Shown here: in pieces, positions 1-64,000 of the stretch
How positions within the stretch are numbered: the first letter of the stretch is position 1
Layout of the letters: every line of letters begins with the position of its first letter
Source of the DNA: Argopecten irradians
Taxonomy: Eukaryota > Mollusca > Bivalvia > Pectinida > Pectinidae
Length of the DNA stretch: 64,000 bases
Reading direction: 5' to 3'
NCBI RefSeq assembly: GCF_041381155.1
Contig: NC_091138.1
Span: 37,813,604 to 37,877,603, forward strand
Made by a program: the position numbers and the translations under genes
The notes under the pieces: model-generated
The model's input: the letters and a program-made list of their open reading frames with translations, nothing else
Database searches by the model: none
Told to the model about the DNA's origin: nothing

Positions 1-25
1 TAATGTATTAAATATATATTTTCAG

Positions 26-3000
26 TAACGTTTCCACAACGATAGATCCAATCTGGGATATATCTTTGGATTTAGGTCCTGGTCCACCGCCCGGGGGTAA
101 CAGTAACTCCAACTCTTCTCCAAACTCAGGTGAGTCACAATTCCAACTCTACTCCAAACTCAAGTGAGTCACAAGTCCAATTTTCCTCCAAACTTGAGTG
201 ACAGTAACTCAAAACGCAGGTGGGTCACAATATCTCCTAACTCTTCTCTAAATTCAGATGAATCACTTGTCACAAGTACCCTATTAGTGTATTAAGCAAT
301 AAATCATATTTGATATTTAGTTGATATGTTTAAAACCATACTTTCATTATGTTCATAAGAAATACATGCTTTTTATAAAAGAGTGACAATTTCCTTGTTT
401 CAGGTTTTTCTAATAGCCCCGGAACATATGAACCTACCTCACTTTTAGAATGTTTAAAAAGGTAAGAAACTAAAACTTTTCTGCTAGTTTTATAAGATAC
501 AGCATTATGTATAATGTACAATGTGTTATAATCACGCTCCATTTAATATATCCCCCACAACAACGTTAAGAGGGGGAGGGGAGTGTATTCTGAAATTGGT
601 TTGTCCGTCTGTCTGTCTGTCTATCCATCTATATGTAGACACAACTTGTGAACTCCTCCTATTAGACTATAAGTCATCCTCTCTGGTGACAGTTCTAGTT
701 TAGGTGGGGGTAGTATAACCCATATCTTGTGTACTTTCCCTCCAGTCCTGTTGCTATATGGAGGTGGGTGCTTTATTGCAGACAATTTTCTAGTTTTGTC
801 ATCTTTTATGTAGAGTAATAAAACTGTATATTGTTTGTATCTTCGTTGCTAGGTTTACAAAACCTGAACACCTGGGCAGTTCAGCCAAGATAAAGTGTAG
901 TACATGTGGTAGCTATCAGGAATCTACCAAACAGCTCACCATGAAGAAACTACCAATAGTTGCATGTTTTCATCTCAAGGTAAGACAAATTTTATCTTCT
1001 TCTAATGATAAAACCTTGATTTTATGATGTCTTTGAAGTTCTTAACACTATTGCTTATGACACTGCATTTCTATTGCTTTAAAAGTTCAATATTTGTATT
1101 TTATGTGATTAGAAGAAATTTTGGAGAAAAATGTAGAAATAAAATGATTTAAAGCTGAATTGTAAATACCTTATTATTGAAAAATATTTCAAAGAAATAC
1201 CAAAATAATTTTGATAAGTAAAGCAAACTAAAGTTAGATGACATTCTAAAGTCATCTGTCTGTCTAATTAAAAAAAGGCTACTTAGCAAACTTGTATATT
1301 TTAAAGAAACACCACATGTAACCATGGAAACTCCTCTCTGCACAAGACACACTATATATTGCGTCTGAAGTTATCTGGTATCCATATTCATACTTACCAA
1401 AATAACTTCAATAATCTTGCTTTAAATTTATTTTTGCACTATACGGTTTAAATTGACATGTGTTTTGTTTTCAGAGATTTGAACATTCAACTGGTTACCA
1501 CAAAAAGATCTCAACTTATGTGTCATTCCCCGAGGAGCTGGACATGACACCCTTCATGTCATCTTCTCGTAACAACACAAATGGTTACAACAATCAAGTC
1601 ATTCAGGAATCTTCCAGGGGGCTTTCATGTGATAATAAGTAAGTTCTGGTAACTCTGTACTAAAATGATGTTGTGGTGTTGTGAATGCTGAACATTTTTA
1701 ATCTTTTTGTATCGATAGTATTCCGTGTAATGTTTTGCCATTTGTTTGTGCTATGATAAACTTCTGATCAGTAGACAGATTCAGAACACATTATATAGTA
1801 TGTAAATCTTTGGAGGAATAGGGTTTTCATTTTTAGATATTAAATCTTAGGGTAGATTGAATCATATTGCCTAATCAGTTTTAAGGCAAGTTACAAAAAT
1901 CTTATGGTACAGTGAACTTCATATGTATTTTCTATCCTATGATATTAGGCAAGTTACTTATTGCATTCAAATAAAGGGGCCACAGTGGCCGCATGGTTTC
2001 GATGTCCTGACATATTACCACAGGCCCTCCACCTCTGGGATGAGAGTTTTAATACTATGTGGGGCCGTTGCCAGGTACTGACCGCTGGCGGGTGGTTTTT
2101 CTCTAGGTACTCAGGCTTTCCTCCACCAACAAACCTGGCTGTTAACAGGACGTTAAACTAATAAATACCAAAGCATTCAAATTATTCAAAATTTTGTCCT
2201 TGTCCTTAATAAGTAGACTTCTGACAGAAGATATTGTACACTACAGGTATTCATTGTTTGCTGTTGTGAACCACATGGGTACAATAGAGAGTGGTCACTA
2301 CACCTGTTTTATCCGCCAACTGAAGGACCAGTGGTTCAAATGTGATGACCACCTCATCAACAAGGCGTTGGTTGGCGATGTTCTCAACAGTGAAGGGTAA
2401 GTCTCTAAGCTTCAGGTTTGAAAGTATGGTTTATTGTATTGCCCGCGACAATAGTTTGCGAAGGCAATACTATGATGTTACTTTTCTGGCGGCGGTGTTG
2501 TGATCAACATATCACTTTAAAGTTTTGCGTTTAGCTCTGTTTCTCAAAAACTGTAAATCCAAAACTAACCAAACTTTAAACATAGCTAAGGCCATCATTA
2601 TCACCTCACACACCAATTATTGCAGAATTCATTTCATACCGTGGGATACAGAGGCTGTGAAACCTAGGGATGCTAAACTATTTATAAGACTTGACTTTAA
2701 AGTTTTGCGTTTGCTCTTTTTCTCAAAAACTATAATTCCAAAACTAAGCAAACTTTAACATAGCTGAAGGACATCATTTACCTACATACCTAATTGTTGC
2801 AGGATTCATTTCATGGTGTGGGATTCAGAGACTGTGAAACTGATTGATGCTAAAACTTATACTTAGCTCTTTTTCTCAAAAAGTATATTGTGTAATCCTA
2901 AACAATCTTGGACGTGGGACTCAGATGCTGTAGGACAGAATTAGCCTGCATTTCACTTTTTCTTCATTTTGTTTTACTTTCAGATGTTTATAAATATTCC

Positions 3001-3901
3001 ATTATAGTTATGTATTAAATCAATAATACGGTACAGGCGATACTTATACTTACATGTAATCTTGTGTAATGGTATTCCGTATTTGCATATTACAAAGTTA
3101 TCTGCCCTTTGCGGGTAGTATTGATTGTGACGTCAGTATTTGTGAGCTTAACTATACTTTTCGGAGAAAACGAGTGAATTGCGCTCATAAAATAATGATA
3201 CCAATCAATACCTATCCGCAGGGCTAACTTTGTAATATGCAAAGACGGAATTGTTACACAACCAGTGAAAGTTTTGTGTGTGATGTTTCGATAACTAGTA
3301 TGATACCCAAAAATCTTGAATCCTGAATCGAAAAAGGCCGGTCATGAAAGTAAGTCTTGGATTTCCTACTGTCAAATGAATCTTGAAAATAGGTTGGTTG
3401 TGAAAATAGGCTGCACTTGAATGTAAGCATAGACTGTATGGACAAAGAGGTAATCTTATCTATGCACACAAAAGGCAATCCCCACTGTTTTTGCATAATG
3501 GGAACTGTCAAAATTAGGTCTTTGTGACCTACTTTTTTGAAAGTAAGTTATATTTTCCAATTTGTTCTTTTTTCAACATATCGGTGCATACCGGGTAGTA
3601 ATTCATAAAAAAAATAATTTAAAAATGTCATTTGGTTCTGGCAAAACTGGATCATACAGAAAATTAATCCATAACTCACAAAGGTTTCTGACCTGACCTT
3701 AATCATATGCCATATCATTATGACTTAACCCCCAGGTATCTGTAAACAAAAAATAATGCTTATCATGGCCACTAGATGGCCCAATTTGACACCCCTCCTT
3801 TGATAGTTTTGATCGTATAAAGCAAATTTTTAAAAAAAATGTCTATTTCTTGCCACAGGTATCTGCTGTTTTATCACAAACAAATTCTGGAGTATGATTG
3901 A
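26..3901 (+). CDS. USP22: USP22-like ubiquitin hydrolase, 3' exons (outer, intact copy)
   Basis: Six exons: 26-129, 404-461, 853-979, 1475-1638, 2247-2396 and 3859-3901 (TGA 3899-3901). All have AG/GT borders and compatible phases, giving about 214 residues of the C-terminal USP domain. Landmarks match vertebrate USP22: [32 protein letters not shown] (half of the zinc-binding C4 pair), [31 protein letters not shown], then [17 protein letters not shown] with the catalytic His, DQWFKCDD, and the end [16 protein letters not shown]22 is the deubiquitinase of the SAGA co-activator and removes ubiquitin from H2A and H2B in the nucleus. The zf-UBP domain and the catalytic Cys box lie upstream, outside the window. 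A SINE and a MITE sit in its introns. It converges on the TMEM220-like gene. The USP27X and USP51 paralogues are mammalian, so USP22/nonstop is the natural name. Confidence 0.93.
1973..2172 (+). mobile_element. tRNA-derived SINE, degenerate, in USP22 intron
   Basis: Starts with a worn tRNA-like head (GGGGCCACAGTGGCCGCATG, a decayed box A) and continues with the same body as the SINE at 49,615-49,835. Short direct repeats beginning GCATTCAAAT flank it (1963-1972 and 2173-2182). It lies in the intron between the fourth and fifth USP22 exons, in coding orientation. The matching copy in unit 2 shows that insertion predates the duplication. Confidence 0.85.
2512..2935. repeat. Degenerate tandem repeat of about 178 bp in USP22 intron
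   Basis: ACTTTAAAGTTTTGCGTTT followed by a TCTCAAAAACT segment recurs at about 2513 and 2691, with a third, shorter piece near 2860. Unit 2 has lost one 178-bp unit, which accounts for the change in offset between the two duplicates. Confidence 0.8.
3062..3261. mobile_element. MITE-like inverted-repeat element (about 200 bp)
   Basis: TTGTGTAATGGTATTCCGT at the left matches the reverse complement of the right end (TTGTGTAACAATTCCGT), and the similarity runs inward through TTTGCATATTACAAAGTTA. The arms are about 80 bp. Non-autonomous, with no coding content. It lies in the last USP22 intron. Confidence 0.8.
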
Positions 3902-4599
3902 CCTTAACTGAATCTTAGTGCTCAAGTGTGGTGCAACTGTACTTTTTCCTGTCGTGTGTAAATGGACCTGAAGCTACAACAAACATGACGGCTGCATGTC
4001 TCTATCCTTATTGCCTCAGACTCACAGCCTACTAGTGTAGAAGTCTGGATACTTCAACTCGCTCATCAACAACTACAAACCACAAACATATCGACATGAC
4101 CTTGGAGCTATAGGATACAAATTTGGTACAGGCTGTTACCACCAACACAGCCTTCTGTTTTAATAGAGTATAAAGACAAAAATTGTTATTTTAAATTAAC
4201 TTGAAAATAGCTTGAAAGCCACTTAATCACTCACTTTGATTTGGTATTAAATTCTTTCCGAATTGGTTTCCATTTATCTATCTACTAAATGTAGAGGTAC
4301 CAACCATAAAATGCATTTACAAATAACACATAGATGTAATACTTACTGAAATCTGTACCATTTTGTACTAAATATGATTCATAGGAATGATAAAGTTATC
4401 AAACTAGTGAGTTATCACCAAACATATTATTAATCTCCGCCCATACTTTCTAATGACAAAACATTCTAGCATGATGTGCCAAGTGGCATGCAATGTAATC
4501 TATCTGTGCTCCTTACAGTATATACCTATCTATGTTTTACTGTTTTGAAGTGGCTTCCATTGTGTGCTTTATACTGATATTGTGCCATCTACAAGTGTT

Positions 4600-4905
4600 T
4601 TGTATACTTTTGCGTCTCACTTTCTCTGTTGTGTAATTTTTGCAGTGTATAGCACCATGTGTGCTCTTAGAGTTTAGCCATACATGCTGTGTACTTTTGC
4701 GGTATGCATCAGTCATGCTGTGCAGTATTGCAGTTTAGAACCATTTGTGCTGTGTAATGCTGCATTGTAGCACCATCTGTGCTATGTAATGCTGAAATAT
4801 TGCACCATCTGTGCTATGTATTGCTGCATTATACATTTGTAGTACCATTTGTGCTGAGTAATGTTGCAGATTTGTGCTGAGTAATGTTGCAGATTAGCAT
4901 CTACA
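4600..4905. repeat. Imperfect tandem repeat, CATCTGTGCTATGTAATGCTG type
   Basis: The phrase CACCATCTGTGCTATGTA and variants recur about eight times with a period of 30-40 bp. A 25-bp piece (GCTGAGTAATGTTGCAGATT) is doubled here and single in unit 2 (about 24,533-24,555), so the tract changes length between copies. Confidence 0.7.
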
Positions 4906-6164
4906 GCACTTCTGTTACACTTACTAATGCGATGTGGAACACAAATAAGATTCAATCTGTTCTGGTATGACACACCAGTATATTTTGTTGTATGTATGGC
5001 ATCAGTTCATCATGTTTGAAGTGGCAACACCAAATTAAAATGTACTTGTTTAAATCATTAAGTACAAGTAAAGGTAAAATCTTTGTCATTCTATATTGGT
5101 TACTGTACTATTTGGTGGCTGGTGGTCTGTACATGGCTATGGGGTGAATCTTGATTCTTGAAAGTGTTGGTCTTCACTTCCACTTCAGTAGATTGTTCAT
5201 CATATGTTTTTGCTTATTATTTGTTATTGTTAAATACTGTCACATCATTGATAGGAGTATTCCAGGGCTGACCATTTACCTGTAGTCAGAGCTGGATGGA
5301 AAATAATCCACTCATTTATAAACCATTGTGTATCTGAAATGGCAATACCGATTGAGAAGTAATTTGCGGACTTGCAGCTTTTCTGTACGGACTGTTGTGT
5401 TAATATCACATATCTCAATGATCAGGGTTTATTTTTATGTTTGTCTTTGGTTTACATTGTAACTGACCAGTTTTCATTTTTCAATATGTTATCGCACTTG
5501 GTTATAAGGTCAGTGGTTTAAAAATATCACTGCATGACCATATAAGGAGATGACCATATGTAGCCACGACATGTGTCACATGACTATCACCCGTTATGTT
5601 GACAAAACATAAATCGTAGGAACTCAAATACAATGTTCCTTGGAATGATATCCTTATTTGTCTGATCACTCGGCGAGTCTGGTCCTAGCCTATGTGTTTA
5701 TTTTTGTGTTTTCTCATTTTTAAGTTGATTATTTAACAAATGATTTTATTTTATTTGGCCTACACATATTAGACCAAGGCTTAAAGATTGACACAATTGT
5801 GGCAGAAATTATATAAATATAACTACATTTACACTATTGAAGTAAACTACACGTAGATATGCTAATCAGGTTGATTGTTTAGCCATAATGAATTCAGTAT
5901 CAACATAATGTAAGGAGTTGTTAGTATAAATAAGGATCTCAGAGGTAGCCATTCAATGAGCTACAGATACTACCATGGAATGGTAGCGGTGATGATTTGA
6001 TTATTCTATAACTCTAAACTTAATGAGACTAAAATGATGATGAGCCATGTAGTGTTAGATTTTGATCCCTGTAGACATTTGTGTCTGTATTGGATACAGT
6101 ATTACAAGTGTGGCCAGTATTGAATGGTTGGTATATACAATACTGTGATGTCTGGAAGGTGTAC

Positions 6165-6285
6165 AGATGTCAAAATCAGAACAAGCGTGTGTGTGTCAAA
6201 ATCAAGCGTGTGTGTGTCAAAATCAAGTGTGCTACTATCAAAATTGAGTGTGCAAGTGTCAAAATCAGATGTGTGATAAAAGATG
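6165..6285. repeat. Short tandem repeat, GTGTGTGTCAAAATCAAG type
   Basis: About six imperfect 18-21-bp units with core TGTCAAAATCA. Also in unit 2 at 25,825-25,945. A 75-residue frame across it is a by-product of the repeat. Confidence 0.75.
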
Positions 6286-8914
6286 TCAAGTCCGGAATTG
6301 TATGGTGAATTTTGGGTAATAGTTATGATCTAATAGTAAAATATATGTTTTCCTATTTTATTTGGGGCATAAGAGAAAATCAGGGAGTTTTCTTCCCATG
6401 TGAAATGATTGGCAACTGGAATGGCCGTACAATAATTAGTGCATGTTATGAATTAAGTGTGATTTGAATCTTTGCCACATTTTTATTTGCACATGAGAAA
6501 GTATTTCTATATTTTGTACATTTTGAATTCAGCTTGTGGTACTTAGCTGGCTCTATGGGGACCTGTGCAGGCATTAGTCTCAATGCTGTTTGTTACCTGG
6601 GAGTATGTTGTTACTGTGTGGCTGAGAGGGTAGTGTATTGTGCATGGCTGTGTAGTGTGTTCATTAGGGTTGTATAATTATTACATATATAATATATTAA
6701 TTAGGGATATATAAGTATTGTATGTAAATGCTACTTTGTATGGTGTATATTTGACTGTTGAAATGCATACAAATGACTGTTGATGTTTTCCCAGCTGTGA
6801 AATTTTCCCATTACTTACTGTAATAATTTTGATTTAAACTGGTGTAAAATTTTGAAAAAGCAAACATGTTCTTTCTTTAAACATTTTAGTTATATTCCTA
6901 GAGATACCTGTTTTTGGTTGCTGTAAACCAACTAATGTGTGTGAGCAAGTTAGTTTCACGTATTTCACGGACAAAAACAAATCATAGATTATAAATCACT
7001 AGATTAAATGGCATCAAAAAAGTTGTTTGGCAACAAAACACAAAATTAAGTCACTGCAAAAATATAAGTTGGTTAACAGTATTACACTAGAAGCTTTTTC
7101 ATCAAATGCCTGGATTTTCTTTGGCCAATTCTCCGGTACACACAGACTTAATGATTGAAATTATTCCCCGATAATGGAACTCGATATGTTCTACCAAAAT
7201 CTAGTGACTACCAATCTATTCTCGATAAAATCTTTCTTCTTAGATAAGGATTTTTCATGACATTGTGTGATAGTGTATGATTGAATTTTACTCTTGTTTA
7301 ATTACACAAGCACGATCAGATAATATTGGATAGTTATATTACAATCATATTACCCACCTATATAAATGTACATTCTAAGTTTTGTATACAAGTTTGTACT
7401 TAACTGATAGATTGTCCTTTAGGATAAAAAAAAAAAATCTTCAGGGATATTTTTATCAATGTATTTTTGATGATACGAGATATGCTCATGAGAAATAAGC
7501 ACAAAGTTGTTGATAGGATTTGTAAATCACGTTATAATGTGATATGTTTGTGTTGGGAAATGACATACTGGTATACTTATGTTATACTTTGTATAATGCG
7601 TCTTTTCATAGATGTACACGAAATATGTACATATTCTCTTTGATTTTTTTTTCTCCAAGTTCTCTACACATAATCTTGTGATGTACACAATGTTCTGTCT
7701 TAGTATTATTTCCCTGTTGAACATTAACAAAATTCTTCTTTGAATCTTAAATATTATGGTGTAAACAGACTTTCTGCTTAAGTTTATAAATTTGTATAAA
7801 TCATATTTATTATGTGATGAATGTGAAAATTCCTCTTTGAATGTCATTTTTAAGAATTATCTTATTCTTATTTTCTCCCGACATTATAACTGTATTGGTT
7901 GAATGTAAACTTTATACACTATTTAATCCTTGTGTTGTCAAATCTGTCTTTAACAAGTTTTCATCTTAGAGCCAACAAATTCATCGTTAAATTTTTTCTT
8001 AACATAGCTTGTAAACCAACTTTGCAGCTTCTCAATTTTGAAAATCCCACATCAAAAAAGTTAAATTAAGCTTTGCGTTGATAGAAATCGCTGTTCCTTT
8101 TTTATCTTCAAATTGAAAATTAAAAACAAAAGGCTCTAACCTACCAATTCTGATAACATAATCTTATAAAAAGTGTATCAATGTATAAACTGCTTCACCA
8201 CTGAACAATTCTTTAAGTTCTTCTATTTCTATGCCTGGAAGAGTTCATTGTGGAATCACAGGGATGAATAGGTTGATGATAATAAACTCGGTGATATGTA
8301 TTCTATAACTAGATACTATTATCCTAACAGAATGTGTAAATTTTTATCTGTAATTTATTTAACAGAATCCTGACATAATGGGATATGTATGTTGTAGATT
8401 ACTTTGCCATATGTATACATGAGTATTGTGTGCTGTAGGAAAGGATAGGTAGTAAAACTCATGTTTTACTGAGGAATGAATTAGACTCCCTACAAACTGC
8501 CTGGTGAACAGAAGTGAGGATCTAATGACTGTAACATTTATGTAGGCATATTTGTTTGATATCTGGCATGATTAGTCCTCATGTATAATGTGTTATGAAC
8601 ATTTCCTCAAAGGTATGGTGTTTTGGAAAAGGTGTGAACTAGCATTGGTCAACTATAAGTTATCTCCCTTTGAAAGTATGTGGTGAACATTTGCGTGAGA
8701 GTATGAAACATACAGATTGATTTGGGCTGTGGTGAGCCAAGAGGATACTGTCAAAACAACAGGCCTCTTTGTATGGTTTTTGAGGGTATTGAGTAAGAAA
8801 TGGTTTGGATTGATAGGAAGTTGTCTACCTGTAAATGATACTATCCTGTGTGTTCATGCAGTATAAGAAGTTTGCAGAATGATTAGAGCTACATTTATAT
8901 TAAGTCATGTGTAT

Positions 8915-9640
8915 ATAGCTAAGGAGAGGTAATATGAAATTAAGGAAATGTAGGACGTAACTAAGGAGATATAGAATGTAACTAAGATGTAAGATGTAAC
9001 TAAGGAGATGTAAGATGTAACTAAGGAGACGTAAGATGTAACTAAGGAGACGCAAGATGTAACTAAGGAGATGTAACTATGGAGATGTATAATGTAACTA
9101 AGGAGATGTAGGATGTAACTTAGGAGACGTAAAATGTAACGAAAGAAATGTAATATGTTACTATGGAGATGTAGGATGTAACTAAGGAGGTGAAGGATAT
9201 AACTAAGGAGATGTAGAATGTAACTATAGGAGAACTAAGGAGGTGTAGGATGTAACTAAGGAGACGTAAAATGTAACTGAGGAGATGTAGGATGTAATTA
9301 AGATGTAGAATGTAACTAAGGAGATGAGAATGTAACTTAGGAGATGTAGAATCTAAGATGTAGGATGTATGTAATAAGACATAGCATGTAACTAAGGAGA
9401 TGCAAGGTGTAACTAAGGAGACGTATCGATAAAATGTAACTAAGGAGATATAGGATGTACTAAGGAGATGTAGGATGTAACTAACGAGATGTAGGATGTA
9501 ACTTGGAGATGAAAGGTTTAACTAAGGAGATGTATCGGTAAGATGTAACTAAGGAGATGTAGTATGTAAATAAGGATACGTAGGATGTAACAAAGGAGAT
9601 GTATGATGTAACTAAGGAGACATAGTACTAAGGAGGCTGA
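8915..9640. repeat. 21-bp minisatellite (GGAGATGTAGGATGTAACTAA)
   Basis: About 33 imperfect units of roughly 21 bp, with many single-base changes and some half units. Matches 28,632-29,395 in unit 2, where several units differ in number or sequence. Confidence 0.9.
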
Positions 9641-10027
9641 GGAATTGCTGAGGGTTGATCCCTCAGTAAGTTAATTGTAAATTATGTGATGTAATCAATG
9701 ATACAAAGCTGATTTTTGTAAAATTTTCAGTTTGATTTTGCCATTTTTTGGTTGTAATGTTATCATTGCGATGCGAGCAGTTTTGTAGGGAGTCTCGTGT
9801 TTATCTATAATGAGTGTGTGTTTGTAGACATGCTACCCTGTGCTGAAGCCCTGTGATATGTTGGGTGTCTTATAAACTGGTCTGTATTCAATATTAATAT
9901 GTGCTAAGTACATTTTACGTACTGCCAGTGCCCTACTAATTAAATTTGATTTTGAAAGACCAGTCATGGTTCTGTTGTTTTTCCAAGACATGATCAGAGA
10001 AGGTAAACTATCTGAAAGATAGTTTCA
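9641..10027. other. Intergenic, nothing recognised
   Basis: AT-rich non-coding sequence shared with unit 2 (29,396-29,780). No open frame, RNA gene or repeat structure stands out. Confidence 0.5.
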
Positions 10028-10385
10028 CTTAAAGATGCTCCACCGCCGACAGAGCATAAATGATATTCATCATTTGAACAATATTTAGTGTTTAATCGTG
10101 TATATATATGCCTAATTGAAATAAAAATGAAAATAAAATTATTTATTTCGCCTTTGGTGCATGCACAATCATTACTTTATTCCATATAGGATATAGTGCA
10201 AGGGAATATTTTCGGGATGCAATTAATTATTTTTCATATTTTTAATTTGAAGTAAAACTAGAAGCTCAAACTTTTCGAAGGTAGTAATGGTGTAAAGTAA
10301 GTAATTGAAGGAAAAATACTACATCGTCTGCTCCTGTTTTTGATGGTGAAAAAATATCATTTGTCAAAGGTGGAGCATCTTTAAG
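10028..10385. mobile_element. MITE-like element with CTTAAAGATGCTCCACC terminal repeats
   Basis: The left end CTTAAAGATGCTCCACC is the exact reverse complement of the right end GGTGGAGCATCTTTAAG. The interior is AT-rich and non-coding. About 358 bp. The matching copy in unit 2 is at 29,781-30,146. The target duplication is unclear. Confidence 0.85.
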
Positions 10386-10387
10386 AT

Positions 10388-10585
10388 TTAACATTCTATT
10401 AACAGCCAGGGTCATTTAAGGAAATGTTTAGGTAAGGAGGTAGATGAAATCCAAAATACCTAAAAGAAAAACCAAAGACAACAGTCAGTACCTGCCCTAC
10501 TTGGGATTCAAAGTAGCCGCCCAGAGGTAGAAGGCTTGTCGTAATATGTATGGTCATCTTAACAACTTGGCTGCTATAGCTCCAG
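10388..10585 (-). mobile_element. tRNA-derived SINE, degenerate, minus orientation
   Basis: Reads ATTCTATTAACAGCCAGGGT, then the SINE body and a worn box-B-like TGGGATTCAAAGTAG on the plus strand. This is the reversed order of the SINE at 49,615-49,835. It abuts the preceding MITE. The unit-2 copy is at 30,149-30,345. Confidence 0.75.
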
Positions 10586-10928
10586 CTATACTTTGGAAGA
10601 AATAACAAAGGTATAATATTAACTGATGCTCATTTTTATTACTTCATAAACAGGTTTATAAATATTCATACAAAATATACATTGCACTTTCTTGTAACTC
10701 AAGGAATGGATTTCATAAAGTCTATGAATTAATGCTAGGAATCAATGCTACATGGAATATGCTTTCATATTGAATACTGTATTGAACTATTTTGCCTTAA
10801 AAATGTTTATGATATCTTTGAATACTGTGATAGAACAGTACTGATATCTGATCTCGTCATCGTCCAATGGCCATGGCAGTGTTGGTGTACTTTCCTTTTA
10901 ACATTAAACCCAGGGCTGGGTTCATAAG

Positions 10929-10978
10929 AGAATGGATAGTATACCGAGCCCGCAGGGCGAGGTACAATCCATTCTCCT
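10929..10978. repeat. Short hairpin, GAGAATGGAT ... ATCCATTCTC
   Basis: An inverted repeat with arms of about 18 bp around GAGCCCGCAGGGCGAG. Present in unit 1 only, inside the segment that unit 2 lacks. Confidence 0.7.
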
Positions 10979-12052
10979 AATAAATGGACAGTTTGAGGAA
11001 TTTATCCTACTTAAACCATCATATACCACTACTCACTACCTTGCGTACCCTGTTTGAGAAAATGGGAATAAAAAAAACATCCCATTTCAGGAATTGGCAC
11101 TGGTGTTCACTCACCTGTGGACAGAATAATGGACTAACAATGTTGAGATGCATGCACATCATTTAGGTTTTTACACCTTTGAGGTACAACAGTGTTTTTG
11201 AACATGTTCGGATATGATATTCCTTACACTGCGATCCATCAATTACATGTAGGGATGTACGCAGCTAGTGATTCAGATTGTATTTGCCAGTTTGAAGTGA
11301 CCTATTTATTCGCACAGGACAGGTGCCTTGTCTAACTTTACATCAAGATACATACAACAAGGTGAGTTTTCGCTACAATTTAAACATAACTGTTTTTCCT
11401 AAAAAAAATCTACCAAACGCATGTTTATAGATATGAAAAAAAACCCATATCTTGATTGCTATGATAGCATTGCACTGGAATACAATGAAACTTGCTAACG
11501 ACATTGCATGGGTGGTTTGGTCAGATTATTCAGGGTGTAGGAAAGTCAGAACTGTTGTTATACTAATCAGATAGGCATACAGAAACGCTTAAGTAGATTA
11601 TTACAGATGTACTAAGGGTGACTAAAAGACCATTATCCCACCTATTACCCCCCATTCCCCAACTACAAAGAATCTAATTATGTATTTTTTTTTATTTTAC
11701 AGTATAACGAGAAGGGTGAACCCAACTACAAATAGTCCATAAAACAGTATTTGTAGACACCCAACTACAAAAATTACAGTATTTGACATCCAAACTACAA
11801 AGTATATACAGTATAAACTAGATTTAGTAATTGTTGGTTATTGACAAAAACAGGTGTAACATAGACAGGTCACCTTGTATGTTAACACATCTAGGCAATC
11901 ACCGTTGCAAAATATGTTACAAGGGTTTGAGTTGGTATTCTTGTTTGATATCACCTCCAAACAATACATGTTCATATTCCCATCGAACAACAGTTTTAAG
12001 ATAGACAATAATACAGGAATACACCCAAAACTAGCATACAGAAACTTTTTTT
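10979..12052. other. Unit-1-specific intergenic segment and decayed array shoulder
   Basis: No gene seen. From about 11,605, and clearly from 11,700, worn pieces of the 38-bp array appear (AAGGGTGAACCCAACTACAA, GACACCCAACTACAAA). They are spaced irregularly and lead into the regular array. Unit 2 has no comparable shoulder. Confidence 0.6.
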
Positions 12053-15000
12053 TATTACAGAGGGTGACACAACTACAAAGTCATACAGTATTACAGAGGG
12101 TGACACCCAATCTACAAAGGACTCATACAGTATTACAGAGGGTGACACCCAACTAGTCAAAGCCAAACAGTAATTACAGATTTCACCAGCAACTTCATAT
12201 AGTATTACAGAGGGTGACATCAAAACTACAAAGTCATACATGTATTACAGAGGAATAATGACACCCAACTAAATACAGTATTACAGAGGGTGACACCCAA
12301 CTACAAAGTATACAGTATTAAACAGAGGGTGACACACAACTACAAAGTTACAGTATTACAGAGGGTGACATCCAACTACAAAGCAATACATTATTACAGA
12401 GGGGACACCCAATCTACAAAATCATACAGTATTACAGAGGGTGTAACCCAACTACAAAGTCAGTATTATTGTCAGTATTACAGAGGGTTGACACATCCAA
12501 ACTACAAAGTCATACAGTACAGAGGGTGACACCCAACTACAAAGCCATACAGTATTACAGAGGGTGACACCCAACTACAAAGCCATACAGTATTACAGAG
12601 TGGTGACACCAACCAAACTACAAAGTCAAAGTCATACAGTATTAAAGAGGGTGACACCCAACTACCAAAGCCATACAGTATTACAGAGAGGTGACACCCA
12701 AACTACCCTACGCTCATACAGTGTTACATACAGAGAGGGTGACATCCAACTTACAAAGTCATTACAGTATTACAGAGGGGTGACACCCAACTACAAAGCC
12801 ATACAGTATTACAGAGGGTGTGACACCCAACTACAACGACATAACAGTATTACAGTGGGTGACACCCAACTCATACAGTATTACAGAGGGTGACACCCAA
12901 ACTACAAAGTCATACAGTATTACAGAGGGTGACACCCAACTTCCAACTACAAAGTCATACAGTATTACAGAGGGTGACACCCAACTACAAAGTCATACAG
13001 TATTACAGAGGGTGACACCCAACTACAAAGCCATACAGTATTACAGAGGGTGACATCCAACTACAAAGCCATACAGTATTACAGAGGGTGACACCCAACT
13101 ACAAAGTCATACAGTATTACAGAGGGTGACATCCAACTACAAAGTCATACAGTATTACAGAGGGTGACATCCAACTACAAAGCCATACAGTATTACAGAG
13201 GGTGACACCCAACTACAAATATTAAAACAGTATTACAGTATTACAAAGCCATACAGTATTACAGGGTGACACCCAACTACAAAGTCATACAGTATTACAG
13301 AGGGTGACACCCAACTACAAAGTCATACATTATTACAGAGGGACAAGGGACACATCCAACTACAAAGCCATACAGTATTACAGAGGGTGACACCCAACTA
13401 CAAAGTCATACAGTATTACAGAGGGTGACATCCAACTACAAAGTCATACAGTATTACAGAGGGTGATAATACAAAAGCCAACAGTATGTACAGAAATACA
13501 AAGTCATACAGTATTACAGAGGGTGACATCCAACTACAAAGCCATACAGTATTACAGAGGGTGACATCCAACTACAAAGTCATACAGTATTACAGAGGGT
13601 GACACCCAACTACAAAGTCATACAGTATTACAGAGGGTGACACCCAACTACAAAGCCATACAGTATTACAGAGGGTGACATCCAACTACAAAGTCATACA
13701 GTATTACAGAGGGTGACACCCAACTACAAAGCCATACAGTATTACAGAGGGTGACACCCAACTACAAAGCCATACAGTATTACAGAGGGTGACACCCAAC
13801 TACAAAGTCATACAGTATTACAGAGGGTGACACCCAACTACAAAGTCATACAGTATTACAGAGGGTGACATCCAACTACAAAGCCATACAGTATTACAGA
13901 GGGTGACACATCCAACTACAAAAGTTGACCAAAGTATACAGTATTACAGAGGGTGACATCCCCACTACTACAAAGTCATACAGTATTACAGAGGGTGACT
14001 CCAACATACAGTATTACAAAGTCCATACAGTATACAGTATTACAGAGGGTGACACCCAACTACAAAGTCATACAGTATTACAGAGGGTGACATCCAACTA
14101 CAAAGTCATACAGTATTACAGAGGGTGACATCCAACTACAAAGTCATACAGTATTACAGAGGGTGACATCCAACTACAAAGTCGATACAGAATACAAAGT
14201 ACAAATTGCCATACAGTATTACAGAGGGTGACATCCAACTACAAAATCATACAGTATTACAGAGGGTGTGACATCCAACTACAAAATCATACAGTATTAC
14301 AGAGGGTGACATCCAACTACAAAGTCATACAGTTATTACAGAGGGTGACACCCAACTACAAACCATACAGTATTACAGAGGGTGACACCCAACTACAAAA
14401 CATACAGTATACAGTATTACAGAGGGTGACATCCAACTACAAAGTCATACAGTATTACAGAGGGTGACACAAACCCATACAGTATTACAGAGGGTGACAC
14501 CCCAACTACAAAGTCATACAGTATTACAGAGGGTGACACCCAACTACAAAGCCATACAGTATTACTACAGTAGTACAGAGTGTGACATCCAACTACAAAG
14601 TCATACAGTATTACAGAGGGTGACACCCAACTACAAAGCCATACAGTATTACAGAGGGTGACATCCAACTACAAAGCCATACAGTATTACAGAGGGTGAC
14701 ACCCAACTACAAAGCCATACAGTATTACAGAGGGTGACACCCAACTACAAAGTCTTATATACAGTATTACAGAGGGTTTACAAAGTCATATAGTAATAAA
14801 GTTATACAGTATTACAGAGGGTGACACCCAACTTCATACAGTATTACAGAGGGTGACATCCCCGAAACTACAAAGTCATACAGTATTACAGAGGGTGACA
14901 CCAACTACAAAAATCATACAGTATTACAGAGGGTGACACCCAACTACAAAGTCATACAGTATTACAGAGGGTGACACCCAACTACAAAGTCATACAGTAT

Positions 15001-15515
15001 TACAGAGGGTGACACCCAACTACAAAGTCATACAGTATTACAGAGGGTGACACCCAACTACAAAGTCATACAGTATTACAGAGGGTGTGACACCCAACTA
15101 CAAAATCATACAGTATTACAGAGGGTGACATCTCAACTACATCCAACTACAAAGTCTTATACAGTATTACAGAGGGTGACACCCAACTACTACAAAGCCA
15201 TACAGTATTACAGAGGGTGACACCCAACTACAAAGTCATACAGTATTACAGAGGGTGACACCCAACTACAAAATCATACAGTATTACAGAGGGTGACACC
15301 CAACTACAAAGTCATACAGTATTACAGAGGGTGACACCCAACTACAAAGTACCATACAGTATTACAGAGGGTGACATCCAACTACAAAGTCATACAGTAT
15401 TACAGAGGGTGACACCCAACTACAAAGTCATACAGTATTACAGAGTGTGACACCCAACTACAAAGCCATACAGTATTACAGAGGTGTGACACCCAACTAC
15501 AAAGCCATACAGTAT
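12053..15515. repeat. 38-bp minisatellite array, unit 1
   Basis: About 90 units. Each contains ACAGAGGGTGACAYCC, then AACTACAAAGYCATACAG, then TATT. GGGTG-A-CACCC is a small dyad. Two positions, marked Y, vary between C and T across units. The left third has many indels; the rest is regular. It lies between the convergent 3' ends of USP22 and TMEM220. Frames of 60-110 residues across it are repeat artefacts. Confidence 0.97.
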
Positions 15516-15595
15516 ACTGTTATACAGTATACTGTTTTAAGATTCTTTTGTGATGTACATCTGCAGTTGCACACAGAGTCTTCAGTTTTGCTTAT

Positions 15596-15641
15596 TCCTG
15601 GAGTGGATATGACGACTGGTAATCCATGGAATTCGAGGATG
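15596..15641. mobile_element. End fragment of the 9-bp-TSD MITE family
   Basis: CCTGGAGTGGATATGACGAC through TTCGAGGATGG resembles the right terminus of the MITE at 36,833-37,149. Only one end is recognisable. Matches about 34,540-34,585 in unit 2. Confidence 0.5.
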
Positions 15642-15801
15642 GATAAAGATATCCATAAGTTCCTAAAACTTTCCTACATATTGTAAGATATGTTTAACAT
15701 TCTCATTTGTTACACTGATACCTAAGATATCAGCTGATGGAATAGTAGGGGTACCTACGAGACATTAAGTTTGTTGGAAACATATCTATACGAGATCGTC
15801 A

Positions 15802-17621
15802 CTATTGGAACATATTATTGCAGTGTGCCAGCTTGGTATGCCAGTCACTGACAAAACAAAGCGACCATGTCAACAAGGGCAGAACGGTCAGTGTGATGGT
15901 CATCAGCAGCAGGGCATTCATCAGGTTCTTGTTGGTGACATTTTTACCATAGGGACAGAAACAGGGTTTTATAATAAAATGGCATAACAGTGATATATTG
16001 TCAGAGTGGCTGTATAATACATTTTATAAAGACACTTAAAAATGGGTGTATAACATGAATTTTCCTTGTGCAGAAATTTACATTGTTTTGGTATATGGCA
16101 TAGAACCACAATTATATCTTATGTGTCTTTGTTACCATTGTTTCATCATCTAACCAGGAAGCTTTCTATACACCAATTCAAAGCTCCAAACACAAAAGAA
16201 AGAACTCATAAATAATGCATGTTATACAGGAAAGTGCTGTGACATGCACAGGACTCACATCTGTAGCAAAAACTAGGGGAGATAGTCTTGTAGTTAATAC
16301 AGTAAAAAGTTTATAGAAAGACTGTGTATTACATGTATGCTACAGAGCTGGTACAATTATGGTACAACTACCTTGATCAAAATAAGGGGAGATAATCATG
16401 TAACACATTTATACGAACAATTCTACACGAAAACCAAAGGTTGAAGGACAAAAGAGACATTGTGGATATTAAATGAACCTTATAAGTTTCATCATCAGCG
16501 TGAATTCTTATACATTTTTGGAATAATAAATAGAAGATTTGAAAATACCATTTCATCATGTCATATGCATACTCTTTTTTCAAAAACAGACATACCTTCC
16601 TTTATGCGAACTTATAAAAACTTTCATTCATCTGATGTTATTGTGCACATGTCTATGCCAAACTTACCTGCCAATATTTGTGATGAACCTAGAAATTCAA
16701 AGCCAAAAGATTATTATTAAATACACCTCCATCTCTCTGTAGTGGAAATCAAAGCCAAAAGATTATTATAAATACACTTCCCATCTCTCTGTAGATGGAA
16801 ATCAAAGCCCAAAAGATTATTATAAATACACCTCCCATCTCTCTGTAGTGGAAATCAAAGCAAATGATTTTTATAAATACACCTCTGTAGATGGAAATCA
16901 AAGCCAAAAGATTATTATAAAATACACCTCCAATCTCTCTGTAGTGGAAATCAAAGCAAAAGATTATTATAAATACACCTCCAATCTCTCTGTAGTGGAA
17001 ATCAAAGCAAAAGATTATTATAAATACACCTCCAATCTCTCTGTAGTAGAAATAAAAGCAAAACATTTTTATAAATACACCTCTCATCTCTCTGTATTAA
17101 AAATCAAAGCCAAAACGATTATTATAAATACACCTCCCATCTCTCTGTAGTGGAAATTACAGCAAAAGAACACTATAAAATAAATCTCCTATGTCTCTGT
17201 AGTTGGAAATTAAAGCATGTGGTTAATATGGAAATGACAAAGTAAAATGACAATATTGAAACATAATTGATTATAGATTATAAAACCAGAGAATTTAAAA
17301 AACAATTATCATGATAACTAAAATGAAAGTAAATGCTAGTGTGTTCATTTTGAGATTGATATATAAACATTGATATAGTCAAATTATTATTTCTGGCACA
17401 TATTTGATTGTATAATTTGGATTACAGAAATTATCATAATTTCTAAATAGAATCTACACTTGGCACATTATTGGATCAATTTTATTACTGCCCTCCTCAT
17501 GTTGTAGTGGGTTGGCTACCTTATGAACCTATAGCTTCTAGTGCTAACACTACAGCGTACACAGCGTAGGCACAGCAGAGTGTGAAGTCAACGACGGCGA
17601 TACTGCCCCATACTGTACCAT
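15802..17621 (-). pseudogene. TMEM220: TMEM220-like exons 4-6 (inner, truncated copy)
   Basis: Minus-strand remnants of exon 6 (15,802 to about 15,950), exon 5 (16,668-16,736) and exon 4 (17,489-17,621), matching the intact gene at 34,747-39,601. Exons 1-3 are absent because the duplication junction at 19,381 falls in the equivalent of intron 3. Exon 4 has one extra A near 17,525, so the frame stops after LEAIGS, and its donor reads GGGCA-GTAATA instead of GGCAG-GTAATA. Exon 5 has small indels that bring a stop after FWL. The acceptor side of exon 6 is altered. With no 5' exons, and frame breaks in at least two exons, it cannot give the normal protein. Uncorrected read errors could explain the indels but not the missing exons. 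Confidence 0.85.
16690..17205. repeat. 51-53-bp tandem repeat of the TMEM220 exon-5 splice acceptor, unit 1
   Basis: About ten units. On the minus strand each reads CCACTACAG, then AGAGATGGGAGGTG, then TATTTATAATAATCTTTTG and a TTTGATTT segment. CTACAG is the exon-5 acceptor and what follows is the first half of exon 5. One unit near 16,880 is shortened. Confidence 0.9.
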
Positions 17622-17912
17622 CTACAATGGCAAAAAAAAGTAAGACCTCAATTATTTTAACAAAATCATTAAAAATCTCTTGTGAAAAAATACTAACTAA
17701 CAAGATTTTAGTCTTTTTCCAAAAAATCTATAAATTTTCATCAATTTCACTTTCGGTAGAGACCAAAAAGCATGCAAATAAATGGCTTTTAAACAAAAGA
17801 TTGAAAAAAAAAAGTTTTTCATATGCAGAGTCGGAAGTCTGAAGAATTAAAGACTGGTTTCGGCTAACAACACCATCAAGGATGGAATGGAGTAATTGTG
17901 CATCCTTAATGG

Positions 17913-18237
17913 CATCCTCGATACTCCAGGGGTTCCGATCACTTACGATCTCTACACACCTGGACTTTCTCATTGTAAAACTGGAGGCAACAGAACAGAA
18001 CAGGTAATTTAGTCCTTTGATGTACATCAAAAGAGCCGTATAATGGTACACTGTGGTTGACAGTGTGGCTTTGAAGTTGGGCGTCGCTCTACTCTGTAGT
18101 CTTCAAAGGTATTACTTCTTGTGGGCTGTAATTGGTCAACATGTTTTCCGATGAGCTGCCTTCAATTTACAATTTGAGATAGTCCAGGGGTACCTGTAGA
18201 TTCGTAAGTGATCGGAAAACCTGGTGTATAGAGGATG
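17913..18237. mobile_element. Palindromic MITE, CATCCTCGATACTCCAGGGG family (unit 1 copy)
   Basis: Terminal inverted repeats of about 60 bp begin CATCCTCGATACTCCAGG. It corresponds to the cleaner copy at 36,833-37,149. The right target duplication is worn here (CCTAATCGG). A 107-residue minus-strand frame across it is not a gene. Confidence 0.85.
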
Positions 18238-18552
18238 CCTAATCGGCAGCAGTTAATTATTACCTTCAGTAGCTTGAATATAATTACTGAGGTGTTGCCA
18301 TAAATCAAGTTACACTTTCTAAATTGTTGTTACTTTTGACATACATGAACTACACAAATTAGATATTTTTGGTTAAATGAAGTATGTAATCAAGTGATAA
18401 CTTTGTTTTGACACCACAGTATCTAAAAAAAATGTGTCATTGTGAAAATTCGTTTGCTAAGATTACTTCATGGTATGTTTTTTAAGCTGTTTGTTAGTCA
18501 AAATGGTGAAATGTCTATGATTGCAGGCTTTATGGAGATGAACATCCTAGTG

Positions 18553-19195
18553 CTTTAAAGGGGACAATTCTACTCACGCTAATTTTTTTACAAAACCAAA
18601 GAAGCAAATATGGCATAAATGTATGGTTCTACATTTCATTTATGAAACATTATAAATAACTGGATATTGACAAATTCCACGTCATTGTTTAGTATTTTAA
18701 TTGATGCCGTTGTAATTACAAATCGTGATCAATACGATTACAGCAGGTACTTTGAAGTTATGCTACGCTGTACCAATAGTCGAGCCAAAGTTAAGCTTTG
18801 TTGTAAACAAATGTAATTACATAATGCACTGTGGAGGTGATATAATGATTTTTTAGGCATAGTCCAATGTATAGATAATAAGGTAAACACACATTCTGTC
18901 ATAGCGATTTAAGTGTTCTAGACAGATAAATTAGCATTACCATACGAGCTTGAATAAAACTGGGTTGCCATAAGATCAATTCAGACCGCAAATGTTGTAA
19001 TGGCGGACAGCGACGTAGATTTTGAAAATTTCAACGCATTTCACCAAGAATGGGATGTTCTGAAATATCACAGTATTAAAACCGACTGTGAAAAACTCGT
19101 TGCTAATCTAATTTCCATTTAGAACTTGGGGGTTTTAAGCCGATATATATCAAAATATTTAATGTTCTCAGGTCGATATGAATTGTCCCTTTAAG
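18553..19195. mobile_element. MITE-like element with AGGGACAATTC ends and TTAA flanks
   Basis: Left end TTTAAAGGGGACAATTC and right end GAATTGTCCCTTTAA form inverted repeats bordered by TTAA, as in piggyBac-type insertion; the family assignment is tentative. About 640 bp. It contains a short frame from ATG 19,000 to TAG 19,120-19,122, listed separately. Confidence 0.75.
19000..19122 (+). CDS. Short ORF inside a MITE-like element (40 aa, unknown)
   Basis: ATG in a fair context (GTAATGG). The product starts MADSDVDFENFNAFHQEWDV and ends KLVANLISI. It is acidic and amphipathic with no recognised domain. It may be the remnant N-terminus of a transposase from the parent element or a captured host exon. 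The unit-2 counterpart near 37,857-37,960 keeps ATGGCGGACAGCG but is full of changes. Protein status is unproven. Confidence 0.3.
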   Translation: MADSDVDFENFNAFHQEWDVLKYHSIKTDCEKLVANLISI

Positions 19196-19380
19196 TGCTG
19201 AATTCAACAAAATATTTAATTTTGAAAGTGTAACATAATTTATGGGACACCTTGTACAATGTACTAATGATAAATAGTTTGACAGTAGGTGACCAGAATG
19301 GGTCTATATAGATGTTCCTGGTATGTACAGGTACTTTTTCTTTTATATCAATGACCTTGACTCCATAACCAAACTTAGAA

Positions 19381-19382
19381 TC
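19381..19382. other. Junction of the tandem duplication
   Basis: Left of the point, CCATAACCAAACTTAGAAT matches TMEM220 intron 3 (38,190-38,208). Right of it, CATAGACCAGATCTTTACTG is USP22 exon sequence. The bases AAT could belong to either side, a microhomology of 2-3 bp. Confidence 0.85.
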
Positions 19383-21827
19383 ATAGACCAGATCTTTACT
19401 GGCGGTCTCCAGTCTGATGTTACGTTGTCAACAGTGCAAGTAAGTAGTCACATCACGATGCCTCACCCTGTTAGTATTGTTATGTTGACCTATTGACCTA
19501 GAGACTCTCGAAATTTTTTAATATAAAAAATTGACTCGCACAGATATCTCTAACATTTTACTCTTGTCATTTGAAACCCAGCTGTGAAAATCAAAATACA
19601 TAAACTTCTTCAGTACAGAAAAAAAATGCTATTATGAAACATTGTGAATGATCAAAGTTAGACAACAATGTGAATGATCAAAGTTAGTGACATTATGTCC
19701 AAAATACATCAAGAGAGTCCAATAGGTCATGTGAAAAAAAGCTATTGGTCACGTACTGTGTAACTTCATGACTGTAATACTATTCATAGGAGGGTGTGAA
19801 GTTTGTTGATCCAGCGAAATTATTCTCTAACCACTTAAAATTTGAAATGTGTTTTTAATGTATTAAATATATATTTTCAGTAACGTTTCCACAACGATAG
19901 ATCCAATCTGGGATATATCTTTGGATTTAGGTCCTGGTCCACCGCCCGGGGGTAACAGTAACTCCAACTCTTCTCCAAACTCAGGTGAGTCACAATTCCA
20001 ACTCTACTCCAAACTCAAGTGAGTCACAAGTCCAATTTTCCTCCAAACTTGAGTGACAGTAACTCAAAACGCAGGTGGGTCACAATATCTCCTAACTCTT
20101 CTCTAAATTCAGATGAATCACTTGTCACAAGTACCCTATTAGTGTATTAAGCAATAAATCATATTTGATATTTAGTTGATATGTTTAAAACCATACTTTC
20201 ATTATGTTCATAAGAAATACATGCTTTTTATAAAAGAGTGACAATTTCCTTGTTTCAGGTTTTTCTAATAGCCCCGGAACATATGAACCTACCTCACTTT
20301 TAGAATGTTTAAAAAGGTAAGAAACAAAAACTTTTCTGCTAGTTTTATAAGATACAGCATTATGTATAATGTACAATGTGTTATAATCACGCTCCATTTA
20401 ATATATCCCCCACAACAACGTTAAGAGGGGGAGGGGAGTGTATTCTGAAATTGGTTTGTCCGTCTGTCTGTCTGTCTATCCATCTATATGTAGACACAAC
20501 TTGTGAACTCCTCCTATTAGACTATAAGTCATCCTCTCTGGTGACAGTTCTAGTTTAGGTGGGGGTAGTATAACCCATATCTTGTGTACTTTCCCTCCAG
20601 TCCTGTTGCTATATGGAGGTGGGTGCTTTATTGCAGACAATTTTCTAGTTTTGTCATCTTTTATGTAGAGTAATAAAACTGTATATTGTTTGTATCTTCG
20701 TTGCTAGGTTTACAAAACCTGAACACCTGGGCAGTTCAGCCAAGATAAAGTGAAGTACATGTGGTAGCTATCAGGAATCTACCAAACAGCTCACCATGAA
20801 GAAACTACCAATAGTTGCATGTTTTCATCTCAAGGTAAGACAAATTTTATCTTCTTCTAATGATAAAACCTTGATTTTATGATGTCTTTGAAGTTCTTAA
20901 CACTATTGCTTATGACACTGCATTTCTATTGCTTTAAAAGTTCAATATTTGTATTTTATGTGATTAGAAGAAATTTTGGAGAAAAATGTAGAAATAAAAT
21001 GATTTAAAGCTGAATTGTAAATACCTTATTATTGAAAAATATTTCAAAGAAATACCAAAATAATTTTGATAAGTAAAGCAAACTAAAGTTAGATGACATT
21101 CTAAAGTCATCTGTCTGTCTAATTAAAAAAAGGCTACTTAGCAAACTTGTATATTTTAAAGAAACACCACATGTAACCATGGAAACTCCTCTCTGCACAA
21201 GACACACTATATATTGCGTCTGAAGTTATCTGGTATCCATATTCATACTTACCAAAATAACTTCAATAATCTTGCTTTAAATTTATTTTTGCACTATACG
21301 GTTTAAATTGACATGTGTTTTGTTTTCAGAGATTTGAACATTCAACTGGTTACCACAAAAAGATCTCAACTTATGTGTCATTCCCCGAGGAGCTGGACAT
21401 GACACCCTTCATGTCATCTTCTCGTAACAACACAAATGGTTACAACAATCAAGTCATTCAGGAATCTTCCAGGGGGCTTTCATGTGATAATAAGTAAGTT
21501 CTGGTAACTCTGTACTAAAATGATGTTGTGGTGTTGTGAATGCTGAACATTTTTAATCTTTTTGTATCGATAGTATTCCGTGTAATGTTTTGCCATTTGT
21601 TTGTGCTATGATAAACTTCTGATCAGTAGACAGATTCAGAACACATTATATAGTATGTAAATCTTTGGAGGAATAGGGTTTTCATTTTTAGATATTAAAT
21701 CTTAGGGTAGATTGAATCATATTGCCTAATCAGTTTTAAGGCAAGTTACAAAAATCTTATGGTACAGTGAACTTCATATGTATTTTCTATCCTATGATAT
21801 TAGGCAAGTTACTTATTGCATTCAAAT

Positions 21828-22027
21828 AAAGGGGCCACAGTGGCCGCATGGTTTCGATGTCCTGACATATTACCACAGGCCCTCCACCTCTGGGATGAGA
21901 GTTTTAATACTATGTGGGGCCGTTGCCAGGTACTGACCGCTGGCGGGTGGTTTTTCTCTAGGTACTCAGGCTTTCCTCCACCAACAAACCTGGCTGTTAA
22001 CAGGACGTTAAACTAATAAATACCAAA
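21828..22027 (+). mobile_element. tRNA-derived SINE, duplicate of the one at 1973
   Basis: Same intronic insertion, same flanking GCATTCAAAT repeats and same decayed box A. Carried along by the segmental duplication. Confidence 0.85.
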
Positions 22028-22366
22028 GCATTCAAATTATTCAAAATTTTGTCCTTGTCCTTAATAAGTAGACTTCTGACAGAAGATATTGTACACTACA
22101 GGTATTCATTGTTTGCTGTTGTGAACCACATGGGTACAATAGAGAGTGGTCACTACACCTGTTTTATCCGCCAACTGAAGGACCAGTGGTTCAAATGTGA
22201 TGACCACCTCATCAACAAGGCGTTGGTTGGCGATGTTTCACAACAGTGAAGGGTAAGTTCTCTAAGCTTCAGGTATTTGAAAGTTATAGGTTTATTTGTA
22301 TGTGCCCGCCGACAATAGTTTGCGAAGGCAATACTATGATGTTACTTTTCTGGCGGCGGTGTTGTG

Positions 22367-22605
22367 ATCAACATATCACTTTAAAGTTTTGCGTTTAGCT
22401 CTGTTTCTCAAAAACTGTAAATCCAAAACTAACCAAACTTTAAACATAGCTGTAGGACATCATTATCACCTCAACATACCTAATTGTTGCAGGATCAGGG
22501 TGTGGGATTCAGAGGCTATGAAACTTAGTGATGCTCTTTTTCTCAAAAAGTATAAGTGTAATCCTAAACAATCTTGGGCGTAGGATTCAGATGCTGTAGG
22601 ACAGA
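22367..22605. repeat. Shortened intronic 178-bp repeat, unit 2
   Basis: Only one ACTTTAAAGTTTTGCGTTT unit remains, where unit 1 has two plus a fragment. Confidence 0.75.
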
Positions 22606-22727
22606 ATTAGCCTTCATTTCACTTTTTCTTCATTTTGTTTTACTTTCAGATGTTTATAAATATTCCATTATAGTTATGTATTAAATCAATAATACGGTAC
22701 AGGCGATACTTATACTTACATGTAATC

Positions 22728-22937
22728 TTGTGTAATGGTATTCCGTATTTGCATATTACAAAGTTATCTGCCCTTTGCGGGTAGTTATTGATTGTGACGT
22801 CATGTATTTTTGAGCTTAACATAATACTTTTCGGAGAAAACGACGTGAATTGCGCTCATAAAATAATGACGTAATAATCAATACCTATCCGCAGGAGAGC
22901 TAACTTTGTAATATGCAAAGACGGAATTGTTACACAA
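22728..22937. mobile_element. MITE-like inverted-repeat element, unit 2 copy
   Basis: Counterpart of 3062-3261, with slightly better preserved inner arms (GTAGTTATTGATTGTGACGT against AATAATGACGTAATAATCAA). Confidence 0.8.
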
Positions 22938-23578
22938 CCAGTGAAAGTTTTGTGTGTGATGTTTCGATAACTAGTATGATACCCAAAAATCTTGAATCCT
23001 GAATCGAAAACAGGCCGGTCATGAAAGTAAGTCTTGGATTTCCTACTTTCAAATGAATCTTGAAAATAGCTTCGTTGTGAAAATAGGCTGCACTTGAATG
23101 TAAGCATAGACTGTATGGACAAAAAGGTAATCTTATCTAAGCACACAAAGGCAATCCCCACTGTTTTTGCATAATGGGCACTGTCCAAATTAGGTCTTTG
23201 TGACCTACTTTTTGATAGTAAGTTATATTTTCCAATTTGTTCTTTTTTCAACATATCGGTGCATACTGGGTAGTAATTCATAAAAAAAATAATTTAAAAA
23301 TGTCATTTGGTTCTGGCAAAACTGGATCATACAGAAAATTAATCCATAACTCACAAAGGTTTCTGACCTGACCTTAATCATATGCCATATCATTATGACT
23401 TAACCCCCAGGTATCTGTAAACAAAAAATAATGCTTATCATGGCCACTAGATGGCCCAATCTGACACACCCCTCCTTTGATAGTTTTGATCGTATAAAGC
23501 AAATTTTTAAAAAAAATGTCTATTTCTTGCCACAGGTATCTGCTGTTTTATCACAAACAAATTCTGGAGTATGATTGA

Positions 23579-26500
23579 CCTTAACTGAATCTTAGTGCTC
23601 AAGTGTGGTGCAACTGTACTTTTTCCTGTCGTGTGTAAATGGACCTGAAGCTACAACAAACATGACGGCTGCATGTCTCTATCCTTATTGCCTCAGACTC
23701 ACAGCCTACTAGTGTAGAAGTCTGGATACTTCAACTCGCTCATCAACAACTACAAACCACAAACATATCGACATGACCTTGGAGCTATAGGATACAAATT
23801 TGGTACAGGCTGTTACCACCAACACAGCCTTCTGTTTTAATAGAGTATAAAGACAAAAATTGTTATTTTAAATTAACTTGAAAATAGCTTGAAAGCCACT
23901 TAATCACTCACTTTTGATTTGGTATTAAATTCTTTCCGAATTGGTTTCCATTTATCTATCTACTAAATGTAGAGGTACCAACCATAAAATGCATTTACAA
24001 ATAACACATAGATGTAATACTTACTGAAATCTGTACCATTTTGTACTAAATATGATTCATAGGAATGATAAAGTTATCAAACTAGTGAGTTATCACCAAA
24101 CATATTATTAATCTCCGCCCATACTTTCTAATGACAAAACATTCTAGCATGATGTGCCAAGTGGCATGCAATGTAATCTATCTGTGCTCCTTACAGTATA
24201 TACCTATCTATGTTTTACTGTTTTGAAGTGGCTTCCATTGTGTGCTTTATACTGATATTGTGCCATCTACAAGTGTTTTGTATACTTTTGCGTCTCACTT
24301 TCTCTGTTGTGTAATTTTTGCAGTGTATAGCACCATGTGTGCTCTTAGAGTTTAGCCATACATGCTGTGTACTTTTGCGGTATGCATCAGTCATGCTGTG
24401 CAGTATTGCAGTTTAGAACCATTTGTGCTGTGTAATGCTGCATTGTAGCACCATCTGTGCTATGTAATGCTGAAATATTGCACCATCTGTGCTATGTATT
24501 GCTCTGCATTATACATTTGTAGTACCATTTGTGCTGAGTAATGTTGCAGATTAGCATCTACAGCACTTCTGTTACACTTACTAATGCGATGTGGAACACA
24601 AATAAGATTCAATCTGTTCTGGTATGACACACCAGTATATTTTGTTGTATGTATGGCATCAGTTCATCATGTTTGAAGTGGCAACACCAAATTAAAATGT
24701 ACTTGTTTAAATCATTAAGTACAAGTAAAGGTAAAATCTTTGTCATTCTATATTGGTTACTGTACTATTTGGTGGCTGGTGGTCTGTACATGGCTATGGG
24801 GTGAATCTTGATTCTTGAAAGTGTTGGTCTTCACTTCCACTTCAGTAGATTGTTCATCATATGTTTTTGCTTATTATTTGTTATTTGTTAAATACTGTCA
24901 CATCATTGATAGGAGTATTCCAGGGCTGACCATTTACCTGTAGTCAGAGCTGGATGGAAAATAATCCACTCATTTATAAACCATTGTGTATCTGAAATGG
25001 CAATACCGATTGAGAAGTAATTTGCGGACTTGCAGCTTTTCTGTACGGACTGTTGTGTTAATATCACATATCTCAATGATCAGGGTTTATTTTTATGTTT
25101 GTCTTTGGTTTACATTGTAACTGACCAGTTTTCATTTTTCAATATGTTATCGCACTTGGTTATAAGGTCAGTGGTTTAAAAAATATCACTGCATGACCAT
25201 ATAAGGAGATGACCATATGTAGCCACGACATGTGTCACATGACTATCACCCGTTATGTTGACAAAACATAAATCGTAGGAACTCAAATACAATGTTCCTT
25301 GGAATGATATCCTTATTTGTCTGATCACTCGGCGAGTCTGGTCCTAGCCTATGTGTTTATTTTTGTGTTTTCTCATTTTTAAGTTGATTATTTAACAAAT
25401 GATTTTATTTTATTTGGCCTACACATATTAGACCAAGGCTTAAAGATTGACACAATTGTGGCAGAAATTATATAAATATAACTACATTTACACTATTGAA
25501 GTAAACTACACGTAGATATGCTAATCAGGTTGATTGTTTAGCCATAATGAATTCAGTATCAACATAATGTAAGGAGTTGTTAGTATAAATAAGGATCTCA
25601 GAGGTAGCCATTCAATGAGCTACAGATACTACCATGGAATGGTAGCGGTGATGATTTGATTATTCTATAACTCTAAACTTAATGAGACTAAAATGATGAT
25701 GAGCCATGTAGTGTTAGATTTTGATCCCTGTAGACATTTGTGTCTGTATTGGATACAGTATTACAAGTGTGGCCAGTATTGAATGGTTGGTATATACAAT
25801 ACTGTGATGTCTGGAAGGTGTACAGATGTCAAAATCAGAACAAGCGTGTGTGTGTCAAAATCAAGCGTGTGTGTGTCAAAATCAAGTGTGCTACTATCAA
25901 AATTGAGTGTGCAAGTGTCAAAATCAGATGTGTGATAAAAGATGTCAAGTCCGGAATTGTATGGTGAATTTTGGGTAATAGTTATGATCTAATAGTAAAA
26001 TATATGTTTTCCTATTTTATTTGGGGCATAAGAGAGAAAATCAGGGAGTTTTCTTCCCATGTGAAATGATTGGCAACTGGAATGGCCGTACAATAATTAG
26101 TGCATGTTATGAATTAAGTGTGATTTGAATCTTTGCCACATTTTTATTTGCACATGAGAATGTATTTCTATATTTTGTACATTTTGAATTCAGCTTGTGG
26201 TACTTAGCTGGCTCTATGGGGACCTGTGCAGGCATTAGTCTCAATGCTGTTTGTTACCTGGGAGTATGTTGTTACTGTGTGGCTGAGAGGGTAGTGTATT
26301 GTGCATGGCTGTGTAGTGTGTTCATTAGGGTTGTATAATTATTACATATATAATATATTAATTAGGGATATATAAGTATTGTATGTAAATGCTACTTTGT
26401 ATGGTGTATATTTGACTGTTGAAATGCTATACAAATGACTGTTGATGTTTTCCCCGCTGTGAAATTTTCCCATTACTTACTGTAATAATTTTGATTTAAA

Positions 26501-28630
26501 CTGGTGTAAAATTTTGAAAAAGCAAACATGTTCTTTCTTTAAACATTTTAGTTATATTCCTAGAGATACCTGTTTTTGGTTGCTGTAAACCAACTAATGT
26601 GTGTGAGCAAGTTAGTTTCACGTATTTCACGGACAAAAACAAATCGTAGATTATAAATCACTAGATTAAATGGCATCAAAAAAGTTGTTTGGCAACAAAA
26701 CACAAAATTAAGTCACTGCAAAAATATAAGTTGGTTAACAGTATTACACTAGAAGCTTTTTCATCAAATGCCTGGATTTTCTTTGGCCAATTCTCCGGTA
26801 CACACAGACTTAATGATTGAAATTATTCCCCGATAATGGAACTCGATATTTTCTACCAAAATCTAGTGACTACCAATCTATTCTCGATAAAATCTTTCTT
26901 CTTAGATAAGGATTTTTCATGACATTGTGTGATAGTGTATGATTGAATTTTACTCTTGTTTAATTACACAAGCACGATCAGATAATATTGGATAGTTATA
27001 TTACAATCATATTACCCACCTATATAAATGTACATTCTAAGTTTTGTATACAAGTTTGTACTTAACTGATAGATTGTCCTTTAGGATAAAAAAAAAAAAA
27101 TCTTCAGGGATATTTTTATCAATGTATTTTTGATGATACGAGATATGCTCATGAGAAATAAGCACGAAGTTGTTGATAGGATTTGTAAATCACGTTATAA
27201 TGTGATATGTTTGTGTTGGGAAATGACATACTGGTATACTTATGTTATACTTTGTATAATGCGTCTTTTCATAGATGTACACGAAATATGAACATATTCT
27301 CTTTGATTTTTTTTTCTCCAAGTTCTCTACACACATAATCTTGTGATGTACCCAATGTTCTGTCTTAGTATTATTTCCCTGTTGAACATTAACAAAATTC
27401 TTCTTTGAATCTTAAATATTATGGTGTAAACATACTTTCTGCTTAAGTTTATAAATTTGTATAAATCATATTTATTATGTGATGAATGTGAAAATTCCTC
27501 TTTGAATGTCATTTTTAAGAATTATCTTATTCTTATTTTCTCCCGACATTATAACTGTATTGGTTGAATGTAAACTTTATACACTATTTAATCCTTGTGT
27601 TGTCAAATCTGTCTTTAACATTTTCATCTTAGAGCCAACGAATTCATCTTTAAATTTTTCTTAACATAGCTTGTAAACCAACTTTGCAGCTTCTCAATTT
27701 TGAAAATCCCACATCAAAAAAGTTAAATTAAGCTTTGCGTTTATAGAAATCGCTGTTCCTTTTTTATCTTCAAATTGAAAATTAAAAACAAAAGGCTCTA
27801 ACCTACCAATTCTGATAACATAATCTTATAAAAAGTGTATCAATATATAAACTGCTTCACCACTGAACAATTCTTTAAGTTCTTCTATTTCTATGCCTGG
27901 AAGAGTTCATTTTGGAATCAGGGGGGTGAATGGGTTCTTCTATTTCTATGCCTGGAAGAGTTCATTGTGGAATCACAGGGATGAATGGGTTGATGATAAT
28001 AAACTCGGTGATATGTATTCTATAACTAGATACTATTATCCTAACAGAATGTGTAAATTTTTATCTGTAATTTATTTAACAGAATCCTGACATAATGGGA
28101 TATGTATGTTGTAGATTACTTTGCCATATGTATACATGAGTATTGTGTGCTGTAGGAAAGGATAGGTAGTAAAACTCATGTTTTACTGAGGAATGAATTA
28201 GACTCCCTACAAACTGCCTGGTGAACAGAAGTGAGGATCTAATGACTGTAACATTTATGTAGGCATATTTGTTTGATATCTGGCATGATTAGTCCTCATG
28301 TATAATGTGTTATGAACATTTCCTCAAAGGTATGGTGTTTTGGAAAAGGTGTGAACTAGCATTGGTCAACTATAAGTTATCTCCCTTTGAAAGTATGTGG
28401 TGAACATTTGCGTGAGAGTATGAAACATACAGATTGAATTGGGCTGTGGTGAGCCAAGAGGATATTGTCAAAACAACAGGCCTCTTTGTATGGTTTTTGA
28501 GGGTATTGAGTAAGAAATGGTTTGGATTGATAGGAAGTTGTCTACCTGTAAATGATACTATCCTGTGTGTTCATGCAGTATAAGAAGTTTGCAGAATGAT
28601 TAGAGCTACATTTATATTAAGTCATGTGTA
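23579..28630. other. Duplicate of the USP22 3' flank
   Basis: No gene seen. It follows 3902-8910 almost base for base, including the short repeats at 24,280-24,560 and 25,825-25,945. Confidence 0.55.
27875..27998. repeat. Short tandem duplication specific to unit 2
   Basis: TTCTTCTATTTCTATGCCTG and the following GAAGAGTTCATT segment occur twice, about 60 bp apart. Unit 1 (about 8218-8270) has it once. Confidence 0.85.
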
Positions 28631-28631
28631 T

Positions 28632-29395
28632 ATAGCTAAGGAGAGGTAATATGAAATTAAGGAAATGTAGGACGTAACTAAGGAGATATAGAATGTAACT
28701 AAGATGTAAGATGTAACTAAGGAGATGTAAGATGTAACTAAGGAGATGTAAGATGTAACTAAGGAGACGTAAAATGTAACTAAGGAGATGTAACTATGGA
28801 GATGTATAATGTAACTAAGGACATGTAGGATGTAACTTAGGAGACATAAAATCTAACTAAGGAAATGTAATATGTTACTATGGATATTTAGGATGTAACA
28901 AAGGAGGTGAAGGATGTAACTAAGGAGATGTAGAATGTAACTAAGGAGATGTAGGATGTAACTAAGGAGGTGTAGGATGTAACTAAGGAGACGTAAAATG
29001 TAACTGAGGAGATGTAGGATGTAATTAAGATGTAGAATGTAACTAAGGAGATGAGAATGTAACTAAGGAGATGAGAATGTAACTAAGGAGATGAGAATGT
29101 AGAATCTAAGATGTAGGATGTATGTAATAAGACATAGCATGTAACTAAGGAGATGCAAGGCGTAACTAAGGAGACGTATCGATAAAATGTAACTAAGGAG
29201 ATGTAGGATGTACTAAGGAGATGTAGGATGTAACTAACGAGATGTAGGATGTAACTTGGAGATGAAAGGTTTAACTAAGGAGATGTATCGGTAAGATGTA
29301 ACTAAGGAGATGTAGTATGTAAATAAGGATACGTAGGATGTAACAAAGGAGATGTATGATGTAACTAAGGAGACATAGTACTAAGGAGGCTGAGG
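28632..29395. repeat. 21-bp minisatellite, unit 2 copy
   Basis: Counterpart of 8915-9640. It has an extra run of GGAGATGAGAATGTAACTAA units near 29,040-29,100. Confidence 0.9.
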
Positions 29396-29780
29396 AATTG
29401 TTGAGGGTTGATCCCTCAGTAAATTAATTGTAAATTATGTGATGTAATCAATGATACAAAGCTGATTTTTGTAAAATTTTCAGTTTGATTTTGCCATTTT
29501 TTGGTTGTAATGTTATCATTGCGATGTGAGCAGTTTTGTAGGGAGTCTTGTGTTTATCTATAATGAGTGTGTGTTTGTAGACATGCTACCCTGTGCTGAA
29601 GCCCTGTGATATGTTGGGTGTCTTATAAACTGGTCTGTATTCAATATTAATATGTGCTAAGTACATTTTACGTACTGCCAGTGCCCTACTAATTAAATTT
29701 GATTTTGAAAGACCAGTCATGGTTCTGTTGTTTTTTCAAGACATGATCAGAGAAGGTAAACTATCTGAAAGATAGTTTCA

Positions 29781-30146
29781 CTTAAAGATGCTCCACCGCC
29801 GACAGAGCATAAATGATATTCATCATTTGAACAATATTTAGTGTTTAATCGTGTATATATATGCCTAATTGAAATAAAAATGAAAATAAAATTATTTATT
29901 TCGCCTTTGGTGCATGCAAAATCATTACTTTATTCCATATAGGACATAGTGACACAGAATTTTCTCGGGATGCAATTAATTATTTTTCATATTTTTAATT
30001 TGAAGTAAAACTAGAAGCTCAAACTTTTCGAAGGTAGTAATGGTGTAAAGTAAGTAACTTTTGTAATTGAAGGAAAATACTACATCGTCTGCTCCTGTTT
30101 TTGATGGTGAAAAAATATTATTTGTCAACGGTGGAGCATCTTTAAG
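29781..30146. mobile_element. MITE-like element, CTTAAAGATGCTCCACC type, unit 2 copy
   Basis: Counterpart of 10,028-10,385 with the same terminal repeats. Confidence 0.85.
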
Positions 30147-30148
30147 AT

Positions 30149-30345
30149 TTAACATTCTATTAACAGCCAGGTCATTTAAGGAAATGTTTAGGTAAGGAGG
30201 TAGATGAAATCCAAAATACCTAAAAGAAAAACCAAAGACAACAGTCAGTACCTGCCCTACTTGGGATTCAAACTAGCCGCCCAGAGGTAGAAGGCTTGTC
30301 GTAATATGTATGGTCATCTTAACAACTTGGCTGCTATAGCTCCAG
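30149..30345 (-). mobile_element. tRNA-derived SINE, unit 2 copy
   Basis: Counterpart of 10,388-10,585. Confidence 0.75.
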
Positions 30346-30811
30346 CTATACTTTGGAAGAAATAACAAAGGTATAATATTAACTGATGGTCATTTTTATT
30401 ACTTCATAAACAGGTTTATAAATATTCATACAAAATATAAATTGCACTTTCTTGTAACTCAAGGAATGGATTTCATAAAGTCTATGAATTAATGCTAGGA
30501 ATCAATGCTACATGGAATATGCTTTCATATTGAATACTGTATTGAACTATTTTGCCTTAAAAATGTTTATGATATCTTTGAATACTGTGATAGAACAGTA
30601 CTGATATCTGATCTCGTCATCGTCCAATGGCCATGGCAGTGTTGGTGTACTTTCCTTTTAACATTAAACCCAGGGCTGGGTTCCTCACCTTGATGTAAAC
30701 ACACCAGATCACAAGCCAAACCACAAGGGTTTTGGTTGGTATTCTTGTTTGTTCCTTAATTCACCAGACAATCCATTACATGCTTCAATCCCCATCAACA
30801 GGCATGATAAA

Positions 30812-30905
30812 TATCGCCCTCGATACTCCAGGGGATACTATCTCTGTCATCATATCCACCCTTATAATATATCATTGCAAATTTGGAGGCAGTTAAGGGG
30901 GAAAA
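30812..30905. mobile_element. Half of a CATCCTCGATACTCC-family MITE
   Basis: CCTCGATACTCCAGGGGATA and, further on, GGAGGCAGTTAAGG match the left half of the family. No right terminus is seen before the 38-bp array starts at 30,944. Present only in unit 2. Confidence 0.7.
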
Positions 30906-30943
30906 CTGAACAATCCCAGGCATACAGAAACTTCCTTTGTAGA

Positions 30944-33900
30944 TTTACAGAGGGTGACACCCAACTACAAAGCCATACAGTATTACAGAGGGTGACACCC
31001 AACTACAAAGCCATACAGTATTACAGAGGGTGACACCCAACTACAAAGCCATACAGTATTACAGAGGGTGACACCCAACTACAAATCATACAGTATTACA
31101 GAGGTGACATCCAACTACAAAGTCATACAGTATTACAGAGGGTGACACCCAACTACAAAGCCATACAGTATTACAGAGGGTGACACCCAACTACAAAGCA
31201 TACAGTATTACAGAGGGTGACACCCAACTACAAAGCCATACAGTATTACAGAGGGTGACACCCAACTACAAAGTCATACAGTATTACAGAGGGTGACACC
31301 CAACTACAAAGTCATACAGTATTACAGAGGGTGACACCCAACTACAAAGTCATACAGTATACAGAGGGGACACCAACTACAAAGTCATATAGTATTACAG
31401 AGGGTGACACCCAACTACAAAGCCATACAGTATTACAGAGGGTGACACCCAACTACAAAGTCATACAGTATTACAGAGGGTGACACCCAACTACAAAGTC
31501 ATACAGTATTACAGAGGGTGACACCCAACTACAAAGTCATACAGTATTACAGAGGGTGACACCCAACTACAAAGCCATACAGTATTACAGAGGGTGACAC
31601 CCAACTACAAAATCATACAGTATTACAGAGGGTGACATCCAACTACAAAGTCATACAGTATTACAGAGGGTGACATCCAACTACAAAGTCATACAGTATT
31701 ACAGAGGGTGACATCCAACTACAAAGTCATACAGTATTACAGAGGGTGACACCCAACTACAAAGCCATACAGTATTACAGAGGGTGACACCCAACTACAA
31801 AGCCATACAGTATTACAGAGGGTGACACCCAACTACAAAGTCATACAGTATTACAGAGGGTGACACCCAACTACAAAGTCATACAGTATTACAGAGGGTG
31901 ACATCCAACTACAAAGTCATACAGTATTACAGAGGGTGACACCCAACTACAAAGTCATACAGTATTACAGAGGGTGACACCCAACTACAAAGTCATACAG
32001 TATTACAGAGGGTGACACCCAACTACAAAGTCATACAGTATTACAGAGGGTGACATCCAACTACAAAGTCATACAGTATTACAGAGGGTGACACCCAACT
32101 ACAAAGTCATACAGTATTACAGAGGGTGACACCCAACAAACAAAGTCATACAGTATTACAGAGGGTGACATCCAACTACAAAGTCATACAGTATTACAGA
32201 GGGTGACATCCAACTACAAAGTCATACAGTATTACAGAGGGTGACATCCAACTACAAAGTCATACAGTATTACAGAGGGTGACATCCAACCAAATACAAA
32301 GTCATACAGTATTACAGAGGGTGACACCCAACTACAAAGTCATACAGTATTACAGAGGGTGACACCCAACTACAAAGTCATACAGTATTACAGAGGGTGA
32401 CATCCAACTACAAAGTCATACAGTATTACAGAGGGTGACATCCAACTACAAAGTCATACAGTATTACAGAGGGTGACACCCAACTACAAAGTCATACAGT
32501 ATTACAGAGGGTGACATCCAACTACAAAGTCATACAGTATTACAGAGGGTGACATCCAACTACAAAGTCATACAGTATTACAGAGGGTGACACCCAACTA
32601 CAAAGTCATACAGTATTACAGAGGGTGACATCCAACTACAAAGTCATACAGTATTACAGAGGGTGACACCCAACTACAAAGTCATACAGTATTACAGAGG
32701 GTGACATCCAACTACAAAGCCATACAGTATTACAGAGGGTGACATCCAACTACAAAGCCATACAGTATTACAGAGGGTGACACCCAACTACAAAGTCATA
32801 CAGTATTACAGAGGGTGACACCCCAACTACAAAGTCATACAGTATTACAGAGGGTGACATCCAACTACAAAGTCATACAGTAATACAGAGGGTGACATCC
32901 AACTACAAAGTCATACAGTATTACAGAGGTGACACCCAACTACAAAGTCATACAGTATTACAGAGGGTGACATCCAACTACAAAGCCATACAGTATTACA
33001 GAGGGTGACATCCAACTACAAAGTCATACAGTATTACAGAGGGTGACACCAACTACACCCAACTATCCAATACAAAGTCATACAGTATTACAGAGGGTGA
33101 CATCCAACTACAAAGTCATACAGTATTACAGAGGGTGACACCCAACTACAAAGTCATACAGTATTACAGAGGGTGACATCCAACTACAAAGTCATACAGT
33201 ATTACAGAGGGTGACATCCAAAACTACAAAGTCATACAGTATTACAGAGGGTGACATCCAACTACAAAGCCATACAGTAATTACAGAGGGTGACACCCAA
33301 CTACAAAGTCATACAGTATTACAGAGGGTGACATCCAACTACAAAGTCATACAGTATTACAGAGGGTGACACCCAACTACAAAGTCATACAGTATTACAG
33401 AGGGTGACACCCAACTACAAAGTCATACAGTATTACAGAGGGTGACACCCAACTACAAAGTTCATACAGTATTACAGAGGGTGACACCCAACTACAAAGT
33501 CATACAGTATTACAGAGGGTGACAACCCAACTACAAAGCCATACAGTATTACAGAGGGTGACATCCAACTACAAAGCCATACAGTATTACAGAGGGTGAC
33601 ATCCAACTACAAAGCCATACAGTATTACAGAGGGGTGACATCCCAACTACAAAGCCACTATACAGTATTACAGAGGGTGACACCAACTACAAAGCCATAC
33701 AGTATTACGAGGGTGACATCCAACTACAAAGCCATACAGTATTACAGAGGGTGACACCCAACTACAAAGTCATACAGTATTACAGAGGGTGACACCCAAC
33801 TACAAAGCCATACAGTATTACAGATGGGTGACATCCAACTACAAAGCCATAGAGTATTACAGAGGGTGACACCCAACTACAAAGTCATACAGTATTACAG

Positions 33901-34473
33901 AGGGTGACACCCAACTACAAAGCCATACAGTATTACAGAGGGTGACACCCAACTACAAAGCCATACAGTATTACAGAGGGTGACACCCAACTACAAAAGC
34001 CATACAGTATTACAGAGGGTGACACCCAACTACAAAGTCATACAGTATTACAGAGGGTGACACCCAACTACAAAATCATACAGTATTACAGAGGGTGACA
34101 CCCAACTACAAAGTCATACAGTATTACAGAGGGTGACACCCAACTACAAAGTCATACAGTATTACAGAGGGTGACAGAGTGACACCCAACTACAAAGTCA
34201 TACAGTATTACAGAGGGTGACACCCAACTACAAAATCATACAGTATTACAGAGTGTGACACCCAACTACAAAGTCATACAGTATTACAGAGGGTGACACC
34301 CAACTACAAAGTCATACAGTATTACAGAGGGTGACATCCAACTACAAAGCCATACAGTATTACAGAGGGTGACATCCAACTACAAAGCCATACATTATTA
34401 CAGAGGGTGACACCCAACTACAAAGCCATACATTATACAGTGGGTGACATCCAACTACAAAGCCATACAGTAT
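30944..34473. repeat. 38-bp minisatellite array, unit 2
   Basis: About 92 units of the same repeat as 12,053-15,515, far more uniform in length than in unit 1 and starting abruptly. C/T choice at the two variable positions changes in runs along the array. Confidence 0.97.
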
Positions 34474-34746
34474 ACTGTTATTAAGATTCTTTTGATGTAC
34501 ATCTGCAGTTGCACACAGAGTCTTCAGTTTTGCTTATTCCTGGAGTGGATATGACGACAGTTGTAATCCATGGAATATCGAGGATGGATAAAGATATCCA
34601 TAAGTTCCTAAAACTTTCCTACATATTGTAAGATATGTTTAACATTCTCATTTGTTACACTGATACCTAAGATATCAGCTGATGGAATAGTAGGGGTACC
34701 TACGAGACATTAAGTTTGTTGGAAACATATCTATCCGAGATCGTCA

Positions 34747-37700
34747 CTATTGGAACATATTATTGCAGTGTGCCAGCTTGGTATGCCAGTCACTGACAAA
34801 ACAAAGCGACCATGTCAACAAGGGCAGAACGGTCAGTGTGATGGTCATCAGCAGCAGGGCATTCATCAGGTTCTTGTTGGTGACACTTGTACCAGGTCTG
34901 GAGGGACAGAAAATAGGGTTTTATATAAAATGGCGACAGTGATATATTTGTCAGAGGCTGTATAATACATTTTATAATAAATTGGGTGTATAACATGAAT
35001 TTTCCTTGTGCAGAAATTTACATTGTTTTGGTATATGGCATAGAACCACAATTATATCTTATGTGTCTTTGTTACCATTGTTTCATCATCTAACCAGGAA
35101 GCTTTCTATCCACCAATTCAAAGCTCCAAACACAAAAGAAAGAACTCATAAATAATGCATGTTATACAGGAAAGTGTTGTGACATGCACAGGACTCACAT
35201 CTGTAGCAAAAACTAGGGGAGATAGTCTTGTAGTTAATACAGTAAAAAAGTTTATAGAAAGACTGTGTATTACATGTATGCTACAGAGCTGGTACAATTA
35301 TGGTACAACTACCTTGATCAAAATAAGGGGAGATAATCATGTAACACATTTATACGAACAATTCTACACGAAAACCAAAGGTTGAAGGACAAAAGAGACA
35401 TTGTGGATATTAAATGAACCTTATAAGTTTCATCATCAGCGTGAATTCTTATACATTTTTGGAATAATAAATAGAAGATTTGAAAATACCATTTCATCAT
35501 GTCATATGCATACTCTTTTTTCAAAAACAGACATACCTTCCTTTATGCGAACTTATAAAAACTTTCATTCATCTGATGTTATTGTGCACATGTCTATGCC
35601 AAACTTACCTGCCAATATTTGTGAACCTAGAAATTCCCAGCCAAAAGATTATTATAAATACACCTCCCATCTCTCTGTAGTGGAAATCAAAGCAAAAGAT
35701 TATTATAAATACACCTCCCATCTCTCTGTAGTGGAAATCAAAGCCAAAAGATTATTATAAATACACCTCCCATCTCTCTGTAGTGGAAATCAAAGCAAAA
35801 GATTATTATAAATACACCTCCCATCTCTCTGTAGTGGAAATCAAAGCCAAAAGATTATTATAAATACACCTCCCATCTCTCTGTAGTGGAAATCAAAGCA
35901 AAAGATTATTATAAATACACCTCCAATCTCTCTGTAGTAGAAATCAAAGCAAAAGATTATTATAAATACACCTCCAATCTCTCTGTAGTAGAAATAAAAG
36001 CAAAACATTTTTATAAATACACCTCTCATCTCTCTGTATTAAAAATCAAAGCCAAACGATTATTATAATACACCTCCCATCTCTCTGTAGTGGAAATTAC
36101 AGCAAAAGATTATTATAAATACATCTCCTATCTCTCTGTAGTGGAAATTAAAGCATGTGGTAATATGGAAACAAAACCAAGTGAAATGACAATATTGAAA
36201 CATAATTGATTATAGATTATAAAACCAGAGAATTTAAGAAACAATTATCATGATAACTAAAATGAAAGTAAATGCTAGTGTGTTCATTTTGAGATTGATA
36301 TATAAACATTGATATAGTCAAATTATTATTTCTGCACATATTTGATTGTATAATTTGGATTACAGAAATTATCATTTCTAAATAAGAATCTACACTTGGC
36401 ACATTATTGGATCAATTTTATTACCTGCCCTCCTCATGTTGTAGTGGGTTGGCTACCTTATGACCTATAGCTTCTAGTGCTAACACTACAGCGTACACAG
36501 CGTAGGCACAGCAGAGTGTGAAGTCAACGACGGCGATACTGCCCCATACTGTACCATCTACAATGGAAAAAAGTAAGACCTCAATTATTTTACAAAATCA
36601 TTAAAAATCTCAAATACTAACTAACAAGATTTTAGTCTTTTTCCAAAATCTATAAATTTTCATCAATTTCACTTTCGGTAGAGACCAAAAGCATGCAATA
36701 AATGGCTTTTAAACAAAAGATTGAAAAAAAAAAGTTTTTCATATACAGAGTCGGAAGTCTGAAGAATTAAAGACTGGTTTCGGCTAACAACACCATCAAG
36801 GATGGAATGGAGTAATTGTGCATCCTTAATGGCATCCTTGATACTCCAGTGGTTCCGTTCACTTACGATATCTACACCCCTGGACTTTCTCATCGTAAAA
36901 CTGGAGGCATCAGAACAGAACAGGTAATTTAGTCCTTTGATGTACATCAAAAGAGCCGTATAATGGTACACTGTGGTTGACAGTGTGGCTTTGAAGTTGG
37001 GCGTCGCTCTATCTGTAGTCTTCAAAGGTAATCTTTGCTGGTCTGTAATTGGTCAAATGTTTTCCGCTGAGCTGCCTTCAATTTCACTATGAGATAGTCC
37101 AGGGGTGTAGAGATCGTAAGTGATCGGAACCCCTGGAGTATCGAGGATGCCTTAATGGCAGCAGTTAATTATTACCATCAGAAGCTTGAATATAATACAG
37201 GGTGTGCCATAAATCAAGTTACACTTTCAAATTGTTGTTACTTTTGACATACATGAACTACAAAATAGATATTTTGGTAAATGAAGATATGTAATCAAGG
37301 ATAACTTTGTTTTGACCACAGTATTAAAAAATGTGTCTTGTGAAAATCGTTGCTAAGATTACTTAGGTATGTTTTTTAAGCTGTTTGTTAGTCAAAATGT
37401 GAAATGTATGATTGCAGGCTTTATGGAGATGAAATCCTAGTGCTTTAAAGGGACAATTCACTCACGCTAATTCTTTTACATAACCAAGAAGCAAAATATG
37501 GCATAAATGTATTGTTCTACATTTCTTATGAAATATATAACATAAGATATTGACAAATTCCACGTCATTGTTTAGTATTTTAATTGATGCCGTTGTAATT
37601 ACAAATCGTTGATCAATACGATTAAGCAGGTACAATATGTACGCTGTACCAATATCCGAGCCAAAGTCACGCACGTTAAACAAATGAACTACATAAGCAC

Positions 37701-39601
37701 TGTGGAGGTGATATAATGATTTTTTAGGCAAGACAATTCACCTAATAAGGTAAACACACTTCTGTCATAGCGATTTGAGCTGTTCTAGACAAAAGTAGCA
37801 TTACTCTACGAGCAAGGGACTGGGTTCGGCATACAAGATATTCGACCGCAATGTGTAATGGCGGACAGCGAGTGAGTTTGAACATTTCACACGCATTTCA
37901 CCACCATGGGATGTTCTGACATATCACAGTAAAACCGACTGATCTAATTTCCATTAGAACTGGGGGTTTTCCGATATATATACAAATTTTAATGTTCTCG
38001 TCGAATGAATTGTCCCTTTAAGTGCTGAATTCAACAAAATATTTAATTTTGAAAGTGTAACATAATTTATGGGACACCTTGTACAATGTACTAATGATAA
38101 ATAGTTTGACAGTAGGTGACCAGAATGGGTCTATATAGATGTTCCTGGTATGTACAGGTACTTTTTCTTTTATATCAATGACCTTGACTTCATAACCAAA
38201 CTTAGAATGATTGACCTTGACCTCTCAAGAACTCATAAACTCCTTAATATTATGTATGTTCGGAAGTCTTTGAGGGATTGTTAAATGTAAATTTTTATGC
38301 CATCCAAAGTGGAAGATTTATGATTCAAAACTCATCCTGTGTCTTAAGATTTGTTCTACGTATACACTGAACAAAAATTATAATGGTTATTGTTATATAA
38401 ATTCCTTACTTGTAAGACTTGGCTTGACTGCAGCTGTCAAACTGAGAATCCCCGGCACAGCATAGCCTGGCTGGATAAGTATATTAAAATGAAAATAATT
38501 GTATACACAATGAAAATCTTCATATCATAGATATGAAGAGCACCCTTTGATTGAGTGACCATGCTACAAAATCTTAGAACTTAAAAATGATGCAATTATC
38601 GTATATATGATAAATATAATGTAGTTTAATTAGGTCAGCTCTTAACATGTTTTCAATATCTTTAACAATTTGTTTAACTATTTCTATATGAAATTGGAAC
38701 ATTTTCTTCTTTATTTTCTTGAAACCTCATTTTGATTACAACATACTCACCACCCAGATGTACCAATCATCATCATTCAACTGTAAAAAATGATACCAGT
38801 AATCAAGATGATACACACTGTATACTTTTATGGGGCACTGACAAATATCATACAGTTAAATCATTGTGAAGCTAAGTAAAGATAAAAGTGACATTATTGC
38901 TATACAATTTCATAAAAATACAATGTAATTACAGTATATGTACCATCCTTAATACTCAATGGGTTACTATCACTGACATTTTATCCACCCCTCTCACAGT
39001 AAAACTGAAGGCAGTTAAGGAGGACCAATCACAGGCCTGTAGAGACTGTCTTTGAACATAACAGAGACAGATTAACAGCCAAACTTCAAAGCAACACAGT
39101 CAAACAAAATGTACTCAATTCCTTTAATGTACTTCAAAGAATCAAATTACCTGTGCCTCCTGAACTGCCTTATTAGCCCCTGGAGTATTGAGGATGTACA
39201 TGTATCTCATCATTTTCTTTTCTGTTATGTTGAGAGAATAATTAACATTGATCATTGACAAAATCCTGATACATTAAGGGCTACTTTTACTTTTAGATTA
39301 CCTGAACAATCAGAATACATCTTATGTAGTTGTTTCACCTTGTAATACAGCTGATTATGACAATACTACCAGTTCTTCTTATATACTACAACTAAAAAGT
39401 AAAACCATGGTCTGTTAGGACTTAAATACTAAATACAAGGTATTTAAGTCTACACAATACCAGTTGAAATACCTACTCAATATATAATACTGGTATACAT
39501 GTACCTACATTTACAAAGGCAGCCAAACTAAAGAAAATTGTCATGATGATGTTGATCAGTTGCCACACCAAGGTAGAGGGGGAGCTTGATTTATCCTGCA
39601 T
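34747..39601 (-). CDS. TMEM220: TMEM220-like membrane protein (six exons, complete)
   Basis: Minus-strand exons: 39,509-39,601, 38,751-38,780 (only 30 nt), 38,410-38,470, 36,425-36,557, 35,609-35,674 and 34,747-34,897 (TAG 34,747-34,749). All have GT/AG borders and matching phases, giving 177 aa (human TMEM220 is about 160). Landmarks aligned with human: WQLINIIMTIFFSLAAFVN, LNDDDWYIWV (human QVNDPDAEVWV), GYAVPGILSL, LTNGTVWGSIAVVDF, LQHEEGR, EMGGVFIIIFWLG, then MTITLTVLPLLTWS and the C-terminal WHTKLAHC. Four or five hydrophobic segments indicate a multi-pass membrane protein; the family's molecular function is not established. An in-frame ATG at 39,629-39,631 would add ten residues. The nearer ATG was chosen because it gives an N-terminus close to the human one. 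The exon-5 acceptor lies in a tandem repeat. Confidence 0.9.
35650..36145. repeat. 51-52-bp tandem repeat of the exon-5 splice acceptor, unit 2
   Basis: About ten units, each carrying CTACAG followed by AGAGATGGGAGGTG on the minus strand. The unit nearest the donor (acceptor at 35,675-35,680) is the one continuous with the exon end and its GTAAGT donor. 51-bp units read through in frame as REIGGVFIIIFCFDFHY; 52-bp units change frame. Confidence 0.92.
36833..37149. mobile_element. Palindromic MITE with 9-bp target duplication (Mutator-like size)
   Basis: 317 bp. Ends CATCCTTGATACTCCAG and GGAGTATCGAGGATG belong to long terminal inverted repeats. Flanked on both sides by CCTTAATGG (36,824-36,832 and 37,150-37,158). 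A 9-bp target duplication with long TIRs is typical of Mutator-like elements. It lies in TMEM220 intron 3. No transposase. Confidence 0.88.
37443..38022. mobile_element. MITE-like AGGGACAATTC element, unit 2 copy
   Basis: Counterpart of 18,553-19,195, shorter and heavily changed in its interior, with ends kept. Also in TMEM220 intron 3. Confidence 0.75.
38944..39196. mobile_element. Palindromic MITE of the CATCCTCGATACTCC family, older copy
   Basis: CATCCTTAATACTCAATGGG at the left and CCCCTGGAGTATTGAGGATG at the right are inverted. The interior carries the family's AAAACTGAAGGCAGTTAAGG. It lies in the TMEM220 intron between exons 1 and 2 and is outside the duplicated unit. Confidence 0.8.
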
Positions 39602-39631
39602 GTTATGATGGATATGGATCACAGACCGCAT

Positions 39632-40884
39632 CTCTTGAAAATTGTAATCTACAATATAGGTTCACAATTCAGGAGGAACTGAAACGAAAATGGTGGCAAA
39701 TATTACAAAGTTTATAATCGAAAAAAAAATGAGTAAAGGTAAGGTCATTCATTCAAATGAAATATTTAAAAACAGCAAGTCTTTCTTAAAACGAACCTAG
39801 ATCAAACTCTTTCTTATTGTTGATAACCCCTTTCTTTTGCCAAACCTTCCAGAAATATATATGTACACTGTACATGTCAGAGGTCATAATTTGTGGTGAA
39901 CATGCATATGTTGCGAGAGAAAACCAAAATATCAGAAGGACCACCAAGATTCCAAGCTGGTGGTCCATTGGACCACATAAAAATCAACAAATATGATAAA
40001 GCAGATCAATTTATCATCATGTTTAATGCAATTGTTAGCAAGAAGGTTCACTAAAATTAGGAACCACCATGCAGTGCTGAATATTTGGTGGTCCTGGTGG
40101 CAATTTTAAAATGACTTCTCAATGATCAGTCTGAATAGTATATGACCTGTCCCGATACCAAATGGTGTCGACGAATTCCACCTTTTCGTGTAGTAGAGCG
40201 CTCTGGCGCTAAACCAGACAACTATGATAATGTCTAAGTCTGGTGTCAGGGCCAGAGTGGCTATACTTGCGTGTGAATGGGGACGGTATAAAAGTTATCC
40301 TTCATACATATAATTGTAAAAGAGATCCCGATCACTGCTAATTCTTGTTCTTCTTTAGTTTATCACCATCCGTCAATTCCAACTTATGTAACATAAATTA
40401 TTAATCCCCGAAGTCGCCTCTGTGAGTCGTGTACGCCTGATCAGCTCACTAATACGTGCGCTATCGCAGATCTTGATAACATATAGTTAGCGAAGTCACA
40501 AAGTGATAATGCGCAATATTTTAACGGGAAAAATGATAAAGAATCTGCTTTAAATTTACATGGCATTATGTTTACGGAACACTACAGAAACTAATATATA
40601 TGTTACTGGTCAGATGTTAAGTGTTTAAAGCACATATAATTAGAAGTACCCGTGATAATGAACCCCTCCATACGCGACCGCTTCTTGCAGAAAAAACATG
40701 ATCTGTTTACATTTAGTGCGCATGTGCGAAATAATAAAATAGGACCCAACGACCGGACTGAATTTAACTCGGATTTTTTAACCGCGCTCTCACCGGGCAC
40801 ATGCTTCAAAATTGAACTTTTTCTCATTATCGAAACGACCCAAAGTAACGATTTTGGAGTTGTAAACTATTAAAAACGTGATTT
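39632..40884 (-). promoter_or_regulatory. TMEM220 5' flank, probable promoter region
   Basis: Immediately upstream of TMEM220 exon 1 on its strand. The part from 40,150 to 40,830 is richer in CpG than its surroundings (GTGTCGACGAATTCC, GAACCCCTCCATACGCGACC). A plus-strand GGTATAAAAG near 40,287 looks like a TATA box but points away from TMEM220. No exon is recognised. The assignment is by position only. Confidence 0.35.
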
Positions 40885-41071
40885 AAGTAATATCAATATA
40901 TAGATCAATGTTCAAAACCGTTAAAAGCTGATCAGAGATTATTAACTTGAAGTAACATTACATGTATCTTTAGGCAAAAAAAAAAAAAAATAAGGTAATG
41001 TTACTTCAAATTAATAATCTCTGATCAGTTTTTAACGGTTTTGAACATTTATCTATATATTGATACTACTT
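40885..41071. repeat. Near-perfect 187-bp palindrome (foldback)
   Basis: Arms 40,885-40,960 and 40,996-41,071 (76 bp) are inverted with about four mismatches. Both carry AACCGTTAAAA and CTGATCAGAGATTATTAA (one base differs between arms). The spacer is 35 bp with a poly-A run. Probably a MITE or a recent inverted duplication. Confidence 0.9.
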
Positions 41072-41744
41072 AATATTTATATATATATGTGTGTGTCTGT
41101 TAAGGATTACTCGACCAACCCTAATTTTTTAACCTCGACCTTTTCCACTTTTCTACAAAGAAAAGAAATCAAAAGTTGGGATTTCGATCTCAGACTCCGG
41201 TTCTAGCCGTTGTTTTAGAGTGAAAGACACAAAAATAAAAATAAGCCGACCTACCGACCCTATTTTTTTTGGCCAATGTAACCCTAAACAGACAAATATT
41301 TGTTTTGCCTTATTCTTCGATTTCATGATTTTTTTTAAATGTTTGAATGACCGTCTGTATAGCAAGCCTAATTACTTTTCATTCTATTAATTTCCATATC
41401 GGAATTAAATTTCTGATTTCGATTTTTTTTTGTCTTCTACCAAAATGAGTCAAATCGATCGGCTTTCGTATACTGCGAGCCACCATTTTTTGGCGTGCGA
41501 TTCACTGTCACCAATTTCGCGATCAAACTAAATTCGCGAATATTTGTATCCGCGAATTACTATACTATATACATCAGTTTTATTGAAAAGTGTTGTAAAA
41601 TCAACCAACTTACCGGCAAAAGTTTAAACTCCTCCAGATTAACTTTAAATGCAGACCGCGAAATTTAGTAGCCGTGAAAATTTCAATTTTAGCGATGGTG
41701 GGCTATTCAAATCGCTTTTCGTCCGTGGTCCGTCATTCTGTCCG
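41072..41744. other. Non-coding, nothing recognised
   Basis: AT-rich sequence with poly-T runs. A 70-residue minus-strand frame (41,153-41,365) has no domain. Confidence 0.5.
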
Positions 41745-42300
41745 TTAACAATTCTTGTTACCGCTCTTTCTCAGAAAGTACTGAAGGGATCTTTCTCAAA
41801 TTTCATATGTAGGTTCTCATAGGGCCCCTTTTGTGCATATTGCATTTTGGGACCAATTCGTCAATAAGATTTACCACTATTTCCCAAAAAGGGAAAAACT
41901 GAAGGGAGCTGTCTCAAATTTCATGTGCACGGTCCCATAGTTCCCTGGTTATGCATATTGCATTTTGGTATTGATCGGTGAACAAAATGGCCGACAGGAC
42001 GCCATTTAGGATTTTGACAATTGAAGTTTGTTACCGCTATTTCTCAGAAAGTACTGAAGGGATATGTGTCAAATTGCACGTGCAGGTTCCTCTAGGGGTA
42101 TAGTTATGCATACTACATTTTTGGACCGATTGATCAACATATAAGTTCCCCTAGGACCTTAGTTGTGCATATTGCATTTTCGGACTGATCGGTCAAAAAG
42201 ATGGGCGACAGGTAGCTATCTTGGATTTTGATAATTGAAGTTTGCTAATGTTATATATCTCAAAAAGTACTCAAAGGATCTCAGATTTCATATGTATTAA
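41745..42300. repeat. Degenerate tandem repeat of about 125-135 bp
   Basis: Three to four worn units, each with TTACCGCTATTTCTCAGAAA or similar, then AAGTACTGAAGGGATC, TCTCAAATTTCATATG, and TGCATATTGCATTTTGG. Non-coding. Confidence 0.8.
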
Positions 42301-42707
42301 TACGTAGTTAAAGTTTGAAAAGCAGAGAAAAGATCCCTCTTTCGTTTGTCAGACATAGATCATTCTTTGGTGGGCGCCAAGATCCCTCTGGGATCTATTG
42401 TTTATTACACCGAAACTCAGTAAGTCAATGTATAGTCTCCACGTCCTTCTGAAATACCCACCGCAAACAACTTTTTTAACAGTAACAAAGAAATAAAATT
42501 ATGGTTTTCATAAAAAAAACTTGTTTCATGAATGCAAAGACGCATATTGATTAATTGATATGGGGCTTAACGTCCATGTTCCGGTTATCCAATTGCCGAA
42601 ACTAGACAGCCAATCACGACACAGGAAACACAGACACACGTGTAAGACAAAACTCACGAGAAATAATGTATAGATCCAGGTACACAATGCACATTGGGAT
42701 ACCAGTT

Positions 42708-43497
42708 CGTCTTTTCGTCTTTTCGTCTTTTCGCCCCGAAAAGACGAGAATTAAGAAACCTTAATTTTCGTCTTTTCGTCTTTTCGGGGCGAAAAGACGA
42801 AATTTAACAACTTTAAATTTCGTCTTTTCGCCGCGAAAAGACGAAAAGACGAAAAGTCAAACACGAAAAGACGAAAGTGATACACGCTAATTAGCGACTT
42901 TGATTCTCGTCTTTTCGCCTTCAAAATTCTCGTCTTTTCGTCTTTTCGTCTTTTCGCCCCGAAAAGACGAAAATTAACAAACCTTAATTTTCGTCTTTTC
43001 GTCTTTTCGCCCCGAAAAGACGAAATTTAACAAACCTTAATTTTCGTCTTTTCGTCTTTTCGCCCCGAAAAGACGAAAATTAACAAACCTTAAATTTCGT
43101 CTTTTCGTCTTTTCGCCCCGAAAAGACGAAAATTAACAAACCTTAATTTTCGTCTTTTCGTCTTTTCGTCTTTTCGCCCCGAAAAGACGAAAATTAACAA
43201 ACCTTAATTTTCGTCTTTTCGTCTTTTCGCCCCGAAAAGACGAAAATTAACAAACCTTAAATTTCGTCTTTTCGTCTTTTCGCCCCGAAAAGACGAAAAT
43301 TAACAAACCTTAATTTTCGTCTTTTCGTCTTTTCGTCTTTTCGCCCCGAAAAGACGAAATTTAACAAACCTTAATTTTCGTCTTTTCGCCCCGAAAAGAC
43401 GAAAATTAACAAACCTTAAATTTCGTCTTTTCGTCTTTTCGCCCCGAAAAGACGAAAATTAACAAACCTTAATTTTCGTCTTTTCGTCTTTTCGCCT
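42708..43497. repeat. Left arm: hairpin tandem array, period about 53 bp
   Basis: The inner part is a run of about ten units. In each, stem CGTCTTTTCG, loop CCC and stem CGAAAAGACG are followed by AAAATTAACAAACCTTAATTTT-type sequence, itself an inverted repeat. Every unit is therefore self-complementary throughout. The outer 220 bp match the right arm one to one; the inner run is the expanded part. Confidence 0.93.
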
Positions 43498-44235
43498 TCC
43501 GGTCTGGTGTGGAAGTCATTTTGAAATCTTTTTATCTTAATATTGACTTAATTGTTCAATATAGAAGCATCAAAGTAGTTTATGATAACAATCGATTTAT
43601 TAAATTGATAGTATTACAAGTATCTTCATCAATAACTAAGATTAGAAGTTTTAAAACAGAAGTCAACATGTTTGTTTACAGCAGTTACGTAGATTTCTCA
43701 CACGTGGCATATGCCACGTGCCACTAACAGATTCATCATTCCGCAAATCCTTTAGCGTGATTGATACATTTTTTTAAAATTCATTAATATCTTATTTTTT
43801 GTGTTCTAATCGCCCTCTTTAGCAATTACGCTTATCAAAACATTGCCGTGTATATGTAAGGACCATAATGAACTTAAGATGCTAAACATAGCACTTACAG
43901 GAGTTGCCTCCCCTACACAACTTGGAAAAAAAAGTTGTCGGCGGGTATTATTTGAAAGCGTTTGAACCACGGATAAACTTGTTAACAAAATAATTTATGA
44001 AAGACAACTCGTGAAGACTTTGAGTTTAAAGGAAAGGACTTGTACCAAGAAATTGCTCAAATACAGTTAATTATAACAGTCAATCAGTAGGTACAAGGTA
44101 CTGTGTATTATTTGAAAACACATTTTGACTACATACATGACATGGTCTTCATCATAATTTTACATTAGAAATTACATTATAATCTCCGTCGTATATGATA
44201 GATGACAAAGTATATCTGTAATTTGTATTTTTTCA
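43498..44235. other. Core of the foldback element
   Basis: AT-rich. A 72-residue plus-strand frame (43,509-43,727) shows no domain and no matching codon bias, so it is not called. It contains a perfect 20-bp palindrome at 43,701-43,720. Confidence 0.6.
43701..43720. promoter_or_regulatory. Perfect 20-bp palindrome with two CACGTG E-boxes
   Basis: CACGTGGCATATGCCACGTG equals its own reverse complement, and a CATATG lies at its centre. E-boxes bind bHLH proteins; no use here is shown. Confidence 0.4.
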
Positions 44236-44528
44236 GGCGAAAAGACGAAAAGACGAAAAATTAAGGTTTGTTAATTTTTCGTCTTTTCGGGGCGAAAAGA
44301 CGAAAAGACGAGATTTTTGAAGGCGAAAAGACGAAAATTAAAGGCGCTAATTAGCGTGCTTCACTTTCGTCTTTTCGTGTTTGACTTTTCGTCTTTTCGT
44401 CTTTTCGCCGCGAAAAGACGAAATTTAAATTTGTTAATTTTCGTCTTTTCGGGGCGAAAAGACGAAAAGACGAGAATTAAGATATTTAGTTTTCGTCTTC
44501 TCGGGTCGAAAAGACGAAAAGACGAAAT
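44236..44528. repeat. Right arm: inverted hairpin array
   Basis: Reverse complement of the unexpanded left arm, with the same internal landmarks. Ends in GACGAAATGG before a 19-bp tail and the flanking direct repeat. Confidence 0.9.
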
Positions 44529-44899
44529 GGCATAAATCAGCCACCGTACAATGCACATTGGGATACCAGTTTAACTTGTTAGCTTGCCCTGTCCATATAC
44601 ATGTATAAAATTATTTACACCTCCGCTACACTTACAAAAAGGCATACGGTGACAAACTTTCATTACAGGTTCAACCTTTGGGCTAAAAATCCGTCCGGGA
44701 CGTGGTTTTACCTCCATAGTCGGGAACCACTTTATGAATTTAATAAATATAAGGCTTAAGTTTAAGGACTCAACGTACCTCCACGAATAATATAACTTTG
44801 TTTACGGGATAGGAAATAGAGTAGGAAGAGTTAAAGTACACAGAGAAAGTAGAGAGTGGGAGGTATAAATATGTTTTTGGCACTATTTGCATATATTTT

Positions 44900-45541
44900 T
44901 GTAGTAAAAACGTAGTAAAACAAGTCACGTGGTTATACCTCATTCATCCCATTGGCCGAAATATAGAAATGTATTATGGGTAACTTGTGATCACGTGATT
45001 GTGTGTTTACTTCCAAATATAGTGATAGTTTGCTTGCCATTTTTCGGAAAAAATGATTTATTTGAAAATATTTTGACATGAAAATGTTATTATATATTGC
45101 ATGCATATCATTTTGACTTGCACATAAGTACTGTTTTACCGTAAATAATGGACTGATATGACTTATAAAGCTGTCATTTCCACGTTTTATCTATAAATGA
45201 TATTATGCGAATTGACAAATTCAATCGGTCTAACCGTCTAATCTAGGATCAGTGAAGATCGGCTACTCCCGGCTAAATTCGTGCAATTCTAAATTTATAT
45301 ATATTTACCTGCTTTAGCTTTCAGAACAGATGAATATATAACAAAGAACGTAAGATCTCCGTCAAAAGACCAAATTATATATAGTAAATACCAGGTCAGA
45401 GAAATCACTATATTTGGAAGTAAACATTCAATCATGTGATCACTAGTTACCCGTAACACAATTATATATTTTCGACCAATGGCATGAATGAGGTACATAT
45501 AATGTATAAGCGTGACTTGTTTTTACTTCGTTTTACAACAT
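44900..45541. mobile_element. Element with about 130-bp terminal inverted repeats
   Basis: Left arm 44,900-45,027 and right arm 45,402-45,541 are inverted and diverged. Shared segments include AACAAGTCACG, ACCTCATTCAT, CCATTGG, GTGATCAC and TTTACTTCCAAATATAGTGA. The 375-bp middle is non-coding. Non-autonomous DNA transposon, family unknown. Confidence 0.8.
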
Positions 45542-45829
45542 AGAACGCGTGTTCTGTACCAAATTGGACAAAACACCCCGCGGATCGTGGTTTCATATCC
45601 AACATTTGAAATTGCTAAGCAATATCATCATATCGTTGTTTGATTTCCATATTCTTTACAACCAAATGGTTAAGCTTCCGCGTAGCCCACTAAACCTTTT
45701 GGGAAGCTAATACTTGATAAGTTTAATAACGAAAGGTTTTTCGAATATGACCAACAGGAAAGGACAAAGTTTACTTTTGATGAGAACGTCTTGAAATGGA
45801 TAAATGTTAGGTTGCAGTAAACATATACA

Positions 45830-47105
45830 GACGTCCATGGATTATTCTATGTCATTTTGGGAGGCTGGGTTAAAAACAATTTAAAACAGTTTCAATATAC
45901 CAAAATACTTAATTGATAGGTTAGAAAATGTTCAAACAGAAGCGGCCCGAATTATAACAGGGGGACCAAACTTTCGAAAATAGAGTTACTTTATAAAGAC
46001 ACACAATGGGAAAAGCTATTCGAACGTCGTAGAAAACATAAACTTTTACAATATCACAAAATGGTTCATAACACATCGCCAACATATCTTTCCTCCATAT
46101 TACCCCCTAGACCAACCGCAATTCATACATACAACACTAGACGATCAGATATGCATCAAACAATTCGCACAAGGACAAATTTATATTATGAATCTTTTTT
46201 ACCTTCATCGACTCGTGCATGGAATGAACTTCCATTAGATATAAGAGAAAATTCCTCTATTAAGGTTCTCAAAAACTACTTTGAAACTGAAATCACAAGA
46301 ACACCGATTAGCTATTTTAACACAGGTAATAGATCAGACCAAATACTTCATGCTCGGTTGCGTCTAGAATGCAGTATATTAAACCAACATCTTTACAGTA
46401 AAAATCTTATAGATTCGCCTCGTTGTGCATGTGGTTTTATAATAGAAGATTCCTTTCATTTTTTGTTCAATTGCATCAAATATGCTGACATTAGGCACCA
46501 ATATCTCTCTGGTATATTCACAAAATATAATATCGTTGACGATTTAAATATCCTTTTATGGGGTGATCCTTCATTTGAAAATAAAATGAACGAGGAAATT
46601 TTTGTTTCGGTACAGAAGTTCATCTTTTACAGTAAAAGATTTTAGTAATTCATACCTTGTATAGTTTTCTTTTTTTCACTGGGGTTTCAATCAATATAAC
46701 TTGTCAAACTACATAATTAATTCATAATTATAACTTTACATTTACTATCACAAAATTATTATTTTAAATGTCTGCAGTAGACGTATACGTAAATCATATA
46801 GAAAAGTAATTGAAAAGTAACTATAAAATTAATTGTCTATTGACAGTATATTTCTATATTAAACACTTAATGTACTACCAAAAAAATATATATATATAGA
46901 GAGAGAGAGAAATATCTCTACTTAAGTATAAATGTATTGTCTCACTGGTTGTTCTGTTATTGTGTATATGTCCATGTCAAAACGCCGTGCTTTTTTTTTC
47001 AGGAGAGGAATTAGTATAAGCTCTAAGCTTGTTTTCCCATCCTAGCTGTCTGTATGTATTGGTGTATATGTATGTATATATTTGAATAAATATTGTTTAA
47101 ACTAA
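45830..47105 (+). mobile_element. LINE, 5'-truncated, 3' end of the reverse-transcriptase ORF and tail
   Basis: From about 45,912 the translation reads LIDRLENVQTEAARIITG, then a one-base frameshift at the GGGGG run near 45,960, then LSKIELLYKDTQWEKLFERR and the open frame to TAG 46,643-46,645. The C-terminal CACGFIIEDSFHFLFNCIKY is the zinc-knuckle-like end common in Jockey/CR1/L2-group LINEs. A 3' UTR follows, ending near TTGAATAAATATTG. Fragment only: the endonuclease and most of the RT are missing. The left boundary is approximate. Confidence 0.85.
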
Positions 47106-47441
47106 AACAGTTAAAAAACTACCTCTAGGTACGTCTAGGATTTATCATAAGGCACTATGATAGCAAATTGTAACTATTGTTCGTATTCCCGTGGTCCCTA
47201 GAGCTAATTGCATTTCTATGAAAGGGGTGGCAATATTAACATAATCGATTAAACAAAGATTCTAAAGCAAGTCAAAATGATAGTGTAATCCCACCAAACA
47301 TCGAACGCCTCTTCAAACTGCGACATTCTTCCGCCATATTTTACTTGCATGACAATTCGAAATATCGTACATAGTATTGGTTCCGGCTGCTGACGCTGGG
47401 GGATTATTGATGTGATCGATGGTGACCTGACACATGCCAGG

Positions 47442-48011
47442 ATGTATGGATATTTAGCGACTTTCGCTTTTACATTTGTTATGGTCGTATGTTCGGAAGC
47501 AGAAGTGCTGGAATATTGTTCGTTCTTTAATAACAGAGCGCCGAAGCCACAACCAACGCTGAGAAACTGTACATGGTTCAAAGAGAATAGTTGCTGCATG
47601 CAAGAGGAGATAGCCGAGACGTTTGGACAGGTAAAAAGTCTTCCCGGAGCATCACCAGCCTGTCAACAATACACTAATTACCTGATGTGCTATATTTGTG
47701 CACCCTACCAGAATTTCTTTTATAAGCAAGAAAACCTGTGGGTATGTGAGGAATTCTGCGATGCTTGGTACGGTGCCTGCGGATCTGCTATTCTGAAAGG
47801 ATCTAGAGTAAATCAACTGTATACCAACGGGAGAGATTTCTGTAAAAGTAGATCGTACAAAGTCAACACAATAGCAGAGAAAAACTGCTTCTTTTTCGAC
47901 AAATCGATGGACACTACAAGCGGACAACGTTCTGGACATGTTTTTTGGGAACATTCCGCCATGTTTGTATCGACAATGATCATGTTTAGTTTGGTGTTAT
48001 ACCCACTGTAG
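47442..48011 (+). CDS. Folate-receptor-like secreted or GPI-anchored protein, copy 1
   Basis: Single uninterrupted frame, 189 aa from ATG 47,442. This start was chosen because the frame then opens with a signal peptide (MYGYLATFAFTFVMVVCSEA) and because copy 2 has the same start. The mature part is rich in Cys: EYCSFFNN, NCTWFKENSCC, YLMCYICAP, LWVCEEFCDAWYGACGSA, DFCKS, NCFFF. The spacing and the C-x3-C-x2-W pattern resemble folate-receptor domains, though it is shorter than vertebrate folate receptors. The hydrophobic C-terminus (FVSTMIMFSLVLYPL) suggests a GPI-attachment signal. Ligand unknown. The promoter lies within about 160 bp that are also conserved at copy 2. AATAAA at 48,265-48,270 is a plausible polyadenylation signal. 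No intron, unlike most neighbours, so a retrocopy origin of the ancestor is possible. Confidence 0.85.
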   Translation: MYGYLATFAFTFVMVVCSEAEVLEYCSFFNNRAPKPQPTLRNCTWFKENSCCMQEEIAETFGQVKSLPGASPACQQYTNYLMCYICAPYQNFFYKQENLWVCEEFCDAWYGACGSAILKGSRVNQLYTNGRDFCKSRSYKVNTIAEKNCFFFDKSMDTTSGQRSGHVFWEHSAMFVSTMIMFSLVLYPL

Positions 48012-48264
48012 CCAGCGTGTGTGTGTTGGTGTGTTTACCATTCCATTTATCGATCCAAAAAAGAAAAGTATAACCGAAAAAAGCACCTGAAATGAACTTG
48101 AAGCATCACGAAACGGCTGAAATACACTACTAAAAATCTTTCGCCCGATATTATGAAATATTTCCAGAAGCAATGTTTCTGTTATAAAAGTACAACTTTG
48201 TGCACGGAAACCTTCATTAGAAAAAAAATCAATATGGTGCCAAACACGCGACTGGCCTTTGATC

Positions 48265-48270
48265 AATAAA
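48265..48270 (+). terminator. Candidate polyadenylation signal AATAAA
   Basis: 254 nt after the stop of the folate-receptor-like gene, in GATCAATAAACAG. Confidence 0.45.
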
Positions 48271-48599
48271 CAGACTTCGAGCCAAAACATTGCTCAATAA
48301 TGTAGGTGTGTGTACATGTAGAAAGGGTTGTGATGTAGGTTTTTATGTTCGTTTTACAACGATTTTCTAATATCAATTTTTAAATTTAATTAATGCCAAA
48401 TGCATATGTATATTCATATAGTTAGCTCTCCCAATTATCATAATTTTTTGTTGTTTTCACAATGCATGTACATATTACATTGGATTATATAAAATCCTGT
48501 TTTTATTTCTCCGTTGATTCTTTATTATCGAATCCCTTAACCCATTTTGTACTAGAATAATATTTCATGTCAGTGTTGCATTAACATTGATTAAGGTAA

Positions 48600-49935
48600 T
48601 TTAAAACATGGATGTGATGTTATCTATTGTTATAGCTTGAGGTATAGTCAGAGCAAAGTCTACTATTATCACCTACTACTGTGGTATAGTTACCTTTTGC
48701 TGTGGAATAGTTTGTGAAAGATTCCACGGAAAAAGGTAACTATTCCACAGTTGAAGATGAATGTAGCGACTGGTGAACATAGCTAAGCATGTAGTCAGAA
48801 ATACATCCTCATTCATTAAATCCTCGGAGAGATGGATTAAAGATCAACCCAGGTATGTCAACGTTATTGTGAAGTATTTGTAAACTTATTTTCATAATAC
48901 CAATATACATACAAATGTATATATATATGTATACAATTTTCATCACTTTCTTTCACAGCCATTGTGTCCATAACCCAGAAAAGAATTCACTTGAACAAAT
49001 CCAGAAGAGAGAAGAATTTTCTGCCCAAATGAAATAACGGATGCTTGCATTGCTTTTTATCAATATTTTGTATATCCAAATCACTTCATATTTCATAAAA
49101 TTGGCATCAATCAAACAAATCTACATCCCAACACCTTTCAAGAAGATAATAATTCCAAAGGAATACTTAAAAAAAAACACTATTTTGCTACATGATATTT
49201 TGTGTATCTATATATATATATATCCAAAATATTGGGGGAATCTTTGGTTGTTTTTTCTTCCCTTTAAGGCCTGTGATGGATGGAAAAGGATTTTTTCCCA
49301 AATCACCTCAAATTTATATCCATAAATCTACAGAGCTAAATATTTATGGTCCTCCATGTTGAGCTGCGAAAACTAAACTGAGTAAATATTTCAGTGTGAG
49401 TACCATATAGTACTCGTACATGGATCTTTCAAAAAAAATCATGCAAATCATGAACCTTGTTCTCCGAGTGAAGTAAATAAAAGAATCACAAATAGGTCTC
49501 AGTAAGGATAGGCAGTAAGGGTTAACCTGGAGCTGTGGAATAGTTGAACAATACCTAGTGTAATAGTGGAGACTGGAGAGTACCAGTGACATTCAGTGCC
49601 ATGTTTTAAGTATGTTTGGTTTGGTTTGTTTAGTTTTACGTCCTATTAACAGCCAGGGTCATGTAAGGACGTGCCAGGTTTGTTGGTGGAGGAAAGCCGG
49701 AGTACCCGGAGAAAAACCACCGGCCAGCGGTCAGTACCTGGCAACTGCCCCACATGGGATTCGAACCCGCATCCCAGAGGTGGAGGGCTTGTGGTAATAT
49801 GTCGGGACATCTTAACCACTCGGCCACCGCGGCCCCATTCAGTGCCATGTTTTAAGTATGAGAAACACCTCAAACTGTGAAATAGTCAAGAGCAATTCAT
49901 TATCTTGACTATTCCATAGTTTTCGGTGTTTCTCC
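48600..49935. repeat. Duplicated non-coding block A, copy 1
   Basis: Begins ACATGGATGTGATGTTATCT and ends near GACTATTCCATAGTTTTCGG. It matches 53,135-54,245 with moderate divergence, apart from a SINE inserted only here. Near the start is an inverted pair around TAGTTACCTTTTGCTGTGG and AAAAAGGTAACTATTCCACAG. TGTGGAATAGTT recurs near both ends. No gene. Confidence 0.8.
49615..49835 (-). mobile_element. tRNA-derived SINE, young copy with 25-bp target duplication
   Basis: On the minus strand: CCGCGGTGGCCGAGTGGTTA (box A) and GGGTTCGAATCCC (box B) form the tRNA-like head. A body with TCTCCGGGTACTCCGGC follows, then the tail CTAAACAAACCAAACCAAA. Direct repeats of about 25 bp flank it (49,590-49,614 and 49,836-49,860, starting CATTCAGTGCC), as expected for LINE-driven target-primed insertion. 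Absent from block A copy 2, so it is younger than that duplication. Confidence 0.93.
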
Positions 49936-49969
49936 TATTCGTATCATAGTGAGCTACATATATTCAAAT

Positions 49970-50284
49970 CATCCTCGATACTGCAGGGGTTTCGATAACT
50001 TACGATTTCTGCACCCCTGGACTATCTCATAGTAGAACTGGAGACTGCAGAACAGTAAAGGTAATTTAGGCCTTTGATTTACATTTGAGAGCCGTCTAAC
50101 GGTACATTGTGGTCGACTGTGGCTTTGAAGTTGGGCGCCGTTCTCTCTGTAGTCTTAAATGATTTTTTCGCAGGCCTGTGATTGGTTCAGATTTTTTCCT
50201 ATGAGCTGCCTTCAGTTTTACTATGAGATAGTCCAGATGTGTAGCGATCGTAAATGATCGGAACCCCCTGAAGTATCGAAGATG
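49970..50284. mobile_element. Palindromic MITE of the 9-bp-TSD family
   Basis: Ends CATCCTCGATACTGCAGGGG and CCTGAAGTATCGAAGATG are inverted over about 60 bp. Flanks TATTCAAAT (49,961-49,969) and TATTCGAAG (50,285-50,293) agree at 7 of 9 positions, consistent with a 9-bp duplication. Confidence 0.85.
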
Positions 50285-50822
50285 TATTCGAAGTGACTTT
50301 ACTCTGTTGGTAGCATTCCCCAATTCAGCAGCTTTGCATAATCTTATCACAAACTTTAAATGTAGCCGGTCAGAAGTAAAGAGTCAATTCTTCTGGTTGA
50401 TATATTTAAAGACAGCTTAACGAATGGCATGGTTAAGTTACCAACAACAGGAACAAGCTGGATATCATAGGCAGTGAGCCGGTGTAGGAGAGATGTTACG
50501 TGCTCTTGACGATGGTAACAACCAGACTGATTTTGGGGACAGTGCTGCTGCCCTATGAAACCTAAAATTGTAGACTGTTGACATTTCCTGTGTAAAACCA
50601 ACAATTATAGACTCGACATTTCCTGGTGACATTTCATGTAAATCTTTCCTGTAAAAACTTATTATAATGGTGCTTGATTACCCGGCAGAGCGATACGACA
50701 TTTCAGTTTGGTACTTATATTCATTTGATAAGTATATATCTTAACATTGCCCAGCACATCATAGTATTACATAAATTCTTGATAGTTATGATTATGGCAT
50801 TTTTTGCTCATTCTGTTTTCAG
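50285..50822. other. Non-coding, nothing recognised
   Basis: Short frames only. TTTTTGCTCATTCTGTTTTCAG at the end is a good splice acceptor for the exon-like segment that follows. Confidence 0.5.
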
Positions 50823-51063
50823 ACACGCATGGCCCAATATTGCACGAGCATTCCAATAATTCTGTAGTCGGTTCAGTATCTGATATTGGTCCCCCAACTC
50901 CTCCAAACCAGCCATCTGCTACTTCAACTGACACGCATTTGTCACACGTTTCATTTTCACCTTCATTACCGATTTCTTCATCATCTCTGGCTCCTCCTGT
51001 ATCCATTTTGCTCGAACAACCTGGGCGATTTCCAAGCTCCATCTATGTCTGGAGCGTCTCCTG
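50823..51063 (+). CDS. Exon-like segment, Ser/Pro-rich, gene not recognised
   Basis: Polypyrimidine tract and AG before 50,823, open frame of 80 codons, donor GTAAAG at 51,064. The translation begins THGPILHEHSNNSVVGSVSD and continues with PPTPPNQPSATSTDTHL and SLPISSSSLAPPVSILLE, which looks like a disordered linker. No other exon of the gene could be placed with confidence. A second, damaged copy lies 1 kb downstream. Could be one exon of a real gene or a fragment carried in with the local duplications. Confidence 0.4.
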
Positions 51064-51821
51064 GTAAAGAACCATCGACAGGTTAGTCGACGGCATCAAA
51101 TCTCCCAATACACAAACATCACCGATACCCCTATGAGAGAAGATACCTTTAGGGATTTCCACACGATCGCGATTCGACCGAATGCATCCTCATTTTCAAC
51201 TCAATCGGAATTCGTGCATCGCTGTGTCCGAACGATTCAAATCTACAATCAATAATGTTCAGAAAGCCAGGCACTTCTGGAGGTAACTGGTGTACATTTG
51301 TAACAGCGATGTCCATATTGCCCAGAAGCTGTTCAAAGTCTGTTACATTAAGTCATGTGGAATACTGCTTTTAATTCTCCGCTAATTTTTACATTAAATT
51401 TTAGCAGACGTATTTCTCAACCCATTTTGCACCAAAGTCAAAGTAGCATTAAGTAATACCATAAAAAAACTTAACCGTTTGTAATAGTCACTTTACATGA
51501 ACTTCTTAAAGCCACAGATGGCCGAGAGTATTGATTTATTGTTATGGAATGCATATCACAATGGCGTATTTATGACAAGACAAGATGTTCACCGAGCAAT
51601 GCAGATCCAAAACATACCAATTATACACTAAACTGTATATTCTTTTGATTATACAAGATAACTTATATTTCTAAGTAATGCAATTTGACCTTAAAACATG
51701 CACATATTGAAATTTGCATGTCGATGTTATTTCAAGACCGGTTTAAAACAAATACAAGAGACCGTACTGTGACTTTTTAGCATTTATTCCAGGATCAGAG
51801 AGGTGAAACTTCTGTTTTCAG

Positions 51822-52050
51822 GCACGCATGACCCAAGTTTTTACGAGCATTCCAATACTTGTATAGTCGGTTCAGTATTTGAATTTGTCCCCCAACTCCT
51901 CTACACCAGCCATCTGCTACTTCAACTGACACGCATTTGCCACCCGTTTCGTTTTCACCTACATTACCGATTTCTTCATCATCTCTGGCTCCTCCTGTAT
52001 CCACTTTGCTCGAACAACCTGGGCGATTTCCCAGCTCCATCTATGTCTTG
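51822..52050 (+). pseudogene. Damaged duplicate of the exon-like segment at 50,823
   Basis: Same acceptor context (CTTCTGTTTTCAG) and clear similarity throughout. One base is missing after GAATTTG (GTCCCCCAACTCC against GGTCCCCCAACTCC), which shifts the frame, and there is no donor at the corresponding end. Confidence 0.55.
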
Positions 52051-52185
52051 TTAATTTGTAACTATAGCTGGTACACCAGGTACACCCCTGTCATCTGTTT
52101 CGTTTCAGACAAATCATAGTGAAATTACTTTTGCAGCATCTTCTCATATTCCTCTTATATCCATATATACTCACAATTTTCTTTA

Positions 52186-52325
52186 GAGGACCCTGGTCCT
52201 TAGCCCTTTTCCAGAAAATTGCAAATGGCGAGATAGGCATTGTTAGAGTCGACCATGAGGGTGAAGTTAATTTGCCGCCACCGAAAAAAACATTTTTGTC
52301 GCTCCGAAACTGGAGAGAGAACTAG
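52186..52325 (+). CDS. Exon-like open segment, unknown
   Basis: AG acceptor (TTTCTTTAG) before 52,186. The frame reads GPWSLALFQKIANGEIGIVR, then VDHEGEVNLPPPKKTFLSL and RNWREN to a TAG. The composition looks protein-like, but no domain is recognised and no partner exon is proven. It might be a last exon of the gene that owns the segments at 50.8 and 51.8 kb. Confidence 0.3.
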
Positions 52326-52479
52326 AGTTAAAGAAGAACACAAATAAAAGATGTTCTTACAACAAATAAAGTGTTAAAACGAAAAACGCACCCCTCAAAA
52401 AAAGACAAATAATAATAATAATATCGCAATGTCTCTACCCTCTCACATTGCCATTCCAAGTAAAACTAGATGGGAACTG

Positions 52480-53110
52480 GCCAAATTCGCTAAATATTTC
52501 GTTGTCTGTGGATTGACAACCACTGACAAAAGACTTAGTGTCCCAGATTGTCCGAAACTTTCGGGTTAGTACACTCAACATTTCCTTATGGTTTACTTTC
52601 CTCTAGGGAACCCTTGAAAATATTATGAATTACGATAATAGTCATTTGATTTGATGTGGTTTACTTACTGGCAAATTGTTTATATCTGGGCAAATTAAAT
52701 TAATCTAAATGTATTCTATAGCATTTCAAAAGTTGTAGGACCAAGGCGCTCAAATGAGTGACATCGTTGATGACATACACTTGAAAGAAATATCTCAAGT
52801 TCAAATTAGTTTCTGACGACTGCAGACATGAGTCTTGTGTCTTTCAAAATAAATCAGTCTTTTTGCAAAGCAAGACGATTGAAGTTGTTTCATCTTCCAG
52901 ATGCGATTCCCGAGGGTTGTTCTTTCCGGCAAACGCAGTGTTCAATAGTTATACTTTCTTTGATGATATGACGAAGGCTTTGGAACCACAGACCGTTTGG
53001 ATGTCGTGTTACTTCTAGGCGGTGCTATTAATAGAATATCGTCATTTGGTGCTAGTCAGGTCATTTTGATCGAACTTTAGCTGTTCTAAAGGTTTTATTA
53101 GATCATCAAG
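52480..53110. repeat. Duplicated non-coding block B, copy 1
   Basis: Shares with 56,925-57,740 the segments TTCGCTAAATATTTCGTT, TGACATGAGTCTTGTGTCTTTC-type sequence and TACTTTCTTTGATGATATGAC, in the same order and at moderate divergence. No gene. Confidence 0.7.
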
Positions 53111-53134
53111 CCCTTTGTATCACAGTATCCATAT

Positions 53135-54245
53135 TTGAAACATGGATGTGATGTCATCTATTTTTAAAGCTTGAGGTATAGTCGGTGCAAAGTCTACTAT
53201 TATCAACTACTACTGTGGAATAGTTACCTTTTGCTGTGGAATAGTTTGTGAACTATTTCACGGGAAAAGGTAAATTTTCCACAGTTGCAGGTAAAAGTAT
53301 TGACTAGTGAACATGTCTTAGCATGTAGTCAGAAATACATCCTCATTTATTAAATCCACGGAAAAATGGAATAAAGATTAACTTGTCAACGTTGTCGTGA
53401 TTTATTTTCATAAAACTGATATATACAATTTTCATCACTTCATTCCGAAAATTTTTTTTATCATTTCTTTCACAGCCACTGTATCCTTAACCCAGAAAAG
53501 AATTAACTTTAACAGATCCAGAAAAAAAGAATATTAAGATTAATTCCATGAGACAAATGCTGAATTTTCTGCGAAAATGAAAAAAAAACCCAGATGTTTG
53601 ACATGATTTTTTCCATATTTCGTATATCTGAATCACTTCATATTCCATAAAAATGGCATCTTCAAAACTTTACATCCCAACACCTTTCATGAAGATATTT
53701 CCGAAGGAAAAACACACTCTTTTGCCACATGATTTCACTATTTTTGTGTGTATATGTGGGAAAAATAGATGTTTTTATTTTATTTTTCTCCCTATATTTT
53801 GATTAGCTCCCTCTAAGGCCTGTGCTGCACTGGGAAAGATTTTTGCCCAAACACTTCATATTTACATTGTATATCCACAAATCATCACTACTGTGTTAAA
53901 TCTGGATACAGAGTTACATATTTATGGTCCTCCATGTTGAACAGTGAAAACTAAACTGAGTAAATGTTTCAGTGTGAGTACCGTATAGTACCGTGCATGG
54001 ATCTTTAAAAAAATCATGCAAATCATGAGCCTTGTTCTCCGAGTGAGATAATGATATGAATCATGAATATTTCTCAAGGTTTAAATATGTAGTTAGGGTT
54101 AACCTGGAGCTGTGGAATAGTTAAACAATACTCAGTGTAATAGTGGAAAGTACCAGGGACATTCTGTGCCATGTTTGAAATACGAGTTACGGGCCTCGAA
54201 CAATTCATTATCTTGACTATTCCATTGTTTGAGGCGTTTCTCCTT
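53135..54245. repeat. Duplicated non-coding block A, copy 2
   Basis: Counterpart of 48,600-49,935, without the SINE. It directly follows block B copy 1 and precedes folate-receptor-like copy 2. Confidence 0.8.
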
Positions 54246-54259
54246 TACAGAATCCTTTG

Positions 54260-54489
54260 TGTCCGAATGTTTTTATTGGAAGTTAATCAAGAGCAACGCC
54301 CAAATTTAAATCAACACAGTCAATCAAAGTGTACCCGTCTTATTCGATTCGTTTGATGTACATTAATGAAAATCTCTGCAGACCTGTGATTGGTTATTCT
54401 TTTCTCCCGAATTCAGTTTTAATATGCGATAGACTATGGGTGGATATAAATCAACGACCGTGAAAGTAATCCCTGGAATATCGAGGATG
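54260..54489. mobile_element. Worn MITE of the 9-bp-TSD family
   Basis: The right end CCCTGGAATATCGAGGATG and the interior GACCTGTGATTGGTT are recognisable; the left end is not clear. It stands where block A copy 1 also has a MITE just downstream. Confidence 0.65.
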
Positions 54490-54494
54490 ATCAG

Positions 54495-54600
54495 TCTCTG
54501 GATAGGCTCTCTTCCGGGCATCGGCTTCAAATTTAGAGCTTTTCACATCGTCAAAAAGACCCAAAGTAATGATTTAGGGGTGGTAAAATAAATATTTTAA
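54495..54600. repeat. Dispersed repeat shared with 40,780-40,872
   Basis: CTCTCTTCCGGGCATCGGCTT and GACCCAAAGTAATGATTTAG-type segments occur in the same order at 40,780-40,872 (CTCTCACCGGGCAC, GACCCAAAGTAACGATTTTG). Non-coding. Confidence 0.65.
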
Positions 54601-54768
54601 AAAACTAGTTGTATCCCGCCAAACACTAAACTCTTCTTCAAAACGCGAATTCTTCCGCTACATTTTACTTGCACAACGATTCGAAATATCGATGTGCCAA
54701 GGCACTGGTTCCGTCTGCTGACGCTGGGAGTTTATTGTATGCTCGATGGTGACTTGACAAACGCCAGG

Positions 54769-55338
54769 ATGTATGGATATTTAGCGACTTTCGCTTTTAC
54801 ATTTGTCATGGTCGCATGTTCGGAAGCAGAAGTGCTGGAATATTGTTCTTTCTTTAATAACAGAGCACCGAAGCCACAACCAACGCTGAAAAACTGTACA
54901 TGGTTCAAAGAGAATAGTTGCTGCATGCAAGAGGAGATAGCCGAGACGTTTGGACAGGTAAAAAGTCTTCCCGGAGCATCCCCAGCCTGTCAACAATACA
55001 CGAATTACCTGATGTGCTATATATGTGCACCTACGCAGAATCTTTTTTATATACAGGAAAACCTGTGGGTATGTGAGGACTTCTGTGATGAATGGTACGT
55101 TGCCTGTGGGACGGCTATTCTGAAAGGCTCTAGAGTAAATCAACTGTATACCAACGGGAGGGATTTCTGTAAAAGTAGATCATACAAAGTCAACACGAGA
55201 GAAGAGAAAAACTGTTTCTTTTTCGACAAATCGAAGGACACTACAAGTGGCCAAGGTTCCGGACATGTTTATTGGGAACATCCCGCCATGTTTGTATCGA
55301 CAATGATCATGTTTAGTTTGGTGTTATACCCACTGTAG
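54769..55338 (+). CDS. Folate-receptor-like secreted or GPI-anchored protein, copy 2
   Basis: 189 aa from ATG 54,769, the same length as copy 1 with 15 substitutions by eye and no indels. In-frame ATGs upstream at 54,694 and 54,739 would add residues in front of the signal peptide (MYGYLATFAFTFVMVACSEA) and are less likely starts. All Cys positions of copy 1 are kept. Changes cluster in the central region (APYQNFFYKQ to APTQNLFYIQ; FCDAWYGACGSA to FCDEWYVACGTA), which includes what would be the ligand-facing part by analogy with folate receptors; that placement is inference. Similarity to copy 1 spans about 160 bp upstream and over 500 bp downstream. Both copies look functional. Confidence 0.85.
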   Translation: MYGYLATFAFTFVMVACSEAEVLEYCSFFNNRAPKPQPTLKNCTWFKENSCCMQEEIAETFGQVKSLPGASPACQQYTNYLMCYICAPTQNLFYIQENLWVCEDFCDEWYVACGTAILKGSRVNQLYTNGRDFCKSRSYKVNTREEKNCFFFDKSKDTTSGQGSGHVYWEHPAMFVSTMIMFSLVLYPL

Positions 55339-56635
55339 CCAACGTGTTCACTGCTCCATTGATTCAAAACAACAACAGTATTAACATAACCAAAATCAAA
55401 CCAGGAGACCCGAAAATGAACCTCGAGCATATCAAAACGGATAAACTGTACTATTTAAAAACTATTTCCAGAAGCAATATTTCTATTACAATTTTGTACA
55501 GTTAGCTCATCAGGAGAAAAATCAATATGGAACCAAGTCTGTGTGCTCAACACACGGCCGATCTGGAATCGATAAACAGAGACTTCGAGCCAAGACATTG
55601 TTCAATGATGTAGCGTGCGTGTGTGTATATATGTAGCCAAGAGTTGTGATATAATTTTTAATGTTGGTTTTACAACGATTTTCTAAAATTGATTTTTAAT
55701 ATTTGATATTATTAAGTTTAATTATTAGTTATTGGTAGTCTATAACTTCTATAACTTACAATAAAGAAGGTGTATAGGCCTATATAAATTCATATTGATA
55801 GTTCACTCCATATCAACCATTCTGTTTTTACAATGCGTGTTAATATTACATTAAATCATATAAAATACTGTTATATTTCTCCGTTAATTATTTATTCAAC
55901 AGTCGTACTCCTCCATTCAGTTTTGTACAATAATAATTTTTCATGTCAGAGTTGTATTAGCTGATTCTATAGTTACAAAAAAGGACACGTAGAACTCTAT
56001 GCGATTGTACATTACTGACTTATAATTATAGTTCCAGGGATCTGTATAACTACAGTCTCAAAAGCCTGTGGTACTGTATCTGAAAGTGGAAATAGTCAGG
56101 AACATTGATTCTAATGTTGCATGTTACATGTATTTCGAATGTTGCATGGATGACAAGCCAAGTTTTTTTTACAGAGTATTGATTGTCCGAAATACACCCT
56201 ATTTATATAGGAAAATGTATAGGGATTGGTATTCTTGAAGCTATGTAACATGTTTAAACACGAAATATTCGTACTTGTAATGTACAGTTGATGTATACAC
56301 ATTTATACATTTGTATATTAAGCATCTAATTAGTCGGAATGGTTCTGACTACCAGATTCTCAATAGTCCAAAGGGTTCTGATTATCTGGGCCCGGTTGTT
56401 CACAAAATGACTCTGTGACTGTCCAATTCACAATTCACATTATACATTTTTTCATGTCTCGTTATTTGCTGCAAAATTTGTGATATCTTCCCTAAAAATG
56501 GCACGTAGGCAAAGAATGAAATCTCACAAAGGTTTATGAATTGTTTACGTTAGTTTTACAAGAGATCATTTTGTTATGATTTGAATATTAATAGCCTACT
56601 CAGCTTTTGAATAACTGGGCGCGATTCTCAACTTT
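55339..56635. other. 3' flank of copy 2, otherwise nothing recognised
   Basis: The first 580 bp are related to the 3' flank of copy 1 (AACGATTTTCTAA, TATTTCTCCGTT). The remainder is AT-rich and non-coding. Confidence 0.5.
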
Positions 56636-56639
56636 ACCA

Positions 56640-56935
56640 GATCAATTGTCCGAAGGGTCTAACTTTACAAGATCAAAAGATCAAGTGTTCGAAGAGTCTA
56701 ACTTTACCAGATCAATTGTCCGAAGGGTTCTAACTTTACCATATCAATAGTCCGAAGGGTCTAACTTTACCAAATCAATAGTCCGAAGGGTCTAACTTTA
56801 CCATATCAATAGTCCGAAGGGTCTAACTTTACCATATCAATAGTCCGAAGGGTCTAACTTTACCAAATCAATAGTCCGAAGGGTCTAACTTTACCATATC
56901 AATAGTCCGAAGGGTCTAACTTTACCAGATTCGCT
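56640..56935. repeat. 31-bp minisatellite (TCTAACTTTACCATATCAAT type)
   Basis: About nine units of TCTAACTTTACCATATCAAT followed by AGTCCGAAGGG. The first units vary (CCAGATCAATTGTCC, and one with an AGATCAAA insertion); the last six are nearly uniform. A worn relative lies at 56,348-56,385. Confidence 0.93.
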
Positions 56936-57740
56936 AGATATTTCGTTACCTGTGCACCTACAACGACTATCAAAATACTATAAGTGAATCAGACTGTCAG
57001 AAACTTTGGGTCTAGTACTAATAACTAAATATTTCCCGAAAATTCAACTTCCTCTAGGAGCTCATTAACATATTAAAACAATAGTCTTTACCATTTAATT
57101 TGACGCGGTTTACTTGTTGGTAATATTTTTTACATATGTGAAGGAACATTACATTGACTATCGGGGAAATAAATGAATGTAAAGGCATACTATGGCCCTT
57201 CAAATGTGGCGATGGACTTGTGGAAAGGTGACAACAGAATTCTAAGTCCATTCTTGCAGGGATAGATGCTCAAATGAATTACGTCGTTAATAACATCGAA
57301 GGAAAAGGAAATCCGAAAAAAATGACCAAAGGTATTCTATGGCCTTTCAAACGTTGTTGGGATACTTCTCGGCATAGCGACAACAGAAATAGCTGTCCAT
57401 TCTTGCAGGGGTAGGTGCTCAAGTGAATTACATTGCTAATAATATCAAAGAAAAACGAAATCAGAAAAAAAGAAGATAAAAAATACAATATCACAAGTTC
57501 AGATTCGTTGCTGATGACTGCAAACATGAGTCTTGTGTCTTTCGAAATAAATCCGGTTTTTTTTCAAAGCCAGATGATTGAAGCTGGTTTCATCTTGCAT
57601 TTGCGATTTCCAATGGATTTCTTTAGGGAAACGGAGTGTTCAACAATGATACTTTCTTTGGTGATATGACGGCTGTCATTGGGATAATAAACCAAACGGA
57701 TGACTTCTTATTTCAAGGCGGTACGCGTTTCTTTGCTGTC
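56925..57740. repeat. Duplicated non-coding block B, copy 2, with an internal tandem duplication
   Basis: Counterpart of 52,480-53,110. Inside it, a segment of about 150 bp is doubled (about 57,178-57,332 and 57,333-57,480): TCCATTCTTGCAGGG, GTGCTCAA or ATGCTCAA and GTGAATTAC or ATGAATTAC recur. No gene. Confidence 0.7.
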
Positions 57741-60160
57741 ACAGCGTCCAGATAGAACCGTGGCTGCCCGAATGTTCTTGTAAGATCCCCAAGCCCTTGG
57801 TATACTGGCTTCCAGATAGAATCGTAGCTGTCCGAATGTTCTTGTAGGATCCCCAAGCCCCTGGTATTCTGGCTTCCAGATAGAATCGTATCTGCCCGAA
57901 TGTTCTTGTAGGATCCCCAAGCCCTTGATATCGTGGCGTCCAGATAGAACCGTAGCTGTCCGAATGTTCTTGTAGGATCCCCAAGCCCTTGGTATCCTGG
58001 CGTCCAGATAGAACCGTATATGCCCGAATGTTCTTGTAGGATCCCCAAGCCCTTGATATCCTGGCGTCCAGATAGAATCGTAGCTGTCCGAATGTTCTTG
58101 TAGGATCCCCAAGCCCTTGGTATACTGGCTTCCAGATGGAATCGTATCTGCCCGAATCTTCTTGAAGGATCCCCAAGCCCTTGATATCCTGGCGTCCAGA
58201 TAGAACCGTAGCTGTCCGAATGTTCTTGTAGGATCCCCAAGCCCTTGGTATGCTGGCTTCCAGATATAATCGTATCCGCCCGAATGTTCTTGTATGATTC
58301 CCAAGCCCTTGATATCCTGGCGTCCAGATAGAACCGTAGCTGTCCGAATGTTCTTGTAGGATCCTCAAGCCCTGGGTATACTGACTTCCAGATAGAATCG
58401 TATCTGCCCGAATGTTCTTAAAGGATCCCCAAGCCCTTGATATCCTGGCGTCCAGATAGAACCGTAGCTGTCCGAATGCTCTTGTAGGATCCCCAAGCCC
58501 TTGGTATACTGGCTTCCAGATAGAATCGTAGCTGTCCGAATGTCCTTGTAGGATCCCCAAGCCCTTGGTATACTGGCTTCCAGATAAAATCGTATCTGCC
58601 CGAATGTTCTTGTATGATCCCCAAGCCCTTGATATCCTGGCGTCCAGATAGAACCGTAGCTGTCCGAATGTCCTTGTAGGATCCCCAAGCCCTTGGTATA
58701 CTGGCTTCCAGATGGAATCGTATCTGCCCGAATGTTCTTGAAGGATCCCCAAGCCCTTGATATCCTGGCGTCCAGAGAGACGTAGCTGTCCGAATGTTCT
58801 TGTAGGATCCCCAAGCCCTTGGTATCCTGGCGTCCAGATAGAACCGTAGCTGTCCGAATGTTCTTGTAGGATCCCCAAGCCCTTGGTATACTGGCTTCCA
58901 GATAGAATCGTAGCTGTCCGAATGTCCTTGTAGGATTCCCAAGCCCTTGGTCTCAGGATAGAATCGTATCTGCCCGAATGTTCTTGTAGGATCCCCAAGC
59001 CCTTGGTATTCTGGCGTCCAGATAGAATCGTAGCTGTCCGAATGTTCTTTTAGGATCCCCAAGCCCTTGGTATTCTGGCGTCCAGATAGAACCGTAGCTG
59101 TCCGAATGTTCTTGTAGGATCCCCAAGCCCTTGGTATCCTGGCGTCCAGATAGAACCGTAGCTGTCCGAATGTTCTTGTAGGATCCCCAAGCCCTTGATA
59201 TCCTGGCGTCCAGATAGAACCGTAGCTGTCCGAATGTTCTTGTAGGATCCCCAAGCCCTTGATATCCTGGCGTCCAGATAGAACCGTAGCTGTCCGAATG
59301 TTCTTGTAGGATCCCCAAGCCCTTGATATCCTGGCGTCCAGATAGAACCGTAGCTGTCCGAATGTTCTTGTAGGATCCCCAAACCCTTGATATCCTGGCG
59401 TCCAGATAGAATCGTAGCTGTCCGAATGTTCTTGTAGGATCCCCAAGCCCTTGATATCCTGGCGTCCAGATAGAATCGTAGCTGTCCGAATGTTCTTTTA
59501 GGATCCCCAAGCCCTTGGTATTCTGGCGTCCAGATAGAACCGTAGCTGTCCGAATGTTCTTGTAGGATCCCCAAGCCCTTGGTATTCTGGCGTCCAGATA
59601 GAACCGTAGCTGTCCGAATGTTCTTGTAGGATCCCCAAGCCCTTGATATCCTGGCGTCCAGATAGAACCGTAGCTGTCCGAATGTTCTTGTAGGATCCCC
59701 AAGCCCTTGATGTCCTGGCGTCCAGATAGAACCGTAGCTGTCCGAATGTTCTTGTAGGATCCCCAAGCCCTTGATATCCTGGCGTCCAGATAGAACCGTA
59801 GCTGTCCGAATGTTCTTGTAGGATCCCCAAACCCTTGATATCCTGGCGTCCAGATAGAACCGTAGCTGTCCGAATGTTCTTGTAGGATCCCCAAGCCCTT
59901 GATATCCTGGCGTCCAGATAGAATCGTAGCTGTCCGAATGTTCTTTTAGGATCCCCAAGCCCTTGGTATTCTGGCGTCAAGATAGAACCGTAGCTGTCCG
60001 AATGTTCTTGTAGGATCCCCAAGCCCTTGGTATTCTGGCGTCCAGATAGAACTGTAGCTGTCCGAATGTTCTTGTAGGATCCCCAAGCCCTTGATATCCT
60101 GGCGTCCAGATAGAACCGTATACATAGTTGCCCGAATGTTCTTGTAGGTTCCCCAAGCCC
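57728..60160. repeat. 64-bp minisatellite with higher-order structure
   Basis: About 38 units with core TGTCCGAATGTTCTTGTAGG and ATCCCCAAGCCCTT. Two unit types occur: one with GGCGTCCAGATAGAACCGTA, one with GGCTTCCAGATAGAATCGTA. They alternate from about 57,730 to 58,930, which makes 128-bp dimers. From 58,980 to 60,110 almost only the first type is present. The minus strand is open over long stretches in all three frames (up to 419 codons); as 64 is not a multiple of 3, three units give a 64-residue protein repeat. No start context, splice site or domain supports translation. Confidence 0.95.
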
Positions 60161-60426
60161 TCGGTGTCTTTTTTTTCACTACGCCTACCATAGAAAGTAC
60201 AAAACAATTTAATGGTGCCCGAAGAGGACCCGGGGCGGTTCACAATCCAGTCCATACTAAACTCTTCTGCTCATAAACAAATGCCTTGTGATGTGATGTC
60301 AAACTGGCGACATGTTGTCGCGATCGGTGACCTAAAAAGAACATGAAATGTTTACATTTTACTGATGGACAGTATACCTGTAGGCGAAGAAAGCATCGTT
60401 TTGATTCGTTTCATGGATTGCAACCT

Positions 60427-60540
60427 GGACCCGGCACCATAAAGCTTTCTCTACATTTTCTTTTACTCAAGCTTGTAAAATCATATATTTGATGAAAAAA
60501 CCCTATCTGAGAATAGTTTTATGGTGCCGGGCCCTGGTAC
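60427..60540. mobile_element. Small inverted-repeat element
   Basis: CCTGGACCCGGCACCATAAA at the left is the inverse of TTTATGGTGCCGGGCCCTGG at the right with one mismatch. About 115 bp, non-coding. Confidence 0.65.
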
Positions 60541-61259
60541 GTATACCTCTACGTGCGATACAGCACTTCTGAAAATATTCTACAAGTATACCCTACTACC
60601 GAAATTGGTGTAACTAAATAATGGAGAAATAATGGTGTCTGTGCGTGTTCACCAACAATGTTAAACACATTAAATGACCCGGGACACCATACAGGAGGTA
60701 CCTTTACTAATAATCAGTAATTAATGTGTCCTTCATCGCTTCCAAATTGATGGGGGACGGTACACCTTTCAATAGAACTTTTGGTTAAAGTGATTAAACC
60801 AATTTTCGGGGTTCACCAAGGTCAGCGGTTATATGAGCATATACTGGTCACAATTCATATTTTTTTTATTAAAAAATATTTTTGTCGAATGACCACCACC
60901 AAATGTGTTGGTCGACCAGAGTTTGGGTAGCTATTGAACCACATGGATCTGAGAATTCGTTTTATCAATTTGGACCAACAAATATGATAAAAGTCTAGGT
61001 CATGCTGAGGTTATATACACCCATTTTTCGACGTTTCAGGGGTCTAAAAATCACACTCTGGTTGGTCCTCAAATCAATTTGTATAAATCAAAACGCTTAC
61101 TAGTATATGACACAGTTGTTATATACGTAGTCCGCTAAACCTGCCTATATTATTAGGCTTTTTAAAAAAAAAATTGCCTTATATATAGACTATAGGCAAT
61201 AGTTTATATTATAGCTCAAAAGATTTCTAGACAGATATGGTATCGCATTTAGAACAAAA
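60541..61259. other. Non-coding, nothing recognised
   Basis: AT-rich. GGTCGACCAGAG and CTCTGGTTGGTCC near 60,910 and 61,057 form a loose inverted pair. No exon seen. Confidence 0.45.
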
Positions 61260-61261
61260 AC

Positions 61262-61400
61262 TATAGCATGCCGGGTACGCGATAGTCTCCGTGACGTACG
61301 TATTGTGCGGCGGCCATGCATGTTGTGACGTACATCCGGAAGCTACGGAAGCTGGCGCGGGAAGCATGCGGAAGCCAGAAGCCACACGTGCATCTGATCA
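61262..61400 (+). promoter_or_regulatory. CpG-rich segment, possible promoter
   Basis: Locally much richer in CG than the surroundings: GTGACGTACGTATTGTGCGG, CGGCGGCCATG, GCTGGCGCGGG. Two GTGACGTA CRE-like words lie at 61,291 and 61,326. It leads into the 51-codon frame at 61,316. Confidence 0.35.
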
Positions 61401-61471
61401 TTGGGCGAAGCTGGGATGAAATTACAGATATTTATGTGGTTGACAACAAGCACGATGGTACACACGTATGA
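61316..61471 (+). CDS. Small ORF or first exon, 51 aa, unknown
   Basis: ATG 61,316 in a favourable context (GGCCATGC) after CpG-rich DNA. The product starts MHVVTYIRKLRKLAREACGS and continues QKPHVHLIIGRSWDEITDIY. The basic first half and regular, GC-rich codon use look protein-like. The frame stops at TGA 61,469-61,471, but ACACAC-GTATGA at 61,466 could be a splice donor that extends it. No family recognised. Confidence 0.35.
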   Translation: MHVVTYIRKLRKLAREACGSQKPHVHLIIGRSWDEITDIYVVDNKHDGTHV

Positions 61472-62398
61472 AATCTATTCTTTTAGAAATACCAATTATT
61501 CGCACCAAGCAACTTATTATATAAACAGCTGTTATATTGTAACGACTTGTTTCGCTACGACCGCAGTCATTAGCGTAGAGTAAGAATGATACAATTAATT
61601 TGTTTTGCTCTGGGTTCGACTGCCGCGTTAGCTTGCAGATTCCTATGTCTCGCTACAATATTCAATGGTACTAGTGAGTATGGACAATGGACGACATCAA
61701 ATTCATTTAACAGTTTATTAATATTTAACATGTGTAAAGGTGACAACAAGAAAATACCCGCGTGGCTCAGTGGGAAGTACTGTGAAATGGACAATTTTGC
61801 TGCTAATATTCTCACGTTTTCGCTACCAGAATTAACTCCTACCCATCAATGAAAGACCGAGCACGTGGCGCTACACACCGGGCCGATTATCGATAGCTTA
61901 ACCTCCAATTTCACAAACACCGTTCTCCAGCGAAGATTCTCAAAATATCTCCTTAACGGTTAACCCTGAAACCAACACAGGAGGCTCCCACTCTTTTCCA
62001 GCCTACCAACGGCTCTCAACACAAGAGTGAAGACTTTTACTTACTATCGAAACCCGTCTAAAAGCGAGACATGCTAAGTCCGACATTGCACAATTTCACA
62101 AGTATTTCAACCTCAAAAATATAGCAAAAATATCTACTGACAGCGAAAAATACACACACAGTAATGTTGATGCATTTCCATACTATACGATAACAGCAAA
62201 TTAGGGAAAGGATGGGCGACAAATATATAAAAATTACATAGGTTTCAAAAACACAACCCTCACCTCTCAAGGCCCGGCAGAAAACTGAAAGCCTCGGCGC
62301 AGTCCCGAGATCTCGTGCACAGCAAATTCCCGCCAAAGTCTCGGTTAATATAATTTCCGGAATATATAGCAACGAAGCGCACCGCAGCTTCGTTACAT
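61472..62398. other. Unassigned, weakly open sequence
   Basis: An 88-codon plus-strand frame at 61,586-61,852 begins like a signal peptide (MIQLICFALGSTAALAC) but ends without any recognised domain. It is recorded here and not called a gene. The stretch from 61,850 to 62,400 is less AT-rich, and I cannot assign it. Confidence 0.35.
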
Positions 62399-62434
62399 AC
62401 CCCCCAACCACCTAGACAGGCTGCGACCCGTAGC
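62399..62434. repeat. 36-bp direct repeat, first copy
   Basis: CCCCCCAACCACCTAGACAG followed by GCTGCGACCCGTAGCC. It recurs at 62,959-62,994 with two differences. Meaning unknown. Confidence 0.75.
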
Positions 62435-62550
62435 CGTAAAACTGATCCAAGGGAGATAATTTGGAAAAAAAACAACCCAAAAAGTTCCTAACAAAAGTTG
62501 AAACATTTAAAGCCAAAAGCAAGATGCACAAATTTCGAATTTGGAAGTAT

Positions 62551-62770
62551 CCAGTTCACGAACTCGAACTAGAATAAAAATAGAATGAAAAAAAAAAAAA
62601 CTAAATTTTAAAGAACCTATCTATCCTGTTCACGAACTCGAACTAGAATAAAAATAGAATGGAAAAAACCAAACTAAATTTTAAAGAAGCTATCTATCCT
62701 GTTCACGAACTTGAACTAGAATAAAAAAAAATAGGATGGAAAAAACCAAACTAAATTTTAAAGAACCTAT
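62551..62770. repeat. Tandem repeat of about 73 bp, three units
   Basis: Each unit carries GTTCACGAACTCGAACTAG, AATAAAAATAGAATGGAAAA and ACTAAATTTTAAAGAA. Poly-A runs vary in length between units. Confidence 0.9.
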
Positions 62771-62958
62771 CAAGGGGAGGTAATTTAAGGAAAGAAAAAC
62801 CTTAAGTTCACAAAATCAAACATCTCTTAATAAAGGGAGGTAATCCAAGAAAAAAAAAACAAAAACAAAATTCCAAAATTTTGCACAAAGACAATAATGC
62901 CTTAATAAGGAAACGTCAACTAAGGAAAAAGAAAAAGAAAAAAAAAACTACCTATATT

Positions 62959-62994
62959 GTCCCCCCAACCACCTAGACAGGATGCGACCCGCAG
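62959..62994. repeat. 36-bp direct repeat, second copy
   Basis: See the copy at 62,399. The 560 bp between them are mostly A-rich tandem and simple repeat. Confidence 0.75.
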
Positions 62995-64000
62995 CCACTA
63001 ACAACTTACTGCCCGAAAAAATAATAATGTGAGAACTGCATCAACATACCGCGGCCATTCTAAACAGGAGCTAGAACATGTCATTATCCTTCAATTGTTC
63101 CTCACTGGCCAAAATCTCCATCATAACATGTACAACAACAAAAAAACAAAACAAAACAATTGTACAACAAGGTACCAAAAAAAACAAAGGAGGTGGACTC
63201 TATATAACAATTATCCTGAAGTGGAATTGGGATTTAAAAAGATAACAATCATCCCGATGCCAGTACACAATATTAATTATATCACATCACAAGTATAGAA
63301 CATGTACAAGTATCACCGATTAATTATCCCTAAGATGTTCAACATTGATATTCTTGCTAAATAACCACAATGCTAGCGCATCAGAGGTTAAGACAATGAA
63401 AGTATTATATTTCATCAAGCAATCCTGTACAAATCTACGTATTTTCATTTTCAACCAATTACACAAGTATTTCCTTATCTTTTATTTATCTTTAAGGGTT
63501 TTTTTCCCAGATATTCAATTATTATATCTTTATTTCGTAACACCACTGGTACGTACCCGAAAACCTCCACTTTAAATGTAGTATTGTCAGAGACAAGCTA
63601 TGAAACCCCCAGACAGCTCAGAGAGTCACATGAGTTATGTGCCCTTGGTATAGGTAGTAGCTGGTGGCTAGCAAACTTCAATTCTCAGCTCACCTGTAAT
63701 ATCACTTATTTTCTCTACAAGTACATCAATCACTTCTGTTCAGTAGTGATTATATATATATAGCGCTTAGGGCATGGTTGTTTTTCATTTCTTTTCTTTT
63801 GTATTTCTTTCTCTTTGTATACTTGTTTTACAGCCCTAGCAATCAACTGCAGATGCCTCGTATATATATATTTTGTACTACCACCCGACGTATGTACAAT
63901 GCCAAGTGACCTCGGAGCAGACTGGAGAATTTCAGCGCAGAAATGGGTGCTAAAAGAATTGTAACAGGCACTCTTGCTTACTTTTGCAATAAATGTATAT
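62995..64000. other. Non-coding end of the window, nothing firmly recognised
   Basis: AT-rich, with short frames only. One weak minus-strand exon candidate at 63,694-63,735 was considered and rejected. Confidence 0.45.

Follow-up and report, generated by a model that had tools for sequence, protein, structure and literature searches.

A recently active foldback transposon family with hairpin-array arms and probable IS3EU/GingerRoot affinity in Argopecten irradians

The window (the whole 64,000-nucleotide stretch of Argopecten irradians DNA analyzed here) contains one damaged copy of a recently active family of mobile elements with near-identical cores. The family is a non-autonomous DNA transposon of foldback build. 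A DDE transposase probably mobilizes it in trans, with IS3EU/GingerRoot the likeliest superfamily. We infer the superfamily from the ends and the duplication length; no transposase-bearing partner was found. The features of the window copy are as follows:

42685..42707, + strand: second copy of 23 bp of right flank, adjoining the damaged left end (24 bp with the shared A)
42708..44548, + strand: whole element copy, edges set by comparing other copies
42708..43498, + strand: left arm, an outer hairpin domain followed by a 53-bp hairpin array
42886..42895, + strand: left-arm landmark GCTAATTAGC
42935..43496, + strand: array of 10.5 tandem units, each a double hairpin of 53 bp
43499..44236, + strand: core without recognized coding capacity
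43701..43720, no strand: 20-bp perfect palindrome CACGTGGCATATGCCACGTG in the core
44237..44548, - strand: right arm, mirroring the left outer domain, right end intact
44346-44355: mirror landmark GCTAATTAGC in the right arm
44521..44548, - strand: right terminal inverted repeat TACGGTGGCTGATTTATGCCATTTCGTC, an A-type end
44549..44571, + strand: right flank, opening with the expected 6-bp target duplication CAATGC

Structure of the window copy

The arms are composed of hairpins with CGTCTTTTCG/CGAAAAGACG stems. Mirrored inverted arms of this kind had been described in the initial annotation and were borne out: 42760-42948 pairs with 44293-44481 at 93% complementarity across 189 nt, and the window contains 61 occurrences of CGTCTTTTCG, counting both strands, exclusively within 42708-44524; shuffles predict 0.02 occurrences. 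The run of about ten 53-bp units noticed earlier in the left arm is also real. As read off the sequence, a typical unit contains the hairpin TTTTCGTCTTTTCG-CCC-CGAAAAGACGAAAA and a second, weaker hairpin (AATTAA...TTAATT). Folded as single-stranded DNA, 253 nt of the left arm reached -81 kcal/mol versus a shuffle mean of -36 (z -12.5), whereas 251 nt of the core gave a far weaker z of -2.4.

The core of the window copy is about 737 bp long. Of 54 cores, 46 carry its palindrome unchanged and 53 carry it with at most two changes. The core had been said to lack a recognizable transposase, and this holds: stop-to-stop frames reach at most 75 aa in the core consensus, the longest one in the window copy (84 aa) extends into the arm, and no Pfam family scored above its curated cut-off in five frames of the region (one match below cut-off, SidD_C, E 0.018). 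The window has no Rfam match at the gathering score and no tRNA.

Elsewhere in the window, about 1-18000 and 19900-37000 share one succession of tandem repeats, offset by about 19-20 kb (e.g., the pairs 108/19963, 8919/28636, 12053/30945, and 16692/35642), which suggests a large tandem segmental duplication. Two similar folate receptor family frames at 47394-48011 and 54601-55338 (PF03024, E 1.2e-18 and 1.8e-17) are likely a local gene duplication. A 241-aa frame at 45920-46645, without a Pfam match at E 0.001, resembles by eye the terminal part of a LINE reverse transcriptase. A 64-bp tandem array at 57744-60165 (37.9 copies) is open in several minus-strand frames.

Dispersed copies, common ends, and 6-bp target duplications

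Searches of the genome with the outer arm and the core returned many copies, and the dispersal of these copies with common ends supports the proposal, already made from the window alone, of a mobile foldback-type element. The outer left arm had 345 matches, many inside inner arrays (643 first-look candidates, 40 of them scored), and the core had 272 first-look candidates, of which 40 were scored, each with an identity to the window copy of 98% or more. The terminal 26-mer, at ≤3 mismatches, had 707 matches in the genome (333 + 374) and none in a reversed-pattern control; with two ends assumed per copy, this would correspond to about 350 copies. No exact match was found for the terminal 26-mer in a viral contig collection or for the terminal 20-mer in a prokaryote contig collection.

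Fifty-six distinct cores, with distinctness judged by core sequence, were read, and most have the common ends and the arm landmark. Both ends are present in 35, only the right in nine, and only the left in four, while eight are undecided since the sequence stretch is cut; one of the nine right-only cores (L061) is a cut stretch whose left end lies in L008. Comparison of edges among copies placed the left end at TACGGTGGCTGATTTGTGCCATTTCGTC and the right end at TACGGTGGCTGATTTATGCCATTTCGTC, with TACGGTGGCTGATTTRTGCCATTTCG as the true family end and the true left end outward of what the window copy retains. The edges originally drawn at 42684-44571 followed a 24-bp repeat specific to this copy and not the terminal inverted repeat, and they were corrected to 42708-44548. 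The termini TACGG..CCGTA are fixed, with point changes in a few listed copies. The ends are directional. The left end is G-type in 42 of 44 cores that have one (A in L030 and L085), and the right end is A-type in 44 of 46, the exceptions being a nested cluster (L025/L035) and L014, for which the sequence stops within the end.

Arm length varies widely, from 312 to 1087 bp on the left (44 copies) and from 161 to 684 bp on the right (46 copies). Measured from the left end, GCTAATTAGC is at 202-203 bp in 20/44 copies; measured from the right end, it is at 193-194 bp in 20/46. The remaining landmarks found are mostly within 25 bp of those distances (17/20 left, 17/22 right), often offset in 8-bp steps, and four left arms of 44 and four right arms of 46 have no detected landmark. 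The near-constant landmark distance, together with the varied arm length, therefore indicates an outer domain of about constant size and a variable inner array. Core divergence is low (mean, 1.86%; median, 1.36%; maximum, 11.6%; 54 cores), although most of these cores are best matches to the window copy and the family-wide spread is thus understated.

Alignment of insertion edges among copies revealed 6-bp target duplications alongside the fixed ends. Among 34 core-bearing copies with both ends and enough flank, the duplication is exact in 30 and has one mismatch in three, leaving L010 as the sole copy without it. Of 32 end pairs, with and without a core, 27 have an exact 6-bp flanking repeat, and no pair has an exact one of 3-5 or 7-9 bp. 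In a control of 992 mispaired flanks, none was exact at 6 bp and 16 had at most one mismatch.

In addition, one copy is inserted within the arm landmark of another (C3:48747420-48756802). The junction reads CACGCTAATTAG|element|AATTAGCGACTTTGATTC with AATTAG duplicated; the outer arm reads ...CGCTAATTAG before the inner element and resumes as AATTAGCGAC..., and the empty site is represented by the window copy, whose arm is uninterrupted at this point. The outer copy has GGTTTC on both flanks. On the side of the resuming arm the inner junction is tandemly repeated, with a point change in one repeat, and the locus has therefore been rearranged since. Within the same region (L035/L025, C3:48752206-48756420), the left end of the nested copy occurs three times in tandem with near-identical arm flank, and nested foldback copies thus seem to amplify locally.

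These findings bear on the possibility that the structure is a local repeat expansion or a palindromic satellite and not an element. Such an origin would account for arms that are low-complexity arrays and differ in length between copies, but it is refuted by the duplications (33/34 with at most one mismatch) and by the nested insertion with its empty site, and the fixed ends and dispersed near-identical cores also contradict it; it retains virtually no credence. The condition under which an expansion had been expected, that no other copy exists, does not hold.

Target columns weakly suggest a preference for TCNSWWWWSNG (T at -3 in 23/32, C at -2 in 18/32, and G at +8 in 16/32). A palindromic target was considered and rejected, as single-site palindromy (0.299) was not above that at slid centers (0.192-0.326).

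The damaged left end of the window copy

The right terminus of the window copy is intact, 44529-44548 (-) matching TACGGTGGCTGATTTRTGCC exactly, and the left end has lost its outermost 24 bp (22 bp if the junction TT is counted as element). An exact 24-bp direct repeat is found at 42684-42707 and 44548-44571. The first base of its right member is the last base of the element and the other 23 bp are host flank; CAATGC also occurs at 42685-42690. This repeat, which had served as the edges, was rejected as the target duplication of the family, which is 6 bp, as the end pairs attest. The left junction reads CCAGTTCGTC, and the sequence of the element itself there would be CCATTTCGTC; because the two resemble each other, the 23-bp flank copy may have arisen by a template switch.

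A similar arrangement is found in L052, in which the left end is lost and a 26-bp copy of the right flank is present (24 identical). The left end is lost or degraded in 11 copies in all, eight from the set of core loci (the window copy, L036, L044, L052, L057, L065, L075, and L082) and three others (L090, L092, and L093), and a long copy of the right flank occurs in two of them, the window copy and L052. L061 was dropped from this set, and L089 (left end with one mismatch) and L091 (nested cluster) lie outside the class. Among the other members, L036 retains a degraded left end, L082 has a short deletion within the left end adjoining a GGTCCCT match, and the 10-bp flank match of L075 may be due to chance. 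L034 (C2:17423917 region) is without a right end; some 100 bp past its right junction there is a second copy of 55 bp of its left flank, identical at 54 positions.

The 24-bp repeat could alternatively be a true long target duplication from a second insertion mode, as in IS481EU or IS1202. The window copy and L052 both repeat the right flank starting from the right terminus, and the lengths resemble those given in the available portion of PMC10045372, about 25 bp in IS481EU and 24-29 bp in the IS1202 group. Nevertheless, both left ends are truncated, which is not expected of ordinary insertion, the junction favors a template switch, and only two of the 11 copies show the flank repeat, making a second mode quite unlikely. 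A broader version, to which we attach very low probability, is an IS3EU-like family with two integration outcomes, a 6-bp two-ended one and a rarer one-ended one after arm breakage that yields a 23-26 bp duplication, with functional arrays. If true, the long duplication would be about two helical turns longer, like that of IS1202/IS481EU, and the hairpin arrays would provide multiple transposase sites and also cruciforms where the arm breaks.

Under the favored explanation, a transposase acting in trans would bind the outer ends, and perhaps also the repeated hairpin units, pair both ends, and insert the element with a 6-bp stagger. Slippage or unequal exchange could expand and shrink the arrays. 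The left end of the window copy may have been lost during insertion or later, and the 23 bp of right flank may have been copied into the left junction by interrupted gap repair or one-ended insertion. Excision was not observed, which counts against this explanation.

The mobilizing enzyme and comparison with known systems

Profile searches and inward reading from atypical ends found no autonomous partner with the family ends. Bacterial IS3 and IS481 profiles had 73 and 63 matches, respectively (136 rows). All four loci read (L062, L072, L073, and L074) have integrase-core (rve) frames, with an H2C2 zinc-binding domain also in the last three and a reverse-transcriptase RNase H in L074. These loci look like Gypsy-type polyproteins, and the profile matches seem to be swamped by retroelement integrases. 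Forty-eight distinct atypical ends were listed, one pattern used for this having seven matches in its own reversed control too, and 13 were read inward (L063-L071 and L075-L077; L078 continues L064). No DDE-transposase-like frame was seen by eye at these 13 among frames of at least 90-100 aa, one L069 frame being the only one subjected to a profile search, and the 13 comprise relatives that are likewise non-autonomous, arms standing alone or truncated, and unrelated sequence.

The L069 frame (118 aa) had a subthreshold match to PF00589, the phage-integrase family of tyrosine recombinases (E 0.00018; 21.8 bits versus a cut-off of 27.1), and was rejected as not linked to the transposon family. 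Three end-like sequences lie in direct order at L069/L071 (C14:34420287, 34424849, and 34427185), one of them near this frame.

The same mobile element could be driven by another superfamily with 6-bp duplications, through a Polinton-like integrase, Dada, or an undescribed transposase. Polintons are large elements with integrase, polymerase B, and capsid genes, and their ends are not known to be TA..TA. As an element type, Polinton does not fit, as the 32 end pairs span 0.2-2.6 kb and the core has no long frame; as a source of the trans-acting enzyme it shares in the overall probability of this group. The group gains from the finding of no transposase with the family ends and from duplication lengths, Polinton also being assigned 6-bp (PMC10045372) and Dada 6-7 bp duplications (PMC3706591) in the parts of these articles available. 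Dada families, however, are reported to lack terminal inverted repeats and to insert in small-RNA genes, whereas there is a clear inverted repeat here, with mutually differing flanks in the listed pairs and with neither Rfam match nor tRNA in the window. Taken together, another superfamily is unlikely, and IS3EU/GingerRoot remains the preferred assignment.

Complete IS3EU families always have TA..TA termini and usually 6-bp duplications (PMC10045372), and a set of fungal IS3EU families ends in TAYGG..CCRTA (PMC12730594), according to the accessible portions of both papers. The present family resembles IS3EU/GingerRoot, as so described, in its TA..TA ends, the TAYGG..CCRTA pattern, 6-bp duplications, and terminal inverted repeats of >30 bp, and it differs in that no copy read here has a transposase. 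It also has hairpin-array arms, which the same portions of PMC10045372 and PMC12730594 do not mention for IS3EU. The initial annotation knew of no named family with this structure. This was too strong at the superfamily level, given the ends and the duplication length, but the family itself is called new. IS481EU, characterized by TNT..AYA ends and duplications of about 4, 15, or 25 bp, does not match TACGG..CCGTA and 6 bp.

Limited searches of the open-access literature found no hairpin-array design on IS3EU-type ends, and IS3EU and foldback elements occurred together there in one paper, foldback in the title of a reference and IS3EU in a table. Four short words of the element had no match in this literature, and no such family was named in titles or abstract openings among the matches listed. 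The analysis offers a likely superfamily for a foldback element without a visible enzyme, represented by perhaps 350 copies in the genome, of which the dozens read are mutually close. Near-fixed outer domains with variable hairpin arrays constitute a natural series for asking whether arm hairpins help or hinder transposition, and the family offers a view on how foldback elements seed satellite-like arrays.

Pearl is a bivalve element of rolling-circle type that carries tandem repeats, and elements of this type are not known to make target duplications. Bivalve Helentron-type non-autonomous elements also carry tandem repeats, as stated in the available part of PMC7492417. Pearl, the Helentron-type elements, and the present family are all non-autonomous and spread satellite-like repeats in bivalves; unlike these rolling-circle elements, the family described here has inverted ends and 6-bp duplications.

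The foldback structural class is matched by long inverted arms, internal tandem repeats, and lengths that vary by copy. Drosophila FB and sea urchin TU are foldback-type elements. Other examples, as described in the accessible parts of the sources, are Tetris, a non-autonomous foldback element with internal tandem repeats in its arms and a unit of about 220 bp (PMC4079207); Galileo, which has inverted arms of variable length, tandem repeats in some copies, 7-8 bp duplications, and a unit of about 140 bp in a Drosophila willistoni copy (PMC4168063, PMC3688188); and Tm1, with variable-length inverted arms and 9-bp duplications (PMC3169594). Long inverted arms, non-autonomous copies, and target duplications are common to these elements, so far as described, and the present family, in which the unit consists of two hairpins within 53 bp versus about 220 bp in Tetris and about 140 bp in Galileo. 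Membership of the P/Galileo and Mutator/Tm1 groups is contradicted by the 32 end pairs, which have no exact 7-9 bp match. Foldback elements with tandem-repeat or composite arms have already been described, and we therefore class the element as a new family that varies the structure of known kinds and does not amount to a kind of its own.
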